Assembly (NCBI GenBank): GCA_021819085.1
Contig: JAKASJ010000006.1
Coordinates: forward strand, 1 to 64,000
Length of the DNA: 64,000 nt
From: Pseudomonadota bacterium
Lineage (GTDB): Bacteria > Pseudomonadota > Gammaproteobacteria > Acidiferrobacterales > UBA6901
Direction of reading: 5' to 3'
The number at the start of each line of letters is the position of its first letter. Position 1 is the first letter of the stretch. Shown here one piece after another: positions 1 through 64,000 of the stretch. The position numbers and the translations under genes were made by a program. The notes below the pieces were generated by a model. The model was given only the letters and a program-made list of their open reading frames with translations, was not told the DNA's origin and made no database searches.

Positions 1-124
1 CGCCGAGGAGGCCATGAAAAGCCGCCAGTCCGGCATCGAATACGCCCGGGCCCAGGCCGATCTCGCCCAGGCGGTGGCGCAGCTGCGCACGGTGAGGAAG
101 CTGCGGGACAAGCTGCCCAGATAA
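1..124 (+). CDS. atpC: ATP synthase F1 epsilon subunit, C-terminal end (partial)
   Basis: Only the last 40 codons are in the window, read from base 2 and ending at TAA 122-124. The alanine-rich helical sequence (AQAVAQLRTVRKLRDK near the end) is typical of the C-terminal helical hairpin of the F1 epsilon subunit, the rotor-stalk protein that regulates ATP synthase. Identification rests on this short helix and on position: atpC directly precedes glmU and glmS in many gammaproteobacteria, as here. The 5' part lies outside the window. Confidence 0.8.
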   Translation, partial: AEEAMKSRQSGIEYARAQADLAQAVAQLRTVRKLRDKLPR

Positions 125-191
125 CGGTCCTTGTCGGGAATGGCTGGATTTCAGGCGCAATCGACTCTTGGCCACGCAGGAAAGGTGCACT

Positions 192-683
192 ATGCAGCAT
201 GATAAAGTGGTCCAAAACAAGGTGGTTGCGCTGACCTACGTGCTGCGCAACGGCCGTGGAGACATTTTCGAATACAACGACCTGCCGGTCGAATACCTGC
301 ACGGGTCGGGAAGCGAATTGTTTGCCAAGATCGAGCGCTCGCTGGAGGGGCATCGCGTCGGTGAGCTGGTCCACGTCGAACTGACCCCGGAAGAGGGTTT
401 TGGTCTTCATGAGCCGGGTCTAACCTTTACGGACGATGTGGAAAACGTTCCGGCGGAATACCGCCGTGTCGGCGCCCAGCTGGAAGCCCAGAACGCCAAG
501 GGTGAAGTCATGACCTTCGTTGTGACCAGCATTGAAAACGGCAAGCTGACCGTTGACGCGAACCATCCATTAGCCGGCCAGACCGTGCGCTTCGAGGTCA
601 CGATCCACGGCGTACGTGACGCTACTCCCGATGAGCTGCGCAACGGCCGCCCGGCCGGCGGTCCGCCGCTGGCCATCCAGTGA
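192..683 (+). CDS. FKBP-type peptidyl-prolyl isomerase, SlyD-like
   Basis: A 163-residue protein. The ATG at 192 is preferred over the upstream in-frame TTG at 168 because AGGAAAGG (178-185) sits at the right distance before it. It has the SlyD arrangement: a split FKBP domain with a central insert-in-flap chaperone domain. Visible family marks are LTYVLRNGRGDIFEY, EYLHGSGSEL, the PEEGFG segment before the flap insert, and the conserved NHPLAGQTVRFEVTI return strand. SlyD-type proteins isomerise prolyl bonds and hold unfolded chains; no signal peptide is seen, so it is probably cytoplasmic. It lacks the long histidine-rich metal-binding tail of E. coli SlyD and ends in a short Gly/Pro tail. 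It sits between atpC and glmU, which are often direct neighbours. Confidence 0.85.
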   Translation: MQHDKVVQNKVVALTYVLRNGRGDIFEYNDLPVEYLHGSGSELFAKIERSLEGHRVGELVHVELTPEEGFGLHEPGLTFTDDVENVPAEYRRVGAQLEAQNAKGEVMTFVVTSIENGKLTVDANHPLAGQTVRFEVTIHGVRDATPDELRNGRPAGGPPLAIQ

Positions 684-862
684 GGCGCTATCCCTCGGAT
701 GGTGTGTTCTTGCCACCAGCGTATACAATGCCTGCGAGCTTCACCTGACAAAGCCGGTTCATTGTTCCGAAAGCATCCGCTCTGCGTCCGCGCAGCCCAG
801 GTGCCTGTAATGGTCCGGCGATTATTTCTTAGTTACTGGTTTGCGATACGCGAAGAACTGCC

Positions 863-2245
863 ATGAGCCCATCCCTTCCAGCTGCAGTCGAAGTGGTTAT
901 TCTGGCCGCCGGCAAGGGCACGCGCATGCATTCCGACATCCCCAAAGTGCTGCACCCACTCGCCGGTACTCCTCTGGTGCAGCATGTTATCTTGACCGCG
1001 CAGGAGCTTGAACCGCACGGTGTGCGGGTTGTGTACGGTCATGGCGGGGAGCTCCTCCCTGCCACACTGTGCGCATCCCGTGTCGACTGGGTAGCGCAGC
1101 CGGAGCAGAAAGGTACCGGACACGCCGTGCAGCAAGCGATGCCGGCAATCGCACCGGATTCGCTGGTGTTGGTGCTTTACGGCGACGTGCCGCTGATTCG
1201 CGCCGAAACGCTTCGTCCCTTGTTGAAAGCGGCGGCCGGGGGCGCCCTTGCGCTTCTGACGGTCGAGCTCGACGACCCACGTGGCTACGGCCGCATCCTG
1301 CGCGACCACAGCGGAGCGGTGACCGGCGTCGTGGAACAGAAGGACGCCACAAGCGAACAGCTCGGCATTCGCGAAATCAACACTGGCATCCTGGCCGTAG
1401 GCGCACTTCACCTGAAGCGCTGGCTCGCGGGGCTTAAGGCAGATAACGCCCAGGGCGAGTACTATCTGACGGACATCGTCGCCATGGCAGCGAGCGAGGG
1501 CGTTACAATTGTTGCTGAACAGCCACGCGCGGTGTGGGAGGTGATGGGGGTCAACAGCAAGGGACAGCTGGCGGAGCTCGAGCGCATCGCGCAGCGCAAT
1601 CGTGCCTCCGATCTGCTGGAGCGCGGCGTCACGCTCATGGACCCCGGGCGTTTCGACCTGCGCGGCACGCTGACCGTCGGGCGCGACGTCATCATCGATG
1701 TGAACGTCATTGTCGAGGGCCACGTCACCCTGGGCGACCGGGTTCGCATCGGCGCCAACAACGTGCTGCACAACTGTACCATCGGTGCCGACACAATTGT
1801 GCATCCTAACTGCGTCATCGAGGATAGCACCATAGGCGATGACGCTCGAGTCGGACCGTTTGCACGCATTCGTCCCGGCTCGCGCATTGCAGGCCAAGCG
1901 CACATCGGCAATTTCGTGGAAATCAAGAAGTCCGAGGTGGGTGAAGGCAGCAAGGTCAACCATCTCAGCTACATCGGGGACAGCAGCGTAGGCAGGCACG
2001 TAAACATCGGTGCAGGCACGATCACGGCCAACTACGACGGTGCCAACAAGCACCATACGGTAATCGGGGACAACGCATCAATCGGCTCCGACTGCACACT
2101 TGTAGCACCGGTCAGTGTTGGCGCGGGCGCCACCGTGGGCGCCAATACGACAATTACCGAGGACGTGCCGCCCGGGGTGCTGGCAGTTGGACGCGTCCGG
2201 CAAAAAATCATTGAGGGCTGGAAACGGCCGGCGAAAAAGCCATAA
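863..2245 (+). CDS. glmU: Bifunctional GlcNAc-1-P uridyltransferase / GlcN-1-P acetyltransferase
   Basis: A 460-residue protein of normal family length. It makes UDP-N-acetylglucosamine for peptidoglycan and lipopolysaccharide. The N-terminal nucleotidyltransferase half carries the signature LAAGKGTRM at residues 14-22 with the following K-V-L at 28-30, and GTGHAVQQA near residue 84. From about residue 250 the protein becomes a left-handed beta helix of hexapeptide repeats (for example RIGANNVLHNCTIG and HIGNFVEIKKS), including the NYDG segment typical of the acetyl-CoA-binding region. The next gene, glmS, makes the glucosamine-6-phosphate from which the GlmU substrate is derived, so the pair is very probably one unit. 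Confidence 0.98.
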   Translation: MSPSLPAAVEVVILAAGKGTRMHSDIPKVLHPLAGTPLVQHVILTAQELEPHGVRVVYGHGGELLPATLCASRVDWVAQPEQKGTGHAVQQAMPAIAPDSLVLVLYGDVPLIRAETLRPLLKAAAGGALALLTVELDDPRGYGRILRDHSGAVTGVVEQKDATSEQLGIREINTGILAVGALHLKRWLAGLKADNAQGEYYLTDIVAMAASEGVTIVAEQPRAVWEVMGVNSKGQLAELERIAQRNRASDLLERGVTLMDPGRFDLRGTLTVGRDVIIDVNVIVEGHVTLGDRVRIGANNVLHNCTIGADTIVHPNCVIEDSTIGDDARVGPFARIRPGSRIAGQAHIGNFVEIKKSEVGEGSKVNHLSYIGDSSVGRHVNIGAGTITANYDGANKHHTVIGDNASIGSDCTLVAPVSVGAGATVGANTTITEDVPPGVLAVGRVRQKIIEGWKRPAKKP

Positions 2246-2358
2246 TTTAAATACTGATGTCTCGTCGTCAGTCCGGTTTGAAGCAGAACTGATCAAAATC
2301 CCCGATCACGCGCAGGCTTTTCGGACCCGAATATCACGGCGAGACAGGAGGAGCGTTC

Positions 2359-4185
2359 ATGTGCGGCATCGTCGGTGCGCTCGCGCGCCGGGATATTGTC
2401 CCGATCCTGATTGACGGGCTCAAGCGACTTGAATACCGGGGCTATGATTCTTCAGGCATCGCCATTCTGAGCGGTGGGCTGAAACGTGTCCGGCGGGTGG
2501 GGCGCGTCACTGAAATGGAAGCGGAAGCCCTTTCGCAGAACCTGAGTGGCATGGCCGGAATCGGCCATACGCGCTGGGCGACACACGGCGGTGTCACCGA
2601 ATTCAATGCCCATCCCATCATTTCGCGCGACGAGCTTGCCGTGGTACACAACGGCATCATCGAGAACCACGAGGCGATGCGGACGCGTCTCAAGGCGCTG
2701 GGCTACCAGTTCGAATCACAGACTGATACCGAAGTCATCGCGCATCTCGTTCATCATTACTACTTGACGATGCCGGACCTCTTCAGTGCGATGCGCGCGG
2801 CTGTTGCGGAATTGCGCGGCGCGTATGCGATCGGTGTGATCGCGCTGAATTCTCCCGACACCGTATGTTGCGCACGCATGGGTTGCCCGCTCCTAATCGG
2901 TCTCGGTGATGGCGAAAACTTCTTTGCCTCGGATGTCTCAGCGCTGATTTCGGTGACGCGCCGGATCATCTATCTCGAAGAAGGCGATGCCGCCGCTGTC
3001 ACGCGTGATCGTGTGACTGTTGTGGACAGCCAGGGCCATGAAGTGCAGCGCACAGTGCGCCTGTCGGAAGTCTCGGCCGATGCGGTCGATCTGGGCCCGT
3101 ACAGCCATTACATGCAAAAGGAAATCCACGAGCAGCCGCGCGCTCTTTCCGACACGCTTGAAGCCGTGATCAATGAAGGCGTTCACCCCGGCCTTCTGGG
3201 CGAGGACGCGGGGTCGGTACTGTCTTCGGTCGACAGTGTGCTGATCCTTGCGGCAGGTACCAGCTATTATGCCGGCCTTGTCGCACGCCAGTGGCTCGAA
3301 TCGATCGCACGCATACCCACTAACGCCGAGCTTGGCCATGAATACCGGTACCGCAGCTCTATCGCCAACCCGAGGCAGCTTGTGGTAACAATCTCCCAGT
3401 CGGGCGAGACGCTGGACACCATGGAGGCACTCAAGCGTGCCAAGGAGCTGGGTCACGAGCAGACGCTTTCCATATGCAACGTGACGGAAAGCGCCATCCC
3501 GCGCGCCTCAAAGCTTGTCTTCTACACACGTGCCGGCGCCGAGATCGGTGTCGCTTCCACCAAGGCCTTCACTACCCAGCTGGCGGCGCTGTTTATCGTG
3601 ACGTTGTTGCTGGCCAAGCTGCGCGGACACCTGACCGCGGCCCAGGAGCACCAGTATCTGGAGGCATTGCGTCACCTTCCGGGCAGCGTACAGCATGCGC
3701 TCAACCTGGAACCGCAGATCAAGGTCTGGGCCGAACGGTTTGCGCCCAAAGAACATGCGCTGTTCCTGGGGCGCGGACTGCACTATCCCATCGCGCTCGA
3801 GGGTGCACTCAAGCTAAAGGAAATTTCTTACATCCACGCCGAGGCCTATCCGGCCGGAGAACTCAAACATGGTCCGCTCGCCCTGGTTGACCGCAACATG
3901 CCGGTCGTGGTGATCGCGCCCAACGACAGTCTTCTGGAAAAGGTCAAATCCAACATGCAGGAAGTGCGCGCGCGCGGTGGTGAGCTCTATGTGTTCGCCG
4001 ATCTCGACAGCCATTTCGGCGAGGACGAAGGTGTTCATGTCATTCGTACTCCGCGCCATATGGGCGTGCTTTCGCCAATCGTCCACACGGTGCCAGTCCA
4101 GCTTCTGGCCTATCATGCTGCGCTGTATAAAGGCACGGATGTGGACAAGCCCAGAAATCTAGCGAAAAGCGTCACGGTTGAGTAG
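2359..4185 (+). CDS. glmS: Glutamine--fructose-6-phosphate aminotransferase (isomerizing)
   Basis: A 608-residue protein of normal length. It converts fructose-6-phosphate and glutamine to glucosamine-6-phosphate, the first step of hexosamine synthesis. It starts [11 protein letters not shown], so Cys2 becomes the N-terminal nucleophile of the class II glutaminase domain after Met removal. [10 protein letters not shown] and HNGIIEN are glutaminase motifs. Two SIS sugar-isomerase domains follow ([37 protein letters not shown]), and the C terminus has the conserved LAKSVTVE with the isomerase lysine. A strong AGGAGG Shine-Dalgarno at 2347-2352 supports this start. In some bacteria glmS is controlled by a ribozyme; I see no such element in the 113 bases upstream. 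Confidence 0.98.
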
Positions 4186-4332
4186 AAGTGAAACCGCGGC
4201 TGCAGGTGTTGTTGGAAAAAATAAAGCCGTATCCTAGAAATATCGCCATAGCCGCGCTCCGAACGGCAACGGTGCCGCACCTAAACCTGGCGGTGGACTG
4301 CCTGGCCTTCGAGGGCGGAAAAAGCCGCTTGC

Positions 4333-4425
4333 GCCGTGGCGTTCACAGAATTGGGTGCGTGTCTCGTTGCTGCGCGAAAACGCCCGTATCAGCGTGCGCC
4401 ATTCGCTCTCGCTGCGCCGGGCAGA
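4333..4425 (-). mobile_element. Remnant of an IS66-family accessory (TnpA/orfA) gene
   Basis: The minus frame here reads RRSESEWRTLIRAFSRS followed by a Q-F-C-E-R-H-G stretch. This is the N-terminal helix-turn-helix pattern of the small IS66 accessory protein (R-S-E-x-E-W-R-x-L-I, then Q-F-C-x-x-x-G). Homology fades after about 30 residues and no other IS66 gene, inverted repeat or target duplication is visible. It is therefore a short fossil, lying immediately beyond the end of the DUF2817 remnant. The identification is from pattern recognition only. Confidence 0.45.
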
Positions 4426-4469
4426 CGCTGTGGTGTCGCGCCCGCATCGCACGATTGAGCTTTTTTACC

Positions 4470-4783
4470 GGGGCAAACGCGTGGCAAGCCATCCGCGGAG
4501 CTTCCAGAAATACGTCGCGATGTCGATAGATGATGGGCCCGGCGTAGCTGTACGTGCCCAGACCGGTGTGGAAGTCGATGATCGCAATGCGCGCGGCGCT
4601 GCCGAACCGCGATCGCAAAGCTTCGGTAAGCACCCGGCATGACCAGTCCGGCGCATCTCCGTCATAGCAAAGGCCGTCGGCATGGCACCACTGCGGGAAG
4701 CACTCCAATTGCGCATCTTGCGATCGCGCCTCATCGATGAACTTTACCCGCGTCTGAGTGTAGTCCGCGCTGAAACTTTCCAT
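4470..4783 (-). pseudogene. DUF2817 (M14 peptidase-like) pseudogene with internal deletion
   Basis: From ATG 4783 (GGAG just upstream) the reading frame begins MESFSADYTQTRVKF, the typical start of DUF2817 proteins, which adopt a zinc-carboxypeptidase-like fold. After about 24 residues it jumps to a segment matching the later part of that family: a C-H-A-D-G-L-C-Y-D-G stretch and then IIDFHTGLGTYSY, which corresponds to the family IDxHTGLG motif. Members are usually around 350 residues. Here roughly the second quarter to third and the whole C terminus are missing, and the frame then runs into unrelated sequence and an IS66 scrap. It is very probably non-functional. The family assignment is from memory of its motifs. 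Confidence 0.6.
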
Positions 4784-4801
4784 GATGAGCTCCAATCGTT
4801 C

Positions 4802-5473
4802 TCATTCCCTTCTACGGGGCAATGGCTGACAGTCGCCGGACCCGAGGTGCAGGCGGACAAAGGCCTCCGCAGCGTCACGGGCGCGGTGCGCCATGGTTTG
4901 GGGAGTCGGTCTGACCGCGACTCCAAGCAGCAGGTCGATCATCAGCCGGCCCCACAGAAGGCCCCAGAACTGCTCGACCAGTTCATCGGGTCGACCGTGC
5001 ACCAGTCCAGCGTCGCGCGCCCGCTTCATGAATGACTGCAGTGCGGAGCGGCTGGCCTTGCGTCCAGCCGAATCGAGGATCCGGGCGACCTCGGGCGCGC
5101 GCACCGCCTCCGCGATCGCGAGCCGAAAGACAGCGATCACCGCGGGATCGCTGATCTCGCGCAGCAGTCGCGTACCCAGTGCAGCGAGTGTCCCGACAAG
5201 GGCGTCCCGGTTGTCTGGCACCGCAAGCTCGGTGGGCGTTTCGAAGCGTTTGGCGCGCGCGGCGACGCATGCGGCCAGCAGTTCGGCCTTGTTGCCTACT
5301 AGTGCATAGAGGTCTCTCTTGGAGACTTGCGCGCGAGTCGCGATTTCGAGGGTGCTCACGCCCGAGTAACCCGACTCGCTGAACGCCGCGAATGCGGCTT
5401 CGACGATGCGCTGGCGCGCCGGAGCGTCGTCGGTTCGCTGCTGGCTTTGCTTCGGGTCGACTTGCAATTTCAC
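4802..5473 (-). CDS. TetR/AcrR family transcriptional regulator
   Basis: A 223-residue protein from GTG 5473, preceded by GGAGG at a 4-base spacing. An in-frame ATG at 5503 would add 10 residues but has no comparable ribosome site. The N-terminal TetR helix-turn-helix is clear: an A-x-x-x-F-S-E-S-G-Y-S-G-V-S-T helix pair followed by A-x-x-A-Q-V-S-K-R-D-L-Y-A-L-V-G-N-K recognition elements (about residues 20-65). The rest is a helical ligand-binding domain with a C-terminal TetR-type dimerisation region. TetR proteins repress nearby genes until an inducer binds. The array of GGTACC-like sites at 6413-6459, upstream of the small membrane-protein gene, is a candidate target, though nothing in the sequence proves the pairing. 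Confidence 0.9.
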   Translation of the reverse strand: MKLQVDPKQSQQRTDDAPARQRIVEAAFAAFSESGYSGVSTLEIATRAQVSKRDLYALVGNKAELLAACVAARAKRFETPTELAVPDNRDALVGTLAALGTRLLREISDPAVIAVFRLAIAEAVRAPEVARILDSAGRKASRSALQSFMKRARDAGLVHGRPDELVEQFWGLLWGRLMIDLLLGVAVRPTPQTMAHRARDAAEAFVRLHLGSGDCQPLPRRRE

Positions 5474-5507
5474 GGATCCTCCGCCAATCAAAGTCCGGGG
5501 CACGCGT

Positions 5508-5815
5508 TCACGCGGCTTCGAACACCGCCATCAGCACGCCCACCCGATCGTACAGCAGGCTGCGTGCCAGGTTGGCCGCGAGAACCGGGAAATCCGTCCC
5601 CATGATCAAGCCGAGTCCGGGCGACGTGGACATGCCCGGGGCCTGAAGCTGTTCGCCCAGGCCTTGGCCGCAGGCGTGTCGTCCCGCCACTCCAGCACGC
5701 GCAGGCTGGCGGCCTCGATCGCGTCGCGCGTGGCCTGGAAGCCGAGCAGGAAGCTGGCCTCCGGGAGGCGCGCCCACGGCAGGGGGTGATGTGGTTCGCC
5801 TTCGCTGGTGACCAC
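5508..5815 (-). pseudogene. C-terminal remnant of a SAM-dependent methyltransferase, frameshifted
   Basis: Two minus-strand frames join to give the tail of a class I SAM-dependent methyltransferase. The first frame (from about 5815) reads PHHPLPWARLPEASFLL followed by A-I-E-A-A-S-L-R-V-L-E-W-R-D-D-T, like the region after the Rossmann core in UbiE-type enzymes. The second frame, shifted by one base near 5660, continues LGLIMGTDFPVLAANLARS and ends M-A-V-F-E-A-A-stop at 5508, as in the family C terminus. The Rossmann part with the SAM-binding loop is absent. I infer a truncated, frameshifted pseudogene. Confidence 0.55.
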
Positions 5816-5879
5816 GTCGAATGTCGTTCATGGTTGCCTCCAGGACGTACCACACGGTTGGGAGCGAGATCGGGCCGGC

Positions 5880-6371
5880 TCAGTGTACCGGGGTGCGCAG
5901 CAGCAGCCAGAAGATGAGCCCATGCGTGATCAGCAGTGCCGGCACGAGCACTGTGGGGATATAGAACGCCGCGCCCAGCGCGCCGGGTCCGGATTCAGCC
6001 AGACGCCTGGGGCCGTTGATCATCGCGAACAGCAGGTCGACCGTCCCCCAGACGTTGAACACCCAGACGAGCAGGAGCGCTCCAGGCATATGCACATGAA
6101 GCGCGAGGATCGCGAAGACAGCGAGCAGCGCGGCGACGAAGTCGCCATACGCCGCCGGGAGAGCGAATTTCGCGGGCAGCGACGGCGACACTACCCCCGG
6201 CACGAGGAACGAAAGCCCGGCGAATCGGTATGCGTGCGCGAGCATCAGCGCGGTCAGCGCGCTCGTTGCCGTCATGGATTGAAGCGTGGGCCACAGGCAC
6301 AGGGCGGCTATAAGGCCGGATGCGGCAAAGCTCATTAACACGCTCAGCCCGAACACGATGCGCAGGTTCAT
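5880..6371 (-). CDS. Small integral membrane protein, function unknown
   Basis: A 163-residue protein from ATG 6371; longer upstream in-frame starts reach back through the repeat array and look non-coding. It consists almost entirely of hydrophobic helices: I count four to five membrane segments, near residues 5-28, 36-58, 75-95, 97-115 and 135-156. A conserved-looking core reads HAYRFAGLSFLVPGVVSP, then a P-A-A-Y-G-D-F segment. I do not recognise the family. Four regularly spaced GGTACC-like sites lie 42-88 bases upstream, suggesting tight transcriptional control, possibly by the neighbouring TetR protein, with the methyltransferase remnant between them. Confidence 0.7.
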   Translation of the reverse strand: MNLRIVFGLSVLMSFAASGLIAALCLWPTLQSMTATSALTALMLAHAYRFAGLSFLVPGVVSPSLPAKFALPAAYGDFVAALLAVFAILALHVHMPGALLLVWVFNVWGTVDLLFAMINGPRRLAESGPGALGAAFYIPTVLVPALLITHGLIFWLLLRTPVH

Positions 6372-6412
6372 CGCAGCCTTCAGGTGCACGGCCGGATCGG
6401 CCGATGTGTGCA

Positions 6413-6459
6413 GGTACCAATCGGTACCATTGATGGGTGAACGGTACCATACAGTACCA
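6413..6459. promoter_or_regulatory. Array of four GGTACCA sites at 10/20/10-bp spacing, probable operator
   Basis: Three copies of GGTACCA begin at 6413, 6423 and 6443, and a variant AGTACCA at 6453. The spacings are exactly 10, 20 and 10 bases, putting all four on the same face of the helix; GGTACC is itself palindromic. They lie upstream of the minus-strand membrane-protein gene (ATG 6371). A weak sigma70-like TTGCAT-17-TACCGT reads through them toward that gene. The geometry suits cooperative binding of repressor dimers. Confidence 0.6.
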
Positions 6460-6542
6460 CCGGATGCAAGTATGAGCCTCTTCCAATGGGACAGGAGGGT
6501 GAAACGGGGTTTTGAGTCGATCATACGGAGATGATGATCGAC

Positions 6543-6650
6543 ATGAATATCCATTCCCTGCGTACGTTGGAGCAGATCAGGGAGTTTTTGGCGGGCACCC
6601 CCGAACGAGACCCCTTTGCCGGCTCCCTCCGGAAGCGGCGGGGCACGTAA
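6543..6650 (+). pseudogene. Possible 5' remnant of an integrase/transposase gene
   Basis: An ATG at 6543 opens 35 codons, MNIHSLRTLEQIREFLAGT and then unrelated residues, to a stop at 6650. The opening pattern (L-x-T-L-x-Q-x-R-x-F-L-x-G-T) resembles the start of a family of DDE integrase-like proteins. The match is only about 18 residues and could be chance. It lies beside other mobile-element debris. Confidence 0.25.
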
Positions 6651-6859
6651 CCCTGCACACCGGCGGCACAGGAAGACGGAGGCTGTCCCACAAACGGGCC
6701 TCGCGTCTACCCGAACCGCCCGTGCGACCCCCGCTGGCCGGCGCTTCCGCGCATCGGGCGCCCGGAACTCGACAAGCCATGGCCTGTCTTTTGCATGCCT
6801 ACATCAGGCAAACGCAGTCGGCGTCACAAGTCACCAAATCCGCAGGAGGTCTTCACTCC

Positions 6860-7969
6860 ATGGATAAGGCCGCGATCTCCGAACCGCTTCAGCCAGAGCG
6901 ATTGCTCGTGGTTGAGGACTCGGACGCTGTCCGGGAGGTTCTGGCGATCAAGCTGCGCCGCGAAGGGTATAACGTCGCGGAGGCCGCTAACGGCAGGAAC
7001 GCGCTGGAGCAAGCGCTGTCAGGCAATACCGATCTGGTGCTGCTGGACATGCAGCTGCCCGATATGGGCGGGCTGCAGGTGCTGCGGCAACTGCGCCGGT
7101 CGCGTTCCATGCTCGACATGCCGGTGATCGTGATCTCCGGCCTCGATCGCCCCGACGACGTGGTGACCGCCCTTCAAAGCGGCGCCAACGACTATGTCAC
7201 CAAACCGTTCGACCTGACTGTCGCACTGGCGCGGATCCGGACACAGCTTTCTGCTCGGCAGCTCAAACAGGCCAACGATCGCTTTCTGCGCGTCGCGAGT
7301 CACGACCTGAAAAAGCCGTTGCTGCTGATGCTCGATGTGGCGCGCCAGTTCAGGGAGGACCAGAAGCCTGGCGCGCCGCTTTCGGCGGAGGCCTGCTCGT
7401 CCCTGGATTACCTGATTGAGTCCGGACAGTACATGCAGCGCATAGTTGATGACCTGCTCGGCCTGAGCGCACTGCAACAGGGACGGATGCGGTTGGCCAC
7501 GCTGCCTACGGACCTCGGCGCCATCGTGCGCCAGGCAATTGCCCGCAACTCGGTCTATGCACAGCGAAAGGGCATCACGCTGGACATGCGTTGCGAAAAG
7601 AACCTTCCGAACGTCATGGCCGACGATTTCCGGATTATGCAGGTGCTGGAGAACCTGATCGGCAATGCACTCAAGTTCGGCCCGCCGGGGAGCCACACGC
7701 ACATCGCGGTGCGCGTCGATGCTGATTGCGTGCTGTGCGAGGTTGCCGACACCGGACCCGGAATCCCGCAACAGGACATGGACAAACTGTTCGCAGAGTT
7801 CAGTTCCCTGAGCAATCGGCCCACTGGCAATGAAAAGAGCACCGGACTGGGTCTGTCGATATGTCGCGAACTGATCCACCTCCATGGCGGAAAGATCGGG
7901 GCACGCAATAACTCTGGCCAGGGTGCTACCTTCTGGTTCCGTCTGCCGTTGGAGAAGCATCAGCATTAG
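6860..7969 (+). CDS. Receiver-domain histidine kinase (REC-HisKA-HATPase)
   Basis: A 369-residue cytoplasmic protein. ATG 6860 is chosen because AGGAGG (6844-6849) precedes it; the long upstream extension of the frame has no coding character. Residues 15-130 form a response-regulator receiver domain with acidic pair E19/D20, phospho-acceptor D63 (VLLDMQLPDMGG) and K115. A HisKA H-box RVASHDLKKPL puts the phosphorylated histidine at H148. The ATPase domain has N box ENLIGNALKF, G1 DTGPGIP and G2 STGLGLSICREL. Having the receiver first and no membrane segment suggests an intermediate phosphorelay protein rather than a surface sensor. No cognate regulator is adjacent. The DsrE-like gene downstream is 585 bases away, so a link is uncertain. 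Confidence 0.92.
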   Translation: MDKAAISEPLQPERLLVVEDSDAVREVLAIKLRREGYNVAEAANGRNALEQALSGNTDLVLLDMQLPDMGGLQVLRQLRRSRSMLDMPVIVISGLDRPDDVVTALQSGANDYVTKPFDLTVALARIRTQLSARQLKQANDRFLRVASHDLKKPLLLMLDVARQFREDQKPGAPLSAEACSSLDYLIESGQYMQRIVDDLLGLSALQQGRMRLATLPTDLGAIVRQAIARNSVYAQRKGITLDMRCEKNLPNVMADDFRIMQVLENLIGNALKFGPPGSHTHIAVRVDADCVLCEVADTGPGIPQQDMDKLFAEFSSLSNRPTGNEKSTGLGLSICRELIHLHGGKIGARNNSGQGATFWFRLPLEKHQH

Positions 7970-8553
7970 TGAGCACCGCGTCGATATAGATAGATGTTCT
8001 TGCGCGCTCGCTGCCAGACAACACGGGCCACCTTTTTTGTCTTGTTCTTTACATCTGGCAGCATGTCGGCGTCTGTATCGGCTCAGTGATCTGAAAAAGC
8101 CGGTACCGAAGAAACCAGCGGAGATTGCAATAGGAACGCCAGCCCGCGATGTTCCCCGGCTACAGATATTCGATGTGCCACAGACAGGTTCTCTTCCAGA
8201 AGTTAAGACTGGCGTATCTGGCGCGAACAGCGGCTGCGCCGCATCCGGAAAAACCTGGTGTCCAATCGGCCATGGAATCTTCGTGGCCATGCGTAGCAGA
8301 GGCCTTGGCGGGGGATATTAGAACTATCTTATCCGGACGGACCTCTTCGAATGGGAATACAGCTTTATTTTGCTTCTGCAACAGCTGTTCGATGGAAATG
8401 CGGCCGGCATTTGGATCTATATCGAACGCGATCCAGCATATAGATACCCTCGATTCGTGGACGCGCAAGCAACCTGAGTGACGTCTGTCACAGACACGGC
8501 CAGTGTCGGTTATGTAAGTTGGCAGATGACCACCCAACGAGGATGCATCCGCT
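7970..8553. other. 584-base non-coding stretch, no recognised gene
   Basis: Open frames exist on both strands, but none matches a family I know. Base composition is less GC-rich in places than in neighbouring genes. TGAC-GTCT-GTCA at 8479-8490, about 65 bases before the DsrE-like gene, is a short palindrome that could be regulatory. Otherwise I see nothing. Confidence 0.3.
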
Positions 8554-9090
8554 ATGCGTGCACACTTCGCATGTTTTGCCTTGACCATATTGCTGTGCGG
8601 CAGCGCATTCGCAGCGCAGAGCCGGTATCTGGAGCCCTATGGCACCGCAAAGAAGGACATGCACCCGTATCCCACAATCAACCGGGTATACGACGTCAAT
8701 TACTACAAGCCGCAAGAGCTGAACGCGCTCTATAACTTCATTACCAACGTGAACAAGGTCGTACCAGGGAAAACCGTCGTGGTTCTGCACGGGGCTGAGA
8801 TCCGGGCGTTCGCCAAGGAGAATTACTTGAAATACCAGGCCATCGTCGACGAGATGGCAGATCTCTCGAGACACGGGGTTGAGTTCCGCATGTGCAACAA
8901 CGCCATGCACGCCGCCGGCTTCAGGGCAAGAGATATGGACGGATTCATTACGGTGATCCCGGCCGGTTTCGCCGAGATCATCTATCTTGAATCGAAGGGA
9001 TACGCGTACATCAATCCCCTCCCCACGCCGGTCAAGGACAGCCGCTGCCTGGACAATCCCAGGGCATCGGTCTGCACGCACGGCGCCTGA
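8554..9090 (+). CDS. Secreted DsrE-family protein
   Basis: A 178-residue protein with a cleavable signal peptide (hydrophobic residues 5-19, A-F-A before the likely cut at about 20). The mature part is a DsrE/DsrF-like fold. KTVVVLHGAEIRAFAKENY is the strand-loop-helix typical of the family, followed by a M-C-N-N-A-M segment with the position where many members carry a conserved cysteine, and VIPAGFAEIIYLESKGYAYI at the end. DsrE-type domains bind or relay sulfur as persulfide in the cytoplasm; this is the exported variety, whose role is not established. GAGG lies upstream of ATG 8554. Confidence 0.8.
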   Translation: MRAHFACFALTILLCGSAFAAQSRYLEPYGTAKKDMHPYPTINRVYDVNYYKPQELNALYNFITNVNKVVPGKTVVVLHGAEIRAFAKENYLKYQAIVDEMADLSRHGVEFRMCNNAMHAAGFRARDMDGFITVIPAGFAEIIYLESKGYAYINPLPTPVKDSRCLDNPRASVCTHGA

Positions 9091-9851
9091 CCGGATTCAT
9101 GGAGCCGGTGCGTGCAGACGCCGAGTTGAGCGCTCGATCTCGGCATCAGATCTGCCATCGATGCGTTACGCCCGGTGTTTCCGCGCACGGCAGCTGCAAC
9201 ATCCTGATTTCCATTGCCCAATCCGAGTGGTGACGGGCGCGCGCGATTCGGTGTTTCGGCACCATCTGCCTGCCGGGCGCGAGTCCCGGCGAGCAGACCG
9301 CGTTCCCTTTCACGAAGTGCCGATTTCCAATCTGCCGATCCATGCCCATCACCAGACCATGTCCATGGATGTCTCCTCGTGCGTTCGCTCGGACCTGCTC
9401 GGTCATTGATACGCGGCTTTGTGGCTTCACTACACCGCCGAAAAATCCTGCGATGCTGTCGCCAGAGCGCCACCCAAAGCGCGGCCGCGTTGCCCTGCTT
9501 CATCGCAACTCCTCGCGCTATTGAGTGCGACCTAACGGTAATATCGCAACACATATAATTTAAGACACCTTAGCCGCCGTTCCGGTCCTGCGCTCGCTGA
9601 ACCCGATGTGCTCGCGCACCCGATCCTTCCTCCCCGCCTTTTTTTGCAAACCCACGCGCAATAACCATATGGTTAATGTGACATATGCGTTGTGCTGCCT
9701 GGATCAAGTAAAAAACCCTTCACGGTTCCGTAACAGTTTTTTCATATCTGCTCCCTAGAATGCCGTCACGTTTGCAGGCCCTCATTCGAGCCACGGCAAC
9801 CTACACAATAAGTCATCAAAACACTTTTTGCTGAACAGCGCGGAGGAAACC
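9091..9851. other. 761-base intergenic region before the TonB receptor
   Basis: No frame on either strand resembles a protein family I recognise. The last 200 bases are AT-rich and probably hold the receptor promoter and regulatory sites (see the palindrome at 9662-9675). No convincing Fur box was found by eye. Confidence 0.4.
9662..9675. promoter_or_regulatory. 14-bp perfect palindrome upstream of the TonB receptor
   Basis: TAACCATATGGTTA is a perfect palindrome; its core CATATG recurs at 9682-9687, 16 bases further on. It lies in the AT-rich leader about 180 bases before the receptor start. It may be an operator, but the cognate factor is unknown and it does not match the Fur consensus. 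Confidence 0.35.
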
Positions 9852-12200
9852 ATGCCTAGCCGTACCAACCGTCATGCCTTCAAACCCAGTCAGCTCGCTC
9901 TGGCGCTGATGGCACCACTGCTGGCGACGCCCATCGTCGCCGCGCTCGCCGCCGGCATTCCGACGAGCCTGGGTACGGTGCAGGCAGCAGGCCAGGAAGG
10001 CTACCCCGTGCAACAACAATCCCGGGAAAGCAAAAAGCTGAAGCAGAAGCACCAGTTTCGTTCCGGACAGTCCGTCAAGGTTGTCGACAAACATGAACTC
10101 AGGGCGGTGGGCCCGGTTGCCGGCGCCGCGCAGGCCATGTCCATGGCGCCTGGTGTAGCCGTCTCCGGCTATGGAGCAACGGGGTCAACCAAGAGCTCGA
10201 TCAGCATCAACGGACTGAAGCAGGGCTGGGGAGGATTTTCCGGCGGCCAGATCGACAACGGGGCGCTTTCCGTAACCTTCGACGGCGTGCCGATGGTCAA
10301 TCCCTCTAGCGGCCTGTGGGCAACTCCGCAAGTCCCGCAGCTCCAGATGCTGCAGGGAATTGGAATCACCTACGGTCCGGGCAACCCGGTGGATCGCTGG
10401 TACAACAATATTGCCGGGCAGATAGACTTCGTGCCGCTGCAGCCCACCGACAAAGCCGGGGGGACAATCGGCCTGTCCGCCGGAAGCTACAGTGCCCAAA
10501 ACCTGTTTTTCTCCGCCGACACCGGCAGCCATGACGGCTGGGCGACCGTCATAGCAGGAGGTCATGGCAAATCGGACAGCTTCCGTACTGCCCCGGACGG
10601 ATTCAAGAACCCCAGCAACAATTACGCGTATTTCCTCAAGACGCGCAAGACCTTTGCGACCGGAAACATGTCCATCGGCATTTACCAGGCGAAGGGCGAA
10701 GGTTACCGGCCGGTGATGATTCCGGTTTCGCCGATCGCCGGAGTGACCGAGACCGGGGCTGCCGGATCGCCGCTCTACAGTCAGCCAACTTCAGGCTTTT
10801 ACAGCTCAATTCCGTCCAGCGTGTGGTTCAAGGACGACACCAACAAGACCCGCCTCATCTACAGCAAGCTCAATGTCGCCCTTGATCCCGGCCTCACTTT
10901 TCACAACCTGGTGTGGTACCGCCTGGGCGAGCGATTTCATTATCACTATAACAACTACGGCCTGACCAGCCCGGGCAATCTGTACGAATACAACAATCCA
11001 CGCTCTTCGGTTTACGGCGAAAAGGCCTGGACCGACATCAAGCTTCCGTACAACCTGGTGAGCATTGGCGGATTCTTCCTGAAGAGCCAATACAACTCAC
11101 GAAACTCCTTCTACAATCCGAACGCGCCGTACTTCGGCAGCCAGGCTGTCCCCAATGCGCACTATCGCAGCGACTACTGGGACCAGACCGACCTTGCGGC
11201 CTTCCTGCAGGACCGCATCAGCCTCACGCCGAATCTCGACGTCACGCCCGGCGTGCGGTTCATCACCTATGCAACCAGCTACTTCCCAGGCGGCCAGACG
11301 GACTTTCCGCAGGCCTATGCGCTGTATCCCCAAAATGACCAGGCTACTCAGCCGGCGGCCAACGTATCGCATGCCGAAGCCGAACCCTCGATCGACCTCA
11401 ACTGGCGCGTGCGGCCCTGGCTGGCGCTGTTCGGCAATTACGCGACCGCGTATAAAGAGCCCCAGGTCGGCGGCGGCGGCGGACTGTTCCAGACGCTTCC
11501 TCCCATCTACAATCTTGAAAAGAGCGAGGACTACAATGTCGGTTTCAAGACACACTTCGCGAATCACGGAGCGTTGCGCAATTTCCTGCTGAGCGTCTCT
11601 TATTACCACCTGGACTTCAGCAACCAGTTCATCCCGTTGACCGATGCCAACGGCAACTACCTCGGCGATGCCAACGGAAGTTCGGTCTATAAGGGCTTCA
11701 ATATCGCTCTGGCCGATGATCCTCTTTACAATCTGCACGTCTTCAGCAATCTGAATATCGAAAAGGCGACCTTCGCCAGCTACACGACCGGCGGCGTAAG
11801 CTATTCGGGGCTTCCCGTCTCGAATGTGCCCGACACTACCTTCAATCTGGGTGCGTCTTATGACTACTACGCCTCGGGAATCCTGTACGTGCCGAGCGCC
11901 TGGTACCAGTATGTCGGCCAGCAAAGCATGTTCAACAACAACCTCGGTGCTCCAAGCCAGCAGAAGGTACCATCCTATGGCACCTTCAATCTCGGCCTCG
12001 ACACGACATTTTCCAATACGGGTCCCGAACTGCACGACGTGAAAGTCAGCGTGGATGTGCTGAATGTATTCAACAAGCAGTACAACTCCTTTGAATACAT
12101 CACCAGCGGCGGCTTCCTGGGCCCCGCGTCACAGGGACAGGTTCTCGCTCTTCCCGGCGCGCCCAGGATGGCTTACGTAAGCGTCTCGGCGGATTTCTGA
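9852..12200 (+). CDS. TonB-dependent outer-membrane receptor
   Basis: A 782-residue protein from ATG 9852, preceded by GGAGG (9842-9846). A long signal sequence (residues 14-37) precedes a plug domain: SVKVVDKHELRAVG, then S-I-S-I-N-G-L-K-Q-G-W-G-G and V-T-F-D-G-V-P-M-V-N-P, the normal plug motif pattern. From about residue 200 come alternating beta strands with many Tyr/Phe/Asn, typical of a 22-strand barrel. It ends in an aromatic residue (V-S-V-S-A-D-F), the outer-membrane insertion signal. It imports a bulky ligand across the outer membrane using TonB energy. The tonB gene and a periplasmic Fe3+-type ABC system directly downstream make iron or an iron complex the likely cargo, but the ligand cannot be read from sequence. 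Confidence 0.92.
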   Translation: MPSRTNRHAFKPSQLALALMAPLLATPIVAALAAGIPTSLGTVQAAGQEGYPVQQQSRESKKLKQKHQFRSGQSVKVVDKHELRAVGPVAGAAQAMSMAPGVAVSGYGATGSTKSSISINGLKQGWGGFSGGQIDNGALSVTFDGVPMVNPSSGLWATPQVPQLQMLQGIGITYGPGNPVDRWYNNIAGQIDFVPLQPTDKAGGTIGLSAGSYSAQNLFFSADTGSHDGWATVIAGGHGKSDSFRTAPDGFKNPSNNYAYFLKTRKTFATGNMSIGIYQAKGEGYRPVMIPVSPIAGVTETGAAGSPLYSQPTSGFYSSIPSSVWFKDDTNKTRLIYSKLNVALDPGLTFHNLVWYRLGERFHYHYNNYGLTSPGNLYEYNNPRSSVYGEKAWTDIKLPYNLVSIGGFFLKSQYNSRNSFYNPNAPYFGSQAVPNAHYRSDYWDQTDLAAFLQDRISLTPNLDVTPGVRFITYATSYFPGGQTDFPQAYALYPQNDQATQPAANVSHAEAEPSIDLNWRVRPWLALFGNYATAYKEPQVGGGGGLFQTLPPIYNLEKSEDYNVGFKTHFANHGALRNFLLSVSYYHLDFSNQFIPLTDANGNYLGDANGSSVYKGFNIALADDPLYNLHVFSNLNIEKATFASYTTGGVSYSGLPVSNVPDTTFNLGASYDYYASGILYVPSAWYQYVGQQSMFNNNLGAPSQQKVPSYGTFNLGLDTTFSNTGPELHDVKVSVDVLNVFNKQYNSFEYITSGGFLGPASQGQVLALPGAPRMAYVSVSADF

Positions 12201-12228
12201 TTCACATCAGATCGATCCACTGCAGCCT

Positions 12229-12263
12229 GGCCCGTGATCCGGCATTTTACGGTATCACGGGCC
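12229..12263 (+). terminator. Strong hairpin after the TonB receptor gene
   Basis: GGCCCGTGAT (12229-12238) pairs perfectly with ATCACGGGCC (12254-12263), and CCG/CGG can extend the stem inward. No run of T follows, so it may attenuate or stabilise the receptor transcript rather than terminate it fully. Confidence 0.5.
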
Positions 12264-12622
12264 GGTTGCAGTGACGGAAAAGCAAGTGCGCGGCGGCAGG
12301 ATTCCGCAACGTGGCCGAGCGGAGCGGGCCCGCGTGCTGGCACGGTGGTTCATTGACCTTTGCAGAGTGTGCATCATGACCGGTGTAAGCCTACGGTGCA
12401 CCGATGTCGCATCAGCACCCGCATGCAGTGCTGGACCCGAACGCCGTCCGTTTCGCGACACGATTGCCGCGCAGATACAGGCGCCCGCATACCGGCTTCC
12501 GATCCGTGCGGGTTCGCGGCCGTGACGGCGGTGAGCAATCGAGGTGCTCTCCGCATCGGCCCGGGTAACCGGACCAACGCTGCACATGGATCGGTCCCGC
12601 GAGGGATCTCGGTACTGGCCCG
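12264..12622. other. 359-base stretch without a recognised gene
   Basis: Both strands have open frames here because of high GC, but none has a recognisable product. It may contain the promoter for tonB and the ABC transporter genes; no clear -35/-10 pair was identified. Confidence 0.3.
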
Positions 12623-13315
12623 GTGAGCATGGTAATGCAAGAGGTACCGCCACCGATGTCCGGGCCGGGCGATGCAGGGCGCTGGCCGCTGGCCGCAGTA
12701 CTTGCGCTGCTCCTGGAAGCGGTGTTTCTTGTGTCCATTTCCTGGTGGATGCAGCGACCCTCGCCTCCAGCCCCGCTGCCGCCCACACGCATCGTGCTTG
12801 ATGCCGTCAAGGCGGCGCCCAAGACCGTCGCGCCGCGCAGACCCCCGCCGCCCAAGCCAGCCCCTGTGCCAAAACCAAGGCCACAGCCGGTGGTGCACAA
12901 GATGCTCCCCAAACCGCAGCCGCGTCCGCGCAGCGCGCCGGCCCATCCCAAGTTAATGACGCCTAGCCGCGCTGCCGATGTCCAGCCGGCGTCGCCCGTC
13001 GTTCCTCCAAGCCGGGACCTGGCATCGGTCCGGGCGAGTTTCGAGGCCGAGCTGCGCAGCGCCATCCAGTCGGCGGTGCGCTACCCCGCAGCCGCGCGCC
13101 TCATGCGGCTGACCGGACGAACGCTCGTTATGTTCGAGTTTCGTGACGGAATGGTGAGCAGAATCCGCGTAGCGAGGAGCTGCGGCGTCGATTTTCTGGA
13201 CCGCGCCGCAGAGCGGGCAGTCCGCAACGCACCCTATCCGTCCACGCCCGCGGAACTTGCAGGCCAACGCATGGCTTTTGAAATCTGGGTGCACTTTCGT
13301 CTGAACGACCGATGA
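12623..13315 (+). CDS. tonB: Energy transducer TonB
   Basis: A 230-residue protein with classical TonB layout: short N terminus, one membrane anchor at about residues 23-43 (PLAAVLALLLEAVFLVSIS), a long periplasmic Pro/Lys/Arg-rich spacer (residues 45-110), and a C-terminal TonB domain (about 140-230, beginning F-E-A-E-L-R-S-A-I with R-Y-P-A-A-A-R). Start codons at 12623 (GTG), 12632 and 12638 are all possible. TonB carries the energy of the proton gradient, normally via ExbB/ExbD, to outer-membrane receptors. No exbB/exbD is adjacent, so these must be elsewhere. It overlaps the next gene by four bases (ATGA), tying it to the transporter operon. Confidence 0.9.
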   Translation: MSMVMQEVPPPMSGPGDAGRWPLAAVLALLLEAVFLVSISWWMQRPSPPAPLPPTRIVLDAVKAAPKTVAPRRPPPPKPAPVPKPRPQPVVHKMLPKPQPRPRSAPAHPKLMTPSRAADVQPASPVVPPSRDLASVRASFEAELRSAIQSAVRYPAAARLMRLTGRTLVMFEFRDGMVSRIRVARSCGVDFLDRAAERAVRNAPYPSTPAELAGQRMAFEIWVHFRLNDR

Positions 13316-14355
13316 GATCACAAACTATGATGCGACTGCTGCATTTTCCTCAGGCATTGCGTGCTTCCATGCTGGGGCTCCTCGTGGGCTGCGTCCTCCT
13401 CGCGCCAGCAAGGGCAGCCACCCTGACGGTCTATGCGGCCATGGGCTATGACCAGAGACTCGCGCAGGCCTTTACCAAAAGCACGGGAATCCGTGTCAAT
13501 CTGGTGCACCTGAGCACCGGCCCGCTGCTGGCAAGGGTTCAGGCCGAAGGTAACCGTCCGCAATGGGATGTGCTGTGGTTCGACGGCAATCTGGCGATGC
13601 GCGAATTCGCCAGCCATCGACAGCTCAGCTGCGGCTGGCTGCCCAACGCGCGCTACACCGCGCAGGGACGGGCGCTGCAGCCTGCTGACCGCTGCTATTT
13701 CCCTGTGGGCGTGACCTACGCCGGGGTAATGCTGGTAAACGCCCAAAATCTGCCGAGAAGCGAGTGGCCAAAGCAATGGACGGACCTAGAAAACCCTGCA
13801 TTGCGGGGCAAGGTGGGCATGAACAATCCTGCCATATCCGGGCCTACCTACCCTTTTGTCGCCGGCATGATGCAGCACTTCGGAATGCAGGGCGGAGAAC
13901 GCTTTTTCGAGCGGCTTAAGGCCAACGGTCTCCGGGAATTTCCCCGCAACAGCGTAACCCTGCGCGCGCTACAGTACGGGCAGATCGATGTGGCTGTCGT
14001 GCAGAGTTCGGCGGCGCTAGGCCTTGTGCAGCGACAGTCCGGGCTGCGTGTCGTCGCGGCGGCCCCCAGCATCGAGTTGCCCTCGGATATCGCCATCGGC
14101 ACGCAGGTGCGCGGCGGGAAGCTTCAATCGGCGCGCCGCTTCGTGCAGTTCGTGCTCTCGCCCGCCGGACAGAAGGTGCTCCTGGCCGGAGACCGGTCGG
14201 CCGATTCCAATTATCAGCCGTTGCTCGCCGGCGTCGAAGGCCGGCCCGTGCTCGCAAAATTGGCGGCCGTACGGCCGCTGGTGCTGAATCCGGATCAATG
14301 GGGACCGCGTGAGCCCAAGGTCGTGTCCTGGTTCGCCGCTCATGTCACTCCCTGA
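13312..14355 (+). CDS. ABC transporter substrate-binding protein (Fe3+-type)
   Basis: A 347-residue periplasmic protein with signal peptide (residues 18-35, ending A-R-A). It belongs to the extracellular solute-binding family that includes FbpA/AfuA ferric-binding proteins and phosphonate-type proteins. LTVYAAMGYDQRLAQAF after the leader, QWDVLWFDGNLA, and PVGVTYAGVMLVNAQ are typical. The start overlaps the tonB stop by ATGA; a second Met at 13327 is possible. With the following permease and ATPase it forms a full importer. Iron is inferred from relatives and from the TonB context; thiamine or another ligand is not excluded. Confidence 0.85.
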   Translation: MRSQTMMRLLHFPQALRASMLGLLVGCVLLAPARAATLTVYAAMGYDQRLAQAFTKSTGIRVNLVHLSTGPLLARVQAEGNRPQWDVLWFDGNLAMREFASHRQLSCGWLPNARYTAQGRALQPADRCYFPVGVTYAGVMLVNAQNLPRSEWPKQWTDLENPALRGKVGMNNPAISGPTYPFVAGMMQHFGMQGGERFFERLKANGLREFPRNSVTLRALQYGQIDVAVVQSSAALGLVQRQSGLRVVAAAPSIELPSDIAIGTQVRGGKLQSARRFVQFVLSPAGQKVLLAGDRSADSNYQPLLAGVEGRPVLAKLAAVRPLVLNPDQWGPREPKVVSWFAAHVTP

Positions 14356-16090
14356 GTTGAGCACCGATCCCTGCCCGTACCACCCTTCGCTGGTTGTCCC
14401 GCTGGCGGCCGAAGCGCCTGGGGTGGCAGGGTCGCACGACCGCAGCGCCCTCGGTCTTGCCGGCATCGCACTGCTGGTACTGGCAGCCTGTGCCTTGTGG
14501 GGCTGGCCGCTCCTGAGCTTCCTGACCTGCGCTTTCATTCCCGGGCTGCTGCACGGCGCACTCGCTCCAAGCGTCAGGCCCTTTGCACAGGCGCTGCATG
14601 ACGGAATGCTGCTGGCGCTACGCAACTCACTGATGGTGGCGTTGGCCGCTGGGTTACTGGCGCTGCCGCTCGGCTCGTGGCTGGCCTGGCTGCAGGTGCG
14701 TAGCCAGACGGCATGGCGCGGCTGGATAGAGCCGGGAGTGTGGCTGCTGCTGGTAATGCCGGGTTATTTCCTCGCTTCCGGCTGGATACTGCTGGCCGCG
14801 CCGGTCGGACCGCTGGCGCGCTGGCCGTGGCTACTGGGCCTGGCCCAGCACCTGATGGGGCCCCTTGGCATTGTGCTGACGCTGACGCTCAAAGCGCTGC
14901 CGTTCACCTTCCTCGCAACGCAGTCCAGCCTCAGATCGGTCAGCGCCGCGCCCGACGAGGCGGCGCGGGTGCTGGGCCTGTCTCGCCGGCAGCGCATCGC
15001 GATTGCGGTCGCGCTGCTGTTGCCTGGACTGGCCGCAGGCTTTGCCGCCGCTTTCGCGGAGTCCATGAGCGACTTCGCGGTGGCCGCCACGCTCGGCGCA
15101 GGAAGCGGCTTTGTTCTGGCTACCTACGCCATCGAGCAGGCGGTCAATGCGATGCCGCTGAACTTTCCCGCAGCGGCAGCCGCGTCCTGGCTGTTGTTGA
15201 CCCTGATCGTTCCGGCGCTGGCTCTGCAGGCGTGGCTCACCAGGCGGGTCGCAGGCCGGCGCAGTCTGGGTCCGCGTTTCCGGCCGGTAGCGCCCTTTCG
15301 CCTGGGGCGCAGAGCGGCTGCGCTGCATACGCTTGCTGCAGGCATGCTCGCAACGCTCGCGCTAGGTGTGCCCTTGCTCGCTGCGGGCAGTCTGGCGCGC
15401 GGGGGCTCGGCTTCCGCAAGCCTGCCGCAAATGCTGGATGCCGTGTTGCCGGCGTTCCGCTACTCGCTCGAGCTGGCCATACTTGCAGCCAGCGTTACGG
15501 TGATGCTGGCATGGCCCGTGGCCGCGGCGGTGGCGAAGACCGGCCGTGCCGGCCGGATCCTGGACTTTGCGCTGCTGAGTGTGATGGCGCTCCCGGGCAT
15601 CGTCCTCGCTGCCGCCTACGTGCTCGCCTACAACCAGCCCTATACGCCCCTGTACGGGGGCAGCAGCCTGCTGGCGATGGCCTATGTGGCGCTCGCACTG
15701 CCGGCAGCCACGAAGGTACTTCAGGGACCGGTTGCGCAGCTGCACCACGGTTTCAGCGAGGCGGCGCGCGTGCATGGTCTGTCGCGCCTGCAGACGCTCC
15801 GGCACGTGGAGCTCCCGTTGCTGGCGCGCCCGCTGTTCTCGGCCTGGTTGCTGTCGGTACTGCACGTCGCTTTCGAGATGCCGGCCTCGGAGCTTCTGTA
15901 TCCTGCGGGACACCCGCCGCTAGCCGTCGCGCTGCTCGATTCGGTGAGCGGTGTCCAGCTGCACCAGCAGGCACGGCTTCAGCTGCTTGGCATGGCGCTG
16001 CTGCTGGCCTTCGCACTGCTGGCGCGTGCCGTTTTCGGGCGTATCTCGTCAGGAAGTCACCTTGTCGTTTCTACGGCTGCGCCGCAATGA
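14342..16090 (+). CDS. ABC transporter permease, two-domain (FbpB-like)
   Basis: A 582-residue membrane protein from ATG 14342, overlapping the binding-protein gene by 14 bases; a GTG at 14309 is an alternative. It holds two fused permease halves with about twelve membrane helices. Each half has a cytoplasmic EAA loop that docks on the ATPase: EAARVLGLSRRQRIAI in the first and EAARVHGLSRLQTLRH in the second. This double-permease form is characteristic of ferric iron ABC importers such as FbpB/SfuB. It forms the inner-membrane channel with the ATPase encoded just downstream. Confidence 0.9.
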   Translation: MSLPELSTDPCPYHPSLVVPLAAEAPGVAGSHDRSALGLAGIALLVLAACALWGWPLLSFLTCAFIPGLLHGALAPSVRPFAQALHDGMLLALRNSLMVALAAGLLALPLGSWLAWLQVRSQTAWRGWIEPGVWLLLVMPGYFLASGWILLAAPVGPLARWPWLLGLAQHLMGPLGIVLTLTLKALPFTFLATQSSLRSVSAAPDEAARVLGLSRRQRIAIAVALLLPGLAAGFAAAFAESMSDFAVAATLGAGSGFVLATYAIEQAVNAMPLNFPAAAAASWLLLTLIVPALALQAWLTRRVAGRRSLGPRFRPVAPFRLGRRAAALHTLAAGMLATLALGVPLLAAGSLARGGSASASLPQMLDAVLPAFRYSLELAILAASVTVMLAWPVAAAVAKTGRAGRILDFALLSVMALPGIVLAAAYVLAYNQPYTPLYGGSSLLAMAYVALALPAATKVLQGPVAQLHHGFSEAARVHGLSRLQTLRHVELPLLARPLFSAWLLSVLHVAFEMPASELLYPAGHPPLAVALLDSVSGVQLHQQARLQLLGMALLLAFALLARAVFGRISSGSHLVVSTAAPQ

Positions 16091-16097
16091 GGGACCT

Positions 16098-17171
16098 ATG
16101 ACACTTCTGGAAATCGATGCAGTGCACAAACGCTATGGTCACCACGATGCCCTGCGCGGCCTCTCCCTGAAGGTTCACCGCGGCGAAATCGTCTGTCTGC
16201 TGGGCGCATCGGGTTCGGGCAAGACCACGCTCCTGCGCCTTGTGGCCGGACTGGAACGGGCGGATCGCGGACGCATAGTGCTGGACGGCGCCGTGGTTGA
16301 TGCCCCGGGCATGCCTGGCCTGCCGTCCGAGAAGCGCAGGTTGGGCATGGTATTTCAGGATTACGCGCTATGGCCGCATCTGACGATCCTTGAAAACGTC
16401 ACATTGCCGCTGCGCGCACGCGATGGCCGCAATGCGGGCCCTCAGGCGTTGCGCATGCTGGAGCGGGTCGGCCTAAAAGGGTTCGAAGATCGCAGACCGC
16501 ACGAGCTCTCGGGTGGTCAGCAGCAGCGGGTGGCTCTGGCCCGGGCACTGGCAGTGCGCCCGAGGCTGCTGCTGTGCGACGAGCCTCTGTCCAGCCTCGA
16601 CGCCGGCCTGCGGGAGGAATTGCGGGAACTTATCGGCAGCGTAGTGCGCGAGCATGGCCTGTCCGCCCTCACGATCACACACGACAGGCGCGAAGCCCTG
16701 GCCCTGGCCGATCGCGTGGGCGTGATGGAAGCGGGCCGCCTGCTGCAGATCGACGCGCCGCGCGAGCTCTGGTGCCGCCCGCGCTGCGAAGCAGTTGCCC
16801 GTTTCACCGACGCTTTCGGTCCATGGACTGTTCGAATCGAAAATGGGATTCTGCATGCACCCTGGGGCGCATGCAGAGTGCAATCCCGGCCGGAGAAACT
16901 GCCGCCCGCCGGCAACGGCCACCTGTATCTGCGTGCGCAGGCATTGCGGTTCGAGTCGGCGGCGAACGGGCCTTGGCCCGCGCACGCCCGGGTATTGGGT
17001 AGTGTCGTGACCGGCGACGGCGTGGAACTACGTTGCGACCTGCATGGTGTTACGCTGCGTATGCCGGCTGCCGAGGCGCTTCCCGCCGGCGCCACACTGG
17101 CGCTGGCCATAGACCCGGCTCAATCGCTAATCTATCCGCAAGAAATCGAACAGGAGAGCCTGTCAGCATGA
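16098..17171 (+). CDS. ABC transporter ATP-binding protein (FbpC-like)
   Basis: A 357-residue protein from ATG 16098, with GAGGGA upstream and only 7 bases after the permease stop. Walker A is GASGSGKTT, the Q-loop is MVFQDYALWPHLT, the signature is LSGGQQQR, Walker B is LLLCDEPLSSLD, and the switch histidine lies in ITHDRREA. A C-terminal TOBE-like regulatory domain follows the ATPase core (about residues 240-357). It energises import by the permease and binding protein encoded before it. Confidence 0.93.
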   Translation: MTLLEIDAVHKRYGHHDALRGLSLKVHRGEIVCLLGASGSGKTTLLRLVAGLERADRGRIVLDGAVVDAPGMPGLPSEKRRLGMVFQDYALWPHLTILENVTLPLRARDGRNAGPQALRMLERVGLKGFEDRRPHELSGGQQQRVALARALAVRPRLLLCDEPLSSLDAGLREELRELIGSVVREHGLSALTITHDRREALALADRVGVMEAGRLLQIDAPRELWCRPRCEAVARFTDAFGPWTVRIENGILHAPWGACRVQSRPEKLPPAGNGHLYLRAQALRFESAANGPWPAHARVLGSVVTGDGVELRCDLHGVTLRMPAAEALPAGATLALAIDPAQSLIYPQEIEQESLSA

Positions 17172-17914
17172 ACGCAACGCAATGGGGTGGAATGAGCGCC
17201 ATATTCCTGGCATCCGCCGTAGAATGGGTGGAGGCATTCACCATCGTGCTCGCTGTGGCCTTGTCCATAGGCTGGAAGCGTGCTGTGAGCGCCGCGCTCG
17301 CCGCGCTGGTGGTGGTGGCGGCACTGGTGGCGGTCACCGGAGTCGGTCTCACGGTGGTGAAAGCCGACATCAGCCGGATTCGTGCGGTCATTGGCGTGTT
17401 CCTGCTGCTGTTCGGTCTGCGCTGGTATGTGAAGGCAATACGCCGCTACGCCGGCCGTACCGCCCTGCATGATGAGGCCAAAGAATTCAGCGAAGCACGC
17501 GAACATCTCGCGCATGCGGAAGTGCACGCGGCCTGGCTCGTGGCCTTCAAGGGGGTTCTCCTGGAAGGCCTGGAAGTCTGGCTGCTGGTGGTCGCGCTGG
17601 GCCGCACTCTCAGCTATGCGCAGGCCAGCGGCAGCGCACTTGTCGCGCTGCTTGTCGTCGTCGTGATGGGTCTGATGCTGCGCGCACCTCTTACCCGGGT
17701 TCCGGAGAACACGCTCAAGTTCACCGTAGCCTGCGCGCTTCTGGCCTTCGGCAGTTTCTGGAGTCTGGGCGGCCTGCTGGGGGAGCATGCAGTCTGGCCG
17801 CTGGGTGACGTCACGTTGCTGCCGCTGTTCACGGCGTACGCGGTGTCCGGCAGGCTCATCGGCCTGAAGCTGCGCCTGTCAGCTGCGGACACAGCCGAAG
17901 GGAGCCGCGCATGA
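17168..17914 (+). CDS. COG4280-type membrane protein with two ExxE motifs
   Basis: A 248-residue membrane protein; its ATG overlaps the ATPase stop (ATGA), so it is co-translated with the transporter. It has about seven hydrophobic helices and matches the uncharacterised COG4280 family as I remember it. Two helices carry acidic pairs: VEWVEAF (E19, E22) and LLEGLEVW (E133, E136). This resembles the paired R-E-x-x-E motifs of the FTR1/EfeU iron permeases, minus the arginine. A role in metal passage or in assisting the iron ABC importer is inference only. Confidence 0.75.
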   Translation: MNATQWGGMSAIFLASAVEWVEAFTIVLAVALSIGWKRAVSAALAALVVVAALVAVTGVGLTVVKADISRIRAVIGVFLLLFGLRWYVKAIRRYAGRTALHDEAKEFSEAREHLAHAEVHAAWLVAFKGVLLEGLEVWLLVVALGRTLSYAQASGSALVALLVVVVMGLMLRAPLTRVPENTLKFTVACALLAFGSFWSLGGLLGEHAVWPLGDVTLLPLFTAYAVSGRLIGLKLRLSAADTAEGSRA

Positions 17915-18072
17915 GGAAGCTGCTGCAGCTCGTTTTCGGGGACATGCGTAACATCCTATCCATAGCCCTGGCGATTGCTTTGGCCTATATGGCACAACGA
18001 TGGATCCCCGCCGCCTCTGGCTGGATCCTGGTCGGCGCGATCATTGTGGCCGGATTCTGGCAGGCGGTGTGA
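17911..18072 (+). CDS. 53-residue membrane peptide
   Basis: ATG 17911 overlaps the preceding stop by four bases and opens 53 codons to TGA 18070-18072. Residues 14-27 and 36-50 form two short hydrophobic helices (ILSIALAIALAYMAQ; GWILVGAIIVAGFW). The tight coupling to the COG4280 gene argues that it is real. I do not recognise it; it may be a small accessory subunit of that protein. Confidence 0.65.
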   Translation: MRKLLQLVFGDMRNILSIALAIALAYMAQRWIPAASGWILVGAIIVAGFWQAV

Positions 18073-18180
18073 CTTTTCCGCTGCAAGAGGGCGCTTGCCG
18101 GTGTCGGTTCCATGCGTGCGAATCGCCGGTTAAGTTCCAAACAGAATGAAGCACTCGCTGAGCCGCATCGCACGGACGCG

Positions 18181-18912
18181 CTAGAATGGCAGATTCAATC
18201 CGAATGTCCTTAGCTCGCACCGCAGCCGCATGTAGTCGGGCAGGATGCGCCCAACTTCCCGCCAGAATCGCGGCGAATGATTGCGATGCAGCAGGTGGCA
18301 AAGCTCGTGAACGATCACATAATCCAGAATTTCGGCCGATGCCTGCATCAGACGCCAGTTGATGCTGATCGTACCCAGTGCCGAACAGCTTCCCCAGCGC
18401 GTCTTCTGGCCGCGGATGCTCAGGCGTGCCGGCGAGCGCCCAACGAGCGCTGCAAAGTGGCCTATGCGCTGCGACACCTGGCATCGCGCCGCATTCCGGT
18501 ACCAGCTCACGATCAGCTCTGGCACCTGAGCCGGCGTCGCTGCGCTGACGACGAGCTCTGAACCGCAGCGTACCACCTCAGGTCTTGAGCCCGTCGTCAG
18601 ACGCTGCCGCAGAATAAGTTTCTCGCCGAGCAGCGGCAGTTGCACCCCTTCGCCGAACGGCATTCGCGGTGGAGCTGGCATGTATTGGCGCAGTGCCTGC
18701 TGCTTCGACCGAATCCAGCGCCAATGCCCACGCAAAAAGCTATCAATGTCGGCGCGCCGTACCGCTGCCGGAGCAGCAACGCGGACCTCGCCGCCAGGCA
18801 ATATCTGCACGCAGATCGTAGCGCGGCGCGGACTCAATCGCAGTGTGTAGTGCAGACAGGCCCCGTCGAAGGCCAGGTCCTGGTGCTCAAGCGGGGCGCG
18901 GGTGGGCGGCAC
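18181..18912 (-). CDS. YgjP/SprT-like metallopeptidase domain protein
   Basis: A 243-residue protein of the DUF45 (YgjP) family. The zinc site HELCHLLHRNHS is at residues 202-213 (H202, E203, H206; third ligand probably H212). GQKTRWGSCSALGTISINW just before it is the family signature. Such proteins look like gluzincin proteases but their substrates are mostly unknown. GTG 18912 is the start; it abuts the rubredoxin stop codon with no gap, so the two genes are very probably co-translated. Confidence 0.92.
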   Translation of the reverse strand: MPPTRAPLEHQDLAFDGACLHYTLRLSPRRATICVQILPGGEVRVAAPAAVRRADIDSFLRGHWRWIRSKQQALRQYMPAPPRMPFGEGVQLPLLGEKLILRQRLTTGSRPEVVRCGSELVVSAATPAQVPELIVSWYRNAARCQVSQRIGHFAALVGRSPARLSIRGQKTRWGSCSALGTISINWRLMQASAEILDYVIVHELCHLLHRNHSPRFWREVGRILPDYMRLRCELRTFGLNLPF

Positions 18913-19077
18913 TCAGATTTCAATCATTTCAAATTCGTCCTTGGACGCGCCGCAATCCGGACACTTCCAGGTTTCCGGCACGTCCGCCCAGGCGGTGCCT
19001 GCTGGAATATTCTGCTCGGGAATCCCCTTCTCCTCCTCGTAAATGAATCCGCAGATCACACACATATACGCCTTCAT
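18913..19077 (-). CDS. Rubredoxin
   Basis: A 54-residue protein beginning MKAYMCVICGFIY, with the two rubredoxin knuckles C-V-I-C-G (Cys6, Cys9) and C-P-D-C-G (Cys39, Cys42) that hold one iron. W30-A-D-V-P is the conserved segment before the second knuckle. It is a small one-electron carrier in the cytoplasm. GAGGA precedes the ATG. It lies divergent from hemH. The neighbourhood of rubredoxin with thiD/thiE/hemL is common in gammaproteobacteria. Confidence 0.97.
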   Translation of the reverse strand: MKAYMCVICGFIYEEEKGIPEQNIPAGTAWADVPETWKCPDCGASKDEFEMIEI

Positions 19078-19305
19078 GCTTTTCCTCGAATACTCTCCAA
19101 AGTTCCGTTCCCTGCAGGGGTCCAGGGCACGACCTCCGGATTCCCGTCCCTAGCAGCCGCTCCGGTCCGAAAGCCCGCGCCATCTGAGGTGCCCGCAGGC
19201 CAGCCGGGCCGATTCAAAATTCTGGCACGTTTTTCATCGCGGGTGAAATGCATCGGCAGCACGCGGTACAATACCGTTTCGACCGCACGCCGCACACACC
19301 TGCCC

Positions 19306-20280
19306 ATGGAAAGCAAAACCGCCGTAGTGCTCTTTAATCTGGGTGGTCCCGATTCTCTGGATGCGGTCGAACCGTTTTTGTTCAATCTGTTTTCCGACCC
19401 TGACATATTCAAGTTGCCGCTGGCGTTTCTCACCCAGCGTCCCTTTGCCCGCATCCTGTCCCGCCGGCGCACGGAGCTGGCACGCGCTGGATACGCGGCG
19501 ATCGGCGGCAAGTCGCCGTTGCTGGACAATACGCGCAAGCAGGCCGATGCCTTGCAGCGGTCGCTGCTGGAGCACGGTGCATTTGAAGTGTTCATCTGCA
19601 TGCGGTACTGGAATCCGCGCGCGGCCGAGGTTGTCTCCCGGCTCAAGGAGAGTGGTCACACACGGATTGTGCTTTTGCCGCTCTACCCGCAGTTTTCAAT
19701 CACAACGACAGGAAGTTCCTACAATGAGTTTATGCGCGAATGTAAGCATCAGAACTACCGCGCGGCTACGAAACTGATCCACGAATGGTACGACGCGCAC
19801 GATTACCAGCAGGCGATCATCAGCAGCATCTGCGCCGAGGTCGCCAAGTTTCCGGACCCCGATCCGGCGCACGTCTCGCTTTTGTTCTCGGCCCACGGGC
19901 TGCCGCAAAAAATTGTCGATCGCGGCGATCGCTACGAACAACAGATACGCGCCACGTTCGAAGCCCTGCGCCGCCAGCTTGCCTGGCCGGATGTGACCCT
20001 GTGCTATCAAAGCCGGGTTGGCCCGCTCAGGTGGCTGCAGCCCTATACCGATGACGTTATCCGCGAAAAGGCCCGCAGTGGCACACGGCAGATGCTGGTC
20101 TACCCGATCGCTTTCGTATCGGATCATACCGAGACGCTATACGAGCTTGGCATACTCTACCGCGAGGTTGCGGCGGCTTCAGGCATCAAGCATTATCGTG
20201 TCGCGCCGGCGCTGAACGACCACCCGCGCTTGATCCGTGCCCTGGAAAAGCTAGTCCTCACGGAGGCTCAGCAGCTATGA
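19306..20280 (+). CDS. hemH: Ferrochelatase
   Basis: A 324-residue protein. It inserts Fe2+ into protoporphyrin IX, the last step of heme synthesis. LFNLGGPDSLDAVEPFL is the N-terminal signature. SAHGLPQKIV carries the catalytic histidine, and F-V-S-D-H-T-E-T-L-Y-E carries the conserved acidic residue. No obvious Shine-Dalgarno precedes ATG 19306, so translation may be weak or the start differs slightly. It overlaps thiD by four bases (ATGA), joining heme and thiamine genes in one unit with hemL further down. Confidence 0.95.
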   Translation: MESKTAVVLFNLGGPDSLDAVEPFLFNLFSDPDIFKLPLAFLTQRPFARILSRRRTELARAGYAAIGGKSPLLDNTRKQADALQRSLLEHGAFEVFICMRYWNPRAAEVVSRLKESGHTRIVLLPLYPQFSITTTGSSYNEFMRECKHQNYRAATKLIHEWYDAHDYQQAIISSICAEVAKFPDPDPAHVSLLFSAHGLPQKIVDRGDRYEQQIRATFEALRRQLAWPDVTLCYQSRVGPLRWLQPYTDDVIREKARSGTRQMLVYPIAFVSDHTETLYELGILYREVAAASGIKHYRVAPALNDHPRLIRALEKLVLTEAQQL

Positions 20281-21107
20281 CAACGTCACACCCCCCGGTA
20301 GTCCTGGTATTTGGCGGCAACGATGCAACCGGCGGCGCTGGCCTGCAGGCTGACATACTGACTCTGGCGAGCCTGGGGTGCCACGCTGCGCCGGTCATCA
20401 CCGCCATCACCGTTCAGGACACGATCGGTGTGAAGCAATTCACCTCGACCGAATCCGGTCTGGTCATTGCGCAGGCGCGCGCTGTCCTCGAGGACATGCC
20501 GGTGGCGGCATTCAAGACCGGCATGCTCGGCAGCATTGCGAATCTCACTGCGATTGCCGGGATTGTCGAGGACTACCCGGAAATCCCGCTTATCGTGGAT
20601 CCGGTCATGGCCTCCGGACAAGGCGATGCGCTTGCCGAAGAGCCCATCGAAGATGCGCTGCGCGCACTGCTCCTTCCGCAAGCCACGCTCATCACGCCCA
20701 ACAGCCTTGAGGCGCGGCGCCTTGCGCCTGACGCTGATACGCTGGATGCCTGTGCCCAGCAGCTGTTGTCGGACGGGTGCCAGTTCGTACTCATTACCGG
20801 AACCCACGAAAATACGCCCCAGGTCATCAACCGCCTTTACGGTAACCGCCGGCTGCTCGATACGTTTGCGTGGGATCGCCTGCCCGACAGCTATCACGGC
20901 TCCGGCTGCACGCTGGCTTCGGCTTGCGCTGCGACATTCGCGCATGGTTTCGACCCGGTCGACGCTGTTGCCGAGGCGCAGGATTTCACCTGGAATGCGA
21001 TCAAACATGGGCTGCGCCTTGGCATGGGCCAGTATATCCCCGACCGCCTGTACTGGGCGCGGTCGGAGGAGGAAGAGGATGGCGCGCACGATGACGATGG
21101 TGCCTGA
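20277..21107 (+). CDS. thiD: Hydroxymethylpyrimidine/phosphomethylpyrimidine kinase
   Basis: A 276-residue ribokinase-fold enzyme that phosphorylates HMP and HMP-P for thiamine synthesis. GGNDATGGAGLQADILT is the N-terminal signature; F-K-T-G-M-L-G-S, VDPVMASGQG and SYHGSGCTLASA (with the anion hole and catalytic base) follow. The C terminus is an acidic tail (E-E-E-E-D). That tail coincides with the GGAGGAGGAAGAGG that serves as ribosome site for the overlapping thiE. Confidence 0.95.
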   Translation: MTTSHPPVVLVFGGNDATGGAGLQADILTLASLGCHAAPVITAITVQDTIGVKQFTSTESGLVIAQARAVLEDMPVAAFKTGMLGSIANLTAIAGIVEDYPEIPLIVDPVMASGQGDALAEEPIEDALRALLLPQATLITPNSLEARRLAPDADTLDACAQQLLSDGCQFVLITGTHENTPQVINRLYGNRRLLDTFAWDRLPDSYHGSGCTLASACAATFAHGFDPVDAVAEAQDFTWNAIKHGLRLGMGQYIPDRLYWARSEEEEDGAHDDDGA

Positions 21108-21777
21108 GTTGCCACCCAACCCTGATCCATGTTCCGGGCATCCGCTCTGCGGCCCGTGGCGGGTGCGCGGCCTATATGCCATCGCCGACGGCGCCTACCT
21201 CAGCACAACGCGTCTTGTGCCGGCGGTCGAGCAGGCGCTGCAGGGCGGGGCGCGCGTCATCCAGTATCGCGACAAGGATGCGGATGCCGGCACGCGCTGC
21301 CGGCGCGCCACCGCACTGGTGCAACTTTGCGAGCGCTACGCTGTTCCGCTTATCGTCAACGACGATCCGCTGCTCGCGCTCGACGCGGGTGCACAGGGGG
21401 TGCACCTCGGCCGCGATGACGGGGATGCGGCGGATGCGCGGACCGTTCTGGGCGCGGACGCGATCATCGGTGTTTCCTGTTACAACGAATTCAAGCGCGC
21501 TGTGCGCGCGGCCGATGCCGGCGCCGACTACGTCGCCTTCGGCAGTGTCTATCCTTCGCGGACCAAGCCCCAGGCAGTGCGTGCCGGTCACGAGCTTCTG
21601 CGGCGGGCAAAAGCGGAGCTGGATCTGGCGGTGGTTGCGATAGGCGGCATTAAGCCGGAGAATAGCGCCGCCTTGATCGAGGCCGGCGCCGATGCGCTTG
21701 CAGTCATCGCGGGGGTTTTCGGCGAAGCCGACGTCTGCGCGGCTGCCAGCGCCTATGCGCAGCTGTTTCCTCGCTGA
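21079..21777 (+). CDS. thiE: Thiamine-phosphate synthase
   Basis: A 232-residue TIM-barrel enzyme joining HMP-PP and thiazole phosphate. ATG 21079 is preferred because a strong GGAGGA lies 8 bases upstream, inside thiD; this gives a 29-base overlap. ATGs at 21091 and 21097 are alternatives. The motifs are [40 protein letters not shown] and [10 protein letters not shown]. The N-terminal ~25 residues (Met/Pro-rich) extend beyond the usual family start. Confidence 0.94.
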
Positions 21778-21803
21778 CAGCGCAAACCCGACTGCGAGCC
21801 GCT

Positions 21804-23096
21804 ATGAACAAACCCGGTACATCGAGCATGCTTTTCCAGGAAGCGCGTCGCCGCATACCCGGCGGAGTGAACTCGCCAGTGCGCGCCTTCAAGGGCGTGG
21901 GGGGAGACCCCGTATTCTTCGCGCGTGGCCGTGGCGCCTACCTCTGGGATGAGGACGGCAGGCGCTATATCGACTACGTGGCTTCGTGGGGCCCGATGAT
22001 TCTGGGCCACGCAGATCCGCAGGTCGTGGAAGCGGTCAGGAAGGCTGCCGACGATGGCCTGGGTTTTGGCGCCCCAACCCGCATCGAGACCGAGATGGCC
22101 GACCTGGTGTGTTCACTTGTTCCATCGGTAGAAAAAGTCCGGATGGTGAGTTCGGGAACCGAGGCGACCATGAGCGCCATACGCCTGGCGCGAGGCTTTA
22201 CCGGCCGGGACAGAATCATCAAGTTCGAGGGATGCTATCACGGCCATTCGGACTCGCTCCTCGTCAAGGCCGGTTCGGGGGCACTGACGCTCGGGGTGCC
22301 CACGTCCCCGGGGGTGCCGGAAGTGCTTGCCCGACTCACCCTGACTCTCGAATACAACAACATCGAACAGGTGCGCTCGGTGTTTGCCGAGCAGGGCAAC
22401 GACATCGCCTGCGTCATTGTCGAACCGGTGGCCGGCAACATGAACTGCGTGCCCCCGGTGGCCGGCTTTCTGCAGGAATTGCGCAGCGCCTGTGATCAGC
22501 ACGGTGCGGTCCTGATCTTCGATGAGGTCATGACCGGGTTCCGCGTGGCGCTGGGCGGGGCTCAGGGCCTGTACGGTGTTAGACCAGACCTGACCACCCT
22601 GGGCAAGGTGATCGGAGGCGGATTGCCCGTCGGCGCCTTCGGTGGTCGTGCGCAGATCATGGACTGGATTGCTCCGGATGGGCCGGTCTACCAGGCTGGA
22701 ACGCTCTCCGGCAATCCGCTGGCAATGGCTGCAGGACTCGCTACTCTGCGGGCATTGGCACAGCCCGGGTTTCACGAGGCATTGGCCCTCAAAACACGCG
22801 CGCTGTGCGACGGACTTCAGTCGCGTGCGCGCTCAGCCGGCATTTCCTTTCTGGCGCAGGCGGTAGGGGGGATGTTTGGCCTGTTTTTTACCGCTGAAGA
22901 ACGGATCACGCGTTTTTCGCAGGTCATGGCCTGCGATGTCGGGCGCTTCCGGCGCTTTTTCCACGGGATGCTCGAAGCCGGCATCTATCTGGCGCCCTCC
23001 GCGTTCGAAGCGGGTTTCGTGTCGGCGGCTCACAGCGATGCGGATATCGAGGCGTCGCTCGAGGCCGCCTCCGACGTTTTCCGCAGGCTCGAATAA
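21804..23096 (+). CDS. hemL: Glutamate-1-semialdehyde 2,1-aminomutase
   Basis: A 430-residue PLP enzyme that makes 5-aminolevulinate in the C5 heme pathway. GVNSPVRAF is near the N terminus; S117-S-G-T-E-A binds phosphate; [10 protein letters not shown] is at 141-150; the PLP aspartate is D240 ([11 protein letters not shown]); and the Schiff-base lysine is K268 in [17 protein letters not shown]. With hemH three genes upstream it bundles both ends of heme synthesis. A hairpin terminator follows directly. Confidence 0.97.
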
Positions 23097-23126
23097 AAAA
23101 AGGCCGGGGCACTGCCCCGGCCTTTC
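23094..23126. terminator. Bidirectional hairpin terminator between hemL and a minus-strand gene
   Basis: AGGCCGGGGC (23101-23110), ACT loop, GCCCCGGCCT (23114-23123) form a perfect 10-bp stem. Seven A precede it and TTT follows. On the minus strand the A run becomes a T run, giving a textbook terminator for the small gene at 23182-23418; it can also end hemL transcripts. Confidence 0.85.
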
Positions 23127-23181
23127 ACGCCCACACCCCGGCTTGCTGGTCCTGGTTTATTGTTCCCCTCGTTTCCCTGAC

Positions 23182-23418
23182 TCAGCTTGAAAGTATGTAT
23201 TCGTCACCGAATTTCACTGCAGCCACATGCGGGCGCAGGGTTTCGTCGCTCAGTGCGATGTCGACACCCAGGATCGCTGTCACGTCCTCATGATCCCGCA
23301 CACCGGGAAGCTCTTCGCGCAGATAGCCGTAGTGTGTCTCGTTCATGTAAACCAGGTTGGGGCGTACCCCATGGTTTTGTTCGTAGCTGTTTACCAGGCT
23401 GACAATAAAGCTGAGCAT
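23182..23418 (-). CDS. Small conserved-looking protein of unknown function
   Basis: A 78-residue soluble protein: MLSFIVSLVNSYEQNHGVRP, then N-L-V-Y-M-N-E-T-H-Y, ending I-A-L-S-D-E-T-L-R-P-H-V-A-A-V-K-F-G-D-E-Y-I-L-S-S. The amphipathic composition and the terminator directly downstream support a real gene. I recall similar unnamed proteins in gammaproteobacteria but cannot give a function. It begins with ATG 23418; the upstream 300 bases contain only its presumed promoter and the large palindrome. Confidence 0.7.
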   Translation of the reverse strand: MLSFIVSLVNSYEQNHGVRPNLVYMNETHYGYLREELPGVRDHEDVTAILGVDIALSDETLRPHVAAVKFGDEYILSS

Positions 23419-23665
23419 GTGGGCTACTCCTGTCCGTTCCGGCCCGGTGGCTTGTCCTGCCGCCGAGGCGTACTGTTTTCATCGCCTTGTCCCATCTACG
23501 AGCAAGAGCTGTGCCAGAACGGAGGTAGCACACAACATACTGATTTACATGATATTATGTGTTGAACGGAGGAGCAACTCACACCCTTCATGGGATGCGC
23601 ATCAGGGCAGGGGTGACGCGCTTGGGCAGAGTACAGCTGCCTTGGGGCGCGCGGTTCGGGCAGAG

Positions 23666-23713
23666 CTGGGGCCTCGCCCGGGATCCGATGTCGGATCCCG
23701 GGCGAGGCCCCAG
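23666..23713. repeat. Perfect 23-bp inverted repeat with 2-base loop
   Basis: CTGGGGCCTCGCCCGGGATC plus CGA (23666-23688) is mirrored exactly at 23691-23713, separated only by TG. It lies 10 bases beyond the stop codon of the cytochrome c4 gene (minus strand) and could act as its terminator or mRNA-protecting hairpin. No T run follows. The almost loop-less, GC-rich 48-base palindrome is unusual. Confidence 0.85.
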
Positions 23714-23723
23714 GAGTTAGACC

Positions 23724-24332
23724 TCAGTGCAGTCCCTGGATGTACTGGGCGACCGCGTCGATCTGCGCTACGGACATGCGGAAAGCGATGCTTTGCATGA
23801 TGTGGTCATCATTCGTGCGCTGTCCGTTCTTGAAGGCGAGAAGCTGTGCCTCGACATAGGCTGCATGTTGCCCTGCCAGGCGCGGGAAGCGTGGCGGTAT
23901 GCCGGCGCCCGCCGGACCGTGACAGCTCATGCAGGCGGAAATTCCGAACTTCCGGTTACCTCCGCGAAAGAGGCGCTGCCCCAGTTTGAGCGTTTCCGGG
24001 TTTGCCTTTGTGACTCCCGGGGCCGGCTTCTGGCTTGAAAAATAGGCAGCGATATCCTCCCTGTCCTGCGGGGAGAGGGATGCGGCCATGCCCGACATGA
24101 TGGGGTTCGTGCGTTTGCCATCCTTGAAATCGGTCAGCTGTTTGACGAGGTAGCCAGCACTTTGACCGGCGAGTTTCGGATAGGCCGGATTGACGCTATT
24201 CCCGTCGGTTCCATGGCATGCCTGGCATGCCACCGATTTCGTCTTGCCCGCAGCTGCGTTGCCCGAGGCATGAGCCAGGACCATAGAACCAGCAACGAAC
24301 AACCCCAGAAACAGCACCACTCGTTTGTGCAT
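23724..24332 (-). CDS. Cytochrome c4 (di-heme)
   Basis: A 202-residue periplasmic protein from ATG 24332; a GGGGGG-type ribosome site precedes it, and a longer in-frame start at 24359 is less likely. After the signal peptide (L-F-L-G-L-F-V-A-G-S-M-V-L-A-H-A) there are two tandem cytochrome c domains with heme motifs C-Q-A-C-H-G and C-M-S-C-H-G. Each has a downstream M-x-x-x-M/A-x-x-L-S or M-Q-S-I-A-F-R-M-S methionine-ligand region. It shuttles electrons, typically to a terminal oxidase. Cytochrome c4 next to engB and polA is a known gammaproteobacterial arrangement. Confidence 0.95.
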   Translation of the reverse strand: MHKRVVLFLGLFVAGSMVLAHASGNAAAGKTKSVACQACHGTDGNSVNPAYPKLAGQSAGYLVKQLTDFKDGKRTNPIMSGMAASLSPQDREDIAAYFSSQKPAPGVTKANPETLKLGQRLFRGGNRKFGISACMSCHGPAGAGIPPRFPRLAGQHAAYVEAQLLAFKNGQRTNDDHIMQSIAFRMSVAQIDAVAQYIQGLH

Positions 24333-24542
24333 AGTACCCCCCTTCAGTATTCCGCCCATGGGTCCCCGGTCGGTATCAGACGGGCAGGAACCCTCCCCGC
24401 AATGCTACACTGTCCACGAAAGTGGCTTGCCCCAGGACGAAAAGCTTGCGCGATTCGGGCATCGGGCGGCCCCCGACAGGAATGAACCGATCAGGTCTGA
24501 TCAGCGGCGCCTTATATACCAAGACCCCGTCCCGAGGTCAAT

Positions 24543-25265
24543 TTGCAAAAGCAGGTTATTGGCACTTTTTTCCCAGAGGCAACCTTTCTCCTGAGTGTCG
24601 ATACTCCGGAGCAGATGCCACCCGACCGTGGCGCCGAAGTGGCTTTCGCCGGGCGGTCGAACGCAGGAAAATCCAGCGCGCTCAACGCGATTTCCGGGCG
24701 CCGGATGCTTGCCCGTACCAGCAAGACGCCGGGCCGGACCCGTTTGATCAACTTTTTTGCCGTGGACCCGTCGCGGCGTCTGGTAGATTTGCCCGGATAC
24801 GGCTACGCCAAGGTGCCCGTCTCGGTCAGGGAGCGCTGGCAGGAGTCGATGGCCGTCTTTCTTGGCCACCGGCGGTGCCTGCGGGGCGTCGTGATGGTCG
24901 CGGACATCAGACAGTCGCTGGGGCCGCTCGACTGGCAGATGCTGACCTGGTGCCTGGACGCTCGGATGCCCGTCCATCTGCTGTTGAGCAAGAGCGACAA
25001 ACTGAGCCATGGTGCGGCGGTACGCGCGCTCGTCGCCGCGCGCAGAATGCTGGAGGATGCCGGCATGGCCGTATCGGTGCAGCTGTTTTCCGCGAGTAGC
25101 CGCGAAGGGGTGGATGAAGCCCGGGCACTGGTTCTAGACTGGCTGGGCGTCGACGGTCGCGAGAACAAAAAAAACCCCGGAAACAAGGGGAGAGAGTCCG
25201 GGGCTTACAAGCAATCCCGGAAAAATCTCCGGGATTTTCCCCGCTCAGGGAGGAGGAGCGGGTAG
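24543..25265 (+). CDS. engB: Ribosome biogenesis GTPase EngB/YsxC with extra tail
   Basis: A 240-residue GTPase needed for large-subunit assembly, starting at TTG 24543. G1 is GRSNAGKSS; the switch region is T-P-G-R-T-R-L-I-N-F-F; G3 is DLPGYGYAKV; G4 is S-K-S-D-K; and G5 is near F-S-A-S-S. The normal family end is around W-L-G (residue 202). Beyond that, about 35 Lys/Arg/Gly-rich residues are encoded by DNA that also forms two transcription-terminator hairpins (25167-25237). This suggests the original stop codon was lost and translation now runs into the terminator. Confidence 0.93.
   Translation: MQKQVIGTFFPEATFLLSVDTPEQMPPDRGAEVAFAGRSNAGKSSALNAISGRRMLARTSKTPGRTRLINFFAVDPSRRLVDLPGYGYAKVPVSVRERWQESMAVFLGHRRCLRGVVMVADIRQSLGPLDWQMLTWCLDARMPVHLLLSKSDKLSHGAAVRALVAARRMLEDAGMAVSVQLFSASSREGVDEARALVLDWLGVDGRENKKNPGNKGRESGAYKQSRKNLRDFPRSGRRSG
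25167..25203 (-). terminator. polA rho-independent terminator, inside the engB tail
   Basis: CCCCGGA (25175-25181) pairs with TCCGGGG (25197-25203). Eight A at 25167-25174 become a T8 run on the minus strand, so transcripts of convergent polA, ending at 25383, meet a canonical terminator here. It lies within the engB reading frame. Confidence 0.8.
25213..25237 (+). terminator. engB terminator hairpin
   Basis: AATCCCGGA (25213-25221), loop AAAATC, TCCGGGATT (25228-25236), then TTT. It is a compact rho-independent terminator for the plus strand, also covered by the extended engB frame. Confidence 0.7.
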
Positions 25266-25382
25266 GACGGGTTAGCGTCCATATATCCATGGACCCCGCG
25301 TGCCGAAAAAAGTTCCGGCAATCTCAGATTCGTCTTTCCGCCCCGCGCGCATGTGCCCACCGGTAGCTGTCGGCACGGCTCT

Positions 25383-28079
25383 TCAGTGTGCTTCATCCCA
25401 GTTTATCCCGGTACCGATATCGACCACCAGGGGCACGGCCAGGCGCGCCACCCCGGTCATGCACTGGCGGATCTGACGCATGGCTGTTTCCAGCTCCGCT
25501 TCCGGAACTTCAAAAACGAGCTCGTCGTGAACTTGCATGATCATTCTGGTCCGGGTGCCAGAGCCGAGGAGCCACGAATCCACAGCAAGCATGGCGAGCT
25601 TGATGAGATCGGCAGCCGTACCCTGCATGGGGGCATTGATTGCGGTGCGTTCGGCGTACTGCCGCCGCGCCTGGTTGGCGGCATTGATCTCCGGCAGGTA
25701 CAACCGCCTTCCGAACACGGTTTCGACATAACCGAGCGCATGCGCCTGGGCGCGAGTGCGTTCCATGAAGTCTTTGACGCCCGGATAGCGCGCAAAATAG
25801 AGATTGATGTAGTCCTGCGCGGCACCGCGGTCAATCTTCAGCTGTTGCGCCAGCCCGAATGAGGACATGCCGTAGATGAGGCCAAAGTTGATGGCTTTGG
25901 CGTTGCGACGCATCTCGTCGGTCACGAGATCCGGCGACACTCCAAATACCTCGGCGGCTGTCGCCCTATGGACATCCGAACCCTGTTCAAAGGCGCCCAG
26001 CAAGCCGCGATCGCCCGAGAGGTGCGCCATGATGCGCAGCTCGATCTGCGAGTAATCTGCCGAAAGCAGCCTGTTGCCCGGTTCCGGGACGAATGCCTGT
26101 CGAATGCGGCGGCCCTCGGCGGTGCGTACCGGAATATTCTGAAGATTCGGGTCAGAGGAAGAAAGTCGGCCGGTGGCAGCGACTGCCTGGTGGTAGGAGG
26201 TATGAACCCGTCCGGTACGCGTGTTGACCATCTCCGGCAGCTTGTCGGCATAGGTCGATTTCAGTTTGGCGATGCCGCGGTGTTCCAGGATCACGCGCGG
26301 CAGCTCGTAGCTCAGCGACAGCTCCTGAAGCACTTCTTCTGCGGTCGATGGCTGCCCCTTCGGGGTTTTCTTCAGAACCGGCAGCCGCTGTTCGTTGAAA
26401 AGCACCTCCTGGATCTGAAGCGGCGAAGCAAGATTGAACGGCCGTCCTGCGAGCCGATGGGCTTCATGTTCCAGCTCCAGCAGACGCAGAGCCAATTCGC
26501 TGCTCTGGCGACGCAGCATCTCTGTGTCGATTCTGACGCCATGACGTTCCATTCTGGACAGCACCGAGACCAGTGGCATCTCGATATCTCTGAACAGCTT
26601 GGCCAGAGACGGTATCTGTCCGAGCCGTGGCCACAGGTTCTGGTGCAGCCGCAGGGTGATGTCCGCATCCTCCGCGGCGTATTGGGTCGCTCTTTCTATG
26701 GGGACTTCGCGAAAATTGATCTGGTTTTTTCCCTTTCCGGTAACTTCCTCATACTTGATGGTCTTGTAGCCGAGATACTTCAGGGCAAGGCCGTCCATGT
26801 CGTGGCGCGAACCGGTGCTGTCCAGAACGTAGGACTCGAGCATGGTATCGAATTCGATACCGCGAAGCTCGATGCCATGGTTTGCCAGCACGCTCATGTC
26901 GTACTTGAGGTTCTGCCCGACCTTTTTATGTCGGGGATCCTCGAGAAGGTCCTTCAGTCTTTGCAGTACCAACCCGCGATCAAGCTGCTCTTCCACTCCC
27001 GGGCCTACGTGGCCTAGCGGCAGGTAGGCACCCTCGCCGCAACGATCGGTGAACGAAAGGCCTACAAGTTCGGCATTCATGACATCGAGATCAGTGGTCT
27101 CGGTGTCGATGGCAAACAGATCGGCGGCCTGCAGCCGCTCGAGCCAAGCTTCCAGCTGTGCGGCCTCCGATATCGTGACGTAAGTACCTGTGCCTGAGGA
27201 CGTTTCCTCGTCGCCGCTGCGGTTGATTCCTCCGAGCGCCGCCAGCCAGCTTTTGAACTCCAGGTCCTTGTATAGCAGGCGCAGCTGCGCGGCGTCGGGC
27301 TCTTGGCGCTGAAGGTCCTGCACGGTCACGCCAAGATCCACATTGCGGTTTACGGTGGCCAGCCGGCGTGACAGGTCCACGGTTTCCAGGGATGCGCGCA
27401 GGCTCTCTCCGACCTTGCCAGCGATCTCGCCGGCATGCTGTTTGACCGCATCCAGTGATCCGTACTGCTGCAGCCAGCGGCTGGCGGTTTTGGGCCCGAC
27501 TTTCGGTACCCCGGGTATGTTGTCGACCGGATCTCCCACCAGCGCCAGATAATCGACAATTCGCTCTGGCGGTACGCCGAACTTCTCCACGACCGCGGCA
27601 CGGTCGTAGCGCGTGTTGGTCATCGTATCGATGAGCGTGACACGATCGCTCACGAGCTGCGCCAGGTCCTTGTCGCCGGTGGATATAACGGTATCCATGC
27701 CCGCGGCGGTCGCCTGATCGGCAAGGGTTGCGATGACATCATCCGCTTCGACGCCTTCGATCATCAGCAGCGTCAGGCCCATGGCCCGCACGACCGCATG
27801 GAGCGGCGCAATCTGCGCACTCAGCTCCCCCGGCATCGGCGGACGGTGGGCCTTATACGCGTCGTAGATCTCGTCGCGGAAGGTTCTCCCGGGAGCGTCG
27901 AATACCACGGCTACGTGCTGCGGATCGTAATCGGCCACCAGTTTGCGCAGCATGTTGGCCACCCCGTAGACCGCCCCGGTATGTTCCCCGCGGGAGTTGG
28001 TCAGGTTGGGCATGGCATGAAATGCCCGGTACAGGTAGGACGAGCCGTCGACCAGTACGAGGGGTTTGCGATCGTTCAT
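25383..28079 (-). CDS. polA: DNA polymerase I
   Basis: An 898-residue full-length enzyme. The N-terminal 5'-3' exonuclease domain (about 1-290) starts V-L-V-D-G-S-S-Y-L-Y-R-A-F-H-A with V-E-A-D-D-V-I, G-D-K-D-L-A-Q-L-V and GVPKVGPKTASRWL. The proofreading exonuclease (about 310-500) has FAIDTETTDLD, so its catalytic acids are present. The polymerase domain has motif A SADYSQIELR, motif B RRNAKAINFGLIYGM and motif C QVHDELVFEV. It fills gaps in repair and removes Okazaki primers. It is transcribed toward engB, with terminators overlapping the engB 3' end. Confidence 0.98.
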   Translation of the reverse strand: MNDRKPLVLVDGSSYLYRAFHAMPNLTNSRGEHTGAVYGVANMLRKLVADYDPQHVAVVFDAPGRTFRDEIYDAYKAHRPPMPGELSAQIAPLHAVVRAMGLTLLMIEGVEADDVIATLADQATAAGMDTVISTGDKDLAQLVSDRVTLIDTMTNTRYDRAAVVEKFGVPPERIVDYLALVGDPVDNIPGVPKVGPKTASRWLQQYGSLDAVKQHAGEIAGKVGESLRASLETVDLSRRLATVNRNVDLGVTVQDLQRQEPDAAQLRLLYKDLEFKSWLAALGGINRSGDEETSSGTGTYVTISEAAQLEAWLERLQAADLFAIDTETTDLDVMNAELVGLSFTDRCGEGAYLPLGHVGPGVEEQLDRGLVLQRLKDLLEDPRHKKVGQNLKYDMSVLANHGIELRGIEFDTMLESYVLDSTGSRHDMDGLALKYLGYKTIKYEEVTGKGKNQINFREVPIERATQYAAEDADITLRLHQNLWPRLGQIPSLAKLFRDIEMPLVSVLSRMERHGVRIDTEMLRRQSSELALRLLELEHEAHRLAGRPFNLASPLQIQEVLFNEQRLPVLKKTPKGQPSTAEEVLQELSLSYELPRVILEHRGIAKLKSTYADKLPEMVNTRTGRVHTSYHQAVAATGRLSSSDPNLQNIPVRTAEGRRIRQAFVPEPGNRLLSADYSQIELRIMAHLSGDRGLLGAFEQGSDVHRATAAEVFGVSPDLVTDEMRRNAKAINFGLIYGMSSFGLAQQLKIDRGAAQDYINLYFARYPGVKDFMERTRAQAHALGYVETVFGRRLYLPEINAANQARRQYAERTAINAPMQGTAADLIKLAMLAVDSWLLGSGTRTRMIMQVHDELVFEVPEAELETAMRQIRQCMTGVARLAVPLVVDIGTGINWDEAH

Positions 28080-28123
28080 GCTGTGAGGATCTCCCGCTTT
28101 GTGCTACAAAGGCAACCATAACC

Positions 28124-28858
28124 ATGAAGAACGATTTCCCTGCATCCCAGAAAACTGTCGAACCGTTCACCACTTCGTCGTCCACGCTCTCGCGCGAGTC
28201 CTGGAAGGTCTTCCAGATCATGGCCGAATTCGTGGAAGGGTTCGAGCGGCTCGCCCTCATTCGTCCATCCGTGAGCATATTCGGATCGGCACGCATCGCG
28301 CCCGGGCATCCTTACTATGCGGCTGCCGAAGAGATATCGCGGTTGCTGTCCGATGCCGGTTTTTCCGTGGTAAGCGGAGGTGGCCCTGGGATCATGGAGG
28401 CAGCCAACAAGGGTGCTTTCGCCGGCAAGTCCGCGAGCGTCGGACTGAATATCAAGCTTCCGCATGAGCAGCAGACCAACCCCTATCAAAACATCAGTCT
28501 GAGCTTTCGCCATTTTTTTGCGCGCAAGGTGATGTTCGTGAAATATGCCTCCGCGTACGTGGTTCTGCCGGGCGGCTTCGGCACGCTCGATGAGCTTGCC
28601 GAAATACTCACCCTGGTCCAGACCGGCAAGGGCAAGCGTATCCCCATCATCCTGGTGCACCGGCCGTTCTGGAACGGGCTCGTGGAATGGTTCAAGAACA
28701 CGCTGGTGACCGAAGGTACGATCAGCAGTGACGACCTGCAGCTGTTTGTTCTGGCGGACGGACCGCAAGATGTTCTGGATGCCATATTCCGGTATTATGA
28801 GGGACGCGGAGGATTCGGACTATCCGCCGAAGAACGTGAGAAGGAGCTCGACCTGTGA
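28124..28858 (+). CDS. LOG-family protein (TIGR00730 Rossmann fold)
   Basis: A 244-residue cytoplasmic protein. It has the LOG/lysine-decarboxylase-like signature: GGGPGIMEAANKGA and PGGFGTLDELAEIL, corresponding to the PGGxGTxxE active site of nucleotide-5'-monophosphate phosphoribohydrolases. Related enzymes release adenine from AMP or cytokinin ribotides. The N-terminal 40 residues are longer than in short LOG proteins. It diverges from polA and heads a run with DUF2782 and thrB-like genes. Confidence 0.9.
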   Translation: MKNDFPASQKTVEPFTTSSSTLSRESWKVFQIMAEFVEGFERLALIRPSVSIFGSARIAPGHPYYAAAEEISRLLSDAGFSVVSGGGPGIMEAANKGAFAGKSASVGLNIKLPHEQQTNPYQNISLSFRHFFARKVMFVKYASAYVVLPGGFGTLDELAEILTLVQTGKGKRIPIILVHRPFWNGLVEWFKNTLVTEGTISSDDLQLFVLADGPQDVLDAIFRYYEGRGGFGLSAEEREKELDL

Positions 28859-29238
28859 TTCGACACACCCTAGGCGCGGGTTTTCCGATGCGTATGAACT
28901 GGCTGCTGGTGGCGCTCCTGCTCCTGCCGTGCGGCGGAACGTATGCCGCCGAGGCCGCTGGCGATGTGCAGTCGCCGGTGCCAGCCGCAAAATTTCCTCC
29001 CCCGCAGCCACCTGCGGAGTCCACCGACCGGTTACCCGCTCCGCAGGTCACCATCACGACGCGTGGGACGACCCGCTACGAGGAGTACCGCGTCGGAGGC
29101 GTGTTGTACATGATCGAGGTGATTCCGGGGAAGGGCCCACCGTATTACCTGATCGACCGGCGCGGCACGGGACAGTTCAGCCGCAGCAATATTGCGCCAC
29201 AAATGTCACCCCCGATGTGGCTGATCAAGCGTTTCTGA
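28855..29238 (+). CDS. DUF2782 periplasmic protein
   Basis: A 127-residue protein; the GTG at 28855 overlaps the upstream stop, and a later Met (28888) directly before the hydrophobic signal sequence is a possible start. After the leader (N-W-L-L-V-A-L-L-L-L-P-C-G-G) and a Pro-rich linker, TRYEEYRVGGVLYMIEVIP and PYYLIDRRGTGQFSR form the DUF2782 domain. Its function is unknown. Presence between polA and thrB is a conserved gammaproteobacterial context. Confidence 0.85.
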   Translation: MIRHTLGAGFPMRMNWLLVALLLLPCGGTYAAEAAGDVQSPVPAAKFPPPQPPAESTDRLPAPQVTITTRGTTRYEEYRVGGVLYMIEVIPGKGPPYYLIDRRGTGQFSRSNIAPQMSPPMWLIKRF

Positions 29239-29248
29239 GGCCGGAACA

Positions 29249-30226
29249 GTGCCGGGCGCTGTTCTTGCCAATGATCGCGCGCTGCAGTCTTTTCTCGATG
29301 GGTATGCGACAGGCACCGTGCTTTCGTGCGACTGTATCCCGACGCTTGCCGATGGCCGGTACTTCATTATTTCCACCGAGCGCGGCGACTATGTGCTCAC
29401 CGTGTTCGCGTCAGCCACGGTCAGCGGAGTTAACCGGGTCCCGGACCTTGCCGACTTTCTTGCCCGGCAACAGATTCCCTGCCCCCGGCCGCTTCGAGAT
29501 GGATCGGGCGGATGGATCGGGACTCTGCACGAAATGCCTGCCGTCCTGTCCGGGGTGATGCGTGGCATCCGGCAGCCAGTGCCCGAAGCGATACACTGCG
29601 CTGCCGCCGGCGCCATGCTGGCGCGACTACACGTCGCCGGCCGGAGCTTTCCGCAGCAACTGCCTGAGGATCGCCAGGGGCACGTGTGGCGGGATTTAAC
29701 GCAACGGGTCCGCGGTCGTCTCGTCCACGCTGATGAGCGGCTGCTGGCAAGCGGGCTGGGATTCCAGGCACTCTACCGTCTTGTCGATTTGCCGCGCGGC
29801 ATTATTCACGCCAACCCGGTCAGCACCGGCTTTCTTTTGGAGGATGGGCGCGCCAGCGGCCTGGTTGGTGTTCCACATTTCCGTATCGATGCGCTGCTGT
29901 ATGATCTCGCAGTCGCCGTTAATGACTGGTGCAGCCGCGGCGACGGCGGCATCGACGAGCATCTGGCGCGGGTGCTTCTCGCTGCCTACCACGCGCTGCG
30001 CTCTCTGACCGCACTTGAATGCGGAGTGTGGCCGGTGCTGCCGCGTGTGGCCGCCTTGCACAGCTGGTTGTCGGCGCTTTACGATGCACACTTTCCGCGT
30101 CCGGGGTGGGGTGCATCCGGCTTTGATCCGGAAGCATCAAGACGCATCCTCCTGGACCGTATCGAGACCGAATCCATGGCGCGCCGTGTCTGGCCCGACG
30201 GTCGGCAGCCGGCCGTGATCGGATAG
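29249..30226 (+). CDS. Homoserine kinase II homologue lacking catalytic residues (putative pseudokinase)
   Basis: A 325-residue intact frame from GTG 29249. Overall alignment to the ThrB type II (aminoglycoside-phosphotransferase fold) is clear: RGDYVLTVFA, RQQIPCPRPLRD, GAMLARLHVAG, LPRGIIHA and RIDALLYDLAVAVNDWC. However, the catalytic loop, normally H-x-D-x-x-x-x-N, reads H187-A-N189-P-V-S-T-G194. The Mg-binding aspartate of the following V-I-D-F is replaced by G207 (L-V-G-V). The early nucleotide-loop E-N-x-N-Y segment is also missing. These are base substitutions without frameshift. It is unlikely to phosphorylate homoserine; it may be regulatory, structural or decaying. Confidence 0.85.
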   Translation: MPGAVLANDRALQSFLDGYATGTVLSCDCIPTLADGRYFIISTERGDYVLTVFASATVSGVNRVPDLADFLARQQIPCPRPLRDGSGGWIGTLHEMPAVLSGVMRGIRQPVPEAIHCAAAGAMLARLHVAGRSFPQQLPEDRQGHVWRDLTQRVRGRLVHADERLLASGLGFQALYRLVDLPRGIIHANPVSTGFLLEDGRASGLVGVPHFRIDALLYDLAVAVNDWCSRGDGGIDEHLARVLLAAYHALRSLTALECGVWPVLPRVAALHSWLSALYDAHFPRPGWGASGFDPEASRRILLDRIETESMARRVWPDGRQPAVIG

Positions 30227-30292
30227 GCCGTTGATCCAGGCATGCGTCGGTGCACAACGGCTGATCTTAATTTTTAAAGAGGAGTCGCAGCG

Positions 30293-31072
30293 TTGAAATC
30301 GATGAATAGCGGGGCCCGGCGCGGCTGGTCGTGGATCTCCGGTGGCTGGGACCTGTTGCGCAAGGACTGGATGCTCTGGGGCGGGATGACCTTCATTTAC
30401 ATGGTCATTGCCCTTGCACTCAAGATGATCCCGTTCATAGGAGTGCTTATTCTGATTTTGATCAGCCCCACGATGCTCGCCGGTGTGCTGCACGGTGCCC
30501 ATGACCTCGAGGCGCAGGCGCGAGGCGCGAGCGGCAGGAGCGCACGCGGAGCGCGTGGCCATTTGCATCGCGCCATCCGTCAGCTGTTCGGCGGGTTCAC
30601 CCTGGAGTCCGAGCTGCTTCCCGTCATGGTGATCAGCACACTCACCCTGAGTGCGGCGGTAGTGATCGAGATCCTTGCGCAGTTGCTCAAGGTGGGCGGG
30701 CCGGCGCTCCCGGCCATGCTCGCTGGCAGTGTTGGCCCGGCGATCTGGCTGCCGGCGCTGATCAGTCTGCTGATCATTCTGGTGTTGCAGGTTGCCCTGA
30801 TAATGGCTATTTTCTATGCAGTGCCTTTGGTGCTGTTCAAGAAGGAGTATCCGCTGTCGGCAATCGAAAAGAGTTTTAGTGCCTGCATGCACAACGCCCT
30901 GCCGCTCGTCGTTTTCGGTTTGCCGTTTGCGATCATCAGCACCGTCGCAGATTTGCTGTACTTTGCGCTCGATTTTCCGAAGGATTACCTGGTACTGTTC
31001 GTTCTCGGGCTGATCACGCTGCCATTCTTCGTCAGCGGCCTGTATCGCAGCTACGAGGACACGTTCGGTTAA
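30293..31072 (+). CDS. BPSS1780-like integral membrane protein
   Basis: A 259-residue membrane protein. TTG 30293 is preferred because AAAGAGGAG lies 8 bases before it; ATG 30302 is the alternative. About six hydrophobic helices are visible (residues 30-48, 50-66, 108-130, 150-185, 200-220 and 230-250). The N-terminal G-W-x-W-I-S-x-G-W-x-L-L-R-K-D and I-F-Y-A-V-P-L-V-L-F segments match a family (BPSS1780) often found near polA/thrB in betaproteobacteria and their relatives. Function unknown. Confidence 0.75.
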   Translation: MKSMNSGARRGWSWISGGWDLLRKDWMLWGGMTFIYMVIALALKMIPFIGVLILILISPTMLAGVLHGAHDLEAQARGASGRSARGARGHLHRAIRQLFGGFTLESELLPVMVISTLTLSAAVVIEILAQLLKVGGPALPAMLAGSVGPAIWLPALISLLIILVLQVALIMAIFYAVPLVLFKKEYPLSAIEKSFSACMHNALPLVVFGLPFAIISTVADLLYFALDFPKDYLVLFVLGLITLPFFVSGLYRSYEDTFG

Positions 31073-31101
31073 CAACAATGACAAAGTCTTAAACCGAATT
31101 G

Positions 31102-31128
31102 ACGGCCACGCAGGTGGCCGTTTTTTTT
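31102..31128 (+). terminator. Rho-independent terminator
   Basis: ACGGCCAC (31102-31109), loop GCAG, GTGGCCGT (31114-31121), followed by a run of eight T. It closes the LOG/DUF2782/thrB-like/membrane-protein transcription unit. Confidence 0.95.
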
Positions 31129-31177
31129 CTGCCGGTGCGCGCTGATCGCGGCGGGCCATCGGAGAGGCGCAAGCGAC

Positions 31178-32116
31178 ATGCGACTACGGCTGTATTATGG
31201 CGCGGAACTGGCGCGTTACGGTTTCGGTGGCGGTCACCCTTTCGGGGCTGATCGGCTGGACGCATTCTGGCGGCTATGTATGAGCCGCGGCCTGGCTGGG
31301 CGTGTCGAAGTCGCAATGCCGGTGTCCGCAAGGGAGTCAGACCTGCTGCGCTTCCACACGCAGGAGTATATCGAGCGTGTACGCCGGCTGTCGCTCATCG
31401 GGGAAGGTTATCTGGACAACGGTGATACGCCGGCGTTTGCGGGGATGTTCGAAGCCGCATCGTATGTAGTCGGATCCACCGTTGATGCGGTCAGCCAGGC
31501 GGTCGCAGGCGGTCGGGCGCGCAGCTTCGTGCCGATCGGCGGCTTGCACCATGCCCGACGCGACTCCGCCGCCGGTTTCTGCGTTTTCAACGACATCGGT
31601 GTGGCAGTCGAGACGCTGCGCCAGGTCCACCAGATCCGCCGCATCGCATACGTTGATATTGACGCCCATCACGGCGATGGGGTCTTCTACGCCTACGAAG
31701 ACGACCCGGACCTGCTGATCGCGGACGTGCACGAGGATGGTCGCTATCTCTACCCCGGCACCGGAGCCGCAAGCGAGACGGGTACCGGAGCCGCGCGCGG
31801 GACGAAGCTTAACATTCCCATGGAGCCGGGCGCCGATGATGCGGCGTTCCACCGCATCTGGCCACGCGTGGAAGAGTTCCTGCGAACCGGAGCACCGCAG
31901 TTCATTCTGTTGCAGGCGGGTGCCGACAGCATCGCCGGGGATCCGCTCACGCACCTGAATTACACGGCCGCGGTGCATGGGTACGTTGCTGCACGCTTAC
32001 GGCAGCTGGCCGACGAGTGCTGCCAGGGCCGCATGGTTGCCATGGGCGGAGGAGGCTACGACCGGGGAAACTTGGCCCGTGCCTGGACCGCTGTGGCGGA
32101 GGCGATGATGGATTGA
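31178..32116 (+). CDS. Histone-deacetylase-superfamily (AcuC/amidohydrolase-like) protein
   Basis: A 312-residue protein of the class II HDAC-like superfamily, which removes acetyl groups from amines such as acetyl-lysine, acetylpolyamines or acetoin-related substrates. It has G-G-L-H-H-A (catalytic His pair, about residues 122-125), DIDAHHGDG (zinc Asp and His, about 157-165), GADSIAGDPL (second zinc Asp) and a G-G-G-G-Y active-site tyrosine near the end. No signal peptide. The natural substrate is not deducible. The terminator upstream separates it from the previous unit. Confidence 0.9.
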   Translation: MRLRLYYGAELARYGFGGGHPFGADRLDAFWRLCMSRGLAGRVEVAMPVSARESDLLRFHTQEYIERVRRLSLIGEGYLDNGDTPAFAGMFEAASYVVGSTVDAVSQAVAGGRARSFVPIGGLHHARRDSAAGFCVFNDIGVAVETLRQVHQIRRIAYVDIDAHHGDGVFYAYEDDPDLLIADVHEDGRYLYPGTGAASETGTGAARGTKLNIPMEPGADDAAFHRIWPRVEEFLRTGAPQFILLQAGADSIAGDPLTHLNYTAAVHGYVAARLRQLADECCQGRMVAMGGGGYDRGNLARAWTAVAEAMMD

Positions 32117-32140
32117 GCGAGGGGCGCCGGAGCCGGGCCG

Positions 32141-32911
32141 CTAGGCAGACTTCTTGCCGCCGCGGCCGGCAGCCGGCTTGCGCGCGCCGGGTGCCGCGCG
32201 CTCCACGTGGCTAAGGACCTGTTCGAGATCCTCGCCTTTGTGAAACTCGGTTGCCCCCAGGGTCACGCTGATTTTGAGCTTCTGCTCCCCCACAGCGAGC
32301 GCTGCAGAAGCCACGCCCCGCCGCACGCGCTCGGTGATCTTGCCGGCGTCCTTGAGTGAGGTATGCGGCAAAAGGATGAGAAACTCTTTTTCTCCGTAGC
32401 GTCCCGCGCGGTCAGGCATGCGCAGGGTTTCCCCGAGCACGGCGGCAACGGCCTGCAGTACCTGCTCGGACACTTTGCGTCCGTAAGACCCGGTCAGGTG
32501 CTCGAAGTCGTCGATTTTTGCCATGGCCACTGACAGGGGATCACCATAGCGCTCTGCCTGTGCCATTGCCTCGATCAGGCTGGACGTGATGCCACGGCGG
32601 TTGGCCAGACGTGTCACGGAATCGGTTACGGCAGTGCGATTGGCGTCGACCGAACCGCTTGTCTTCAAGCGCTGTTCGTATTCTCGCGCCATGGGTGCAA
32701 GTATCAGGGCATAGACCGAAGGCACCAATATCCCGGTCAACAGAGCCGATCCGCCCAGGATCATAACCAGCGGTGGCCTGGCTGCCTGCCCCGCAAAGAC
32801 GATCAGCAAGGTAATGGCGGTGCTTCCGGCGAAAACGACTATCGCTACCGCCAGTAGCGACAGAACCTTGGCCCGTGTCCCATCGGATGTTTTCGCAGCA
32901 TCACTCGGCAT
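32141..32911 (-). CDS. Membrane-anchored degenerate GGDEF-domain protein
   Basis: A 256-residue protein with two membrane helices (about 15-40 and 46-72) and a GGDEF domain at about 95-235. D-S-V-T-R-L-A-N-R-R-G opens the domain normally. The signature G-G-D-E-F reads G173-E-K-E-F177, and the first metal-binding region D-x-D-x-F-K reads K133-I-D-D-F-E. With the second glycine and an acidic residue changed, GTP cyclisation is unlikely; a regulatory or structural role is inferred. The C terminus is Gly/Lys-rich. It lies 143 bases from uvrD, in the same direction. Confidence 0.88.
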   Translation of the reverse strand: MPSDAAKTSDGTRAKVLSLLAVAIVVFAGSTAITLLIVFAGQAARPPLVMILGGSALLTGILVPSVYALILAPMAREYEQRLKTSGSVDANRTAVTDSVTRLANRRGITSSLIEAMAQAERYGDPLSVAMAKIDDFEHLTGSYGRKVSEQVLQAVAAVLGETLRMPDRAGRYGEKEFLILLPHTSLKDAGKITERVRRGVASAALAVGEQKLKISVTLGATEFHKGEDLEQVLSHVERAAPGARKPAAGRGGKKSA

Positions 32912-33054
32912 GGCTTACTCCGCTCTGGACGAACAACTCCACTACCCCGGGGTCGTACCTATATCGGTTGCCCCGCCGGTACAACGATCGCCTTCCACGC
33001 AACAGATTGGCCTGACCTCAGCCAAGTGTCAAATCAGTGGCTGTACGACCTGCC

Positions 33055-35244
33055 TCAGATCGGGCGCAAATTGGCGTAGGCCGCAACCAGCCACTTTGCG
33101 CCGGCATCCTCGAAATTAACCTGAACTCGCGTGTGCTCGCCTCGGCCCTCGACACTGAGTACGATGCCCTCGCCGAACTTGTCATGGTGTACGCGCCCTC
33201 CCAGACGCAGGCCGCGACCGGCGTCGGATTTCCCGGACTCCTGGACAGCCAAGCCGCTCCGTTCACTTGCGGATTCCGCCGCCCGATGGCGCCAGTCCGC
33301 CACCGGCTGCACCCGTACTTCCTCGGTCAGTTCCTTCGGAATCTCCGCGAGAAAGCGCGACGGGCTGGTGTAATGCTCGCTGCCATAGAGGCGGCGAACT
33401 TCGGCATAGGTCAGGTACAGTTCCTTCATGGCGCGTGTCATGCCGACGTAGCACAGTCGCCGCTCCTCCTCGAGTCGTCCCGACTCCTGCAGCGAACGCT
33501 GGTGTGGAAACAGGCCTTCTTCCATGCCAGTAAGGAACACCAGCGGAAACTCGAGACCCTTGGCCGAGTGCAAGCTCATGAGCTGGACACAGTCCTCCCA
33601 GCTTTCGGCTTCCCCCTCTCCGGCCTCCAATGCGGCATGTGCCAGGAAGGCGGACAGCGGATCGAGGCCCGTGCTTTCGTCGTGCCGGTAGTTGCGCGTC
33701 GCGTTGACCAGCTCCTCAAGATTCTCAACCCGCATTTCGGCCTTTTCGCTCTTGTCGTTGCGATGGAAGTCCGTCAGACCGCTCCGGTGCAATATCCGCT
33801 CGACCTGGTCCGCCAGGGAGCCGCCCGCGGTTTCGGCAGCCATCTGGTCGATCAGGTCCATGAAGACTCGCAAGGCCTTGATTGCCCGGCCGCTTAGCCC
33901 GCCGCTGGAGGCCAGATCGTTTGCCGCCTCCCACAGCGACAGCGATCTGGTGCGTGCATGGATGCGCAGCGCCTCTAGCGTGCGCTCGCCGACGCCGCGT
34001 GTCGGGACATTGGCCACCCGCTCGAAGGACGGGTCATCGTGACGGCTTGCAATCAGCCGCAGATAGGCCAGCGCATCTTTGATCTCGGCGCGTTCGAAGA
34101 ACCGCAGACCGCCGTACACCCGATAGGGAATGGCGGCATTAATCAGGTTTTCCTCGAAAACCCGTGACTGGGCGTTGGAACGGTACAGCACCGCCACCTC
34201 GGCGCGCCGATGGCCGGCGGCGACCCAGGCCTCTATGCGATCCACGACGAACCGGGCCTCGTCGATTTCGTGATAGGCGGCGTAGATCCGGACCGGTTCC
34301 CCCCTTGCGCCCTGGGTCCAGAGTTCCTTTCCCAGGCGTCCGGCGTTGTTCCGGATGACGCCGTTGGCGGCATCGAGAATCGTGGCAGTGGAGCGGTAGT
34401 TCTGCTCCAGGCGGATCAGGACCGTGCCGGGGTGGTCTTTCTCGAAGCGAAGGATGTTCTCGACCATCGCACCGCGCCAGCCGTAGATGGACTGATCATC
34501 ATCGCCGACGACGAACATATTATTGCGGGTTCCGGCAAAGAGCTTGAGCCAGCTGTACTGAATCGCGTTGGTGTCCTGGAACTCGTCGACCAGGATGTGG
34601 CCGAACCGCGATTGATAGTGCGCGCGCAATCGGGCATCGTCACGCAGCAGCTCATTGGCACGCAGCAGCAGCTCGCCGAAGTCGACGAGTCCGGCGCGCC
34701 GGCAAGCATCCTCGTATGCCTCGTAGACCCGGGTCCACTGCTGGGCCTGCGCGTCAGTGGCCGCCTGCAGGTGCCGAGGCCGGCGGCCCGCCTCCTTGTG
34801 GCCATTGATGAACCACTGGGCCTGGCGCGGCGGCCAGTAGGCTTCGTCCAGCTCGAGATTCTTGATTACGCGGCGGATCAGGCGGTACTGGTCGTCGCTG
34901 TCGAGAATCTGAAAGTTCTGGGGAAGTCCCGCCTCCCGGAAATGCGCGCGCAGCAGCCGGTGCGAAAGACCATGGAAGGTCCCGATCCACATTCCGGATA
35001 CCGGAAAACCGAGCATCGCTTCGATGCGTCCGCGCATTTCATGGGCCGCCTTGTTTGTAAAGGTCACGGCCAGGATCGCGTGCGGCGAAACGCCCTGGGT
35101 TTGAACCAGCCAGGCGATTCGGTGGGTCAGCACGCGCGTTTTGCCGCTGCCGGCGCCCGCTAGGACAAGCAGCGGGCCCGGTGGAGCCGCAACTGCGTGA
35201 CGCTGTGCGTCGTTCAGATTGTCGAGAAGATGTGATACGTCCAT
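33055..35244 (-). CDS. uvrD: DNA helicase II (UvrD)
   Basis: A 729-residue SF1A helicase of normal length. It unwinds DNA 3'-5' in nucleotide-excision and mismatch repair. Start M-D-V-S-H-L-L-D-N-L-N-D-A-Q is family-typical. Motif I is GAGSGKTRVLTHRI, Ia AVTFTNKAAHEMRGR, II ILVDEFQDTNAIQY, III VVGDDDQSIYGWRGA, IV LEQNYRST, V L-M-S-L-H-S-A-K-G-L-E-F and VI VGMTRAMKELYLTYA. The C-terminal Tudor-like RNA-polymerase-binding region (G-G-R-V-H-H-D-K-F-G-E-G-I-V-L) is present. Confidence 0.97.
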   Translation of the reverse strand: MDVSHLLDNLNDAQRHAVAAPPGPLLVLAGAGSGKTRVLTHRIAWLVQTQGVSPHAILAVTFTNKAAHEMRGRIEAMLGFPVSGMWIGTFHGLSHRLLRAHFREAGLPQNFQILDSDDQYRLIRRVIKNLELDEAYWPPRQAQWFINGHKEAGRRPRHLQAATDAQAQQWTRVYEAYEDACRRAGLVDFGELLLRANELLRDDARLRAHYQSRFGHILVDEFQDTNAIQYSWLKLFAGTRNNMFVVGDDDQSIYGWRGAMVENILRFEKDHPGTVLIRLEQNYRSTATILDAANGVIRNNAGRLGKELWTQGARGEPVRIYAAYHEIDEARFVVDRIEAWVAAGHRRAEVAVLYRSNAQSRVFEENLINAAIPYRVYGGLRFFERAEIKDALAYLRLIASRHDDPSFERVANVPTRGVGERTLEALRIHARTRSLSLWEAANDLASSGGLSGRAIKALRVFMDLIDQMAAETAGGSLADQVERILHRSGLTDFHRNDKSEKAEMRVENLEELVNATRNYRHDESTGLDPLSAFLAHAALEAGEGEAESWEDCVQLMSLHSAKGLEFPLVFLTGMEEGLFPHQRSLQESGRLEEERRLCYVGMTRAMKELYLTYAEVRRLYGSEHYTSPSRFLAEIPKELTEEVRVQPVADWRHRAAESASERSGLAVQESGKSDAGRGLRLGGRVHHDKFGEGIVLSVEGRGEHTRVQVNFEDAGAKWLVAAYANLRPI

Positions 35245-35454
35245 TTCCGCATGATAACAAGCACCATGCCGGGGCGCGACGATGGACGAACCGGCCATGA
35301 GCCGTGGCGGATTCTCTGCGGGTGTGACGCGAACCCGCAACGGGCACCACCGCCGGAGGAAGTCTGTACCCAACGTATTGTTATTTCTGGATTCCAGAGG
35401 TACATTCTGTTGAAGGCTACCCCATCACCTCCAGGGCCCTGAGGAGAAAGCTTA

Positions 35455-36816
35455 GTGTCTGTGAGCGAATTCGTTTCCGCGGATCCGACTCTGGCACAGA
35501 CCATCCGGCGTCATCTCGAGGGCTTACGGCGCAGTGGCACGGGGGCCGGACTCGCGCGGCTCCTGGAACATGGCCTCGACCAGGGTGGAGCAGCAACCGG
35601 CCTGCATGGCAACCGTACTGCGGTAAGCCGCCTGCATGCCCAGCTGGGCGCATTTGCGTCCGATGGCGACAATCCGCCGGCCTTGCGCATCAAGGCGCGC
35701 GTGATCCAGCAGCATCTTGTCCCCTATCTCGAGGCGAGCCCCGCTGCTCCCGTGCTGCACAACCCGTTTCAACCGTACATAGACGTGATCAACGGGATCG
35801 GAACCGCACCACCGCCCACACCGGCCGAGCCGCTCGCTTCCAATCTCCACACGCTGCCACAGATACCGATCGGCGCGACTGCGGGGGCCAGGGAATTGCC
35901 GATGTCCCGGCCCGGGACGGACGCAAGCGCGCCAACATCCGACGCCGGCCCGACGGATCTGTCCGAGTGGATAGAGAAGGCGCTGGACGACCGCGGGACC
36001 GGAGCGGCTGGCGAGCGGCGCTACGAGGCGCTGCGCCGGTCCGAGCTCGATGCCTGGCGCGCAATTTACGGAGTGATGAAGGACTTCAAGAGCCTCAAGC
36101 AGCTCTGGGTGAGCAGCCTCGATGAACTGCGGCGCGAGCGCGTTGACCTCGAACAGCAGCTGATCGGCGCCACCGACCGCATCAAATCCGTCGAGTCCGA
36201 TTGCGAACGCTTGCGCGCGGAGCTCGACCAGACGCGCCGGCGCAGCGCGATGGCACCGCGGCAGCTTGGCGCAGTCCGCCCCGGGGCCAGGCGAGCGAAA
36301 CGGACGATGGCACTACCCCGACGCGAAACGTTTCTGCAGAGGCTCGCGTCCGAGATCGAGCGCGTGCGCCGTCACAGCGGCTCGTTGGCAGTGGCCATGA
36401 TCGGCCTCGAGGGCCTGGATGCTTTGCCCGCCAGTTACGGCGAAGATGCCGGGCACGCGGTTCTGCGCTGTTATGTTGAAGAAATTCTGTCCGGTTTTCG
36501 TACCTACGACTTCGTTGCCGTCTACGACCGCCATCGGTTCGCGGTGCTGTTTCCAGGTACCGAGCGTGATGGTGCGGTACGAGCACTGGCAAAAGCGCAG
36601 AAGCGCGCTGCCGAGACCCACCTGACCGTGGGCGGTGAAAGCCTTCCGCTTCCGTCGTTCTTCAGCGCCGTGGGGATGCTTGCGGCTGGTGAAGACGCCA
36701 CGACCCTCATGGCGCGTGTCGCGAACGCCGCAGAAGAGGCTCGATCGGTGCCCCCGCCGCAAGTTCTTGTCGCTTCCGCCCGACCTGAACGGACGGGGCC
36801 AGGCACGTCTGCCTGA
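35455..36816 (+). CDS. Coiled-coil protein with degenerate C-terminal GGDEF domain
   Basis: A 453-residue soluble protein. Residues 1-150 are uncharacterised; about 205-262 are a charged coiled coil (KDFKSLKQLWVSSLDEL onward); about 283-440 resemble a GGDEF domain. Where active enzymes have Y-G-G-D-E-F, this has Y357-D-R-H-R-F362 followed by the normal A-V-L-F-P-G-T. The D-I-D-x-F-K metal segment is M-I-G-L-E-G. It cannot be a normal diguanylate cyclase. It could act as a GTP or c-di-GMP sensor or scaffold. It diverges from uvrD and is followed by a PilZ-domain gene. Confidence 0.85.
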   Translation: MSVSEFVSADPTLAQTIRRHLEGLRRSGTGAGLARLLEHGLDQGGAATGLHGNRTAVSRLHAQLGAFASDGDNPPALRIKARVIQQHLVPYLEASPAAPVLHNPFQPYIDVINGIGTAPPPTPAEPLASNLHTLPQIPIGATAGARELPMSRPGTDASAPTSDAGPTDLSEWIEKALDDRGTGAAGERRYEALRRSELDAWRAIYGVMKDFKSLKQLWVSSLDELRRERVDLEQQLIGATDRIKSVESDCERLRAELDQTRRRSAMAPRQLGAVRPGARRAKRTMALPRRETFLQRLASEIERVRRHSGSLAVAMIGLEGLDALPASYGEDAGHAVLRCYVEEILSGFRTYDFVAVYDRHRFAVLFPGTERDGAVRALAKAQKRAAETHLTVGGESLPLPSFFSAVGMLAAGEDATTLMARVANAAEEARSVPPPQVLVASARPERTGPGTSA

Positions 36817-36860
36817 AACCGAACATTGCCCGCCGCGCTGGCGGAGAATGTTCGGTTTCA
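36814..36860 (+). terminator. 14-bp-stem hairpin overlapping the GGDEF-like stop codon
   Basis: TGAAACCGAACATT (36814-36827, including the TGA stop) pairs perfectly with AATGTTCGGTTTCA (36847-36860); the 19-base loop contains a small inner GCC/GGC pairing. No T run follows. It probably limits read-through into the PilZ gene or protects the transcript end. Confidence 0.6.
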
Positions 36861-36920
36861 CAGGGGCTGTCGCAGGAGTAAGATCAGGAATACCTTAGCA
36901 GAAAAGGGGGAAGGGGATCA

Positions 36921-37259
36921 GTGCCGAGCGAACGTCGTGACACGCCGCGTATTCCATATTCGCTGGAAGCCGTGATCAAAAGCGGAGGAGGTGACTTGCG
37001 GCCGTGCAAGACCCGGGACATCAGCCTGAACGGAGTATTCGTGCTGATCCGCGGAACTGGGCCGTATCCGACCGGTCCGGTTGAGTTGATGGTGAAGATG
37101 CCGTCATCCCGGACCCGGCCGATGAAGCGTTTTCATGCCCAGATCGTGCACGCGGGTGCCGACGGTTTCGGGCTGTTGTTCGACCATACCAGCACCGAAG
37201 GTTATGTTCCGCTGATCAATCTGGTCTTCGCGAAGACCAGATTGCCTGAACTGCTTTGA
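36921..37259 (+). CDS. PilZ-domain protein (c-di-GMP receptor)
   Basis: A 112-residue single-domain protein from GTG 36921, preceded by a purine-rich GGGGGAAGGGG. Both c-di-GMP-binding motifs are present: R-D-T-P-R near residue 6 (RxxxR) and D-I-S-L-N-G (D/NxSxxG) near residue 33. The rest follows the PilZ beta barrel (P-V-E-L-M-V-K-M-P; D-G-F-G-L-L-F-D-H). It should bind c-di-GMP and pass the signal to a partner. It lies next to two GGDEF-like proteins that probably cannot make the messenger. Confidence 0.88.
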   Translation: MPSERRDTPRIPYSLEAVIKSGGGDLRPCKTRDISLNGVFVLIRGTGPYPTGPVELMVKMPSSRTRPMKRFHAQIVHAGADGFGLLFDHTSTEGYVPLINLVFAKTRLPELL

Positions 37260-37264
37260 CATTC

Positions 37265-37316
37265 GCAGCGCCGGACCGGGGCGGTTGTGACGTCCCCGGT
37301 CCGGCGCTGCGGTTTT
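37265..37316 (+). terminator. 17-bp-stem terminator after the PilZ gene
   Basis: GCAGCGCCGGACCGGGG (37265-37281) pairs perfectly with CCCCGGTCCGGCGCTGC (37294-37310); GGTTTTG follows. A strong rho-independent terminator. Confidence 0.85.
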
Positions 37317-37473
37317 GCGCCTACCCGTGTCCGGTATTTCGCTCGGCGGCGATCGCACCCGGTTTGCACGTCGCACGCATCTTGCGCGCGAGCCAGGGGG
37401 TTCCGGGAAGGTGAAGATCCCGGCGTGTGCCGCAACAGCAGTGCCTGTCCTTCGTTCTGCCCGGGAGAGTCGC

Positions 37474-37929
37474 GTGAAAAGACTGGTCATCTGGATCAAT
37501 GTCCTGCTGTATCTCTGGACGGATATTGCTCTAGTGCACGGGGCGCTGGAAGTCTACTCCGCGCGCAACTGGAACCTGACGCTGCCGGGATCGCGGATTA
37601 TGTATGCCGGACTGCTCGGTTTTGCAGCCCTGTACACGGTGGTTTGCGTGCTGGGGTTGCTGCGCCACCGCTGGTGGAGCCGCAGCATGGCTTTTTGGTG
37701 GAACCTGGCACTGGCGGCGGTGATCGGCGTACTTCCGGCGCTGATCGCGTTATGGTCGGCACAGCTCGAACGCACGAACGCGATACGGGCATTGCGTTCG
37801 ATGGACGTTGTCATGGGGCTGGTGGCGGCCTGTCTGTTCGTGGCGCTGAGCCTGGTGCTGCGCACCCGCGCGCTGCAGGACTACTTCGAGGATTCCGGCG
37901 GGACTAGCGCAGCAGCGCGACGCTCTTGA
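37474..37929 (+). CDS. Small integral membrane protein, unknown function
   Basis: A 151-residue protein from GTG 37474, with GGAGAG upstream; longer frame starts reach back into the terminator and are unlikely. Four hydrophobic helices (about 4-20, 41-62, 70-90, 107-128) are separated by Arg/Trp-rich loops such as LLRHRWWSRSM. I do not recognise the family. Its 3' end overlaps the 3' end of convergent modC by 26 bases. Confidence 0.65.
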   Translation: MKRLVIWINVLLYLWTDIALVHGALEVYSARNWNLTLPGSRIMYAGLLGFAALYTVVCVLGLLRHRWWSRSMAFWWNLALAAVIGVLPALIALWSAQLERTNAIRALRSMDVVMGLVAACLFVALSLVLRTRALQDYFEDSGGTSAAARRS

Positions 37930-38980
37930 TCTGGGCGTAGATTTCGGCGCCCGGCCCGAGCCCGAGCGAGTGCACGGATCGGCGGGTGACACGAGCAAGA
38001 AGCGAGGCACCCGAGGCATCCAGTTTGACGATGGCCTGTGCCGGACGGTCCTCCGTTATTTCCAGCACGCGCACCGGGAAGATGTTGAGAATGCTGGTAT
38101 TGCGATGGTGTTCCAGGCTCAGGCTTACGTCGCGGGCCAGAATGCGTACGCGCACCGCTGTTCCTTCCGGCAGCCGCTGCTGCGGTATGGCCAGGCGCCC
38201 GCCCGGGAACGCGAGCAGCGCCAACTGGAATTGCTCATCGTATCCGGCCACCGTCGCGTCGAGGATAGCCGCGGCCTCGTCGCTGCGGGCAAGCGCCAAA
38301 TCCAGGCGCGTAAGCATCTCACGCAGGTTGCCATGGGCCACGACGCGCCCCGGTTCAAGATTTACCAGGTGGTCAGCGAGCCGCGCCACCTCGTCGATGG
38401 CGTGGCTTACATAGAGCACGGGGATCGGCAGTTCGTCACGCAGGCGCTCGAGAAACGGCAGTAATTCGGCCCGCGAGCGGGCATCGAGTGCGGCAAGCGG
38501 TTCATCCATCAGCAGCATGACCGGATCCCTCAGCAGTGCGCAGGCCATTGCCACGCGGCTGCGTTCTCCGCCGGATAGTCCCTGGACCCGGCGTCCAAGC
38601 AGCGGGCCGATGCCGGCCCACTCCACCGTCCGGGAAAAGGTGGCCCGGGAGCGCACGCGCAGCGCACGCCTCATCCCGTATTCGAGATTGCCGCGCACGC
38701 TGAGGTGGGCCAGAAGCCCCGCATCCTGGAATACGTATCCCACCCGGCGGCGGTGGGCAGGCACAAAGACGCGCAACTCGCTGTCCTGCCAGAGTTCATC
38801 GTTGACCCGCAGCGTGCCGCGCGCGGCCGGCTCCAGGCCGGCTATGCAATTCAGCAATGTGGACTTCCCGCACCCCGACGGACCGAACAGCGCGGTAACA
38901 CCGCTCGCCGGTGTCTGGAACGTTGCCTCGAGCATGAAATCGCCGCGACGCAGCATGAAGTGCGCGTCGATACCGCTCAT
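37904..38980 (-). CDS. modC: Molybdate ABC transporter ATP-binding protein
   Basis: A 358-residue ATPase. Walker A is GPSGCGKST; the Q-loop is VGYVFQDAGLLAHLS; the signature is LSGGERSRVAMACALL; Walker B is LLMDEPLAALD; the switch His is in Y-V-S-H-A-I-D-E-V. The C-terminal third (about 290-358) is a molybdate-binding TOBE/MOP domain (S-I-L-N-I-F-P-V-R-V; A-R-V-T-R-R-S). It energises molybdate import and can sense the oxyanion. Its ATG overlaps the modB stop by four bases. Confidence 0.95.
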   Translation of the reverse strand: MSGIDAHFMLRRGDFMLEATFQTPASGVTALFGPSGCGKSTLLNCIAGLEPAARGTLRVNDELWQDSELRVFVPAHRRRVGYVFQDAGLLAHLSVRGNLEYGMRRALRVRSRATFSRTVEWAGIGPLLGRRVQGLSGGERSRVAMACALLRDPVMLLMDEPLAALDARSRAELLPFLERLRDELPIPVLYVSHAIDEVARLADHLVNLEPGRVVAHGNLREMLTRLDLALARSDEAAAILDATVAGYDEQFQLALLAFPGGRLAIPQQRLPEGTAVRVRILARDVSLSLEHHRNTSILNIFPVRVLEITEDRPAQAIVKLDASGASLLARVTRRSVHSLGLGPGAEIYAQIKSVALLR

Positions 38981-39660
38981 AGGCCGCGCGCCTGCAGGCG
39001 CCGGTTGGTTAGGTGGACGATGAACATAACGAGGAAGGAAAAGATCAGCAGTCCTGCCGACAACACATGGGCGCGCGTGTACTCGAGCGCTTCGACGTGG
39101 TCATAGATAGCGATCGACAGCACCTGGGTCTTTCCGGGAATATTTCCGCCGATCATGAGTACAACCCCGAACTCGCCCACGGTATGGGCAAAACCGAGCG
39201 TGAGTGCCGTGACCAGTCCACGCCGCGCGAGCGGCAGGGCGACGGTAAAAAACCGATCCACGGGTCCTGCGCCCAGCATTGCCGCAACCCTGAGCGGACG
39301 CTCGCCGATCGCCTCAAACGCGTTCTGCAGCGGTTGCACCACGAACGGCAGTGAATACAGGACCGACCCGATGACCAGGCCGGAGAAGCTGAATGCCAGC
39401 GAACCGCCACTGATAGCATGCCAGGCTTTGCCCAGCGGTCCGGTAGGGGCCAGTCCGAGCAGCAGGTAGAAGCCGAGCACGGTCGGCGGGAGCACCAGCG
39501 GCAGGGCCACAACGGACTCGACTGGCAATTTGAGGAACGAGCGTGTGCGCGCAAGCCACCACGCGACCGGTGTCCCGATGACAAACAGAAATGCCGTCGA
39601 GATCAGGGCAAGCCGCAATGTGAGCCAGACGGGCGTAAGATCGATCGCCAATGCATTCAT
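38977..39660 (-). CDS. modB: Molybdate ABC transporter permease
   Basis: A 227-residue permease with five to six membrane helices. The EAA-type cytoplasmic loop is RVAAMLGAGPVDRFFTVALPLARRG. PLVLPPTVLGFYLL and GEFGVVLMIGGNIPGKTQ are ModB signatures. It forms the molybdate channel with ModC and lies in the usual modABC order, 56 bases after modA. Confidence 0.95.
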   Translation of the reverse strand: MNALAIDLTPVWLTLRLALISTAFLFVIGTPVAWWLARTRSFLKLPVESVVALPLVLPPTVLGFYLLLGLAPTGPLGKAWHAISGGSLAFSFSGLVIGSVLYSLPFVVQPLQNAFEAIGERPLRVAAMLGAGPVDRFFTVALPLARRGLVTALTLGFAHTVGEFGVVLMIGGNIPGKTQVLSIAIYDHVEALEYTRAHVLSAGLLIFSFLVMFIVHLTNRRLQARGL

Positions 39661-39716
39661 GCTCTAATCCTGTGCCCAGAATGGGGCTGGCGCCCCGGAT
39701 GGCTTGCTGCGTGTGC

Positions 39717-40523
39717 TCAGTCGACGCCGTAGCCATAGCGGCGGATGATCGCTCGCGCCGCCGGGCTGTGCAGAAACTTCATGAAGGCAACTGCCGCGGC
39801 GTCGTGTCTGGCGCGTTCGAGAAGTACCGCCTGCTGATCGATGGGCGCGTACAGTCTCTGTGGCACGATCCAGTAGGACCCGCCGGCCGTGAACGCTGGA
39901 TCTTTAAGCTGCGCCAGAGCCACGAATGCGAGCCCGGCGTTGCCGCTGACCGCGAACTGGAAGGTCTGCCCGATGTCCTCTCCGCGGACGATGCGGGGCT
40001 GCAAGGTCCGCCAAAGTCCCAGATGCCGCAGCACCGCACGCGCCGCCGCCCCGTACGGCGCAATCTTGGGGTCGGCGATCGCAAGGTGGCGGAATTTCCC
40101 GTATCTCAGCACCAGCCCCGTGTTGTCCACGCGCTGCGGAGAGCGGCTCCAAAGAGCAAGCCGGCCGCGGGCGTAGGTGAACCGGCTGGCGGCCACGCCC
40201 AGGCCCTGTCTGACCAGCAGGCGCGGAGTCGCGCTATCGGCTGCCAGCAGCACGTCGTAAGGGGCGCCGGCGCGGATCTGTGCGTACAGCTTGCCGGTTG
40301 ATCCGGCGCTGATCAGCAGGCGCCCGTCGCCGGTGCGGATAAAGGCTGCGTCCAGGTCCTGCAGGGTATGAATGAAATCAGCCGCGACCGCGACACTGAC
40401 CACGCCGGCGTCGGTAGCGGCACCGTGTCCGCCGGGCGGTACAGCGCGTGCCGGCAGCGGGGTTGCGGCCAGCAGCCCAAGGACGAGTGCGAAGATGGGT
40501 ATTCGCGATGCGCATACGGTCAT
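39717..40523 (-). CDS. modA: Molybdate-binding periplasmic protein
   Basis: A 268-residue protein with signal peptide (residues 8-27, P-A-R-A). The mature protein has the ModA signatures: VAVAADFIHTLQDL, SAGSTGKLYAQI, GAPYDVLLAADSA and Y-G-A-A-A-R-A-V-L. It captures molybdate or tungstate and delivers it to ModB/ModC. The organism therefore probably makes molybdoenzymes, although none is encoded in this window. Confidence 0.93.
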   Translation of the reverse strand: MTVCASRIPIFALVLGLLAATPLPARAVPPGGHGAATDAGVVSVAVAADFIHTLQDLDAAFIRTGDGRLLISAGSTGKLYAQIRAGAPYDVLLAADSATPRLLVRQGLGVAASRFTYARGRLALWSRSPQRVDNTGLVLRYGKFRHLAIADPKIAPYGAAARAVLRHLGLWRTLQPRIVRGEDIGQTFQFAVSGNAGLAFVALAQLKDPAFTAGGSYWIVPQRLYAPIDQQAVLLERARHDAAAVAFMKFLHSPAARAIIRRYGYGVD

Positions 40524-41268
40524 GGGTGTCGGGTCTTCGATGCCGGTGGACGGGAAAGCCGGTAATTTAATCCAAATGCAAGGCTCTGCGCCACATGCGC
40601 TCTCGCGCGCCGCATCCAGGCGGCGCTGTCTTCTTCACAGATTCCGTTGATGTGATGATGTCCCGCGGATCAGGCCGCGTGTTTCCGCCTGGAGTCCGAC
40701 GCGCAAAGGCATGTCCGAATCTCTGCAAAAGAGGGAAACACGAAATGCCGACTTTGTGATTGGCCATTCGCGGATAGCGGTTATCGTATGTGTCCATAGC
40801 ACATGCAAGCCGCTGCCCACAACGGCTTCATACGACCAGCCCCTGCAGACCGAGCAACAAGTGATCGACGGCACCGAGAGCAACGCGTCCGGCGACAGCA
40901 ACATGGCGGTGCTGTTCCGAGTGCCAGCCGCATGCAGTTACGCGTCTCCGTGGTAAGCAAAGCGGCCCAGGCGAGGATCACTGCCGGTCCGTTGACCCAG
41001 CATCCGGTGAGGCACGATTCATCCGTCCGCCCTTTCTTGGCACATTGCTGGCGGAAATCGAATCGATGCGCCCCACGATGTCATTACCGACGCACGCAAC
41101 GCGCGGAATTGTGGCAACCGCCGCCGGATTCCGGGGCAAGCTGGCTGGATACCGGAGCGGGTGAGTGTCCCCGTAGGCCTGTACTGCCACGGTGCCCGGG
41201 GATGTCGGGCCCACGGGAAGATGAAACCGCATCTTGGGCGCCGCGACGCGCCCGCGTCGGAGCCGGAC
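40524..41268. other. 745-base region upstream of modA, no recognised gene
   Basis: Frames on both strands are short and unlike known families. The part nearest modA contains an AT-rich GGTAATTTAATCC (40560-40572) suited to a promoter. I see no clear ModE box or molybdenum-cofactor riboswitch by eye. Confidence 0.35.
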
Positions 41269-41751
41269 TTAAAGCATTTCGATGACCCAGCGAGTAACGG
41301 TTGCCGTGGCACGGGCGCACTGATCGCCGCGGGCCTCGCTGAAAGCCGAATACTCGACCGGGTTCCACATGTCAAAGGTGCGTCCCGCGAAACGCAACTG
41401 CAGTTCTTCGCAGGTGATTCCGCCGAATTCTGTACGGAACCGGTCGACCAGCTCGCGGCCTTTCTGGAAATTGTTCATACCGCGGCCCTGATGGAGCTTG
41501 TCACGGTCGCGGCCGCGCTTGGCGCTTAAGGCCATGAGTCCGCCGGTCAAGGCGCCACAGGCGCCTTTGCCCGTCAGGCCACCACCACCGGACAGGCCAT
41601 GGCTTGCCTTGATCGTGGCATCGTCGACAATGCCTACTGTCTCCTGGACGGTTGCCAACACGCACTGCGGGCAACAGCCGTAATCGATTTCATAGCGTAA
41701 AGCCTTGCAATAGGCCTGTTCCGCCAGAGCCTGTCTGTCTGTATTCGCCAT
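41269..41751 (-). CDS. C_GCAxxG_C_C family redox protein
   Basis: A 160-residue protein of the C_GCAxxG_C_C family, thought to be redox-active but biochemically undefined. Visible pattern: Cys15; G-C-C-P-Q-C at 25-30; G-A-C-G-A-L-T-G-G around Cys65; and C-E-E-L at Cys114. The cysteines are spaced as in the family. It is the last gene of the minus-strand thiol/redox cluster. A 20-bp palindrome lies just upstream of its ATG, suggesting separate regulation. Confidence 0.88.
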   Translation of the reverse strand: MANTDRQALAEQAYCKALRYEIDYGCCPQCVLATVQETVGIVDDATIKASHGLSGGGGLTGKGACGALTGGLMALSAKRGRDRDKLHQGRGMNNFQKGRELVDRFRTEFGGITCEELQLRFAGRTFDMWNPVEYSAFSEARGDQCARATATVTRWVIEML

Positions 41752-41766
41752 GTTGCTCTCCCGGGT

Positions 41767-41786
41767 ATATTAGAAATCTCTGATAT
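41767..41786. promoter_or_regulatory. 20-bp palindrome upstream of the C_GCAxxG_C_C gene
   Basis: ATATTAGAAATCTCTGATAT has arms ATAT-t-AGA and TCT-g-ATAT around AATC. It is AT-rich, lies 16-35 bases before the ATG at 41751, and resembles operator sites of ArsR-type repressors in size and symmetry. The regulator is not identified. Confidence 0.5.
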
Positions 41787-41900
41787 GATTATAGGTCAGG
41801 CCGGGGGTCATGACTAACCCGCGAGACGTCAGCATCCGGTATCCACGCCCGGCCGGGACCCCGCGCCGCCTGTTGCCCGGGTCTTCTGGGGAGAAACCAG

Positions 41901-42863
41901 TCAGCCGCCCAGGGCTCCGCCACAGCCGGAGCCCTGGCCTGCCGTGCATCCGTAGCAATGATCGGCGACTGCGATCGGATTGCCATCGAGCCGCTTATGG
42001 ACCAGGTCGGCCAGGCGTACTCCGGGGCGGCCTCCGAAACTCATCGGCAATCCAAGCATCTGGTTGAAATCACAGTCGTAGACGCGGCCCTCCCAGTCGA
42101 CGCTCACAAGCGAGCGACACATGACTGACGCCAGGTTTTCCGGCCGGTGCGCGGCTTTGAGCGCTTCCATATAGGATTGGAATTTCCCCCGCGAGATTAG
42201 CGTGCTTCCGAAGCGCTGAATCGGCATGTTGGCGATCGTGTAGAGCCGGCTGAATACGATGCCATGGTGTGTGCCGAGTTCATTGCGATATGTATCTTCG
42301 AGGGTGCCCTGTGGTGGAGGCAGCGCCGCTCCGCCCGGGTTGTACACCAGATTGAGCACGAGTCCAGCGTCGCGGCCGTACCCGAGTTCGTTCAATCGCT
42401 GCAATGCGGCAATGCTCCTGGCAAAGACGCCGGCCCCGCGTTGGGCATCGACGTTGGATTGCTGGTAGCACGGCAAGGAGGCGGTAACCTCGACACGCTG
42501 TTGCGCCAGGAATTCAGCCAGACCCTCCTGTGCGGGTTCGAGCAGGATCGTCAGATTGCAGCGGTCGATGACGTGAACGTCGCGACGACGCGCTTCCGTG
42601 ACCAGCATCCGAAAATGGGGGTTGAGCTCCGGCGCTCCGCCCGTCAGATCCATATTGCGGACAGTTGTCGCGTCCAGAAACGCTAGTACTTCAGCGATGG
42701 TGTCGCGCGACATCTGTTCCTTTCGCGATGGGCCGGCATTCACGTGGCAATGCAGGCAGGATTGATTGCAGCGGTATCCGAGATTGACCTGCAGGGTCTC
42801 CAGGCGTCCGCGCGCAAGCTGCGGAAAGTCGGTATTGTTCAGCAAAGGAAGTGTGGCATGCAT
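41901..42863 (-). CDS. ArsS-like radical SAM/Cys-rich protein (DUF3641)
   Basis: A 320-residue radical SAM protein of the arsenosugar-synthesis (ArsS, DUF3641) type. The 4Fe-4S SAM motif is C32-N-Q-S-C36-L-H-C39. D-L-T-G-G-A-P-E-L-N is the SAM-binding segment, and L-V-Y-N-P-G-G-A follows. The C-terminal cysteine-rich domain includes C-R-S-L-V-S-V-D-W, Y-D-C-D-F-N-Q and H-C-Y-G-C-T-A-G-Q-G-S-G-C. ArsS works with the methyltransferase ArsM, which is not in this window. Proteins of this family also occur beside TVP38 and FAD oxidoreductase genes, as here, so arsenic chemistry is only one possibility. Confidence 0.88.
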   Translation of the reverse strand: MHATLPLLNNTDFPQLARGRLETLQVNLGYRCNQSCLHCHVNAGPSRKEQMSRDTIAEVLAFLDATTVRNMDLTGGAPELNPHFRMLVTEARRRDVHVIDRCNLTILLEPAQEGLAEFLAQQRVEVTASLPCYQQSNVDAQRGAGVFARSIAALQRLNELGYGRDAGLVLNLVYNPGGAALPPPQGTLEDTYRNELGTHHGIVFSRLYTIANMPIQRFGSTLISRGKFQSYMEALKAAHRPENLASVMCRSLVSVDWEGRVYDCDFNQMLGLPMSFGGRPGVRLADLVHKRLDGNPIAVADHCYGCTAGQGSGCGGALGG

Positions 42864-42901
42864 GGGTGGACTCCGGCCGCAGAGGCGGGGAACCGTCTGT
42901 T

Positions 42902-44317
42902 TTATGGTATCAAACGTTGCAGCCAGCGCACGAGGTGGCGCGTGGCCGGACTGAAAAGCGTCTGGGCGAACGCCGTGTTCGCGGTACGGCGGTGGATCTG
43001 GGCGAGCGTGGGGTAGGCGTGGATTGTGGAGGCAATCGTGGCTACCGATGCGCCGGATTTCATCGCCAGCGCCATCTCGTGAATGAGTTCGCCCGCGTGC
43101 GGCCCGAGCATCGAGGCACCGAGCAGCTTTCCGCGATGCGTGACAAGCTTCAGCATCCCCTGCTCTTCGCGCTCGGCAAGGGCGCGATCGATCTGCGAAA
43201 ACGGAAAATGCAGGATCTTCGGGTCGATCCCGCGGCCGCGTGCCTCGCTTTCGGAAAGTCCCACCTGCGCAAGTTCGGGATCGCTGAATGTCACCCGTGG
43301 CACCACGCGGTAGTCCACCCTCCGCCGCAGCCGGAATACGGCATTAGAAATGATGATTCCGGCCTGGTATTCGGCCACGTGTGTGAAGGCGTGCGGACCG
43401 CAGACATCCCCGCAGGCATAGATATGATGCTGCGAGCTGCGCAGTCGGCCATCGACTTCGATTCCACCGGTGCCGTACCGTACTCCGGCGGCCTCCAACC
43501 CGAGACTCTCTACGTTCGGACGGCGACCGGCAGCGACGAGGATGGCATCCGCCTCCAGATCCGCTGCGCCGCTGCAGTGGACGATCTTCGTCTTGCCGCG
43601 AAGCTCCACGCGCTCGACCTCCGTTCCTGTGCGGACAGAGATGCCCTCGGACTCGAGACAATCGCGCAGCATTGCACACAGCTCACTGTCCTCCGTGGGC
43701 AGCAGCTGCGTCAGCCGTTCTACGATCGTGACGCGACTCCCAAGGCGGCCGAAAGCCTGTGCCAGCTCGACACCGATCGGCCCGCCGCCAAGCACCACCA
43801 GATGCCGCGGCAGTGCGCGCAGGCTGAACACATCCAGGTTGGTAAGATAGCCGGCCGACTCGAGACCAGGCACCCCAGGCACCGCCGGACGCGAACCGGT
43901 GGCGATGACGAAGCGCCGCGCGTACACCGATTTTTCACCGACGCGCAGCTCCCGCGGCGAGACGAATGTCGCTGCCTTGCCCAACAGTACTTCGCATCCG
44001 TAGCCGCGGAAGCGCTCGGGATCGTCATGATCCTGGATGCGATCGATCACCTGCTGTACGCGTTCGTTGACGGCAGCCAGATCCACCGGCAGCGTTTGCT
44101 CCGGCAGTCCGAACTGCGCCGCGCGGCGTATCAGCGCTGCCACCTTGCCGGCGTGTATGAACGCCTTGCTTGGCACGCAGCCGTGGTGCAGACAGTCGCC
44201 ACCGAGGCGATCGGATTTTTCCACGAGGGTTACCGTCTGACCGAGCTGTGCCGCTACGCTCGCGACCACGAGCCCTCCGGCACCACCTCCGATTACCGCC
44301 AGATCACGCTGCTTCAC
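42902..44317 (-). CDS. FAD-dependent dithiol oxidoreductase (mercuric reductase/LPD-like)
   Basis: A 471-residue class I pyridine-nucleotide disulfide oxidoreductase. It has FAD motif VIGGGAGGLVVAS, redox disulfide G-G-D-C42-L-H-H-G-C47-V-P-S-K, NAD(P) motif VLGGGPIGVELAQAFGRLG and Y-A-C-G-D-V. The C-terminal interface reads H-A-Y-P-T-L-A-Q; the glutamate normally paired with the histidine in lipoamide dehydrogenase is Gln here. No N-terminal HMA domain or C-terminal vicinal Cys pair, so it is not a mercury reductase proper. Its ATG overlaps the pentaheme cytochrome stop by four bases. Confidence 0.9.
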   Translation of the reverse strand: MKQRDLAVIGGGAGGLVVASVAAQLGQTVTLVEKSDRLGGDCLHHGCVPSKAFIHAGKVAALIRRAAQFGLPEQTLPVDLAAVNERVQQVIDRIQDHDDPERFRGYGCEVLLGKAATFVSPRELRVGEKSVYARRFVIATGSRPAVPGVPGLESAGYLTNLDVFSLRALPRHLVVLGGGPIGVELAQAFGRLGSRVTIVERLTQLLPTEDSELCAMLRDCLESEGISVRTGTEVERVELRGKTKIVHCSGAADLEADAILVAAGRRPNVESLGLEAAGVRYGTGGIEVDGRLRSSQHHIYACGDVCGPHAFTHVAEYQAGIIISNAVFRLRRRVDYRVVPRVTFSDPELAQVGLSESEARGRGIDPKILHFPFSQIDRALAEREEQGMLKLVTHRGKLLGASMLGPHAGELIHEMALAMKSGASVATIASTIHAYPTLAQIHRRTANTAFAQTLFSPATRHLVRWLQRLIP

Positions 44318-45651
44318 GTGCCACCAGACCTTTTTCCCGGTTCGATCAGGATGCGGCGACGGAACACCACGTAGGAAATCGGCGCCCGGTAGTGGTCATG
44401 GTTCCGGTGCGAAGTGTCCATAAGCCAGTAGCGTACCACCGCCTCGACGGCTGTCGGGCGAGGATGTGAGCGGGTGGAAAACCCGATGTCGTAGGTGCGT
44501 GGCTCGAGCGGGCGCAGGCGGGTATCGTGCAGTTCGATGATGAACGGCCGCCAAAGCACGGATCGCTCCAGGGTGAAAATCCGTGATTTGAGAGCATGTC
44601 CGCGGGAACCGAGTACCCGCAGCTGCACGGTCAGATGCCGGTCTGGAACACCGGTGGGGACGTAGTGTTCGGCGCCGGTGTTGGTGATGGTCAGTGCGTA
44701 GCGCTCCCGGCCGGATGGCGCGGCCGCAAGCCGGGCAAAGCTGATGCTGAGTGCATCCCGCACCATGCGTGGGTCGTGACCGCCGCGCCACAGATGCCGC
44801 CGCGATGGCCGGATCTTGCCTCCGGGCACCAGCGGGCGGTTGACCGACGGCATGTGGCATTGCACGCAGTTGAGTGCTGCGAGGGCCCTGGCCGACATGG
44901 CCACGCCGTAGCCGTCATTACCGGTTGCGGGAAACGTCCGCTGCGCCTGCCGCCCCGCGCGATGACTCTGCGTACCGACGGAAGAGCGTGATGCCAAAGC
45001 CGGCAGCAATGCCTGGATCGCCCGACCCTTCAGCCGGAAGCGGCGGCGCGTGCGCGCGATCTCCGTCACGGTACCGCAAGGCGGCAGACGGTAAAACACG
45101 TCGTGGTGACGATTGTTGACGACGTGGCAACGGATACAGGTTTCATTATCATTGTTCCAGCGCGCGACCGGATGTGGCGCGTCGAGTTTTGCAAACGGTC
45201 CGTAGACGACGCCGTGCCGGATGTGGCAGGCCGCGCAGGTCACTCCTTGCCGGCGCAGTGCCGGTTCGAAGGCCGGGTTGACCGCAAGTACCGGATCCCA
45301 CCGGTTGCCCCCATGATAACCCAGCACCCGGTACCGCTGCTGTGCGGCGAGAGGGGTGTGGCATTCGAGGCAGACCGGTTTGCGCCCTTCCGCCCGCCAG
45401 TCGGTCTGAAAATAGGGGTCGGTCCAGGCGCGGCTGTGTATGGTTGTGCTCCATTCCCGGTAATTGGCGACGTGGCAGCTGCCGCAGCTGCGTGCGCCGA
45501 GTTTTCCGAGGGGCGGAATCGGTGTCGCCGGCAAAGGATTTTCGAAGCGTTTCGAAATCGAAAAAATCTCCAGCGGCCGCAGCATGCGCCAGCCGAGAAA
45601 AACCGCCGCACTTCCGGCCACCGCCCAGATCAAGGCGACCTTGAACTTCAT
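44314..45651 (-). CDS. Membrane-anchored pentaheme cytochrome c
   Basis: A 445-residue protein with an uncleaved N-terminal anchor (about residues 5-21) and five C-x-x-C-H heme sites at residues 56-60, 94-98, 139-143, 172-176 and 262-266. Distal histidines occur in I-R-H-G and R-R-H-L-W-R-G-G-H. A C-terminal beta-rich domain (about 300-440; YALTITNTGAEHYVPTG) follows, as in some multiheme cytochromes of sulfur and nitrogen metabolism. Residues 195-250 are Arg/Ala-rich and lack recognisable motifs. It could pass electrons across the periplasm to or from partners in this cluster; the specific substrate is unknown. Confidence 0.9.
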   Translation of the reverse strand: MKFKVALIWAVAGSAAVFLGWRMLRPLEIFSISKRFENPLPATPIPPLGKLGARSCGSCHVANYREWSTTIHSRAWTDPYFQTDWRAEGRKPVCLECHTPLAAQQRYRVLGYHGGNRWDPVLAVNPAFEPALRRQGVTCAACHIRHGVVYGPFAKLDAPHPVARWNNDNETCIRCHVVNNRHHDVFYRLPPCGTVTEIARTRRRFRLKGRAIQALLPALASRSSVGTQSHRAGRQAQRTFPATGNDGYGVAMSARALAALNCVQCHMPSVNRPLVPGGKIRPSRRHLWRGGHDPRMVRDALSISFARLAAAPSGRERYALTITNTGAEHYVPTGVPDRHLTVQLRVLGSRGHALKSRIFTLERSVLWRPFIIELHDTRLRPLEPRTYDIGFSTRSHPRPTAVEAVVRYWLMDTSHRNHDHYRAPISYVVFRRRILIEPGKRSGGT

Positions 45652-45737
45652 TCCACCCGCCCCTTTAATTTATAGTTGATCCGGTATAGAGATCGGGCGC
45701 ATGGCCGCACGTGTGTGTCGCCTGATGTGATTGTCGG

Positions 45738-46553
45738 TCATGAGGCTGTCGACAGTGTTGCGCCCGGCACTGGCATACCGGACTCCGGTTCCAAACCAAC
45801 CGGTCTGGTAAGGAAGGACGCGATCTGTCGTCCGGCGAGATAGATCCGCAGCTCGCCCGGCCTGAAGGGTGACCAAACATCGCTCTCGGTGAGCGGTTCG
45901 GTGGCGATCACCGCAATATCGGATGTCGGGTCCCCGCAGCAGGCAGCGGACGTATTGTCCAGACTCCACAGGCGGTCATGGCCGTAGGCGATGAGATGTT
46001 CGCCATCGGACATCAGAAAATTGAAGCGGCCGCGCGACGCCAGCATCTCGGCGACATCGGCAAGCGCATCGAGCCATCGGTTCCCCTCCTGCGCCCGTGG
46101 TCCGGAAAACGCCGTGGCGATGTGCTCGAGCACCACGCAGAAAGCATGTTCGGAATCAGTGTCGCCGCTGGGCACGCACACCGGCATGGTGTGCGATGCC
46201 GCGGGCATCGCGGCATCGGGAAGGATGCCGTTGTGGGCGAACACCCACTCGCGCTCGCAGCAGATGCGGAGGAACGGATGGGTGTTGGCCGCCACCCTCG
46301 CCGTCGGCGGGTTGGCTTTGCGCACGTGTCCTACAATCAGTGGCGCGCGCGTGCGCGCGCACAACTCGCGGAAGCGGGCGCTGCTGGCGGCTGGCCGCGG
46401 CTCCTTCTCGATACGGAACGAGGCGCCCTCGACCCAGGCGAGGCCCCAGCCATCCGGGTTGTCGGCGACGCCACCGCCGTGCGCTCCGAAACGGCAAAGC
46501 AGTTCCCGTGGCTGCAGGGCGGAATTACTGCTCAGTCCGAATAATTCGCACAT
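45738..46553 (-). CDS. Class II glutamine amidotransferase (YafJ-like)
   Basis: A 271-residue N-terminal-nucleophile hydrolase. It begins M-C-E-L-F-G-L-S-S-N-S with catalytic Cys2. N-P-D-G-W-G-L-A-W, G-H-V-R-K-A, F-A-H-N-G, and the D-T-D-S-E-H region are family motifs of YafJ/DUF-type stand-alone amidotransferases. It probably hydrolyses a gamma-glutamyl amide, but the substrate is unknown; there is no synthase domain. In the cluster it lies between the TVP38-rhodanese gene and the pentaheme cytochrome. Confidence 0.9.
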   Translation of the reverse strand: MCELFGLSSNSALQPRELLCRFGAHGGGVADNPDGWGLAWVEGASFRIEKEPRPAASSARFRELCARTRAPLIVGHVRKANPPTARVAANTHPFLRICCEREWVFAHNGILPDAAMPAASHTMPVCVPSGDTDSEHAFCVVLEHIATAFSGPRAQEGNRWLDALADVAEMLASRGRFNFLMSDGEHLIAYGHDRLWSLDNTSAACCGDPTSDIAVIATEPLTESDVWSPFRPGELRIYLAGRQIASFLTRPVGLEPESGMPVPGATLSTAS

Positions 46554-46568
46554 GACGTCGCCATCCGC

Positions 46569-47624
46569 TTAGTCCGTCTTCGCCAATAAACCGGTGCTTT
46601 CCGGACGTGCCTCTGAACCGGCGGCCGGAACTTCGCGTACTGTATCGAATCCCCGACTCCTCCACCCGACCAGCCCATCGTTTACCAGCAGCGCCTGGGT
46701 AAAGCCCGCCGATCGCAGCAGTTCGACCGCCTTGCCGGACATGCGGTTGGTGCGGCATATGACGGCAAGCGGATGTCCGCGCTGCGGTTCGATCTCGGTC
46801 AGGCGATGCGCCAGTTCCGCAAGCGGGATGTTGAGCGAGCCGGCGATGTGCCCGAGCTCGCCGGTGTAGTCGGCGAGCGGACGTACGTCGAGTACCATCA
46901 AGCCTTCGTTGCCCTCAAGGCGCTTTTTGAGTTCATCGCTGGAAATGGTGTCCGTGCCGGGCTTGCGGCGCACACGCTTGACGAGCCCCGGCAGGAATGC
47001 GACTGCGGCAAGCAGGGCCAGCGCGAGCAGTCCCTTGCGCACCACACCTTCACCGCCCGCCGCCGCTTCGCGTCCCGCGTAGCCGAGATAGGTGTAGGCG
47101 AACGCGCCGGGCAGCATGAATACGAAGGAACCGACGATATAGGAAAGCAGCCGGATGCGGGTGAGGCCCAACGCATAGTTGAGCAGGTTAAACGGAAACA
47201 GCGGCACCAGCCGCACGAATGCGATGAATCGCCAGCCCTCCCTTTCAACGCCGTCGATGATCGATCCGGTCCAGCCGCCAGCCCGGCGATGCGCCCAGTC
47301 GGATGCGAGGTAGCGGGCAATCAGGAACGCAATCGTGGCGCCCGCGGTGGCGCCGGTGAGACTGTACAGGGTGCCCCACACTGGACCGAAAAGTGCGCCA
47401 CCGGCAAGCGTGATCACCGCACCGGGAAGGAACAGTACTGTGGCAGCAGCATAGGCCGCCATGAAAAGAAGCGGCCCGAGGGCACCGGCGCCGGCGATCT
47501 GCGCCTGCAGCGCGGCGGCGTTGAGCCAGTCCCGATTGAAAAACGCTGCGATGATCCCGACGACGAGCGCGGCAGATATCACAAGGCGCGGGATTGTCCG
47601 GCGTTTCACGAAAACCGGCTCCAT
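46569..47624 (-). CDS. TVP38/TMEM64 membrane protein fused to a rhodanese domain
   Basis: A 351-residue fusion. Residues 10-215 are a TVP38/TMEM64 (DedA-like, VTT) domain with about six helices and the conserved F-L-P-G-A-V-I-T-L-A-G-G-A-L-F-G-P-V-W-G and F-V-R-L-V-P-L-F-P-F-N-L-L-N-Y motifs. Residues 225-335 are a cytoplasmic rhodanese domain with active-site loop I-C290-R-T-N-R-M-S-G-K; Cys290 can carry a persulfide. The reaction is inferred as sulfur transfer or sensing coupled to a membrane protein. Its start overlaps the hydroxylase gene by 19 bases. Confidence 0.92.
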   Translation of the reverse strand: MEPVFVKRRTIPRLVISAALVVGIIAAFFNRDWLNAAALQAQIAGAGALGPLLFMAAYAAATVLFLPGAVITLAGGALFGPVWGTLYSLTGATAGATIAFLIARYLASDWAHRRAGGWTGSIIDGVEREGWRFIAFVRLVPLFPFNLLNYALGLTRIRLLSYIVGSFVFMLPGAFAYTYLGYAGREAAAGGEGVVRKGLLALALLAAVAFLPGLVKRVRRKPGTDTISSDELKKRLEGNEGLMVLDVRPLADYTGELGHIAGSLNIPLAELAHRLTEIEPQRGHPLAVICRTNRMSGKAVELLRSAGFTQALLVNDGLVGWRSRGFDTVREVPAAGSEARPESTGLLAKTD

Positions 47625-48457
47625 TCGCGACGGTTGATGGCATAGCCACGGACACGACCGAGAAAGGGCAGGATCAGCATGCCCGGCAAATCATTTACGA
47701 GTTTCGGCTTGCGGTAATCGCGGATGCCGAAGGTCATGCTGTCGTGGCCGGCGTCGGGCTGGTCCTTGTAGGTGCCAAACAGCCTGTCCCACAGGGACAG
47801 ATTAAAGCCAAAATTGCTGTTGGCCTCATGGTCTTCGATAGAATGGTGTACCCGATGCATGTCCGGGGTGACGATCAGCAGACGCAGCACCCGGTCCAGG
47901 CCAAGCGGCAGCCGCACATTGCCATGATTGAACATGGCGGTGGCGTTAAGTACCACTTCAAAAATCACCACGGCGGCCGCCGGAGCGCCGATAAGTGCAA
48001 TTACTGCAAACTTGATCAGCATCGAAAGCAGGATCTCGACCGGATGAAATCGCGCGCCCGTGGTGACGTCGAAATCAAGGTCGGCATGGTGCATGCGGTG
48101 CAGCCGCCACAGCGCCGGAACCGCATGGAACATGATGTGCTGGAGATAGATCGCAAAATCCAACAGAATCACCGAGGCAAGAACGGCGACCCACGGAGCG
48201 ACGGCAAGCATGTTGAACAATCCCCAACCGCGGCCGGCCGCCAGCAGCGCAAATCCGGTGGCGGCCACCGGCAGCAGCAGGCGCAGCAATGCACTGTTGA
48301 GGAACACGATGCCGAGGTTGCTGCCCCAGCGGCGCGGCCGGGGCAAGGAAAGCGCACGACGCGGCAAGGCAAGTTCCAGCAGGATCATGACCATGAGGAT
48401 CCCGAAAAACATGCCTAACCGCAGAACCATGGCATGCCGCACGACAGATTGAAGCAT
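47606..48457 (-). CDS. Sterol desaturase/fatty acid hydroxylase family protein
   Basis: A 283-residue membrane-bound di-iron protein; ATG 48457 follows a GGGGG ribosome site, while a GTG at 48514 would add 19 residues. Four to five helices carry the histidine clusters that bind two irons: H-I-M-F-H, L-W-R-L-H-R-M-H-H, F-N-H-G-N-V and M-H-R-V-H-H-S. It probably uses O2 to hydroxylate or desaturate a lipid. It is the first gene of the minus-strand cluster and diverges from the ArsR-rhodanese gene, sharing its regulatory region. Confidence 0.9.
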   Translation of the reverse strand: MLQSVVRHAMVLRLGMFFGILMVMILLELALPRRALSLPRPRRWGSNLGIVFLNSALLRLLLPVAATGFALLAAGRGWGLFNMLAVAPWVAVLASVILLDFAIYLQHIMFHAVPALWRLHRMHHADLDFDVTTGARFHPVEILLSMLIKFAVIALIGAPAAAVVIFEVVLNATAMFNHGNVRLPLGLDRVLRLLIVTPDMHRVHHSIEDHEANSNFGFNLSLWDRLFGTYKDQPDAGHDSMTFGIRDYRKPKLVNDLPGMLILPFLGRVRGYAINRREWSRFS

Positions 48458-48494
48458 GATGCCCCCTACCGACCGTAGAAAATACGCCGCCAAT

Positions 48495-48541
48495 TTGGAA
48501 AAACCAGCCGGCACTGCTATAATTCAATTAGTCAATTGAAT
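48495..48541 (+). promoter_or_regulatory. Sigma70 promoter overlaid by a perfect operator palindrome
   Basis: TTGGAA (48495-48500) and TATAAT (48518-48523) are separated by exactly 17 bases. ATTCAATT-AGTC-AATTGAAT (48522-48541) is a perfect 8-bp-arm palindrome covering the end of the -10 box and the expected start site. It ends 20 bases before the ArsR-rhodanese ATG. This is the layout of an autorepressed gene; the same operator can also control the divergent hydroxylase/TVP38 genes. Its ATTC...GAAT ends resemble sites of sulfide/persulfide-responsive ArsR regulators such as SqrR. Confidence 0.8.
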
Positions 48542-48561
48542 ACTATGTTTCAGAGGTTCCC

Positions 48562-49236
48562 ATGTCAAGTCCTTCGCTCAAGCAGCAGCTCTATCGTGAA
48601 ATTGCACGCATCGGCAAAGCTGTCTGTCACGGCAATCGTCTGGAACTGCTCGAGTATCTTGCTCAGGGAGAGCGCACTGTCGATGCGCTGGCGGGGCTGA
48701 CGGACATTTCCGTGGCCAACGCTTCGCAGCATCTCCAGGTGCTGCGCCAAAGCGGCCTCGTGAAAGCCCACAAGGAAGGACAACACGTTTTCTACAGTAT
48801 TGCCGACGATGAGGTCGTCCGGCTGCTTGCAAGCATGCGCAAACTCGCGGAAACCCACCTGGCGGAGGTTGAGCGCCTGGTGCGCAGCTATTTGACCGTC
48901 AAGGACGAGCTGGAGCCGATTCCTCGGGCAGAGCTTCTCGACCGGGCGCGCCGCGGACTGGTAACAGTAATGGACGTTCGCCCACAGGAGGAGTACGCCT
49001 CGGGCCATGTGCCAGGAGCCATCAACCTGCCGATCAAGGATCTTGAGCACCGGTTGCGGGACCTGCCGCTGGATCAGGAGATCGTCGCCTACTGCCGGGG
49101 TCCACACTGCGTGCTGGCCTTCGAGGCGGTGGAACGGCTGCGCCGGGCGGGGTATCGGGCGCGACGGCTGCAGGATGGATTTCCCGAATGGCGCGAGGCA
49201 GGACTGCCGGTCGAAACCGCAGGTTCCCGCGACTGA
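48562..49236 (+). CDS. ArsR-family repressor with C-terminal rhodanese domain
   Basis: A 224-residue fusion. Residues 10-100 are a winged-helix ArsR domain (TVDALAGLTDISVANASQHL and L-R-Q-S-G-L-V with the wing K-E-G-Q-H-V-F-Y-S-I). Residues 118-220 are a rhodanese domain with active-site A-Y-C178-R-G-P-H-C183 and D-V-R-P-Q-E-E-Y-A-S-G-H. Cys22 lies in the ArsR part where sulfur-sensing relatives also place a cysteine. I infer a repressor that reads reactive sulfur, or delivers it to its own sensor cysteines, and controls itself and the divergent cluster through the palindrome in its promoter. Confidence 0.92.
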   Translation: MSSPSLKQQLYREIARIGKAVCHGNRLELLEYLAQGERTVDALAGLTDISVANASQHLQVLRQSGLVKAHKEGQHVFYSIADDEVVRLLASMRKLAETHLAEVERLVRSYLTVKDELEPIPRAELLDRARRGLVTVMDVRPQEEYASGHVPGAINLPIKDLEHRLRDLPLDQEIVAYCRGPHCVLAFEAVERLRRAGYRARRLQDGFPEWREAGLPVETAGSRD

Positions 49237-49314
49237 CGAGGGCGTTATGTGCGTGACGACATCCGGATTCGCAGGAGCGGGCGCAAGCGGATTTTTTTTG
49301 CCCGTGCCGAGCGC

Positions 49315-49941
49315 ATGACCGCTGTGTCCGGCGGAAATTGCCGCTGGCACAGCTGCAGCATGGCGTGGGTGGTTCTGCCGCTGGTTTTGGCCGCGGGCTG
49401 GACGCCGGCAGTGGATGCTTCCGGACCGCAGCCCCGATCGACGCTGCCCAGGTGGTCGGAGGTCGAGCCTGACGGACTGGCTGTCGAACTTGTCCAGCGG
49501 CCGATCGATCTGACCGAGGCGTTTTTTCAGGGGCGTGGCTTTACGCCCGCCACCTCACGGCAGATTGCCGACGCCTGTGTCATGGCGGTTGTCGTAAAGA
49601 ACCGGTCACCTTCCGGGACGATTCGGTTCAATCTCGCCGATTGGCGGGTGATCACCAGCGGCCATGAGCAGCCGCTGCGACTTGAAGCCGACTGGCACAA
49701 AGAATGGGGTAAGGAACGGGTCTCGCGCCCGGCGCAGATCGCCTTCCGCTATGCCCTGCTACCGACCGTGGATCGGCTCGGCCCGGGCGACTGGCTGCAG
49801 GGAATGATTACCGCCAATCTCGGTGCCGGCCGGCACTTCGATCTCCGGATCCGCTGGACGGACAACGGCGTGCCGAAGCAGACAACGGTGCGCAGCGTGC
49901 TATGCTCTGCGAGGCATCCATCGACAGGGAAATCGCCTTGA
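49315..49941 (+). CDS. Putative secreted protein, unknown function
   Basis: A 208-residue protein from ATG 49315; a GTG at 49249 in the same frame is the alternative. A hydrophobic stretch (about residues 17-33, WVVLPLVLAAGW) suggests export. The mature part has a motif-like I-D-L-T-E-A-F-F-Q-G-R-G-F and beta-rich segments. I recognise no family. Its stop overlaps the likely TTG start of the TlpA gene (TTGA), so the two are probably co-translated and may serve one periplasmic task. Confidence 0.6.
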   Translation: MTAVSGGNCRWHSCSMAWVVLPLVLAAGWTPAVDASGPQPRSTLPRWSEVEPDGLAVELVQRPIDLTEAFFQGRGFTPATSRQIADACVMAVVVKNRSPSGTIRFNLADWRVITSGHEQPLRLEADWHKEWGKERVSRPAQIAFRYALLPTVDRLGPGDWLQGMITANLGAGRHFDLRIRWTDNGVPKQTTVRSVLCSARHPSTGKSP

Positions 49942-50489
49942 TTAATCGCTTCGTTGCCGCGGCAGTTATCGCCTGGCTCACCGCCGTACCGCTGGCCTAT
50001 GCCAATTCAGCTGCCGCTCCGGGGCGCTTTGCTCCGAATTTCTCCCTCAAGGATCTTAACGGCAAGGTACGGCATTTCTCGGATTATCGCGGCAAACTCG
50101 TTATCGTGAACTTTTGGGCGACATGGTGTCCGCCCTGCCGCATGGAAATTCCTTCCATGGAGCGTGCCTACGAAAAGCTCAAGAACAGAGGATTCGTGAT
50201 TCTCGGCATTGATGTCGGCGAGAATTGGAGCTCGGTTGCGCCCTTTGCGGAGCAGATGAAAATGAAGTACCCGGTTTTACTGGACCGCAATTCCACCGTC
50301 AGCAGGAAGTGGGGGATGATCGGATTGCCGACCAGTTACGTCATCGATCCGCACGGACGCGTGGTCGATGTCCTGGTCGGCGGAAGGAATTGGTTGAATC
50401 CGAAGCTGCAGGCACTCCTGAAGCAGCTGCTGCCGCGCGCTCCGGGGCCGGCGACTTCACTGAGGAGGCCGGCGACCGGTTCCGGTTGA
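49938..50489 (+). CDS. TlpA/ResA-like periplasmic thiol-disulfide protein
   Basis: A 183-residue thioredoxin-fold protein. TTG 49938 is preferred (AGGGAAA upstream, TTGA overlap, and it places the signal peptide at the N terminus); ATG 49902 would add 12 residues. After the leader come FAPNFSLKDLNGKVR, the redox site W-C64-P-P-C67 and a cis-Pro loop G-L-P-T-S-Y-V-I-D. Such proteins reduce or exchange thiols in the periplasm, often for heme attachment to c-type cytochromes, which fits the multiheme cytochrome nearby. Confidence 0.9.
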   Translation: MINRFVAAAVIAWLTAVPLAYANSAAAPGRFAPNFSLKDLNGKVRHFSDYRGKLVIVNFWATWCPPCRMEIPSMERAYEKLKNRGFVILGIDVGENWSSVAPFAEQMKMKYPVLLDRNSTVSRKWGMIGLPTSYVIDPHGRVVDVLVGGRNWLNPKLQALLKQLLPRAPGPATSLRRPATGSG

Positions 50490-51003
50490 GTTGCGGCGCT
50501 TTGGTCCGGCCAGACCCAGGGCGCGCACTGTGCTGATCATGTCTACGGATACCGGGACGTGATTGTGCTCATCCGCGTAACTGATTCCCGTCCCGAGCAG
50601 CAGATCCCCTTCGACGTCACCCGGTTTCCCGGGCGGACCCCTTTGCGCTTTTCACACGCTGTGCCTTGTCGGTGCCAAATCCGCGAATAAGGATCGGTGG
50701 TGCCCGGTGCGCCTGACCGGGAAACACGCCATGCCTGGATGAACTGGACGGGAATGAGCCACACCGCACGAGGTCTTGCCCTGGCGGGGCCCCGGTGTTT
50801 TCGCGCCCTCTTCGGGCCTGACCTTCAGGCCGCCACGCATTGCCGGCAGTGATCGTGAACGGGTTAGGCGCTGCTTCCCGTCTTCTGCGGCAGGTGCGAC
50901 CGAAGCGCGCTTGTCAGCTTCCGATTCACGGCAGACGGAACATCGATACCCGCCGCGCTGACCTTTGCTATAACTACCCATATACGGAACAATAATCAAA
51001 GAC
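50490..51003. other. 514-base intergenic region before the beta-oxidation operon
   Basis: No recognisable gene on either strand. The last 40 bases carry an extended -10 promoter. No clear FadR or PsrA operator could be identified by eye. Confidence 0.4.
50966..50974 (+). promoter_or_regulatory. Extended -10 promoter for the fusion gene
   Basis: TGCTATAAC is an extended -10 element (TGnTATAAT with one mismatch) about 30 bases before the ATG at 51004. There is no good -35 at 17 bases, which extended -10 promoters tolerate. The Shine-Dalgarno is weak (AAAGAC just before ATG). Confidence 0.45.
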
Positions 51004-54000
51004 ATGCCCTCCTCGCCCGAAGTCCTCATCGTAGGTGCTGGACCCGCTGGGATCGCGGCAGCGCTGCGGCTGGTTCGCGCGGGTGTTTCGGTGATGGTGC
51101 TCGAGGGTGCGGAGTATGCAGGCGCGGAGAACTGGTCCGGTTGCGTCTATCACGCCGAGGGTCTGCTGCGCGAGGATGTGCTGGGGCGAGAGCTGTGGCA
51201 GCAAGCCCCGAAGGAGCGGCGTATCGTCGCGCGCAGCCTGTATCTGCATGACGGCATCAATGCCGCAGGCTTCGAAGCCCGGGCCCATGCTGGCAATGAT
51301 TACGGCGAAGCATGGACCGTTCTGCGCCCCAAACTCGATCGCTGGCTGGCGAGCCGCGCCATTGATTTCGGCACCACCCTGATTACTGGCACCACGGCGA
51401 CAGGCCTGCGGTATCACGGCGACCGTGTGGTGGGTGTCGATACCGACCGCGGGCCAGTGGACGCTCCCGTGGTGTTCCTCGCCGAAGGCGACGCGGCCGG
51501 ATTGCTGGCGCGCGAAGGCTTCGAGCGGACGAAGCTCCCGCATTATGCCCAAGGCATCAAGGCGCTCTTCCACCTGCCGCCGCCGGAAATCGAGAAACGC
51601 TTTGAGCTGGGGCCGGGTGAAGGCATGGCGCAGGAGTGGCTGCTGCGAAACGGCCAGCTTGCCGGTCGCCCGGTGCGACTCAACATGACCGCCTTCCTTT
51701 ATACGAATCACGACACGCTTTCGCTGGGGCTGGTGCTCCCGCTTGACCGGCTGGCCCAGGCCGGCGTTGCCGATCATCCGCATCTGTTTGAGCGCGTTCG
51801 CAACATTCCGGTGATCGCATCCTACCTCGCGGGTGCGCAGCAGATCGCCTACGGCGCCAAGGTAATTCGTTCCGGGGGAATCGACGAGACTCCGGAGTGG
51901 GTGCGTGCCGGGCTGGCCGTTGGTGGCGGTGCGCTTGGCCTCGGGCAGGAGGTGCCCTACCCGAATTTCATCGCCCCGGCCATCACCAGTGCACTGACTT
52001 TCGCCGACGCCGTATTGCGCATACGCCAGAAGGGTTCCGATTACACGCACGCGGAACTGCAGCATGAGTACGCCGAAACATTGCGCAGCACCACCGATTT
52101 TTGCAATGCTGCGCTCATTCGGCGCTGGCCAGAGGCAATTCACGGTGGACCGGCCCTGTTCGACCACCTGCCGGCCATGCTGGGCCAGATGATCGATGCC
52201 GAGCGACTGCCGTCCGGCGCCGGCCGCGCCCAGTGGCGCCGGGCCCTGGGTGTGCAGCTTACCCATTTGCGCAGCGATGCGGCCCAGGCCTTGCATCTTG
52301 CGCGCGGGTTTGGCCCACGCTGGCGCGTGCTCCGGACGGCGCCACCGCCACTGCATGTGCGGTTCCTGGTCGCGCGCGCCGGCAGCGCGCCGGTACCGGT
52401 CGCAGTACCGGATGACCCTCTGCTGGCGCTGGCTGGCCAGGTGATCGGTCATTTCTACGGCCGGCGTTTGCCGGCGTTTGCCGATCGCGTGGCGTTGATC
52501 TGGCGCAGCATGGTGCGCCTGCCGCTGGCGCTGCCACGCATCGCCGGTCTGGGGCTGGGTGCGCTCACCGGGGGCGCGTCGCTGCTCGGCGACCTTGCAG
52601 CGTACAAGGCCTGCCGCCTGCCGTTGCGTGAACTGCTCCTGCGGCCTTACCATCGTTACGACGATTGCACGCGCAGCAGCCTTGACTGGAGCGGGGCGCA
52701 CCGAAGCGCCGCCTCCCCGACCACATGGATCGCTCCGCTCGTGCGTTACCGACCCGACCCACGGCATCTGACCGTGCCCCTGGGTCTCGGCGCAGCGGCG
52801 CAGCAGCTGCGCAATGTCTGTCCGGCGGAAGTCTACAGTCTCGTCGGTCAGCTGGGCGGAGTCGCTAGCCAGCACGAAAACTGCATCAAGTGTGAGTCCT
52901 GCCGTGTGACGGTGCCCGGGGTGGACTGGAATCGTAACAGCAATCACCGGTTTGCCTATCGGGTTCCGGGAAATACTCGAAGCGGCCCGGATTCTTCCGT
53001 GATTTCCGCGCTGGAGCCTGTCTCGGCCGAGCCGCTGCCCCTGAGCGTTGCCGAGCGCAGGATCTGGCAGCGCCTGTATCAGTCGCTGTGTGCCCGACCG
53101 GCGATGGTCGCCGGGGAATGGCCGCGTGCCTGGGAAAAACTGTTGAGGGCAATTCCTCACAACGAGCTGACGCGGCCAAAAGTCGCGCGCATGGACGCGT
53201 GGTTGCGGCGCCACGGCTACGGCTGGATGGAGACTGAAGTGCGCGCTCTGCTGGAGCAGGCGCGGGCGCTGCCGGTTGACGGGCAGGGCGTGCGCGACAA
53301 CGGCGCACACGCCCTGCAGCGCAGTCAGCGGGCGTGGGAGCGGCTGAAGACCGATTTTCCGTCGGAGCGGCTCAAATCGCTCGGACACGCGGCCTGGAAG
53401 CTTTCCGACCGGCGTGTCTTGCTTGATTGGATAGTCGCCGCGCGTACCCATCGTGTTGCCGCCGTCGAATGGCTGGCGGGCTGGTCGAGCGCGCTGGCGT
53501 GGATGGCCGCTGGACACTACCTGGCGGAGGCTTACGCCGGACACACGATCGCGGATGCCCTGGCCGGGCCATTGTGGCGCGAAGAAGATGGAAATTCTAA
53601 TTGGATGTCAGGGGTCGTCGAGCGCTTTGTCGACCTGCAGGGCGTCAGCAGATCTGCCGCAGGGATCGTTGCGCACGGTGCCGGCGCCGACGCCGCCCAG
53701 CCGGTGCGCAGGCGCGTCGTGGACGATGTCAGCGGCTTTTCCGCAACCGCCGAGCTTGCCGAAATGAGCGTTGCGCTGGCGCTCGGCCAGGCGACGGTGT
53801 TGCGCCGTCGTGCACTGGAATATGCCGCTACCCGGGTCCAGTTCCGCGGCGAACTGCGGGACAATGAGGGGCGCGAGAGCATCGCCAAGTTCGGCGTGGT
53901 CAAGCAGATGCTGGCGGGTGTGGAGTACGCGCATACGCTTCTCGGCCTGGCGCGCCGCTGGTGCCAGCGAGAGCCGGAGCGGGTATTGCTGCTTGTGCGC

Positions 54001-57000
54001 GAGTGCATGGGGCCGTGGATGGATGGTGTGCCCTGGCTCGCCGGACAGATTTTCGGAGGCATGGCATATTCTGAAGAGGACATCCTCGCGCCTCGCTACC
54101 GCGACGCGATCCTGTTCAGCCAATGGCCGGGATCGCGCGCGCTCGCGCGCGAAGATCCCGGCTTTGGCATGCGCCTGCTCGCACAGACGCTGCCGGAGTC
54201 GGACATAGACTATGTCGTGGCCGACAGCCTGCTGCAGTTCGCGACCGGGCGCCGTTGCCTGCGCACATTGCGCCCGCTGCAGGCCGAACCGCTGCGGCGC
54301 AAGCCTCTGCGCCCGCGTCTTCCGCTGACATGGGAAGCACACAGGAAGTTCACCTACCAAAGCGGCAGCTTTCTGAGCGGCAACCTGCTCGCGCCCGATA
54401 GGCTGCTCGTCCTTGAGCATTTCCGTCGGGACCCGTTGCTGCGCCGTACACGTGCCGACGTTTTGCGGCTGCTGCGCCGCGGCTTTCGCAGCCCGCGCAG
54501 GGGCGAACCCTACGGTCGTTACATCGATTTCCTGCACGGAATGCCGGAAGGCGACATTCAGCTGCTGCGTGAATTCAACGCCTTTGCGACGATTGTGCCC
54601 GCAAGTCTCGGGGGAAAGGGCTGGAGCAAGGCTCAGTACTCGGTGCTCACCAATCTGTGCATGGGGGAAAAGGATACCGCCACCGGCCTGCTGATCATGG
54701 CCAGCACCAGCATCGGCACCATGCCGGTGCTGCTCGGCCGCGACAAGGATCTGCCGCGGCTGCGCCACGAGATCGATGCGTGTCTGGCCGATGCGTCCGG
54801 ATGGCGGGAATTAAAGGAGGACCTGAACCGACTTATCGAAATGATCGAGCGTCCGGAACCGGGGCCCCTGCGGCGCAAGCTGGAGCGTCTCGGCGGACAG
54901 GTCCAGCGCATGTTTCTCTTTCCCGGTTCGACGCTCAAGTACCTGATCCGCGATTTTCTCGAGCTCATGCGTCAGACTGTGCAAGCGGCGAAAGCGCGTG
55001 ATCTCACGATCTTCGGGGATTGCCTGCGGCGATGCCGGGACAGTCTGCCGGCGGTGCGCGTCCGGCTCAGGGACGAACAGCAGGAAATCGATGCGCGCGA
55101 GCGCGCACATGAGCGCTTTCTGCAGTTCCTTGCCTGTGGGCAGATCAGTGCCTTTGCGCTCACGGAGCCGGCCGCCGGCTCCGACACCGGGGGCATTCAG
55201 GCGCGCGCGGTTCTTCGCGAGGTAGAGGCGCGTGCCGACGACCAGGGGCTGTACCGCTTCACTGTCGCCGGCACCGAAACACCGCGTTTGCTGCTGGATG
55301 CGCGGCGTCTGGTATTCGAATCGTGCCGGGCGTTTTTTCGCATGCCGGACAACAGCCTGGCCAGCCTCGATGACAGTGACTGGGATCTGGCGCGTAACAG
55401 CGGCCGCCGCCGGATTCGCGTCGGCGGGCACACCTATCCCTATGACGACATCGGCACTGTTGTCGTCACAAATGGCAAGGCCTTCTATCGTTACTGGGAG
55501 CTGTCAGGAAGCAAGATGTGGATCACCAACGGCTCGGTCGCGGATCGTTACTGTCTGTACGCCCAGACCGCGATCGGCGAAACCGGCTTTATGCTGGAAC
55601 GCCGCTCCGAGGGGTTGCGCATCGGTCCGAACGAAAACAAGCTCGGCCAGCGTGCTTCGCCGACCAACGAGCTGACGCTGGACCGCGTGCGAGTAAGCGC
55701 GGATCAGGTGATCGGCTTCACGGGTCATGGGCAGGTGAACGCACTGGAGACGCTGAGTGTTGGGCGTGGCGGTCTGGTCATGAGCTGTGCAACGCTCGCC
55801 GAGCGCGTGTTGCGGGAGTTTCTGCCGGTGTGGCAGAAGGATCCGGTCTTGCATGCCGCAGCCCAGGCGGAGTGCGACCGCCTGCAGACCCTGGCTGCGC
55901 GCCTGGTTGGCCTCATGGACCGGTCCGACCTTCAGCGCGGAGATTTTCGCATTGAGGCGGCGCTTTCCAAGTACCTCGCCTCCGAGGGTGCGCACCGTAT
56001 CCTGGGCTGGCTGGAGAGACTCTATGGCCCCGATGCTGCCGCACGCGAACGGATGCTGGAAAAATGGCGGCGCGACATACGTATCCTGAACATCTACGAA
56101 GGCACGAACGAGGTCCAGCGCTTTCTTGTGCTCAAGGACCTGCCGAACCTGCTGCGCGAGCAGGCAATGGAGGTTGCCGACAACGCGCCGCTCGATGCCG
56201 CACTCCAGGAGTTCCGCGAATTTGCAGCGGGTCGTGTCGCGGAGCTCGGTGCCGGGGTCTGGCAGAATCCGGATCTGCAGGCTCGCTGGTTCCCCGTTGT
56301 CGACTGGGTCGCCGAACTCTACAGCTGGTCGGCACTGCACGAGCGCACCCGTTTGCTGGAATCTCATGGCGACCCCGTGGACCGGGAGAACATTGGGCGT
56401 CTGCGTGCGAGCGAAGCCAGCATCGCACAGCACGTGCAGGATGTGGCCGGGATGGTGCGTTCGGATTTCGAGCAGGCCGAGCATGGCGATACGGGTCCCG
56501 GCGACGCCGCACTGGCCTTGGCACGCGCAGCGCTGGCCGTACCGGCGAGAGTGGATGACGGCCCCGTGGCAGTGGGCGCATTGGCGGGAGAATGGGCTGT
56601 CGTGCTGCGCAGCCGTTTCGAGCCCGGGGCCGGTGGCCTCGAGTGGGCCGGATGGAATCCGGCCGATCTCGCGGTGCTGGATCGCCTGCTGTCGTGGTCG
56701 GACCGGTTTCCGGCCCTGCATGTGAAAGTCGCCGCGCTCGCGCCGCGCGACACCGCCGACGCACTGCGCCGTCTGCAGGCGGCCGGCGCCGAGGTTCTGC
56801 ACGTTGCCCAGCCGGCCGGTGCCGCCGAAATGGCGGGCGCGGTTGCCGCCATCCTGCGCGTTTGGCCGCAGGTGCGGCGATGGGCATTCGGATGCGGCGC
56901 ATCCAGCCCCCGCGACCGCGGTTTTGCCGCGAACATGGGCCAGCTTCTTGGCGTCGATCTCGTGGAGGGCGCGACCGCCCTGGGCGACGTTGCGCATGGT

Positions 57001-58323
57001 TTGTGGGTGGAGGATGCCGCCTGGCGGCGGAGATTCATCACCGACCGGCGCCGTATCGCATTCGTGTGGGACCTGAAGCCGGGCGGCCGCGCCGGTCGTT
57101 ACGGAGTGCGGGATTGGCTCGCGGCACTGCGCACCGATCTGCAGTGCGCCGAGGCCGCTGCGTATCCGCTGCCGACGGCTGTGCGACTGCCGGCCCTGCC
57201 GCCGGCCGCCGATCTGCCGCAGCGCTTTGCGGACGTAGGCGAGCTTGCAGCCTGGCTCAGGGGCCGATTCAATGCGGGTGTCGTCCCCGATGATCCGGCG
57301 GCGACTCGGCCGGCACAGGTACCGTTGGCCGGCTACAATCTGTGGTTGACTCCGGCGGACGTGCTGGCCGGCGCCAGTCGCGAATCGGCGCTGCGTGCGC
57401 TGGTCGGGCTGGGCACCGGGTTCGGCGTACTCGCCTGGCTTCCTGCCGGACGGAGTCCCCCCCCGGTATCGCTGCTGCTGGGCCAGCCTGGATTCGCAGG
57501 TCTGTGGCAGCTGCCGCTGCATGGCGCGGTGCTGCATGCGGCACTGGCCGACCTGCTGGCAGAGCACATCGGTGTACCGCATCGCATAGTGTTGAGCGCG
57601 GAACATCGCGCGCTCGGGGCGGCGCTGGCGGCTCGTCTCGGAATGGCGCTGTTCGACGAGGTAATCGCGGTCACAGCCGACGCCGTGACCTGTTCTCGCG
57701 ATGGCTACGAGGCGGATTACCCGCTGCCGGACGCTGCACTGCTGATCATCGGCCGTTCCTGCAGCGCGCCACCACTGGCGGCTCCGGCATCCCTGCCGCT
57801 CCCGGTCACGCTGCTGCCCGCGGCGCACCTGCAAAGTTCGGCGCTGGCGCGTGCCCAGGCGCGCGTGGCTACGGGAGCAGGTCTGACGACAGCCAAGTTC
57901 ATCGTAGACGTAGGACTCGGCGTTGCAAATGAGTCCAATTACAAAAAACTCATTCCGCCTCTGTGCGCGGCGCTCGAACGTCTTAGCGGCGAGGCCGTGG
58001 AGCTGGGGGCGACGCGCAAGGTGACCCAAGAACTCAAGCTTCTGCCGGTCGACCGGCAGATCGGCCAGACCGGTGTTCCGGTGGCGCCGGCGTTGCTGCT
58101 GGCGCTGGGCATCTCTGGGGCGCCACAGCACATGGGTTGGATCGATCCGGGTGCCGTAGTGATCGCGATCAACCGCGATCCGGATGCTCCGATTTTCGGC
58201 TGGTCGCGCCAGAATCCGGGACCTCGTGTCATCGCCTGTATCGGCGACCTCGAGGAATGGGTACCTGCGCTGGTGCGATTTCTGGGTGCCGATGGCACTC
58301 TGCAGTCTGCCGGGGATGGTTGA
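51004..58323 (+). CDS. Giant fusion: ETF-quinone oxidoreductase / ACAD-like / acyl-CoA dehydrogenase / ETF-beta / ETF-alpha
   Basis: An uninterrupted 2439-residue protein. (1) 1-650: a FixC/ETF-QO-like flavoprotein with FAD motif G-A-G-P-A-G at 11-16 and G-A-E-N-W-S-G, then a FixX-like 4Fe-4S site with Cys606, 627, 630 and 633. (2) About 670-1065: an acyl-CoA-dehydrogenase-like region with R-V-Q-F (944-947) and I-F-G-G-M-A-Y (1016-1022) but no substrate or FAD signature. (3) About 1110-1840: a second dehydrogenase with FALTEPAAGSD (1384-1394), S-K-M-W-I-T-N-G (1503-1510) and I-Y-E-G-T-N-E, where E1699 is the likely catalytic base; two inserts (about 1250-1370 and 1400-1495) and a helical tail. 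(4) About 1850-2070: ETF-beta-like. (5) About 2100-2439: ETF-alpha, with V-D-R-Q-I-G-Q-T-G (2349-2357), LGISGAPQHM and VIAINRDPDAPIF binding FAD. It probably oxidises acyl-CoA and passes electrons via ETF flavin to quinone at the membrane. It heads a beta-oxidation operon. Confidence 0.93.
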   Translation: MPSSPEVLIVGAGPAGIAAALRLVRAGVSVMVLEGAEYAGAENWSGCVYHAEGLLREDVLGRELWQQAPKERRIVARSLYLHDGINAAGFEARAHAGNDYGEAWTVLRPKLDRWLASRAIDFGTTLITGTTATGLRYHGDRVVGVDTDRGPVDAPVVFLAEGDAAGLLAREGFERTKLPHYAQGIKALFHLPPPEIEKRFELGPGEGMAQEWLLRNGQLAGRPVRLNMTAFLYTNHDTLSLGLVLPLDRLAQAGVADHPHLFERVRNIPVIASYLAGAQQIAYGAKVIRSGGIDETPEWVRAGLAVGGGALGLGQEVPYPNFIAPAITSALTFADAVLRIRQKGSDYTHAELQHEYAETLRSTTDFCNAALIRRWPEAIHGGPALFDHLPAMLGQMIDAERLPSGAGRAQWRRALGVQLTHLRSDAAQALHLARGFGPRWRVLRTAPPPLHVRFLVARAGSAPVPVAVPDDPLLALAGQVIGHFYGRRLPAFADRVALIWRSMVRLPLALPRIAGLGLGALTGGASLLGDLAAYKACRLPLRELLLRPYHRYDDCTRSSLDWSGAHRSAASPTTWIAPLVRYRPDPRHLTVPLGLGAAAQQLRNVCPAEVYSLVGQLGGVASQHENCIKCESCRVTVPGVDWNRNSNHRFAYRVPGNTRSGPDSSVISALEPVSAEPLPLSVAERRIWQRLYQSLCARPAMVAGEWPRAWEKLLRAIPHNELTRPKVARMDAWLRRHGYGWMETEVRALLEQARALPVDGQGVRDNGAHALQRSQRAWERLKTDFPSERLKSLGHAAWKLSDRRVLLDWIVAARTHRVAAVEWLAGWSSALAWMAAGHYLAEAYAGHTIADALAGPLWREEDGNSNWMSGVVERFVDLQGVSRSAAGIVAHGAGADAAQPVRRRVVDDVSGFSATAELAEMSVALALGQATVLRRRALEYAATRVQFRGELRDNEGRESIAKFGVVKQMLAGVEYAHTLLGLARRWCQREPERVLLLVRECMGPWMDGVPWLAGQIFGGMAYSEEDILAPRYRDAILFSQWPGSRALAREDPGFGMRLLAQTLPESDIDYVVADSLLQFATGRRCLRTLRPLQAEPLRRKPLRPRLPLTWEAHRKFTYQSGSFLSGNLLAPDRLLVLEHFRRDPLLRRTRADVLRLLRRGFRSPRRGEPYGRYIDFLHGMPEGDIQLLREFNAFATIVPASLGGKGWSKAQYSVLTNLCMGEKDTATGLLIMASTSIGTMPVLLGRDKDLPRLRHEIDACLADASGWRELKEDLNRLIEMIERPEPGPLRRKLERLGGQVQRMFLFPGSTLKYLIRDFLELMRQTVQAAKARDLTIFGDCLRRCRDSLPAVRVRLRDEQQEIDARERAHERFLQFLACGQISAFALTEPAAGSDTGGIQARAVLREVEARADDQGLYRFTVAGTETPRLLLDARRLVFESCRAFFRMPDNSLASLDDSDWDLARNSGRRRIRVGGHTYPYDDIGTVVVTNGKAFYRYWELSGSKMWITNGSVADRYCLYAQTAIGETGFMLERRSEGLRIGPNENKLGQRASPTNELTLDRVRVSADQVIGFTGHGQVNALETLSVGRGGLVMSCATLAERVLREFLPVWQKDPVLHAAAQAECDRLQTLAARLVGLMDRSDLQRGDFRIEAALSKYLASEGAHRILGWLERLYGPDAAARERMLEKWRRDIRILNIYEGTNEVQRFLVLKDLPNLLREQAMEVADNAPLDAALQEFREFAAGRVAELGAGVWQNPDLQARWFPVVDWVAELYSWSALHERTRLLESHGDPVDRENIGRLRASEASIAQHVQDVAGMVRSDFEQAEHGDTGPGDAALALARAALAVPARVDDGPVAVGALAGEWAVVLRSRFEPGAGGLEWAGWNPADLAVLDRLLSWSDRFPALHVKVAALAPRDTADALRRLQAAGAEVLHVAQPAGAAEMAGAVAAILRVWPQVRRWAFGCGASSPRDRGFAANMGQLLGVDLVEGATALGDVAHGLWVEDAAWRRRFITDRRRIAFVWDLKPGGRAGRYGVRDWLAALRTDLQCAEAAAYPLPTAVRLPALPPAADLPQRFADVGELAAWLRGRFNAGVVPDDPAATRPAQVPLAGYNLWLTPADVLAGASRESALRALVGLGTGFGVLAWLPAGRSPPPVSLLLGQPGFAGLWQLPLHGAVLHAALADLLAEHIGVPHRIVLSAEHRALGAALAARLGMALFDEVIAVTADAVTCSRDGYEADYPLPDAALLIIGRSCSAPPLAAPASLPLPVTLLPAAHLQSSALARAQARVATGAGLTTAKFIVDVGLGVANESNYKKLIPPLCAALERLSGEAVELGATRKVTQELKLLPVDRQIGQTGVPVAPALLLALGISGAPQHMGWIDPGAVVIAINRDPDAPIFGWSRQNPGPRVIACIGDLEEWVPALVRFLGADGTLQSAGDG

Positions 58324-58378
58324 GTCAGGCAGGACAGTGTGGCGGGCTTCCGCTACCGTGGGCGATTAGGAGACAACT

Positions 58379-59677
58379 ATGTCGGATGCAAAGGTTTACG
58401 TAATCGATGGTTTGCGCACGCCGTTTCTGAAAACCCGCGGCCAGGCAAATGAGTTCAGCGCAGCCGATCTGGCAGTGGCCGCCGCCCGACCGGTGCTGGC
58501 GCGCGCGCCGTTTGCGCCGGAGCAGATCGACGAGATCATCGTCGGCTGCGTCATTCCGGCGCCGGATGAGGCCAATGTCGCACGCATTATCGGATTGCGC
58601 CTGGGCTGCGGCAAGACCGTCCCCGCCTTCACGGTCCAGCGCAACTGCGCATCCGGGCTGCAGGCGCTGGCGTGCGCGCGCGAGCGCATCGCGCAGGGGC
58701 GGGCGCATCTGGTTCTCGCCGGCGGCACCGAGGCGATGAGTCGCGCGCCGATCCAGTGGAATACCGCCATGGCGGGCTGGCTCGCTGGAGTCCTGCGTGC
58801 ACGTAACCCCGTTGCACGGGCGCGTGCCATCGGTGGCTTCCGGCTGTCACATCTGGCCCCGGTGTATACGTTGCTGCTGGGTCTGACCGACCCTCTGGTG
58901 AAACTCAATATGGGCCAAACCGCGGAGATCGTCGCACATCGATTCGGTATTACTCGCACGGAGCAGGATGCCTATGCGCTCGGCAGCCATCAGCGACTGG
59001 CGGCAGCCTATGGTGCCGGACAGATGCACGATGAGATCGTGCCGCTATTCGATTCCCGCGGCCGCGTTTATGAGGAGGACAATGGTCTGCGCAGGGATAC
59101 CGACATGGACAAGCTGGCCAAGCTCAGGCCGGTGTTCGACCGCAAGTACGGCTCGGTGACCTCGGGCAACAGCTCGCAAGTGACTGATGGCGCGGCTATG
59201 CTCATGCTGGCGAGCGAGACCGCCGTGCAACGCTACGGACTGACGGTGCTGGGCGAACTCTTGGGCGAAGAATGGGCGGGCGTCGATCCGAGCCAGATGG
59301 GTCTTGGACCAGTGCACGCCGTGGCGAGGCTGCTGGCCCGGTTCGCGCTTAGCATGGACGATATCCGAAAGATGGAACTCAACGAAGCGTTTGCCGCCCA
59401 GGTGCTCGCCTGCCAGGCAGCATGGGCAAGCCCCGAATACGCCCATGACGAACTCGGTCTTGGCACTCCAATCGGTCCGGTAGATCCGGCGCGCCTCAAC
59501 ACCGAAGGCGGCGCGGTCGCGATCGGCCATCCTGTCGGCGCTAGCGGTGCGCGGATCGTTCTGCACCTGCTGCGTTCGCTGCGGCGTCACGGGGGCGGCC
59601 TCGGCATTGCAACTCTTTGCATCGGCGGCGGCCAGGGTGGTGCGATGCTGGTGCGCGCGAAAGGGGAATCAGCATGA
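58379..59677 (+). CDS. Acetyl-CoA C-acyltransferase (thiolase, FadI/FadA-like)
   Basis: A 432-residue thiolase, which cleaves 3-ketoacyl-CoA with CoA in the last beta-oxidation step. The nucleophile is the Cys in Q-R-N-C-A-S-G-L-Q-A (about residue 90). G-H-P-V-G-A-S-G-A-R carries the catalytic His, and C-I-G-G-G-Q-G-G-A the second Cys. N-E-A-F-A-A is present. The length and an inserted loop around 130-165 fit the longer FadI-type proteins. It starts 55 bases after the giant fusion and overlaps the next gene by four bases. Confidence 0.93.
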   Translation: MSDAKVYVIDGLRTPFLKTRGQANEFSAADLAVAAARPVLARAPFAPEQIDEIIVGCVIPAPDEANVARIIGLRLGCGKTVPAFTVQRNCASGLQALACARERIAQGRAHLVLAGGTEAMSRAPIQWNTAMAGWLAGVLRARNPVARARAIGGFRLSHLAPVYTLLLGLTDPLVKLNMGQTAEIVAHRFGITRTEQDAYALGSHQRLAAAYGAGQMHDEIVPLFDSRGRVYEEDNGLRRDTDMDKLAKLRPVFDRKYGSVTSGNSSQVTDGAAMLMLASETAVQRYGLTVLGELLGEEWAGVDPSQMGLGPVHAVARLLARFALSMDDIRKMELNEAFAAQVLACQAAWASPEYAHDELGLGTPIGPVDPARLNTEGGAVAIGHPVGASGARIVLHLLRSLRRHGGGLGIATLCIGGGQGGAMLVRAKGESA

Positions 59678-61719
59678 ACATGGATATTGACGCGGCCAAT
59701 TGGCGAATCGAGGAAGCCGACGAAACCATCGTGCTGACGCTCGATGTGGTCGGACAGCGCGCCAACGCGCTGTCGTCCGTGGTGCTTGAAGAGTTCGACC
59801 GTATCCTGGGACAAATCGAAGTCCGTCCGCTCCATGGCCTGGTCATTCGTTCGGCAAAGGTCAACAGCTTCATCGTAGGCGCGGATGTCAACGAGTTCCA
59901 GAAGATCAGTGACTCTGTGCAGGCCACCGCCCTGGCGCGCGCGGGGCAGACCGTGTTCAATCGGCTTGCAGGCCTGCCATTTCCCAGCGTCGCGCTGATT
60001 CATGGCAATTGTCTGGGTGGCGGGCTTGAGCTGGCGCTCGCCTGCACCTACCGTGTCGCGCGCGAGGACGACGCAACGCGGCTGGGCCTGCCGGAAGTGC
60101 GGCTCGGAATCCATCCGGGTTTCGCCGGAAGCGTGCGGCTTCCGCCCCTGATCGGCGATCTGGCGGCGCTTGATCTCATCCTGACGGGCCGCGCGGTGAG
60201 TTCCCGCCAGGCGCTTGCGCTTGGTCTTGTTGACGAAATCGTGCCTGATCGCCACCTGATGCATGCGGCGCACGCGTTCATCGCGCGCCACCCGCGTCCA
60301 AGGCGTGCAGCCTGGTGGAAACGCACGCCGTCGTGGTCGATGGTGCGCAAGCCGGTCACGCGCCTGCTGCAGCGGCAGCTGCGGAAAAAGGCGAACCCCG
60401 ATCATTATCCGGCTCCGTACCGGGCGCTTGATCTGTGGCGCCGCAATGCTTCGCAGGACGAGGAAGCGCTTTCGTTGGGCGAGCTGATGGTCGGGCGTAC
60501 GAGCCGCAACCTGGTCAGCATGTTTCTGCTTGGCGAAGAGCTGAAGCGTCACGGGCGCCGCCACCCGCATGACGTCGCGCACCTGCACGTGATCGGTGCC
60601 GGTACCATGGGTGCGGACATAGCCATCTGGGCCGCGTTCAAGGGTTTTCGCGTGAGCCTGCAGGATCCGCAGATGGAGGCGCTCGCACGGGCGGTCAAGA
60701 AGGCCCACGGCTTCTACAAGAAGAAGCTTAAGAAACCGGTGGCCATTCAAGATGCGATGGACCGGTTGATGCCTGATACAAATGGCGATGGTCTGCATCG
60801 TGCCGATCTCGTTATCGAGGCCATAGTCGAGAAGGCGGATGCCAAGTGTGAACTGCTTCGATCGGTCGAGAGCATGGTGCGTCCGGACACGCTTCTGGCG
60901 ACCAACACTTCAAGTATTCCTTTGGAGATCCTGGGTGAGGCGCTCAGGGATCCGTCACGCCTGGTCGGACTGCATTTCTTCAATCCGGTGGCGCAGATGC
61001 AGCTCGTCGAGATCGTGCGAGGAAAGCAGACCAGCGAATCATCCCTGGAACGTGCCAGGGCATTCACCGTCGCAATCGAGCGTCTTCCTTTGGACGTCCG
61101 GAGCAGCCCGGGCTTTCTGGTCAATCGTGTGCTGATGCCGTATCTCATCGAGGCAATGACGCTGGCCCAGGAGGGGATTGCGATCGAGGAGATCGATCAG
61201 GCGGCGATGCACTTCGGCATGCCCATGGGCCCGGTGTTGTTGGCCGATACAGTGGGTCTGGATATCTGTCTGTCGGTGGCGGAGATGCTTTCCGGCCCAC
61301 TCGGTATTGCGGTGCCGGAACGCCTGCGCGAAGCTGTCGCGCGCGGGGATCTCGGAAAAAAGTCCGGACGGGGCTTCTATTCCTATGACAAATCAGGAAA
61401 ACCCCGCCGCCGGGCGGCCCACGGGCACAGCGATGTCCCCGTCACCGAGCGGCTGATCCTGCGCATGCTTAATGAAGCAGCGGCCTGTCTGCGCGAGGGG
61501 GTGGTCAGTGATCCCGATGCGGTGGATGTGGGGATGGTTTACGGGACCGGGTTTGCGCCCTATCTGGGTGGACCCATGCGCTATGCCGAGGCGCTGGGCG
61601 AGGTCGGCATCGCCAGCAGCCTGCAGCGGCTAGCGCAGGAATATGGGTCGCGATTCGCCCCCGATGAGGCATGGGGCAGAACCGACCTGTTCGCACGCCG
61701 TGCTGCATTGCGGGGATGA
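59674..61719 (+). CDS. Enoyl-CoA hydratase / 3-hydroxyacyl-CoA dehydrogenase (FadJ/FadB-like)
   Basis: A 681-residue bifunctional enzyme. The N-terminal crotonase domain (1-210) has the oxyanion hole and both glutamates: GNCLGGGLELALAC and L-P-E-V-R-L-G-I-H-P-G. The C-terminal dehydrogenase has NAD motif VIGAGTMGADIA, N-T-S-S-I, and catalytic His in GLHFFNPVAQM followed by V-E-I-V. R-S-S-P-G-F-L-V-N-R starts the C-terminal helical part. It performs steps 2 and 3 of beta-oxidation. It starts at ATG 59674, overlapping the thiolase stop; AAAGGGGAA lies upstream. Confidence 0.94.
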   Translation: MNMDIDAANWRIEEADETIVLTLDVVGQRANALSSVVLEEFDRILGQIEVRPLHGLVIRSAKVNSFIVGADVNEFQKISDSVQATALARAGQTVFNRLAGLPFPSVALIHGNCLGGGLELALACTYRVAREDDATRLGLPEVRLGIHPGFAGSVRLPPLIGDLAALDLILTGRAVSSRQALALGLVDEIVPDRHLMHAAHAFIARHPRPRRAAWWKRTPSWSMVRKPVTRLLQRQLRKKANPDHYPAPYRALDLWRRNASQDEEALSLGELMVGRTSRNLVSMFLLGEELKRHGRRHPHDVAHLHVIGAGTMGADIAIWAAFKGFRVSLQDPQMEALARAVKKAHGFYKKKLKKPVAIQDAMDRLMPDTNGDGLHRADLVIEAIVEKADAKCELLRSVESMVRPDTLLATNTSSIPLEILGEALRDPSRLVGLHFFNPVAQMQLVEIVRGKQTSESSLERARAFTVAIERLPLDVRSSPGFLVNRVLMPYLIEAMTLAQEGIAIEEIDQAAMHFGMPMGPVLLADTVGLDICLSVAEMLSGPLGIAVPERLREAVARGDLGKKSGRGFYSYDKSGKPRRRAAHGHSDVPVTERLILRMLNEAAACLREGVVSDPDAVDVGMVYGTGFAPYLGGPMRYAEALGEVGIASSLQRLAQEYGSRFAPDEAWGRTDLFARRAALRG

Positions 61720-63458
61720 CCATGCGTGTTCCGGTAACCGAGCACACAACGCTGCCGCAGCTGTTTTTGGCCCGTATCCACGATACACCGAACGGCCGGG
61801 CCTTTCGTCAGCATCACCCTGATCCTGGCATGTCCAAGGATGCGCGTCGCGGCCGATGGCAGGACATGAATTGGGCAGAGGCCGGACGCGAGGCAGGGCG
61901 CTGGCGAGCGGCGCTGCGCACCGAGGGCCTCAGGGCCGGAGACCGCGTGGCGCTGTGCATGCGCAACCGGATCGAATGGATCCTGTTCGATCAGGCGGCT
62001 CTCAGCCTCGGGCTGGTCGTTGTGCCGCTGTTCTATAACGACAGGGCCGAGAACATGGCGTGGTGCATGAATGACGCCGGCGTGAGCCTGCTTTTGCTCG
62101 AGGATGGTGTGTTGTGGAGAGATCTGCGCGCTCAGGTTCCGACGCTCATTCGTGTGGTCTGCATCAACGATGCGCCTGCGGGCGATGAGACCGCAGTCGC
62201 TGCATCAGCATGGCTTCCGGCGCGAGGTGAAAGCCTGGATGAAGGTCCTGCGCGTGCCACAGACCTGGCAACCCTGGTTTACACATCGGGCACGACGGGC
62301 CGGCCGAAAGGTGTGATGCTGAGCCACCGCAATATCGCGAGCAACGTCAGCGCCAGTCTCGATGCCGTGCCGATCGTGAATGCCGAAGATGTCTTTCTTT
62401 CGTTTCTGCCGCTTTCGCACATGTTCGAGCGTACTGTCGGCTACTACCTGTCCATGTGCATCGGCGCCAGTACCGTTTTCGCGCGCAGCATCACGGAACT
62501 TCCGGAGGATCTCCTGAGCCAGCGTCCAACGATGCTGGTGTGTGTCCCGCGAATCTTCGAACGCATCTATGCCCGAATGCAGGAGAGCCTGCCGCCCGGT
62601 TCCTTCCGCCGGCGCCTTTTCGACCTGGCAGTGAATGTCGGGTGGAGGCGCTTCGCCGGCCAGGCGCGGCCGGGCGATGCGCTCCTTTGGCCTCTGCTTG
62701 ATGTGCTTGTTGCGCGCAAGCTGCGCCGCCGGCTGGGGGGGCGCATGCGTCTGATCGTTTCCGGTGCCGCAGCGCTCGCGCCGCAGTTGTCGCGCACGTT
62801 TCTCGGGCTCGGACTTCCTTTGCTGCAGGGATATGGGCTCACCGAGTTTTCGCCCGTCGTGAGCTGCAACCGTCTTGAGGATAACGACCCCACTTCGGTC
62901 GGCCGGCCGGTCACCGGGGTTGAAATCAGGACCCTCGGCGATGGCGAGTTGCTGGTGCGCGGACCGGAAGTGATGCTCGGCTACTGGAACAATCCGGCCG
63001 CCACCGGTGCCGTGGTCGACGCCGAAGGTTGGTTGCACACCGGCGACATGGTGCGCATCGAGGGGGGGCGGATTTACGTTGTCGGACGCGCCAAGGAAAT
63101 CATCGTGCTCAGCAATGGGGAAAAGGTTCCGCCGGCGGATGCCGAGCAGGCGATTATGCTCGATCCAGTCTTCCAGCAGGTGATGGTGGTGGGTGAAGGC
63201 CGCCCGCGCCTCGGACTTCTGGTGGTGAGCGGACTTGCTGACGAGCGTGCCCTGTGCGAGCGCGCCAACGCCCAGCTGCGGAATTTCCCCGGGTACGCGC
63301 GGATATATCACATCGCGCGCATTGCCGAAGCGTGGACAGTGGAGAATGACCTGCTCACGCCGACGCTCAAGCTGCGCCGGAACAGGATCGAGGAGCGTTT
63401 CGCCAGAGAGATCGAAAACATGTACCGCAGCCGGGATCTGTGTCGCCAGACACGGTGA
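61716..63458 (+). CDS. Long-chain fatty acid--CoA ligase (FadD15/ACSL-like)
   Basis: A 580-residue ANL-superfamily enzyme that activates fatty acids with ATP and CoA. It has the AMP-binding P-loop LVYTSGTTGRPKGVMLSH, Q-G-Y-G-L-T-E-F-S-P, G-W-L-H-T-G-D-M and a C-terminal G-R-A-K-E-I-I-V-L-S-N-G-E-K-V. The last motif is typical of the eukaryote-like long-chain type (ACSL/FadD15), as is the E-N-D-L-L-T-P-T-L-K-L-R-R end carrying the catalytic lysine. ATG 61716 overlaps the upstream stop, placing substrate activation at the end of the beta-oxidation operon. No membrane anchor seen. Confidence 0.94.
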   Translation: MTMRVPVTEHTTLPQLFLARIHDTPNGRAFRQHHPDPGMSKDARRGRWQDMNWAEAGREAGRWRAALRTEGLRAGDRVALCMRNRIEWILFDQAALSLGLVVVPLFYNDRAENMAWCMNDAGVSLLLLEDGVLWRDLRAQVPTLIRVVCINDAPAGDETAVAASAWLPARGESLDEGPARATDLATLVYTSGTTGRPKGVMLSHRNIASNVSASLDAVPIVNAEDVFLSFLPLSHMFERTVGYYLSMCIGASTVFARSITELPEDLLSQRPTMLVCVPRIFERIYARMQESLPPGSFRRRLFDLAVNVGWRRFAGQARPGDALLWPLLDVLVARKLRRRLGGRMRLIVSGAAALAPQLSRTFLGLGLPLLQGYGLTEFSPVVSCNRLEDNDPTSVGRPVTGVEIRTLGDGELLVRGPEVMLGYWNNPAATGAVVDAEGWLHTGDMVRIEGGRIYVVGRAKEIIVLSNGEKVPPADAEQAIMLDPVFQQVMVVGEGRPRLGLLVVSGLADERALCERANAQLRNFPGYARIYHIARIAEAWTVENDLLTPTLKLRRNRIEERFAREIENMYRSRDLCRQTR

Positions 63459-63479
63459 GGCGGACGCCAGGGACGCAGG

Positions 63480-64000
63480 CTATCTGCAGTCCGGAATTTC
63501 CAATGGTTTACGCAACGTCGCACGCTGGCGCACCAGCTCCGCCTGGTCCATCAGGAAAACGCTTTCATCTCCACTGCGCGTGGTTAGCCACACAAATGGA
63601 ACCAGAGGGAAGCGCAGTTCCAGCGCTTCGCGGCTGTTGCCGACCTCTACGACCAGAATTCCGCCGGATGTCAGGTGATCCTCGGCCTGGGCAAGAATGC
63701 GCGCTGCCGCCTCCAGGCCGTCGGCTCCCGAGGCAAGCGCCAGCTCCGGTTCGTGGCGGTACTCGGCCGGAAGCGACGCCAGCTCGCCTGCGGCAACATA
63801 CGGTGGGTTGCTCACGATAAGGTCGTACCGTTCGCCGCCCAGCGCGCCGAAGAGATCGGACTGGATCGGGCGCACCCGCGCCTCCAGGCCATGCGCCCCG
63901 ATATTGATCCGCGCCACCTCAAGCGCCTCGGCCGAGATATCTGCAGCATCCACCTGTGCCTGCGGGAAAGCCCTAGCGACTGCCACGGCAATGCAGCCGC
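63480..64000 (-). CDS. prmB: Ribosomal protein L3 N5-glutamine methyltransferase, C-terminal part (partial)
   Basis: The minus-strand frame enters from the window end with G-C-I-A-V-A-V-A (SAM motif I), then ISAEALEVARINIGAHGLE, and the catalytic SNPPYVAAGELASLPAEYRH. The residues after NPPY (A-E-Y-R-H-E-P-E-L-A-L-A-S-G-A-D-G-L) identify PrmB rather than PrmC. It methylates a glutamine of ribosomal protein L3. It ends at 63480, 21 bases from the convergent acyl-CoA ligase gene; the 5' part is beyond the window. Confidence 0.93.
   Translation of the reverse strand, partial: GCIAVAVARAFPQAQVDAADISAEALEVARINIGAHGLEARVRPIQSDLFGALGGERYDLIVSNPPYVAAGELASLPAEYRHEPELALASGADGLEAAARILAQAEDHLTSGGILVVEVGNSREALELRFPLVPFVWLTTRSGDESVFLMDQAELVRQRATLRKPLEIPDCR

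Follow-up and report, generated by a model that had tools for sequence, protein, structure and literature searches.

A giant flavoprotein predicted to join acyl-CoA dehydrogenase, electron transfer flavoprotein and quinone reductase modules in one polypeptide

Introduction

In other cells, the acyl-CoA dehydrogenase (ACAD), electron transfer flavoprotein (ETF) and quinone-reductase parts are separate proteins, and the three steps that bring electrons from acyl-CoA to quinone have long been seen as a relay between them. An excerpt of PMC5861303 describes the dehydrogenases as linked loosely through EtfAB to a membrane quinone reductase. One gene in a 64,000-nucleotide stretch of contig JAKASJ010000006.1 (assembly GCA_021819085.1; hereafter the window) raises the question of whether all three steps could be carried by one polypeptide. 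If so, it would offer a system of fixed stoichiometry for following, within a single molecule, the hand-over of electrons from acyl-CoA to quinone, a natural experiment on the need for ETF diffusion, and an ACAD with one active site built from two unlike halves. It would also explain how fatty acids might be oxidised in bacteria that lack FadE as well as free ETF and free ETF-QO; annotation that seeks separate genes could label such genomes incapable of it.

An earlier note, made from the window's sequence, knew of no described protein of this design, and none turned up in searches of an open-access collection, from which preprints and most subscription papers are missing. The components are of known kinds, while neither the single-chain architecture nor the complementary ACAD halves presented below were found described in those searches. 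Single members carry database names such as 'FAD-binding protein', 'electron transfer flavoprotein-quinone oxidoreductase' or 'AidB-like acyl-CoA dehydrogenase/flavin-dependent dehydrogenase/...', so annotation pipelines had already seen the domains.

Results and discussion

Reading frame and domain architecture

The gene (51004..58323, forward strand, as are all its parts) starts with ATG and encodes 2439 aa, with no internal stop among its 2,439 codons in the window's list of open reading frames; the intact single 7.3-kb frame read by the earlier note is thus real. It fuses FixC/FixX-like, ACAD1, ACAD2, ETF-beta and ETF-alpha parts, and has homologues of similar length. Pfam matches above the cut-offs comprised DAO and other FAD folds from residue 6, Acyl-CoA_dh_M (residues 1497-1562), Acyl-CoA_dh_1 (1575-1711), and ETF_alpha (2294-2377). 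In the single sequence, ETF (PF01012, 21 vs. 26.7 bits), Fer4_ETF_QO (PF05187, 11.7 vs. 24), and ETFQO_UQ-bd (PF21162, 18.4 vs. 27.7 bits) stayed under theirs, as did every NCBIfam match, FixC being the top one (E 2.5e-42). The domain calls were firmed up with profiles of aligned homologues compared with PDB, and the two approaches together support FixC/ETF-QO-like, ACAD, ETF-beta-like and ETF-alpha domains. The motifs named in the earlier note (the four cysteines, TEP, WITNG, YEGT, and IGQTG) were all found, at the residues given below.

Residues 1-400 (51004..52203) form a FAD-binding FixC/ETF-QO-like module, followed by a linker, a hydrophobic stretch (residues ~510-530) and a FixX/ETF-QO-type [4Fe-4S] domain (residues 401-664, 52204..52995). 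The profile of this N-terminal part matched FixC (7koe_C, E 5e-58), the ferredoxin-like 7koe_D (E 1.4e-6), and human ETF-QO (2gmh, E 2.5e-22), the last in three stretches that include the FeS part. Judged by these scores, canonical ETF-QO is a more distant match of the module than FixC plus FixX. A single [4Fe-4S] site is predicted at C606-x20-C627-x2-C630-x2-C633 (52819..52902). Over 42 aligned homologues, C627, C630 and C633 are present in 42/42 and C606 in 41/42 (one X), and these four, making one four-cysteine set, are the only invariant or nearly invariant cysteines of the quinone module. A FAD fold is thus combined with a single four-cysteine [4Fe-4S] domain, as in proteins of the ETF-QO type. 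The hydrophobic stretch, modest here (19-residue mean 1.34) and marked in many homologues (0.42-2.75 over the 42), suggests attachment to the membrane. The quinone-binding part is the weakest element of the predicted enzyme, the quinone site being weakly recognised, with PF21162 and PF05187 under their cut-offs.

Two complementary ACAD halves

The middle of the protein matched VLCAD (profile against PDB, E 1.7e-62) and falls into two segments. ACAD1 (residues 665-1112, 52996..54339), a putative non-catalytic half recognised by its profile match to ACADs (alone 8ca1, E 3.5e-7, and 1buc, E 3.8e-7) and by its motifs, carries RVQF (944-947, 53833..53844) and QIFGG (1015-1019, 54046..54060). ACAD2 (residues 1113-1720, 54340..56163), the predicted catalytic half, has the ACAD middle and C-terminal domains (Pfam, profile and fold search), TEP (1387-1389, 55162..55170), WITNG (1506-1510, 55519..55533, by motif scan), and YEGT (1698-1701, 56095..56106), in which E1699, present in 42/42, is the predicted catalytic base. 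In ordinary ACADs, the R-x-[QT]-F and Q-x-x-G-G motifs of one subunit touch the FAD of the neighbouring subunit.

The two sets of motifs are divided between the halves. Among the 42 homologues, ACAD1 has R-x-[QT]-F and Q-x-x-G-G in 42/42 and the catalytic EGT motif in 0/42; ACAD2 has R-x-[QT]-F in 0/42 and EGT, TEP and W-I-T-N in 42/42 each. Exceptions were few: Q-x-x-G-G occurs in ACAD2 twice (L037 and L043), outside the motif position, TEP occurs once in ACAD1 (L053), and the broader R-x-x-F pattern has one ACAD2 match (L076). Such pattern counts are poor in stand-alone ACADs (all three ACAD motifs in 1/18 of those from the profile search below, both partner motifs in 6/20 ordinary ACADs); they were dropped as sole evidence for being too loose, and the evidence used is an aligned control in which 13 of the 42 giants were compared with 20 ordinary ACADs.

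In this alignment, the partner R and F columns are kept in 18/20 controls, 13/13 ACAD1 and 0/13 ACAD2, and the second G of Q-x-x-G-G in 13/20, 13/13 and 0/13, respectively. The Q column is less telling, since only 11/20 controls have Q (13/13 ACAD1, 1/13 ACAD2), and the first G is kept by all, including 13/13 ACAD2. The catalytic column holds E in 13/13 ACAD2, 0/13 ACAD1 and 9/20 controls; other ACAD subfamilies place the catalytic base elsewhere. Catalytic residues and the partner R-x-x-F, which a symmetric dimer would have on the same subunit, are thus split between ACAD2 and ACAD1. These halves being complementary, the chain likely folds one complete active site, with the partner FAD residues from ACAD1 and the catalytic glutamate from ACAD2, and an internal pseudo-dimer with that one site is the simplest reading of the aligned columns. 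The segment order of the earlier note stands; its 'acyl-CoA-dehydrogenase-like segment' makes more sense as the non-catalytic half of a single pseudo-dimer than as an enzyme of its own. Packing of ACAD1 on ACAD2 is inferred from one AlphaFold model; in the fold search of this ACAD-pair model, the listed matches span model residues 467-1054 only, so that the ACAD1 fold is barely covered.

VLCAD and ACAD9 (3b96, 8ca1, 8phf), which the ACAD part matches best in sequence, form symmetric homodimers whose subunits each have a complete site, in contrast to the two unlike, mutually complementing halves of the giant. Mycobacterial alpha2beta2 ACADs bind FAD at only half of their sites, FadE34 being a fused pair, and no ETF or quinone module is known to be attached to them. 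There, too, unlike ACAD subunits make one enzyme (heterotetramers such as ChsE4-ChsE5 are named in an excerpt of PMC6678751), which is a likeness of design, kinship left aside. An ACAD-pair profile search, which scored the 7,989 candidates sharing most words and could miss a distant one, gave 31 matches (12 giants, one 1275-aa protein (P0121), and 18 ordinary ACADs of 556-851 aa), and no stand-alone ACAD1-like or partial-fusion protein was found among them.

Proposed electron path

Taken together, the parts make it quite probable that the giant is a single-polypeptide acyl-CoA:quinone oxidoreductase. E1699 would act as the base in the dehydrogenation of acyl-CoA at the ACAD2 FAD, while ACAD1, packed on ACAD2, would donate the arginine, the phenylalanine and the Q-x-x-G-G residues otherwise supplied by a neighbouring subunit. 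Electrons would then pass one at a time from the ACAD2 FAD to the FAD of the ETF-alpha domain, a domain that in known ETFs swings between partners, and from there through the [4Fe-4S]/FAD module to quinone at the membrane. The FadJ-like and thiolase enzymes of the neighbouring genes would take over the enoyl-CoA product. Redox partners and their order would be those of the mitochondrial/aerobic relay of ACAD, EtfAB and ETF-QO (2gmh, 1efv, 1t9g), which consists of separate proteins, whereas the giant is one chain. The covalent wire from acyl-CoA to quinone proposed in the earlier note therefore gains from the predicted parts with their key residues, their occurrence as one unit across eight named phyla, the lack of further ETF-alpha or ACAD matches in the window's genome and a beta-oxidation operon, and it is further supported because, among the 60 genomes searched, the giant was found only where FadE is absent.

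With somewhat less assurance, we consider the giant to represent an undescribed, ancient and self-contained enzyme class, in which ETF would be tethered between a one-site, two-half ACAD and a FixCX-type quinone reductase. The class would span at least eight named phyla and replace FadE in Acidiferrobacterales-type bacteria, and in some Planctomycetota it may be the only ETF hub.

FadE and free ETF in giant-bearing genomes

In the window's own genome (3.42 Mb, 99.98% complete), ETF_alpha, Acyl-CoA_dh_M and Acyl-CoA_dh_1 are each matched once, in every case within the giant, which also contains the sole Fer4_ETF_QO match (sub-cut-off). ACDH_C (PF09317), which marks FadE, had no match in this genome (G000) or in any of the 20 giant genomes within the set of 60, own genome included. 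In that set, the giant occurs in 20 genomes (in three, G027, G047, and G053, it is split between contigs or interrupted by the end of one), FadE in 33 (including two partial matches, G030 and G052), both in none, and neither in 7; for the 37 good genomes the figures are 16 with the giant, 17 with FadE and 4 with neither. Fisher's test gives p = 2e-10, a value that ignores shared descent, the giant/FadE split being clustered in a few families (giants in 5/7 genomes of f1 and 15/18 of f4). Within the window's own family, the giant is present in five genomes of its genus and FadE in two of other genera. In this order FadE (PF09317 type, as in E. coli) appears to be replaced by the giant, from which it differs in architecture; in neighbouring genera FadE would fill that position in fatty acid oxidation.

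The earlier note had also inferred that the wire does away with a diffusing ETF. A strictly private wire fits the window's genome, with its lack of any other ETF-alpha or ACAD match, but may not extend to all bearers of the gene. Of the 20 giant genomes, 8 have no ETF-alpha besides that of the giant, 11 have a second one, and G047, with a giant fragment, has none. Among 26 giant-bearing genomes of other phyla, 12 likewise have no ETF-alpha outside the giant; 5 of these 12 also lack any ACAD_M match outside it, and the remaining 7 carry two to five such matches (E up to 0.001). The tethered ETF and quinone module might thus act as a hub that also takes electrons from separate ACADs. This is a possible but rather unlikely alternative overall: the seven genomes just mentioned speak for it, and it cannot apply to the window's genome, where no other ACAD was matched. 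In those seven (G063, G071, G072, G073, G075, G077, and G078), the other dehydrogenases would either rely on the giant as their ETF or use another acceptor.

Two further features of the FadE genomes were noted. Nine genomes of the order with FadE (G005-G008, G010, G012, G013, G017, and G018) have no ETF-alpha match at all, so their FadE would hand on electrons without a recognisable ETF. G054 has 39 ACAD_M matches alongside FadE in a 3.8 Mb genome with 6% contamination.

ETF segments, cofactors and electron bifurcation

The ETF-beta-like domain (residues 1885-2125, 56656..57378) and ETF-alpha domain I with the FAD domain (residues 2126-2439, 57379..58320; IGQTG at 2353-2357) lie in the one frame instead of making two separate soluble subunits. 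Profiles of the C-terminal part matched ETF-alpha 7koe_B (E 4e-34) and ETF-beta 6fah_B (E 3e-20), and the FAD domain of ETF-alpha (PF00766) scored 60 bits against a cut-off of 27. R2338, Q2352, Q2355, S2371, and H2376 of ETF-alpha are each kept in 41/42 homologues, the 42nd showing a gap. The ETF-beta segment has the ETF-beta fold, its profile (30 sequences) aligning with known ETF-beta chains over this fold.

A fused electron-bifurcating enzyme of the FixABCX type, which would oxidise NADH at an ETF-beta FAD and split electrons between the acyl/enoyl-CoA site and ferredoxin or quinone, has some points in its favour, as Fix/EtfABCX (7koe) provides the closest solved structures for both the N-terminal and the ETF-alpha part and the best matches of the ETF-beta profile include bifurcating chains (e.g., 4kpu_B). 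However, the D-x-x-x-N-Q-T-G stretch of human ETF-beta, which is nucleotide-binding, faces a loop without those residues in the 30-sequence profile alignments; the usual AMP/FAD loop is absent and, with it, the residues of the bifurcating FAD site of FixA/ETF-beta. The excerpt of PMC5861303 places the bifurcating flavin in ETF-beta/FixA and gives the FixCX-FixBA complex three FAD and two [4Fe-4S], against the one conserved four-cysteine set here, which leaves no second cluster of the Fix/EtfABCX kind. Fix/EtfABCX moreover consists of four separate proteins without an ACAD, whereas the giant is one chain with an ACAD. Bifurcation by the giant is thus unlikely, its ETF-beta segment lacking the usual nucleotide loop. 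From this missing loop and the single cysteine set, three FAD and one [4Fe-4S] are predicted per chain. Bcd-EtfAB, CarCDE and Ldh-EtfAB (5ol2, 6fah, 7qh2) are likewise dehydrogenase-ETF complexes with matching ETF parts, but they are non-covalent, bifurcating or confurcating according to the same excerpt, and without a quinone module, which the giant carries covalently.

The linker and cleavage of the product

The ACAD and ETF parts are connected by a helical linker (residues 1721-1884, 56164..56655; secondary structure, dN/dS). If the product were cleaved after translation into ordinary subunits, fusion would serve assembly only, an improbable reading that no observation favours, as the linker is under purifying selection (dN/dS 0.14-0.19) and the loci read in detail contain no natural split gene. 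Apparent splits had other causes: for L071 and L073, both ends of a supposed break between ACAD1 and ACAD2 enter N stretches, L047, L048 and L082 likewise contain N stretches, L044 has a frame break, and P0121 looks like a copy with frame breaks. The comparison of the window gene with three relatives gave dN/dS values of 0.10-0.32 in all seven segments (ACAD1 0.20-0.30, ETF-beta 0.27-0.32), i.e., purifying selection throughout, and no segment therefore looks like decaying sequence.

Neighbouring genes and direction of the reaction

Downstream, 55 bases past the giant and on the same strand, lie a thiolase of the FadA/FadI type (58379..59677; Pfam/NCBIfam), a FadJ-like enoyl-CoA hydratase/3-hydroxyacyl-CoA dehydrogenase (59617..61719, listed with a TTG start, the true start being probably later), and an AMP-binding acyl-CoA ligase of the FadD type (61671..63458) that overlaps the FadJ end. 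By its gene content, the giant sits in a predicted beta-oxidation operon. Thiolase and FadJ were found in the covered flanks of 18 of the 66 loci discussed below. Among Proteobacteria these are the 15 loci extending beyond the 3' end, and the count outside Proteobacteria is 3/48, with many flanks ending early. The reaction could in principle run in reverse in vivo, with a quinol or other donor reducing enoyl-CoA to acyl-CoA, and ACAD2 does match acryloyl-CoA reductase and caffeyl-CoA reductase as well; the adjoining ligase, FadJ-like and thiolase genes and the mutual exclusion with FadE point to degradation instead, making reversal very improbable.

Distribution and age of the fusion

A whole-protein search found 162 homologues among 7,980 candidates scored, and 118/120 among the matches listed are at least 2,266 aa long; NCBI names borne by close ones are Acidiferrobacterales and Gammaproteobacteria. 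In a locus scan with two peptide patterns and one genome per species, 66 loci were obtained from the best 80 of 545 confirmed stretches, and in 40 of these 66 a single open frame contains the FixC-like, FeS, ACAD1, ACAD2 and ETF-alpha segments (ETF-beta, too divergent, was omitted from this test). In many of the other loci, the frame reaches the end of the locus. Going by record titles, the 40 comprise 14 Proteobacteria, 9 Planctomycetota, 5 Nitrospirota, 3 Acidobacteriota, 2 Gemmatimonadota, 2 Verrucomicrobiota, 1 Lentisphaerota and 1 Armatimonadota, eight named phyla in total, plus 3 loci without a phylum name. An assembly or annotation artefact, suggested by the source records of the scanned loci being metagenome-assembled genomes or bins, has a negligible probability given this spread and a full-length copy, 93% identical, in another genome, and a frameshift is likewise ruled out by the full-length homologues. 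Since a tree of 42 sequences (978 columns) keeps the phyla largely together, Planctomycetota needing two changes, the fusion is probably old.

Other features of the window

No sigma-70 promoter was found in 50300-51100. Two antisense open frames over the giant, 50974-53544 (-) and 55504-58131 (-), of 856 and 875 aa, are probably shadow frames in GC-rich DNA. Upstream of it, 48562-49236 (+) encodes a fusion of an ArsR-type HTH with a rhodanese domain, 47606-48514 (-) a protein of the fatty acid hydroxylase superfamily, and 46569-47624 (-) a VTT membrane domain fused with a rhodanese domain. Near the last gene are a pyridine-nucleotide-disulphide oxidoreductase (42902-44317) and a CXXCH-type cytochrome (44314-45651), and a radical SAM protein with DUF3641 is encoded at 41901-42863 (-).
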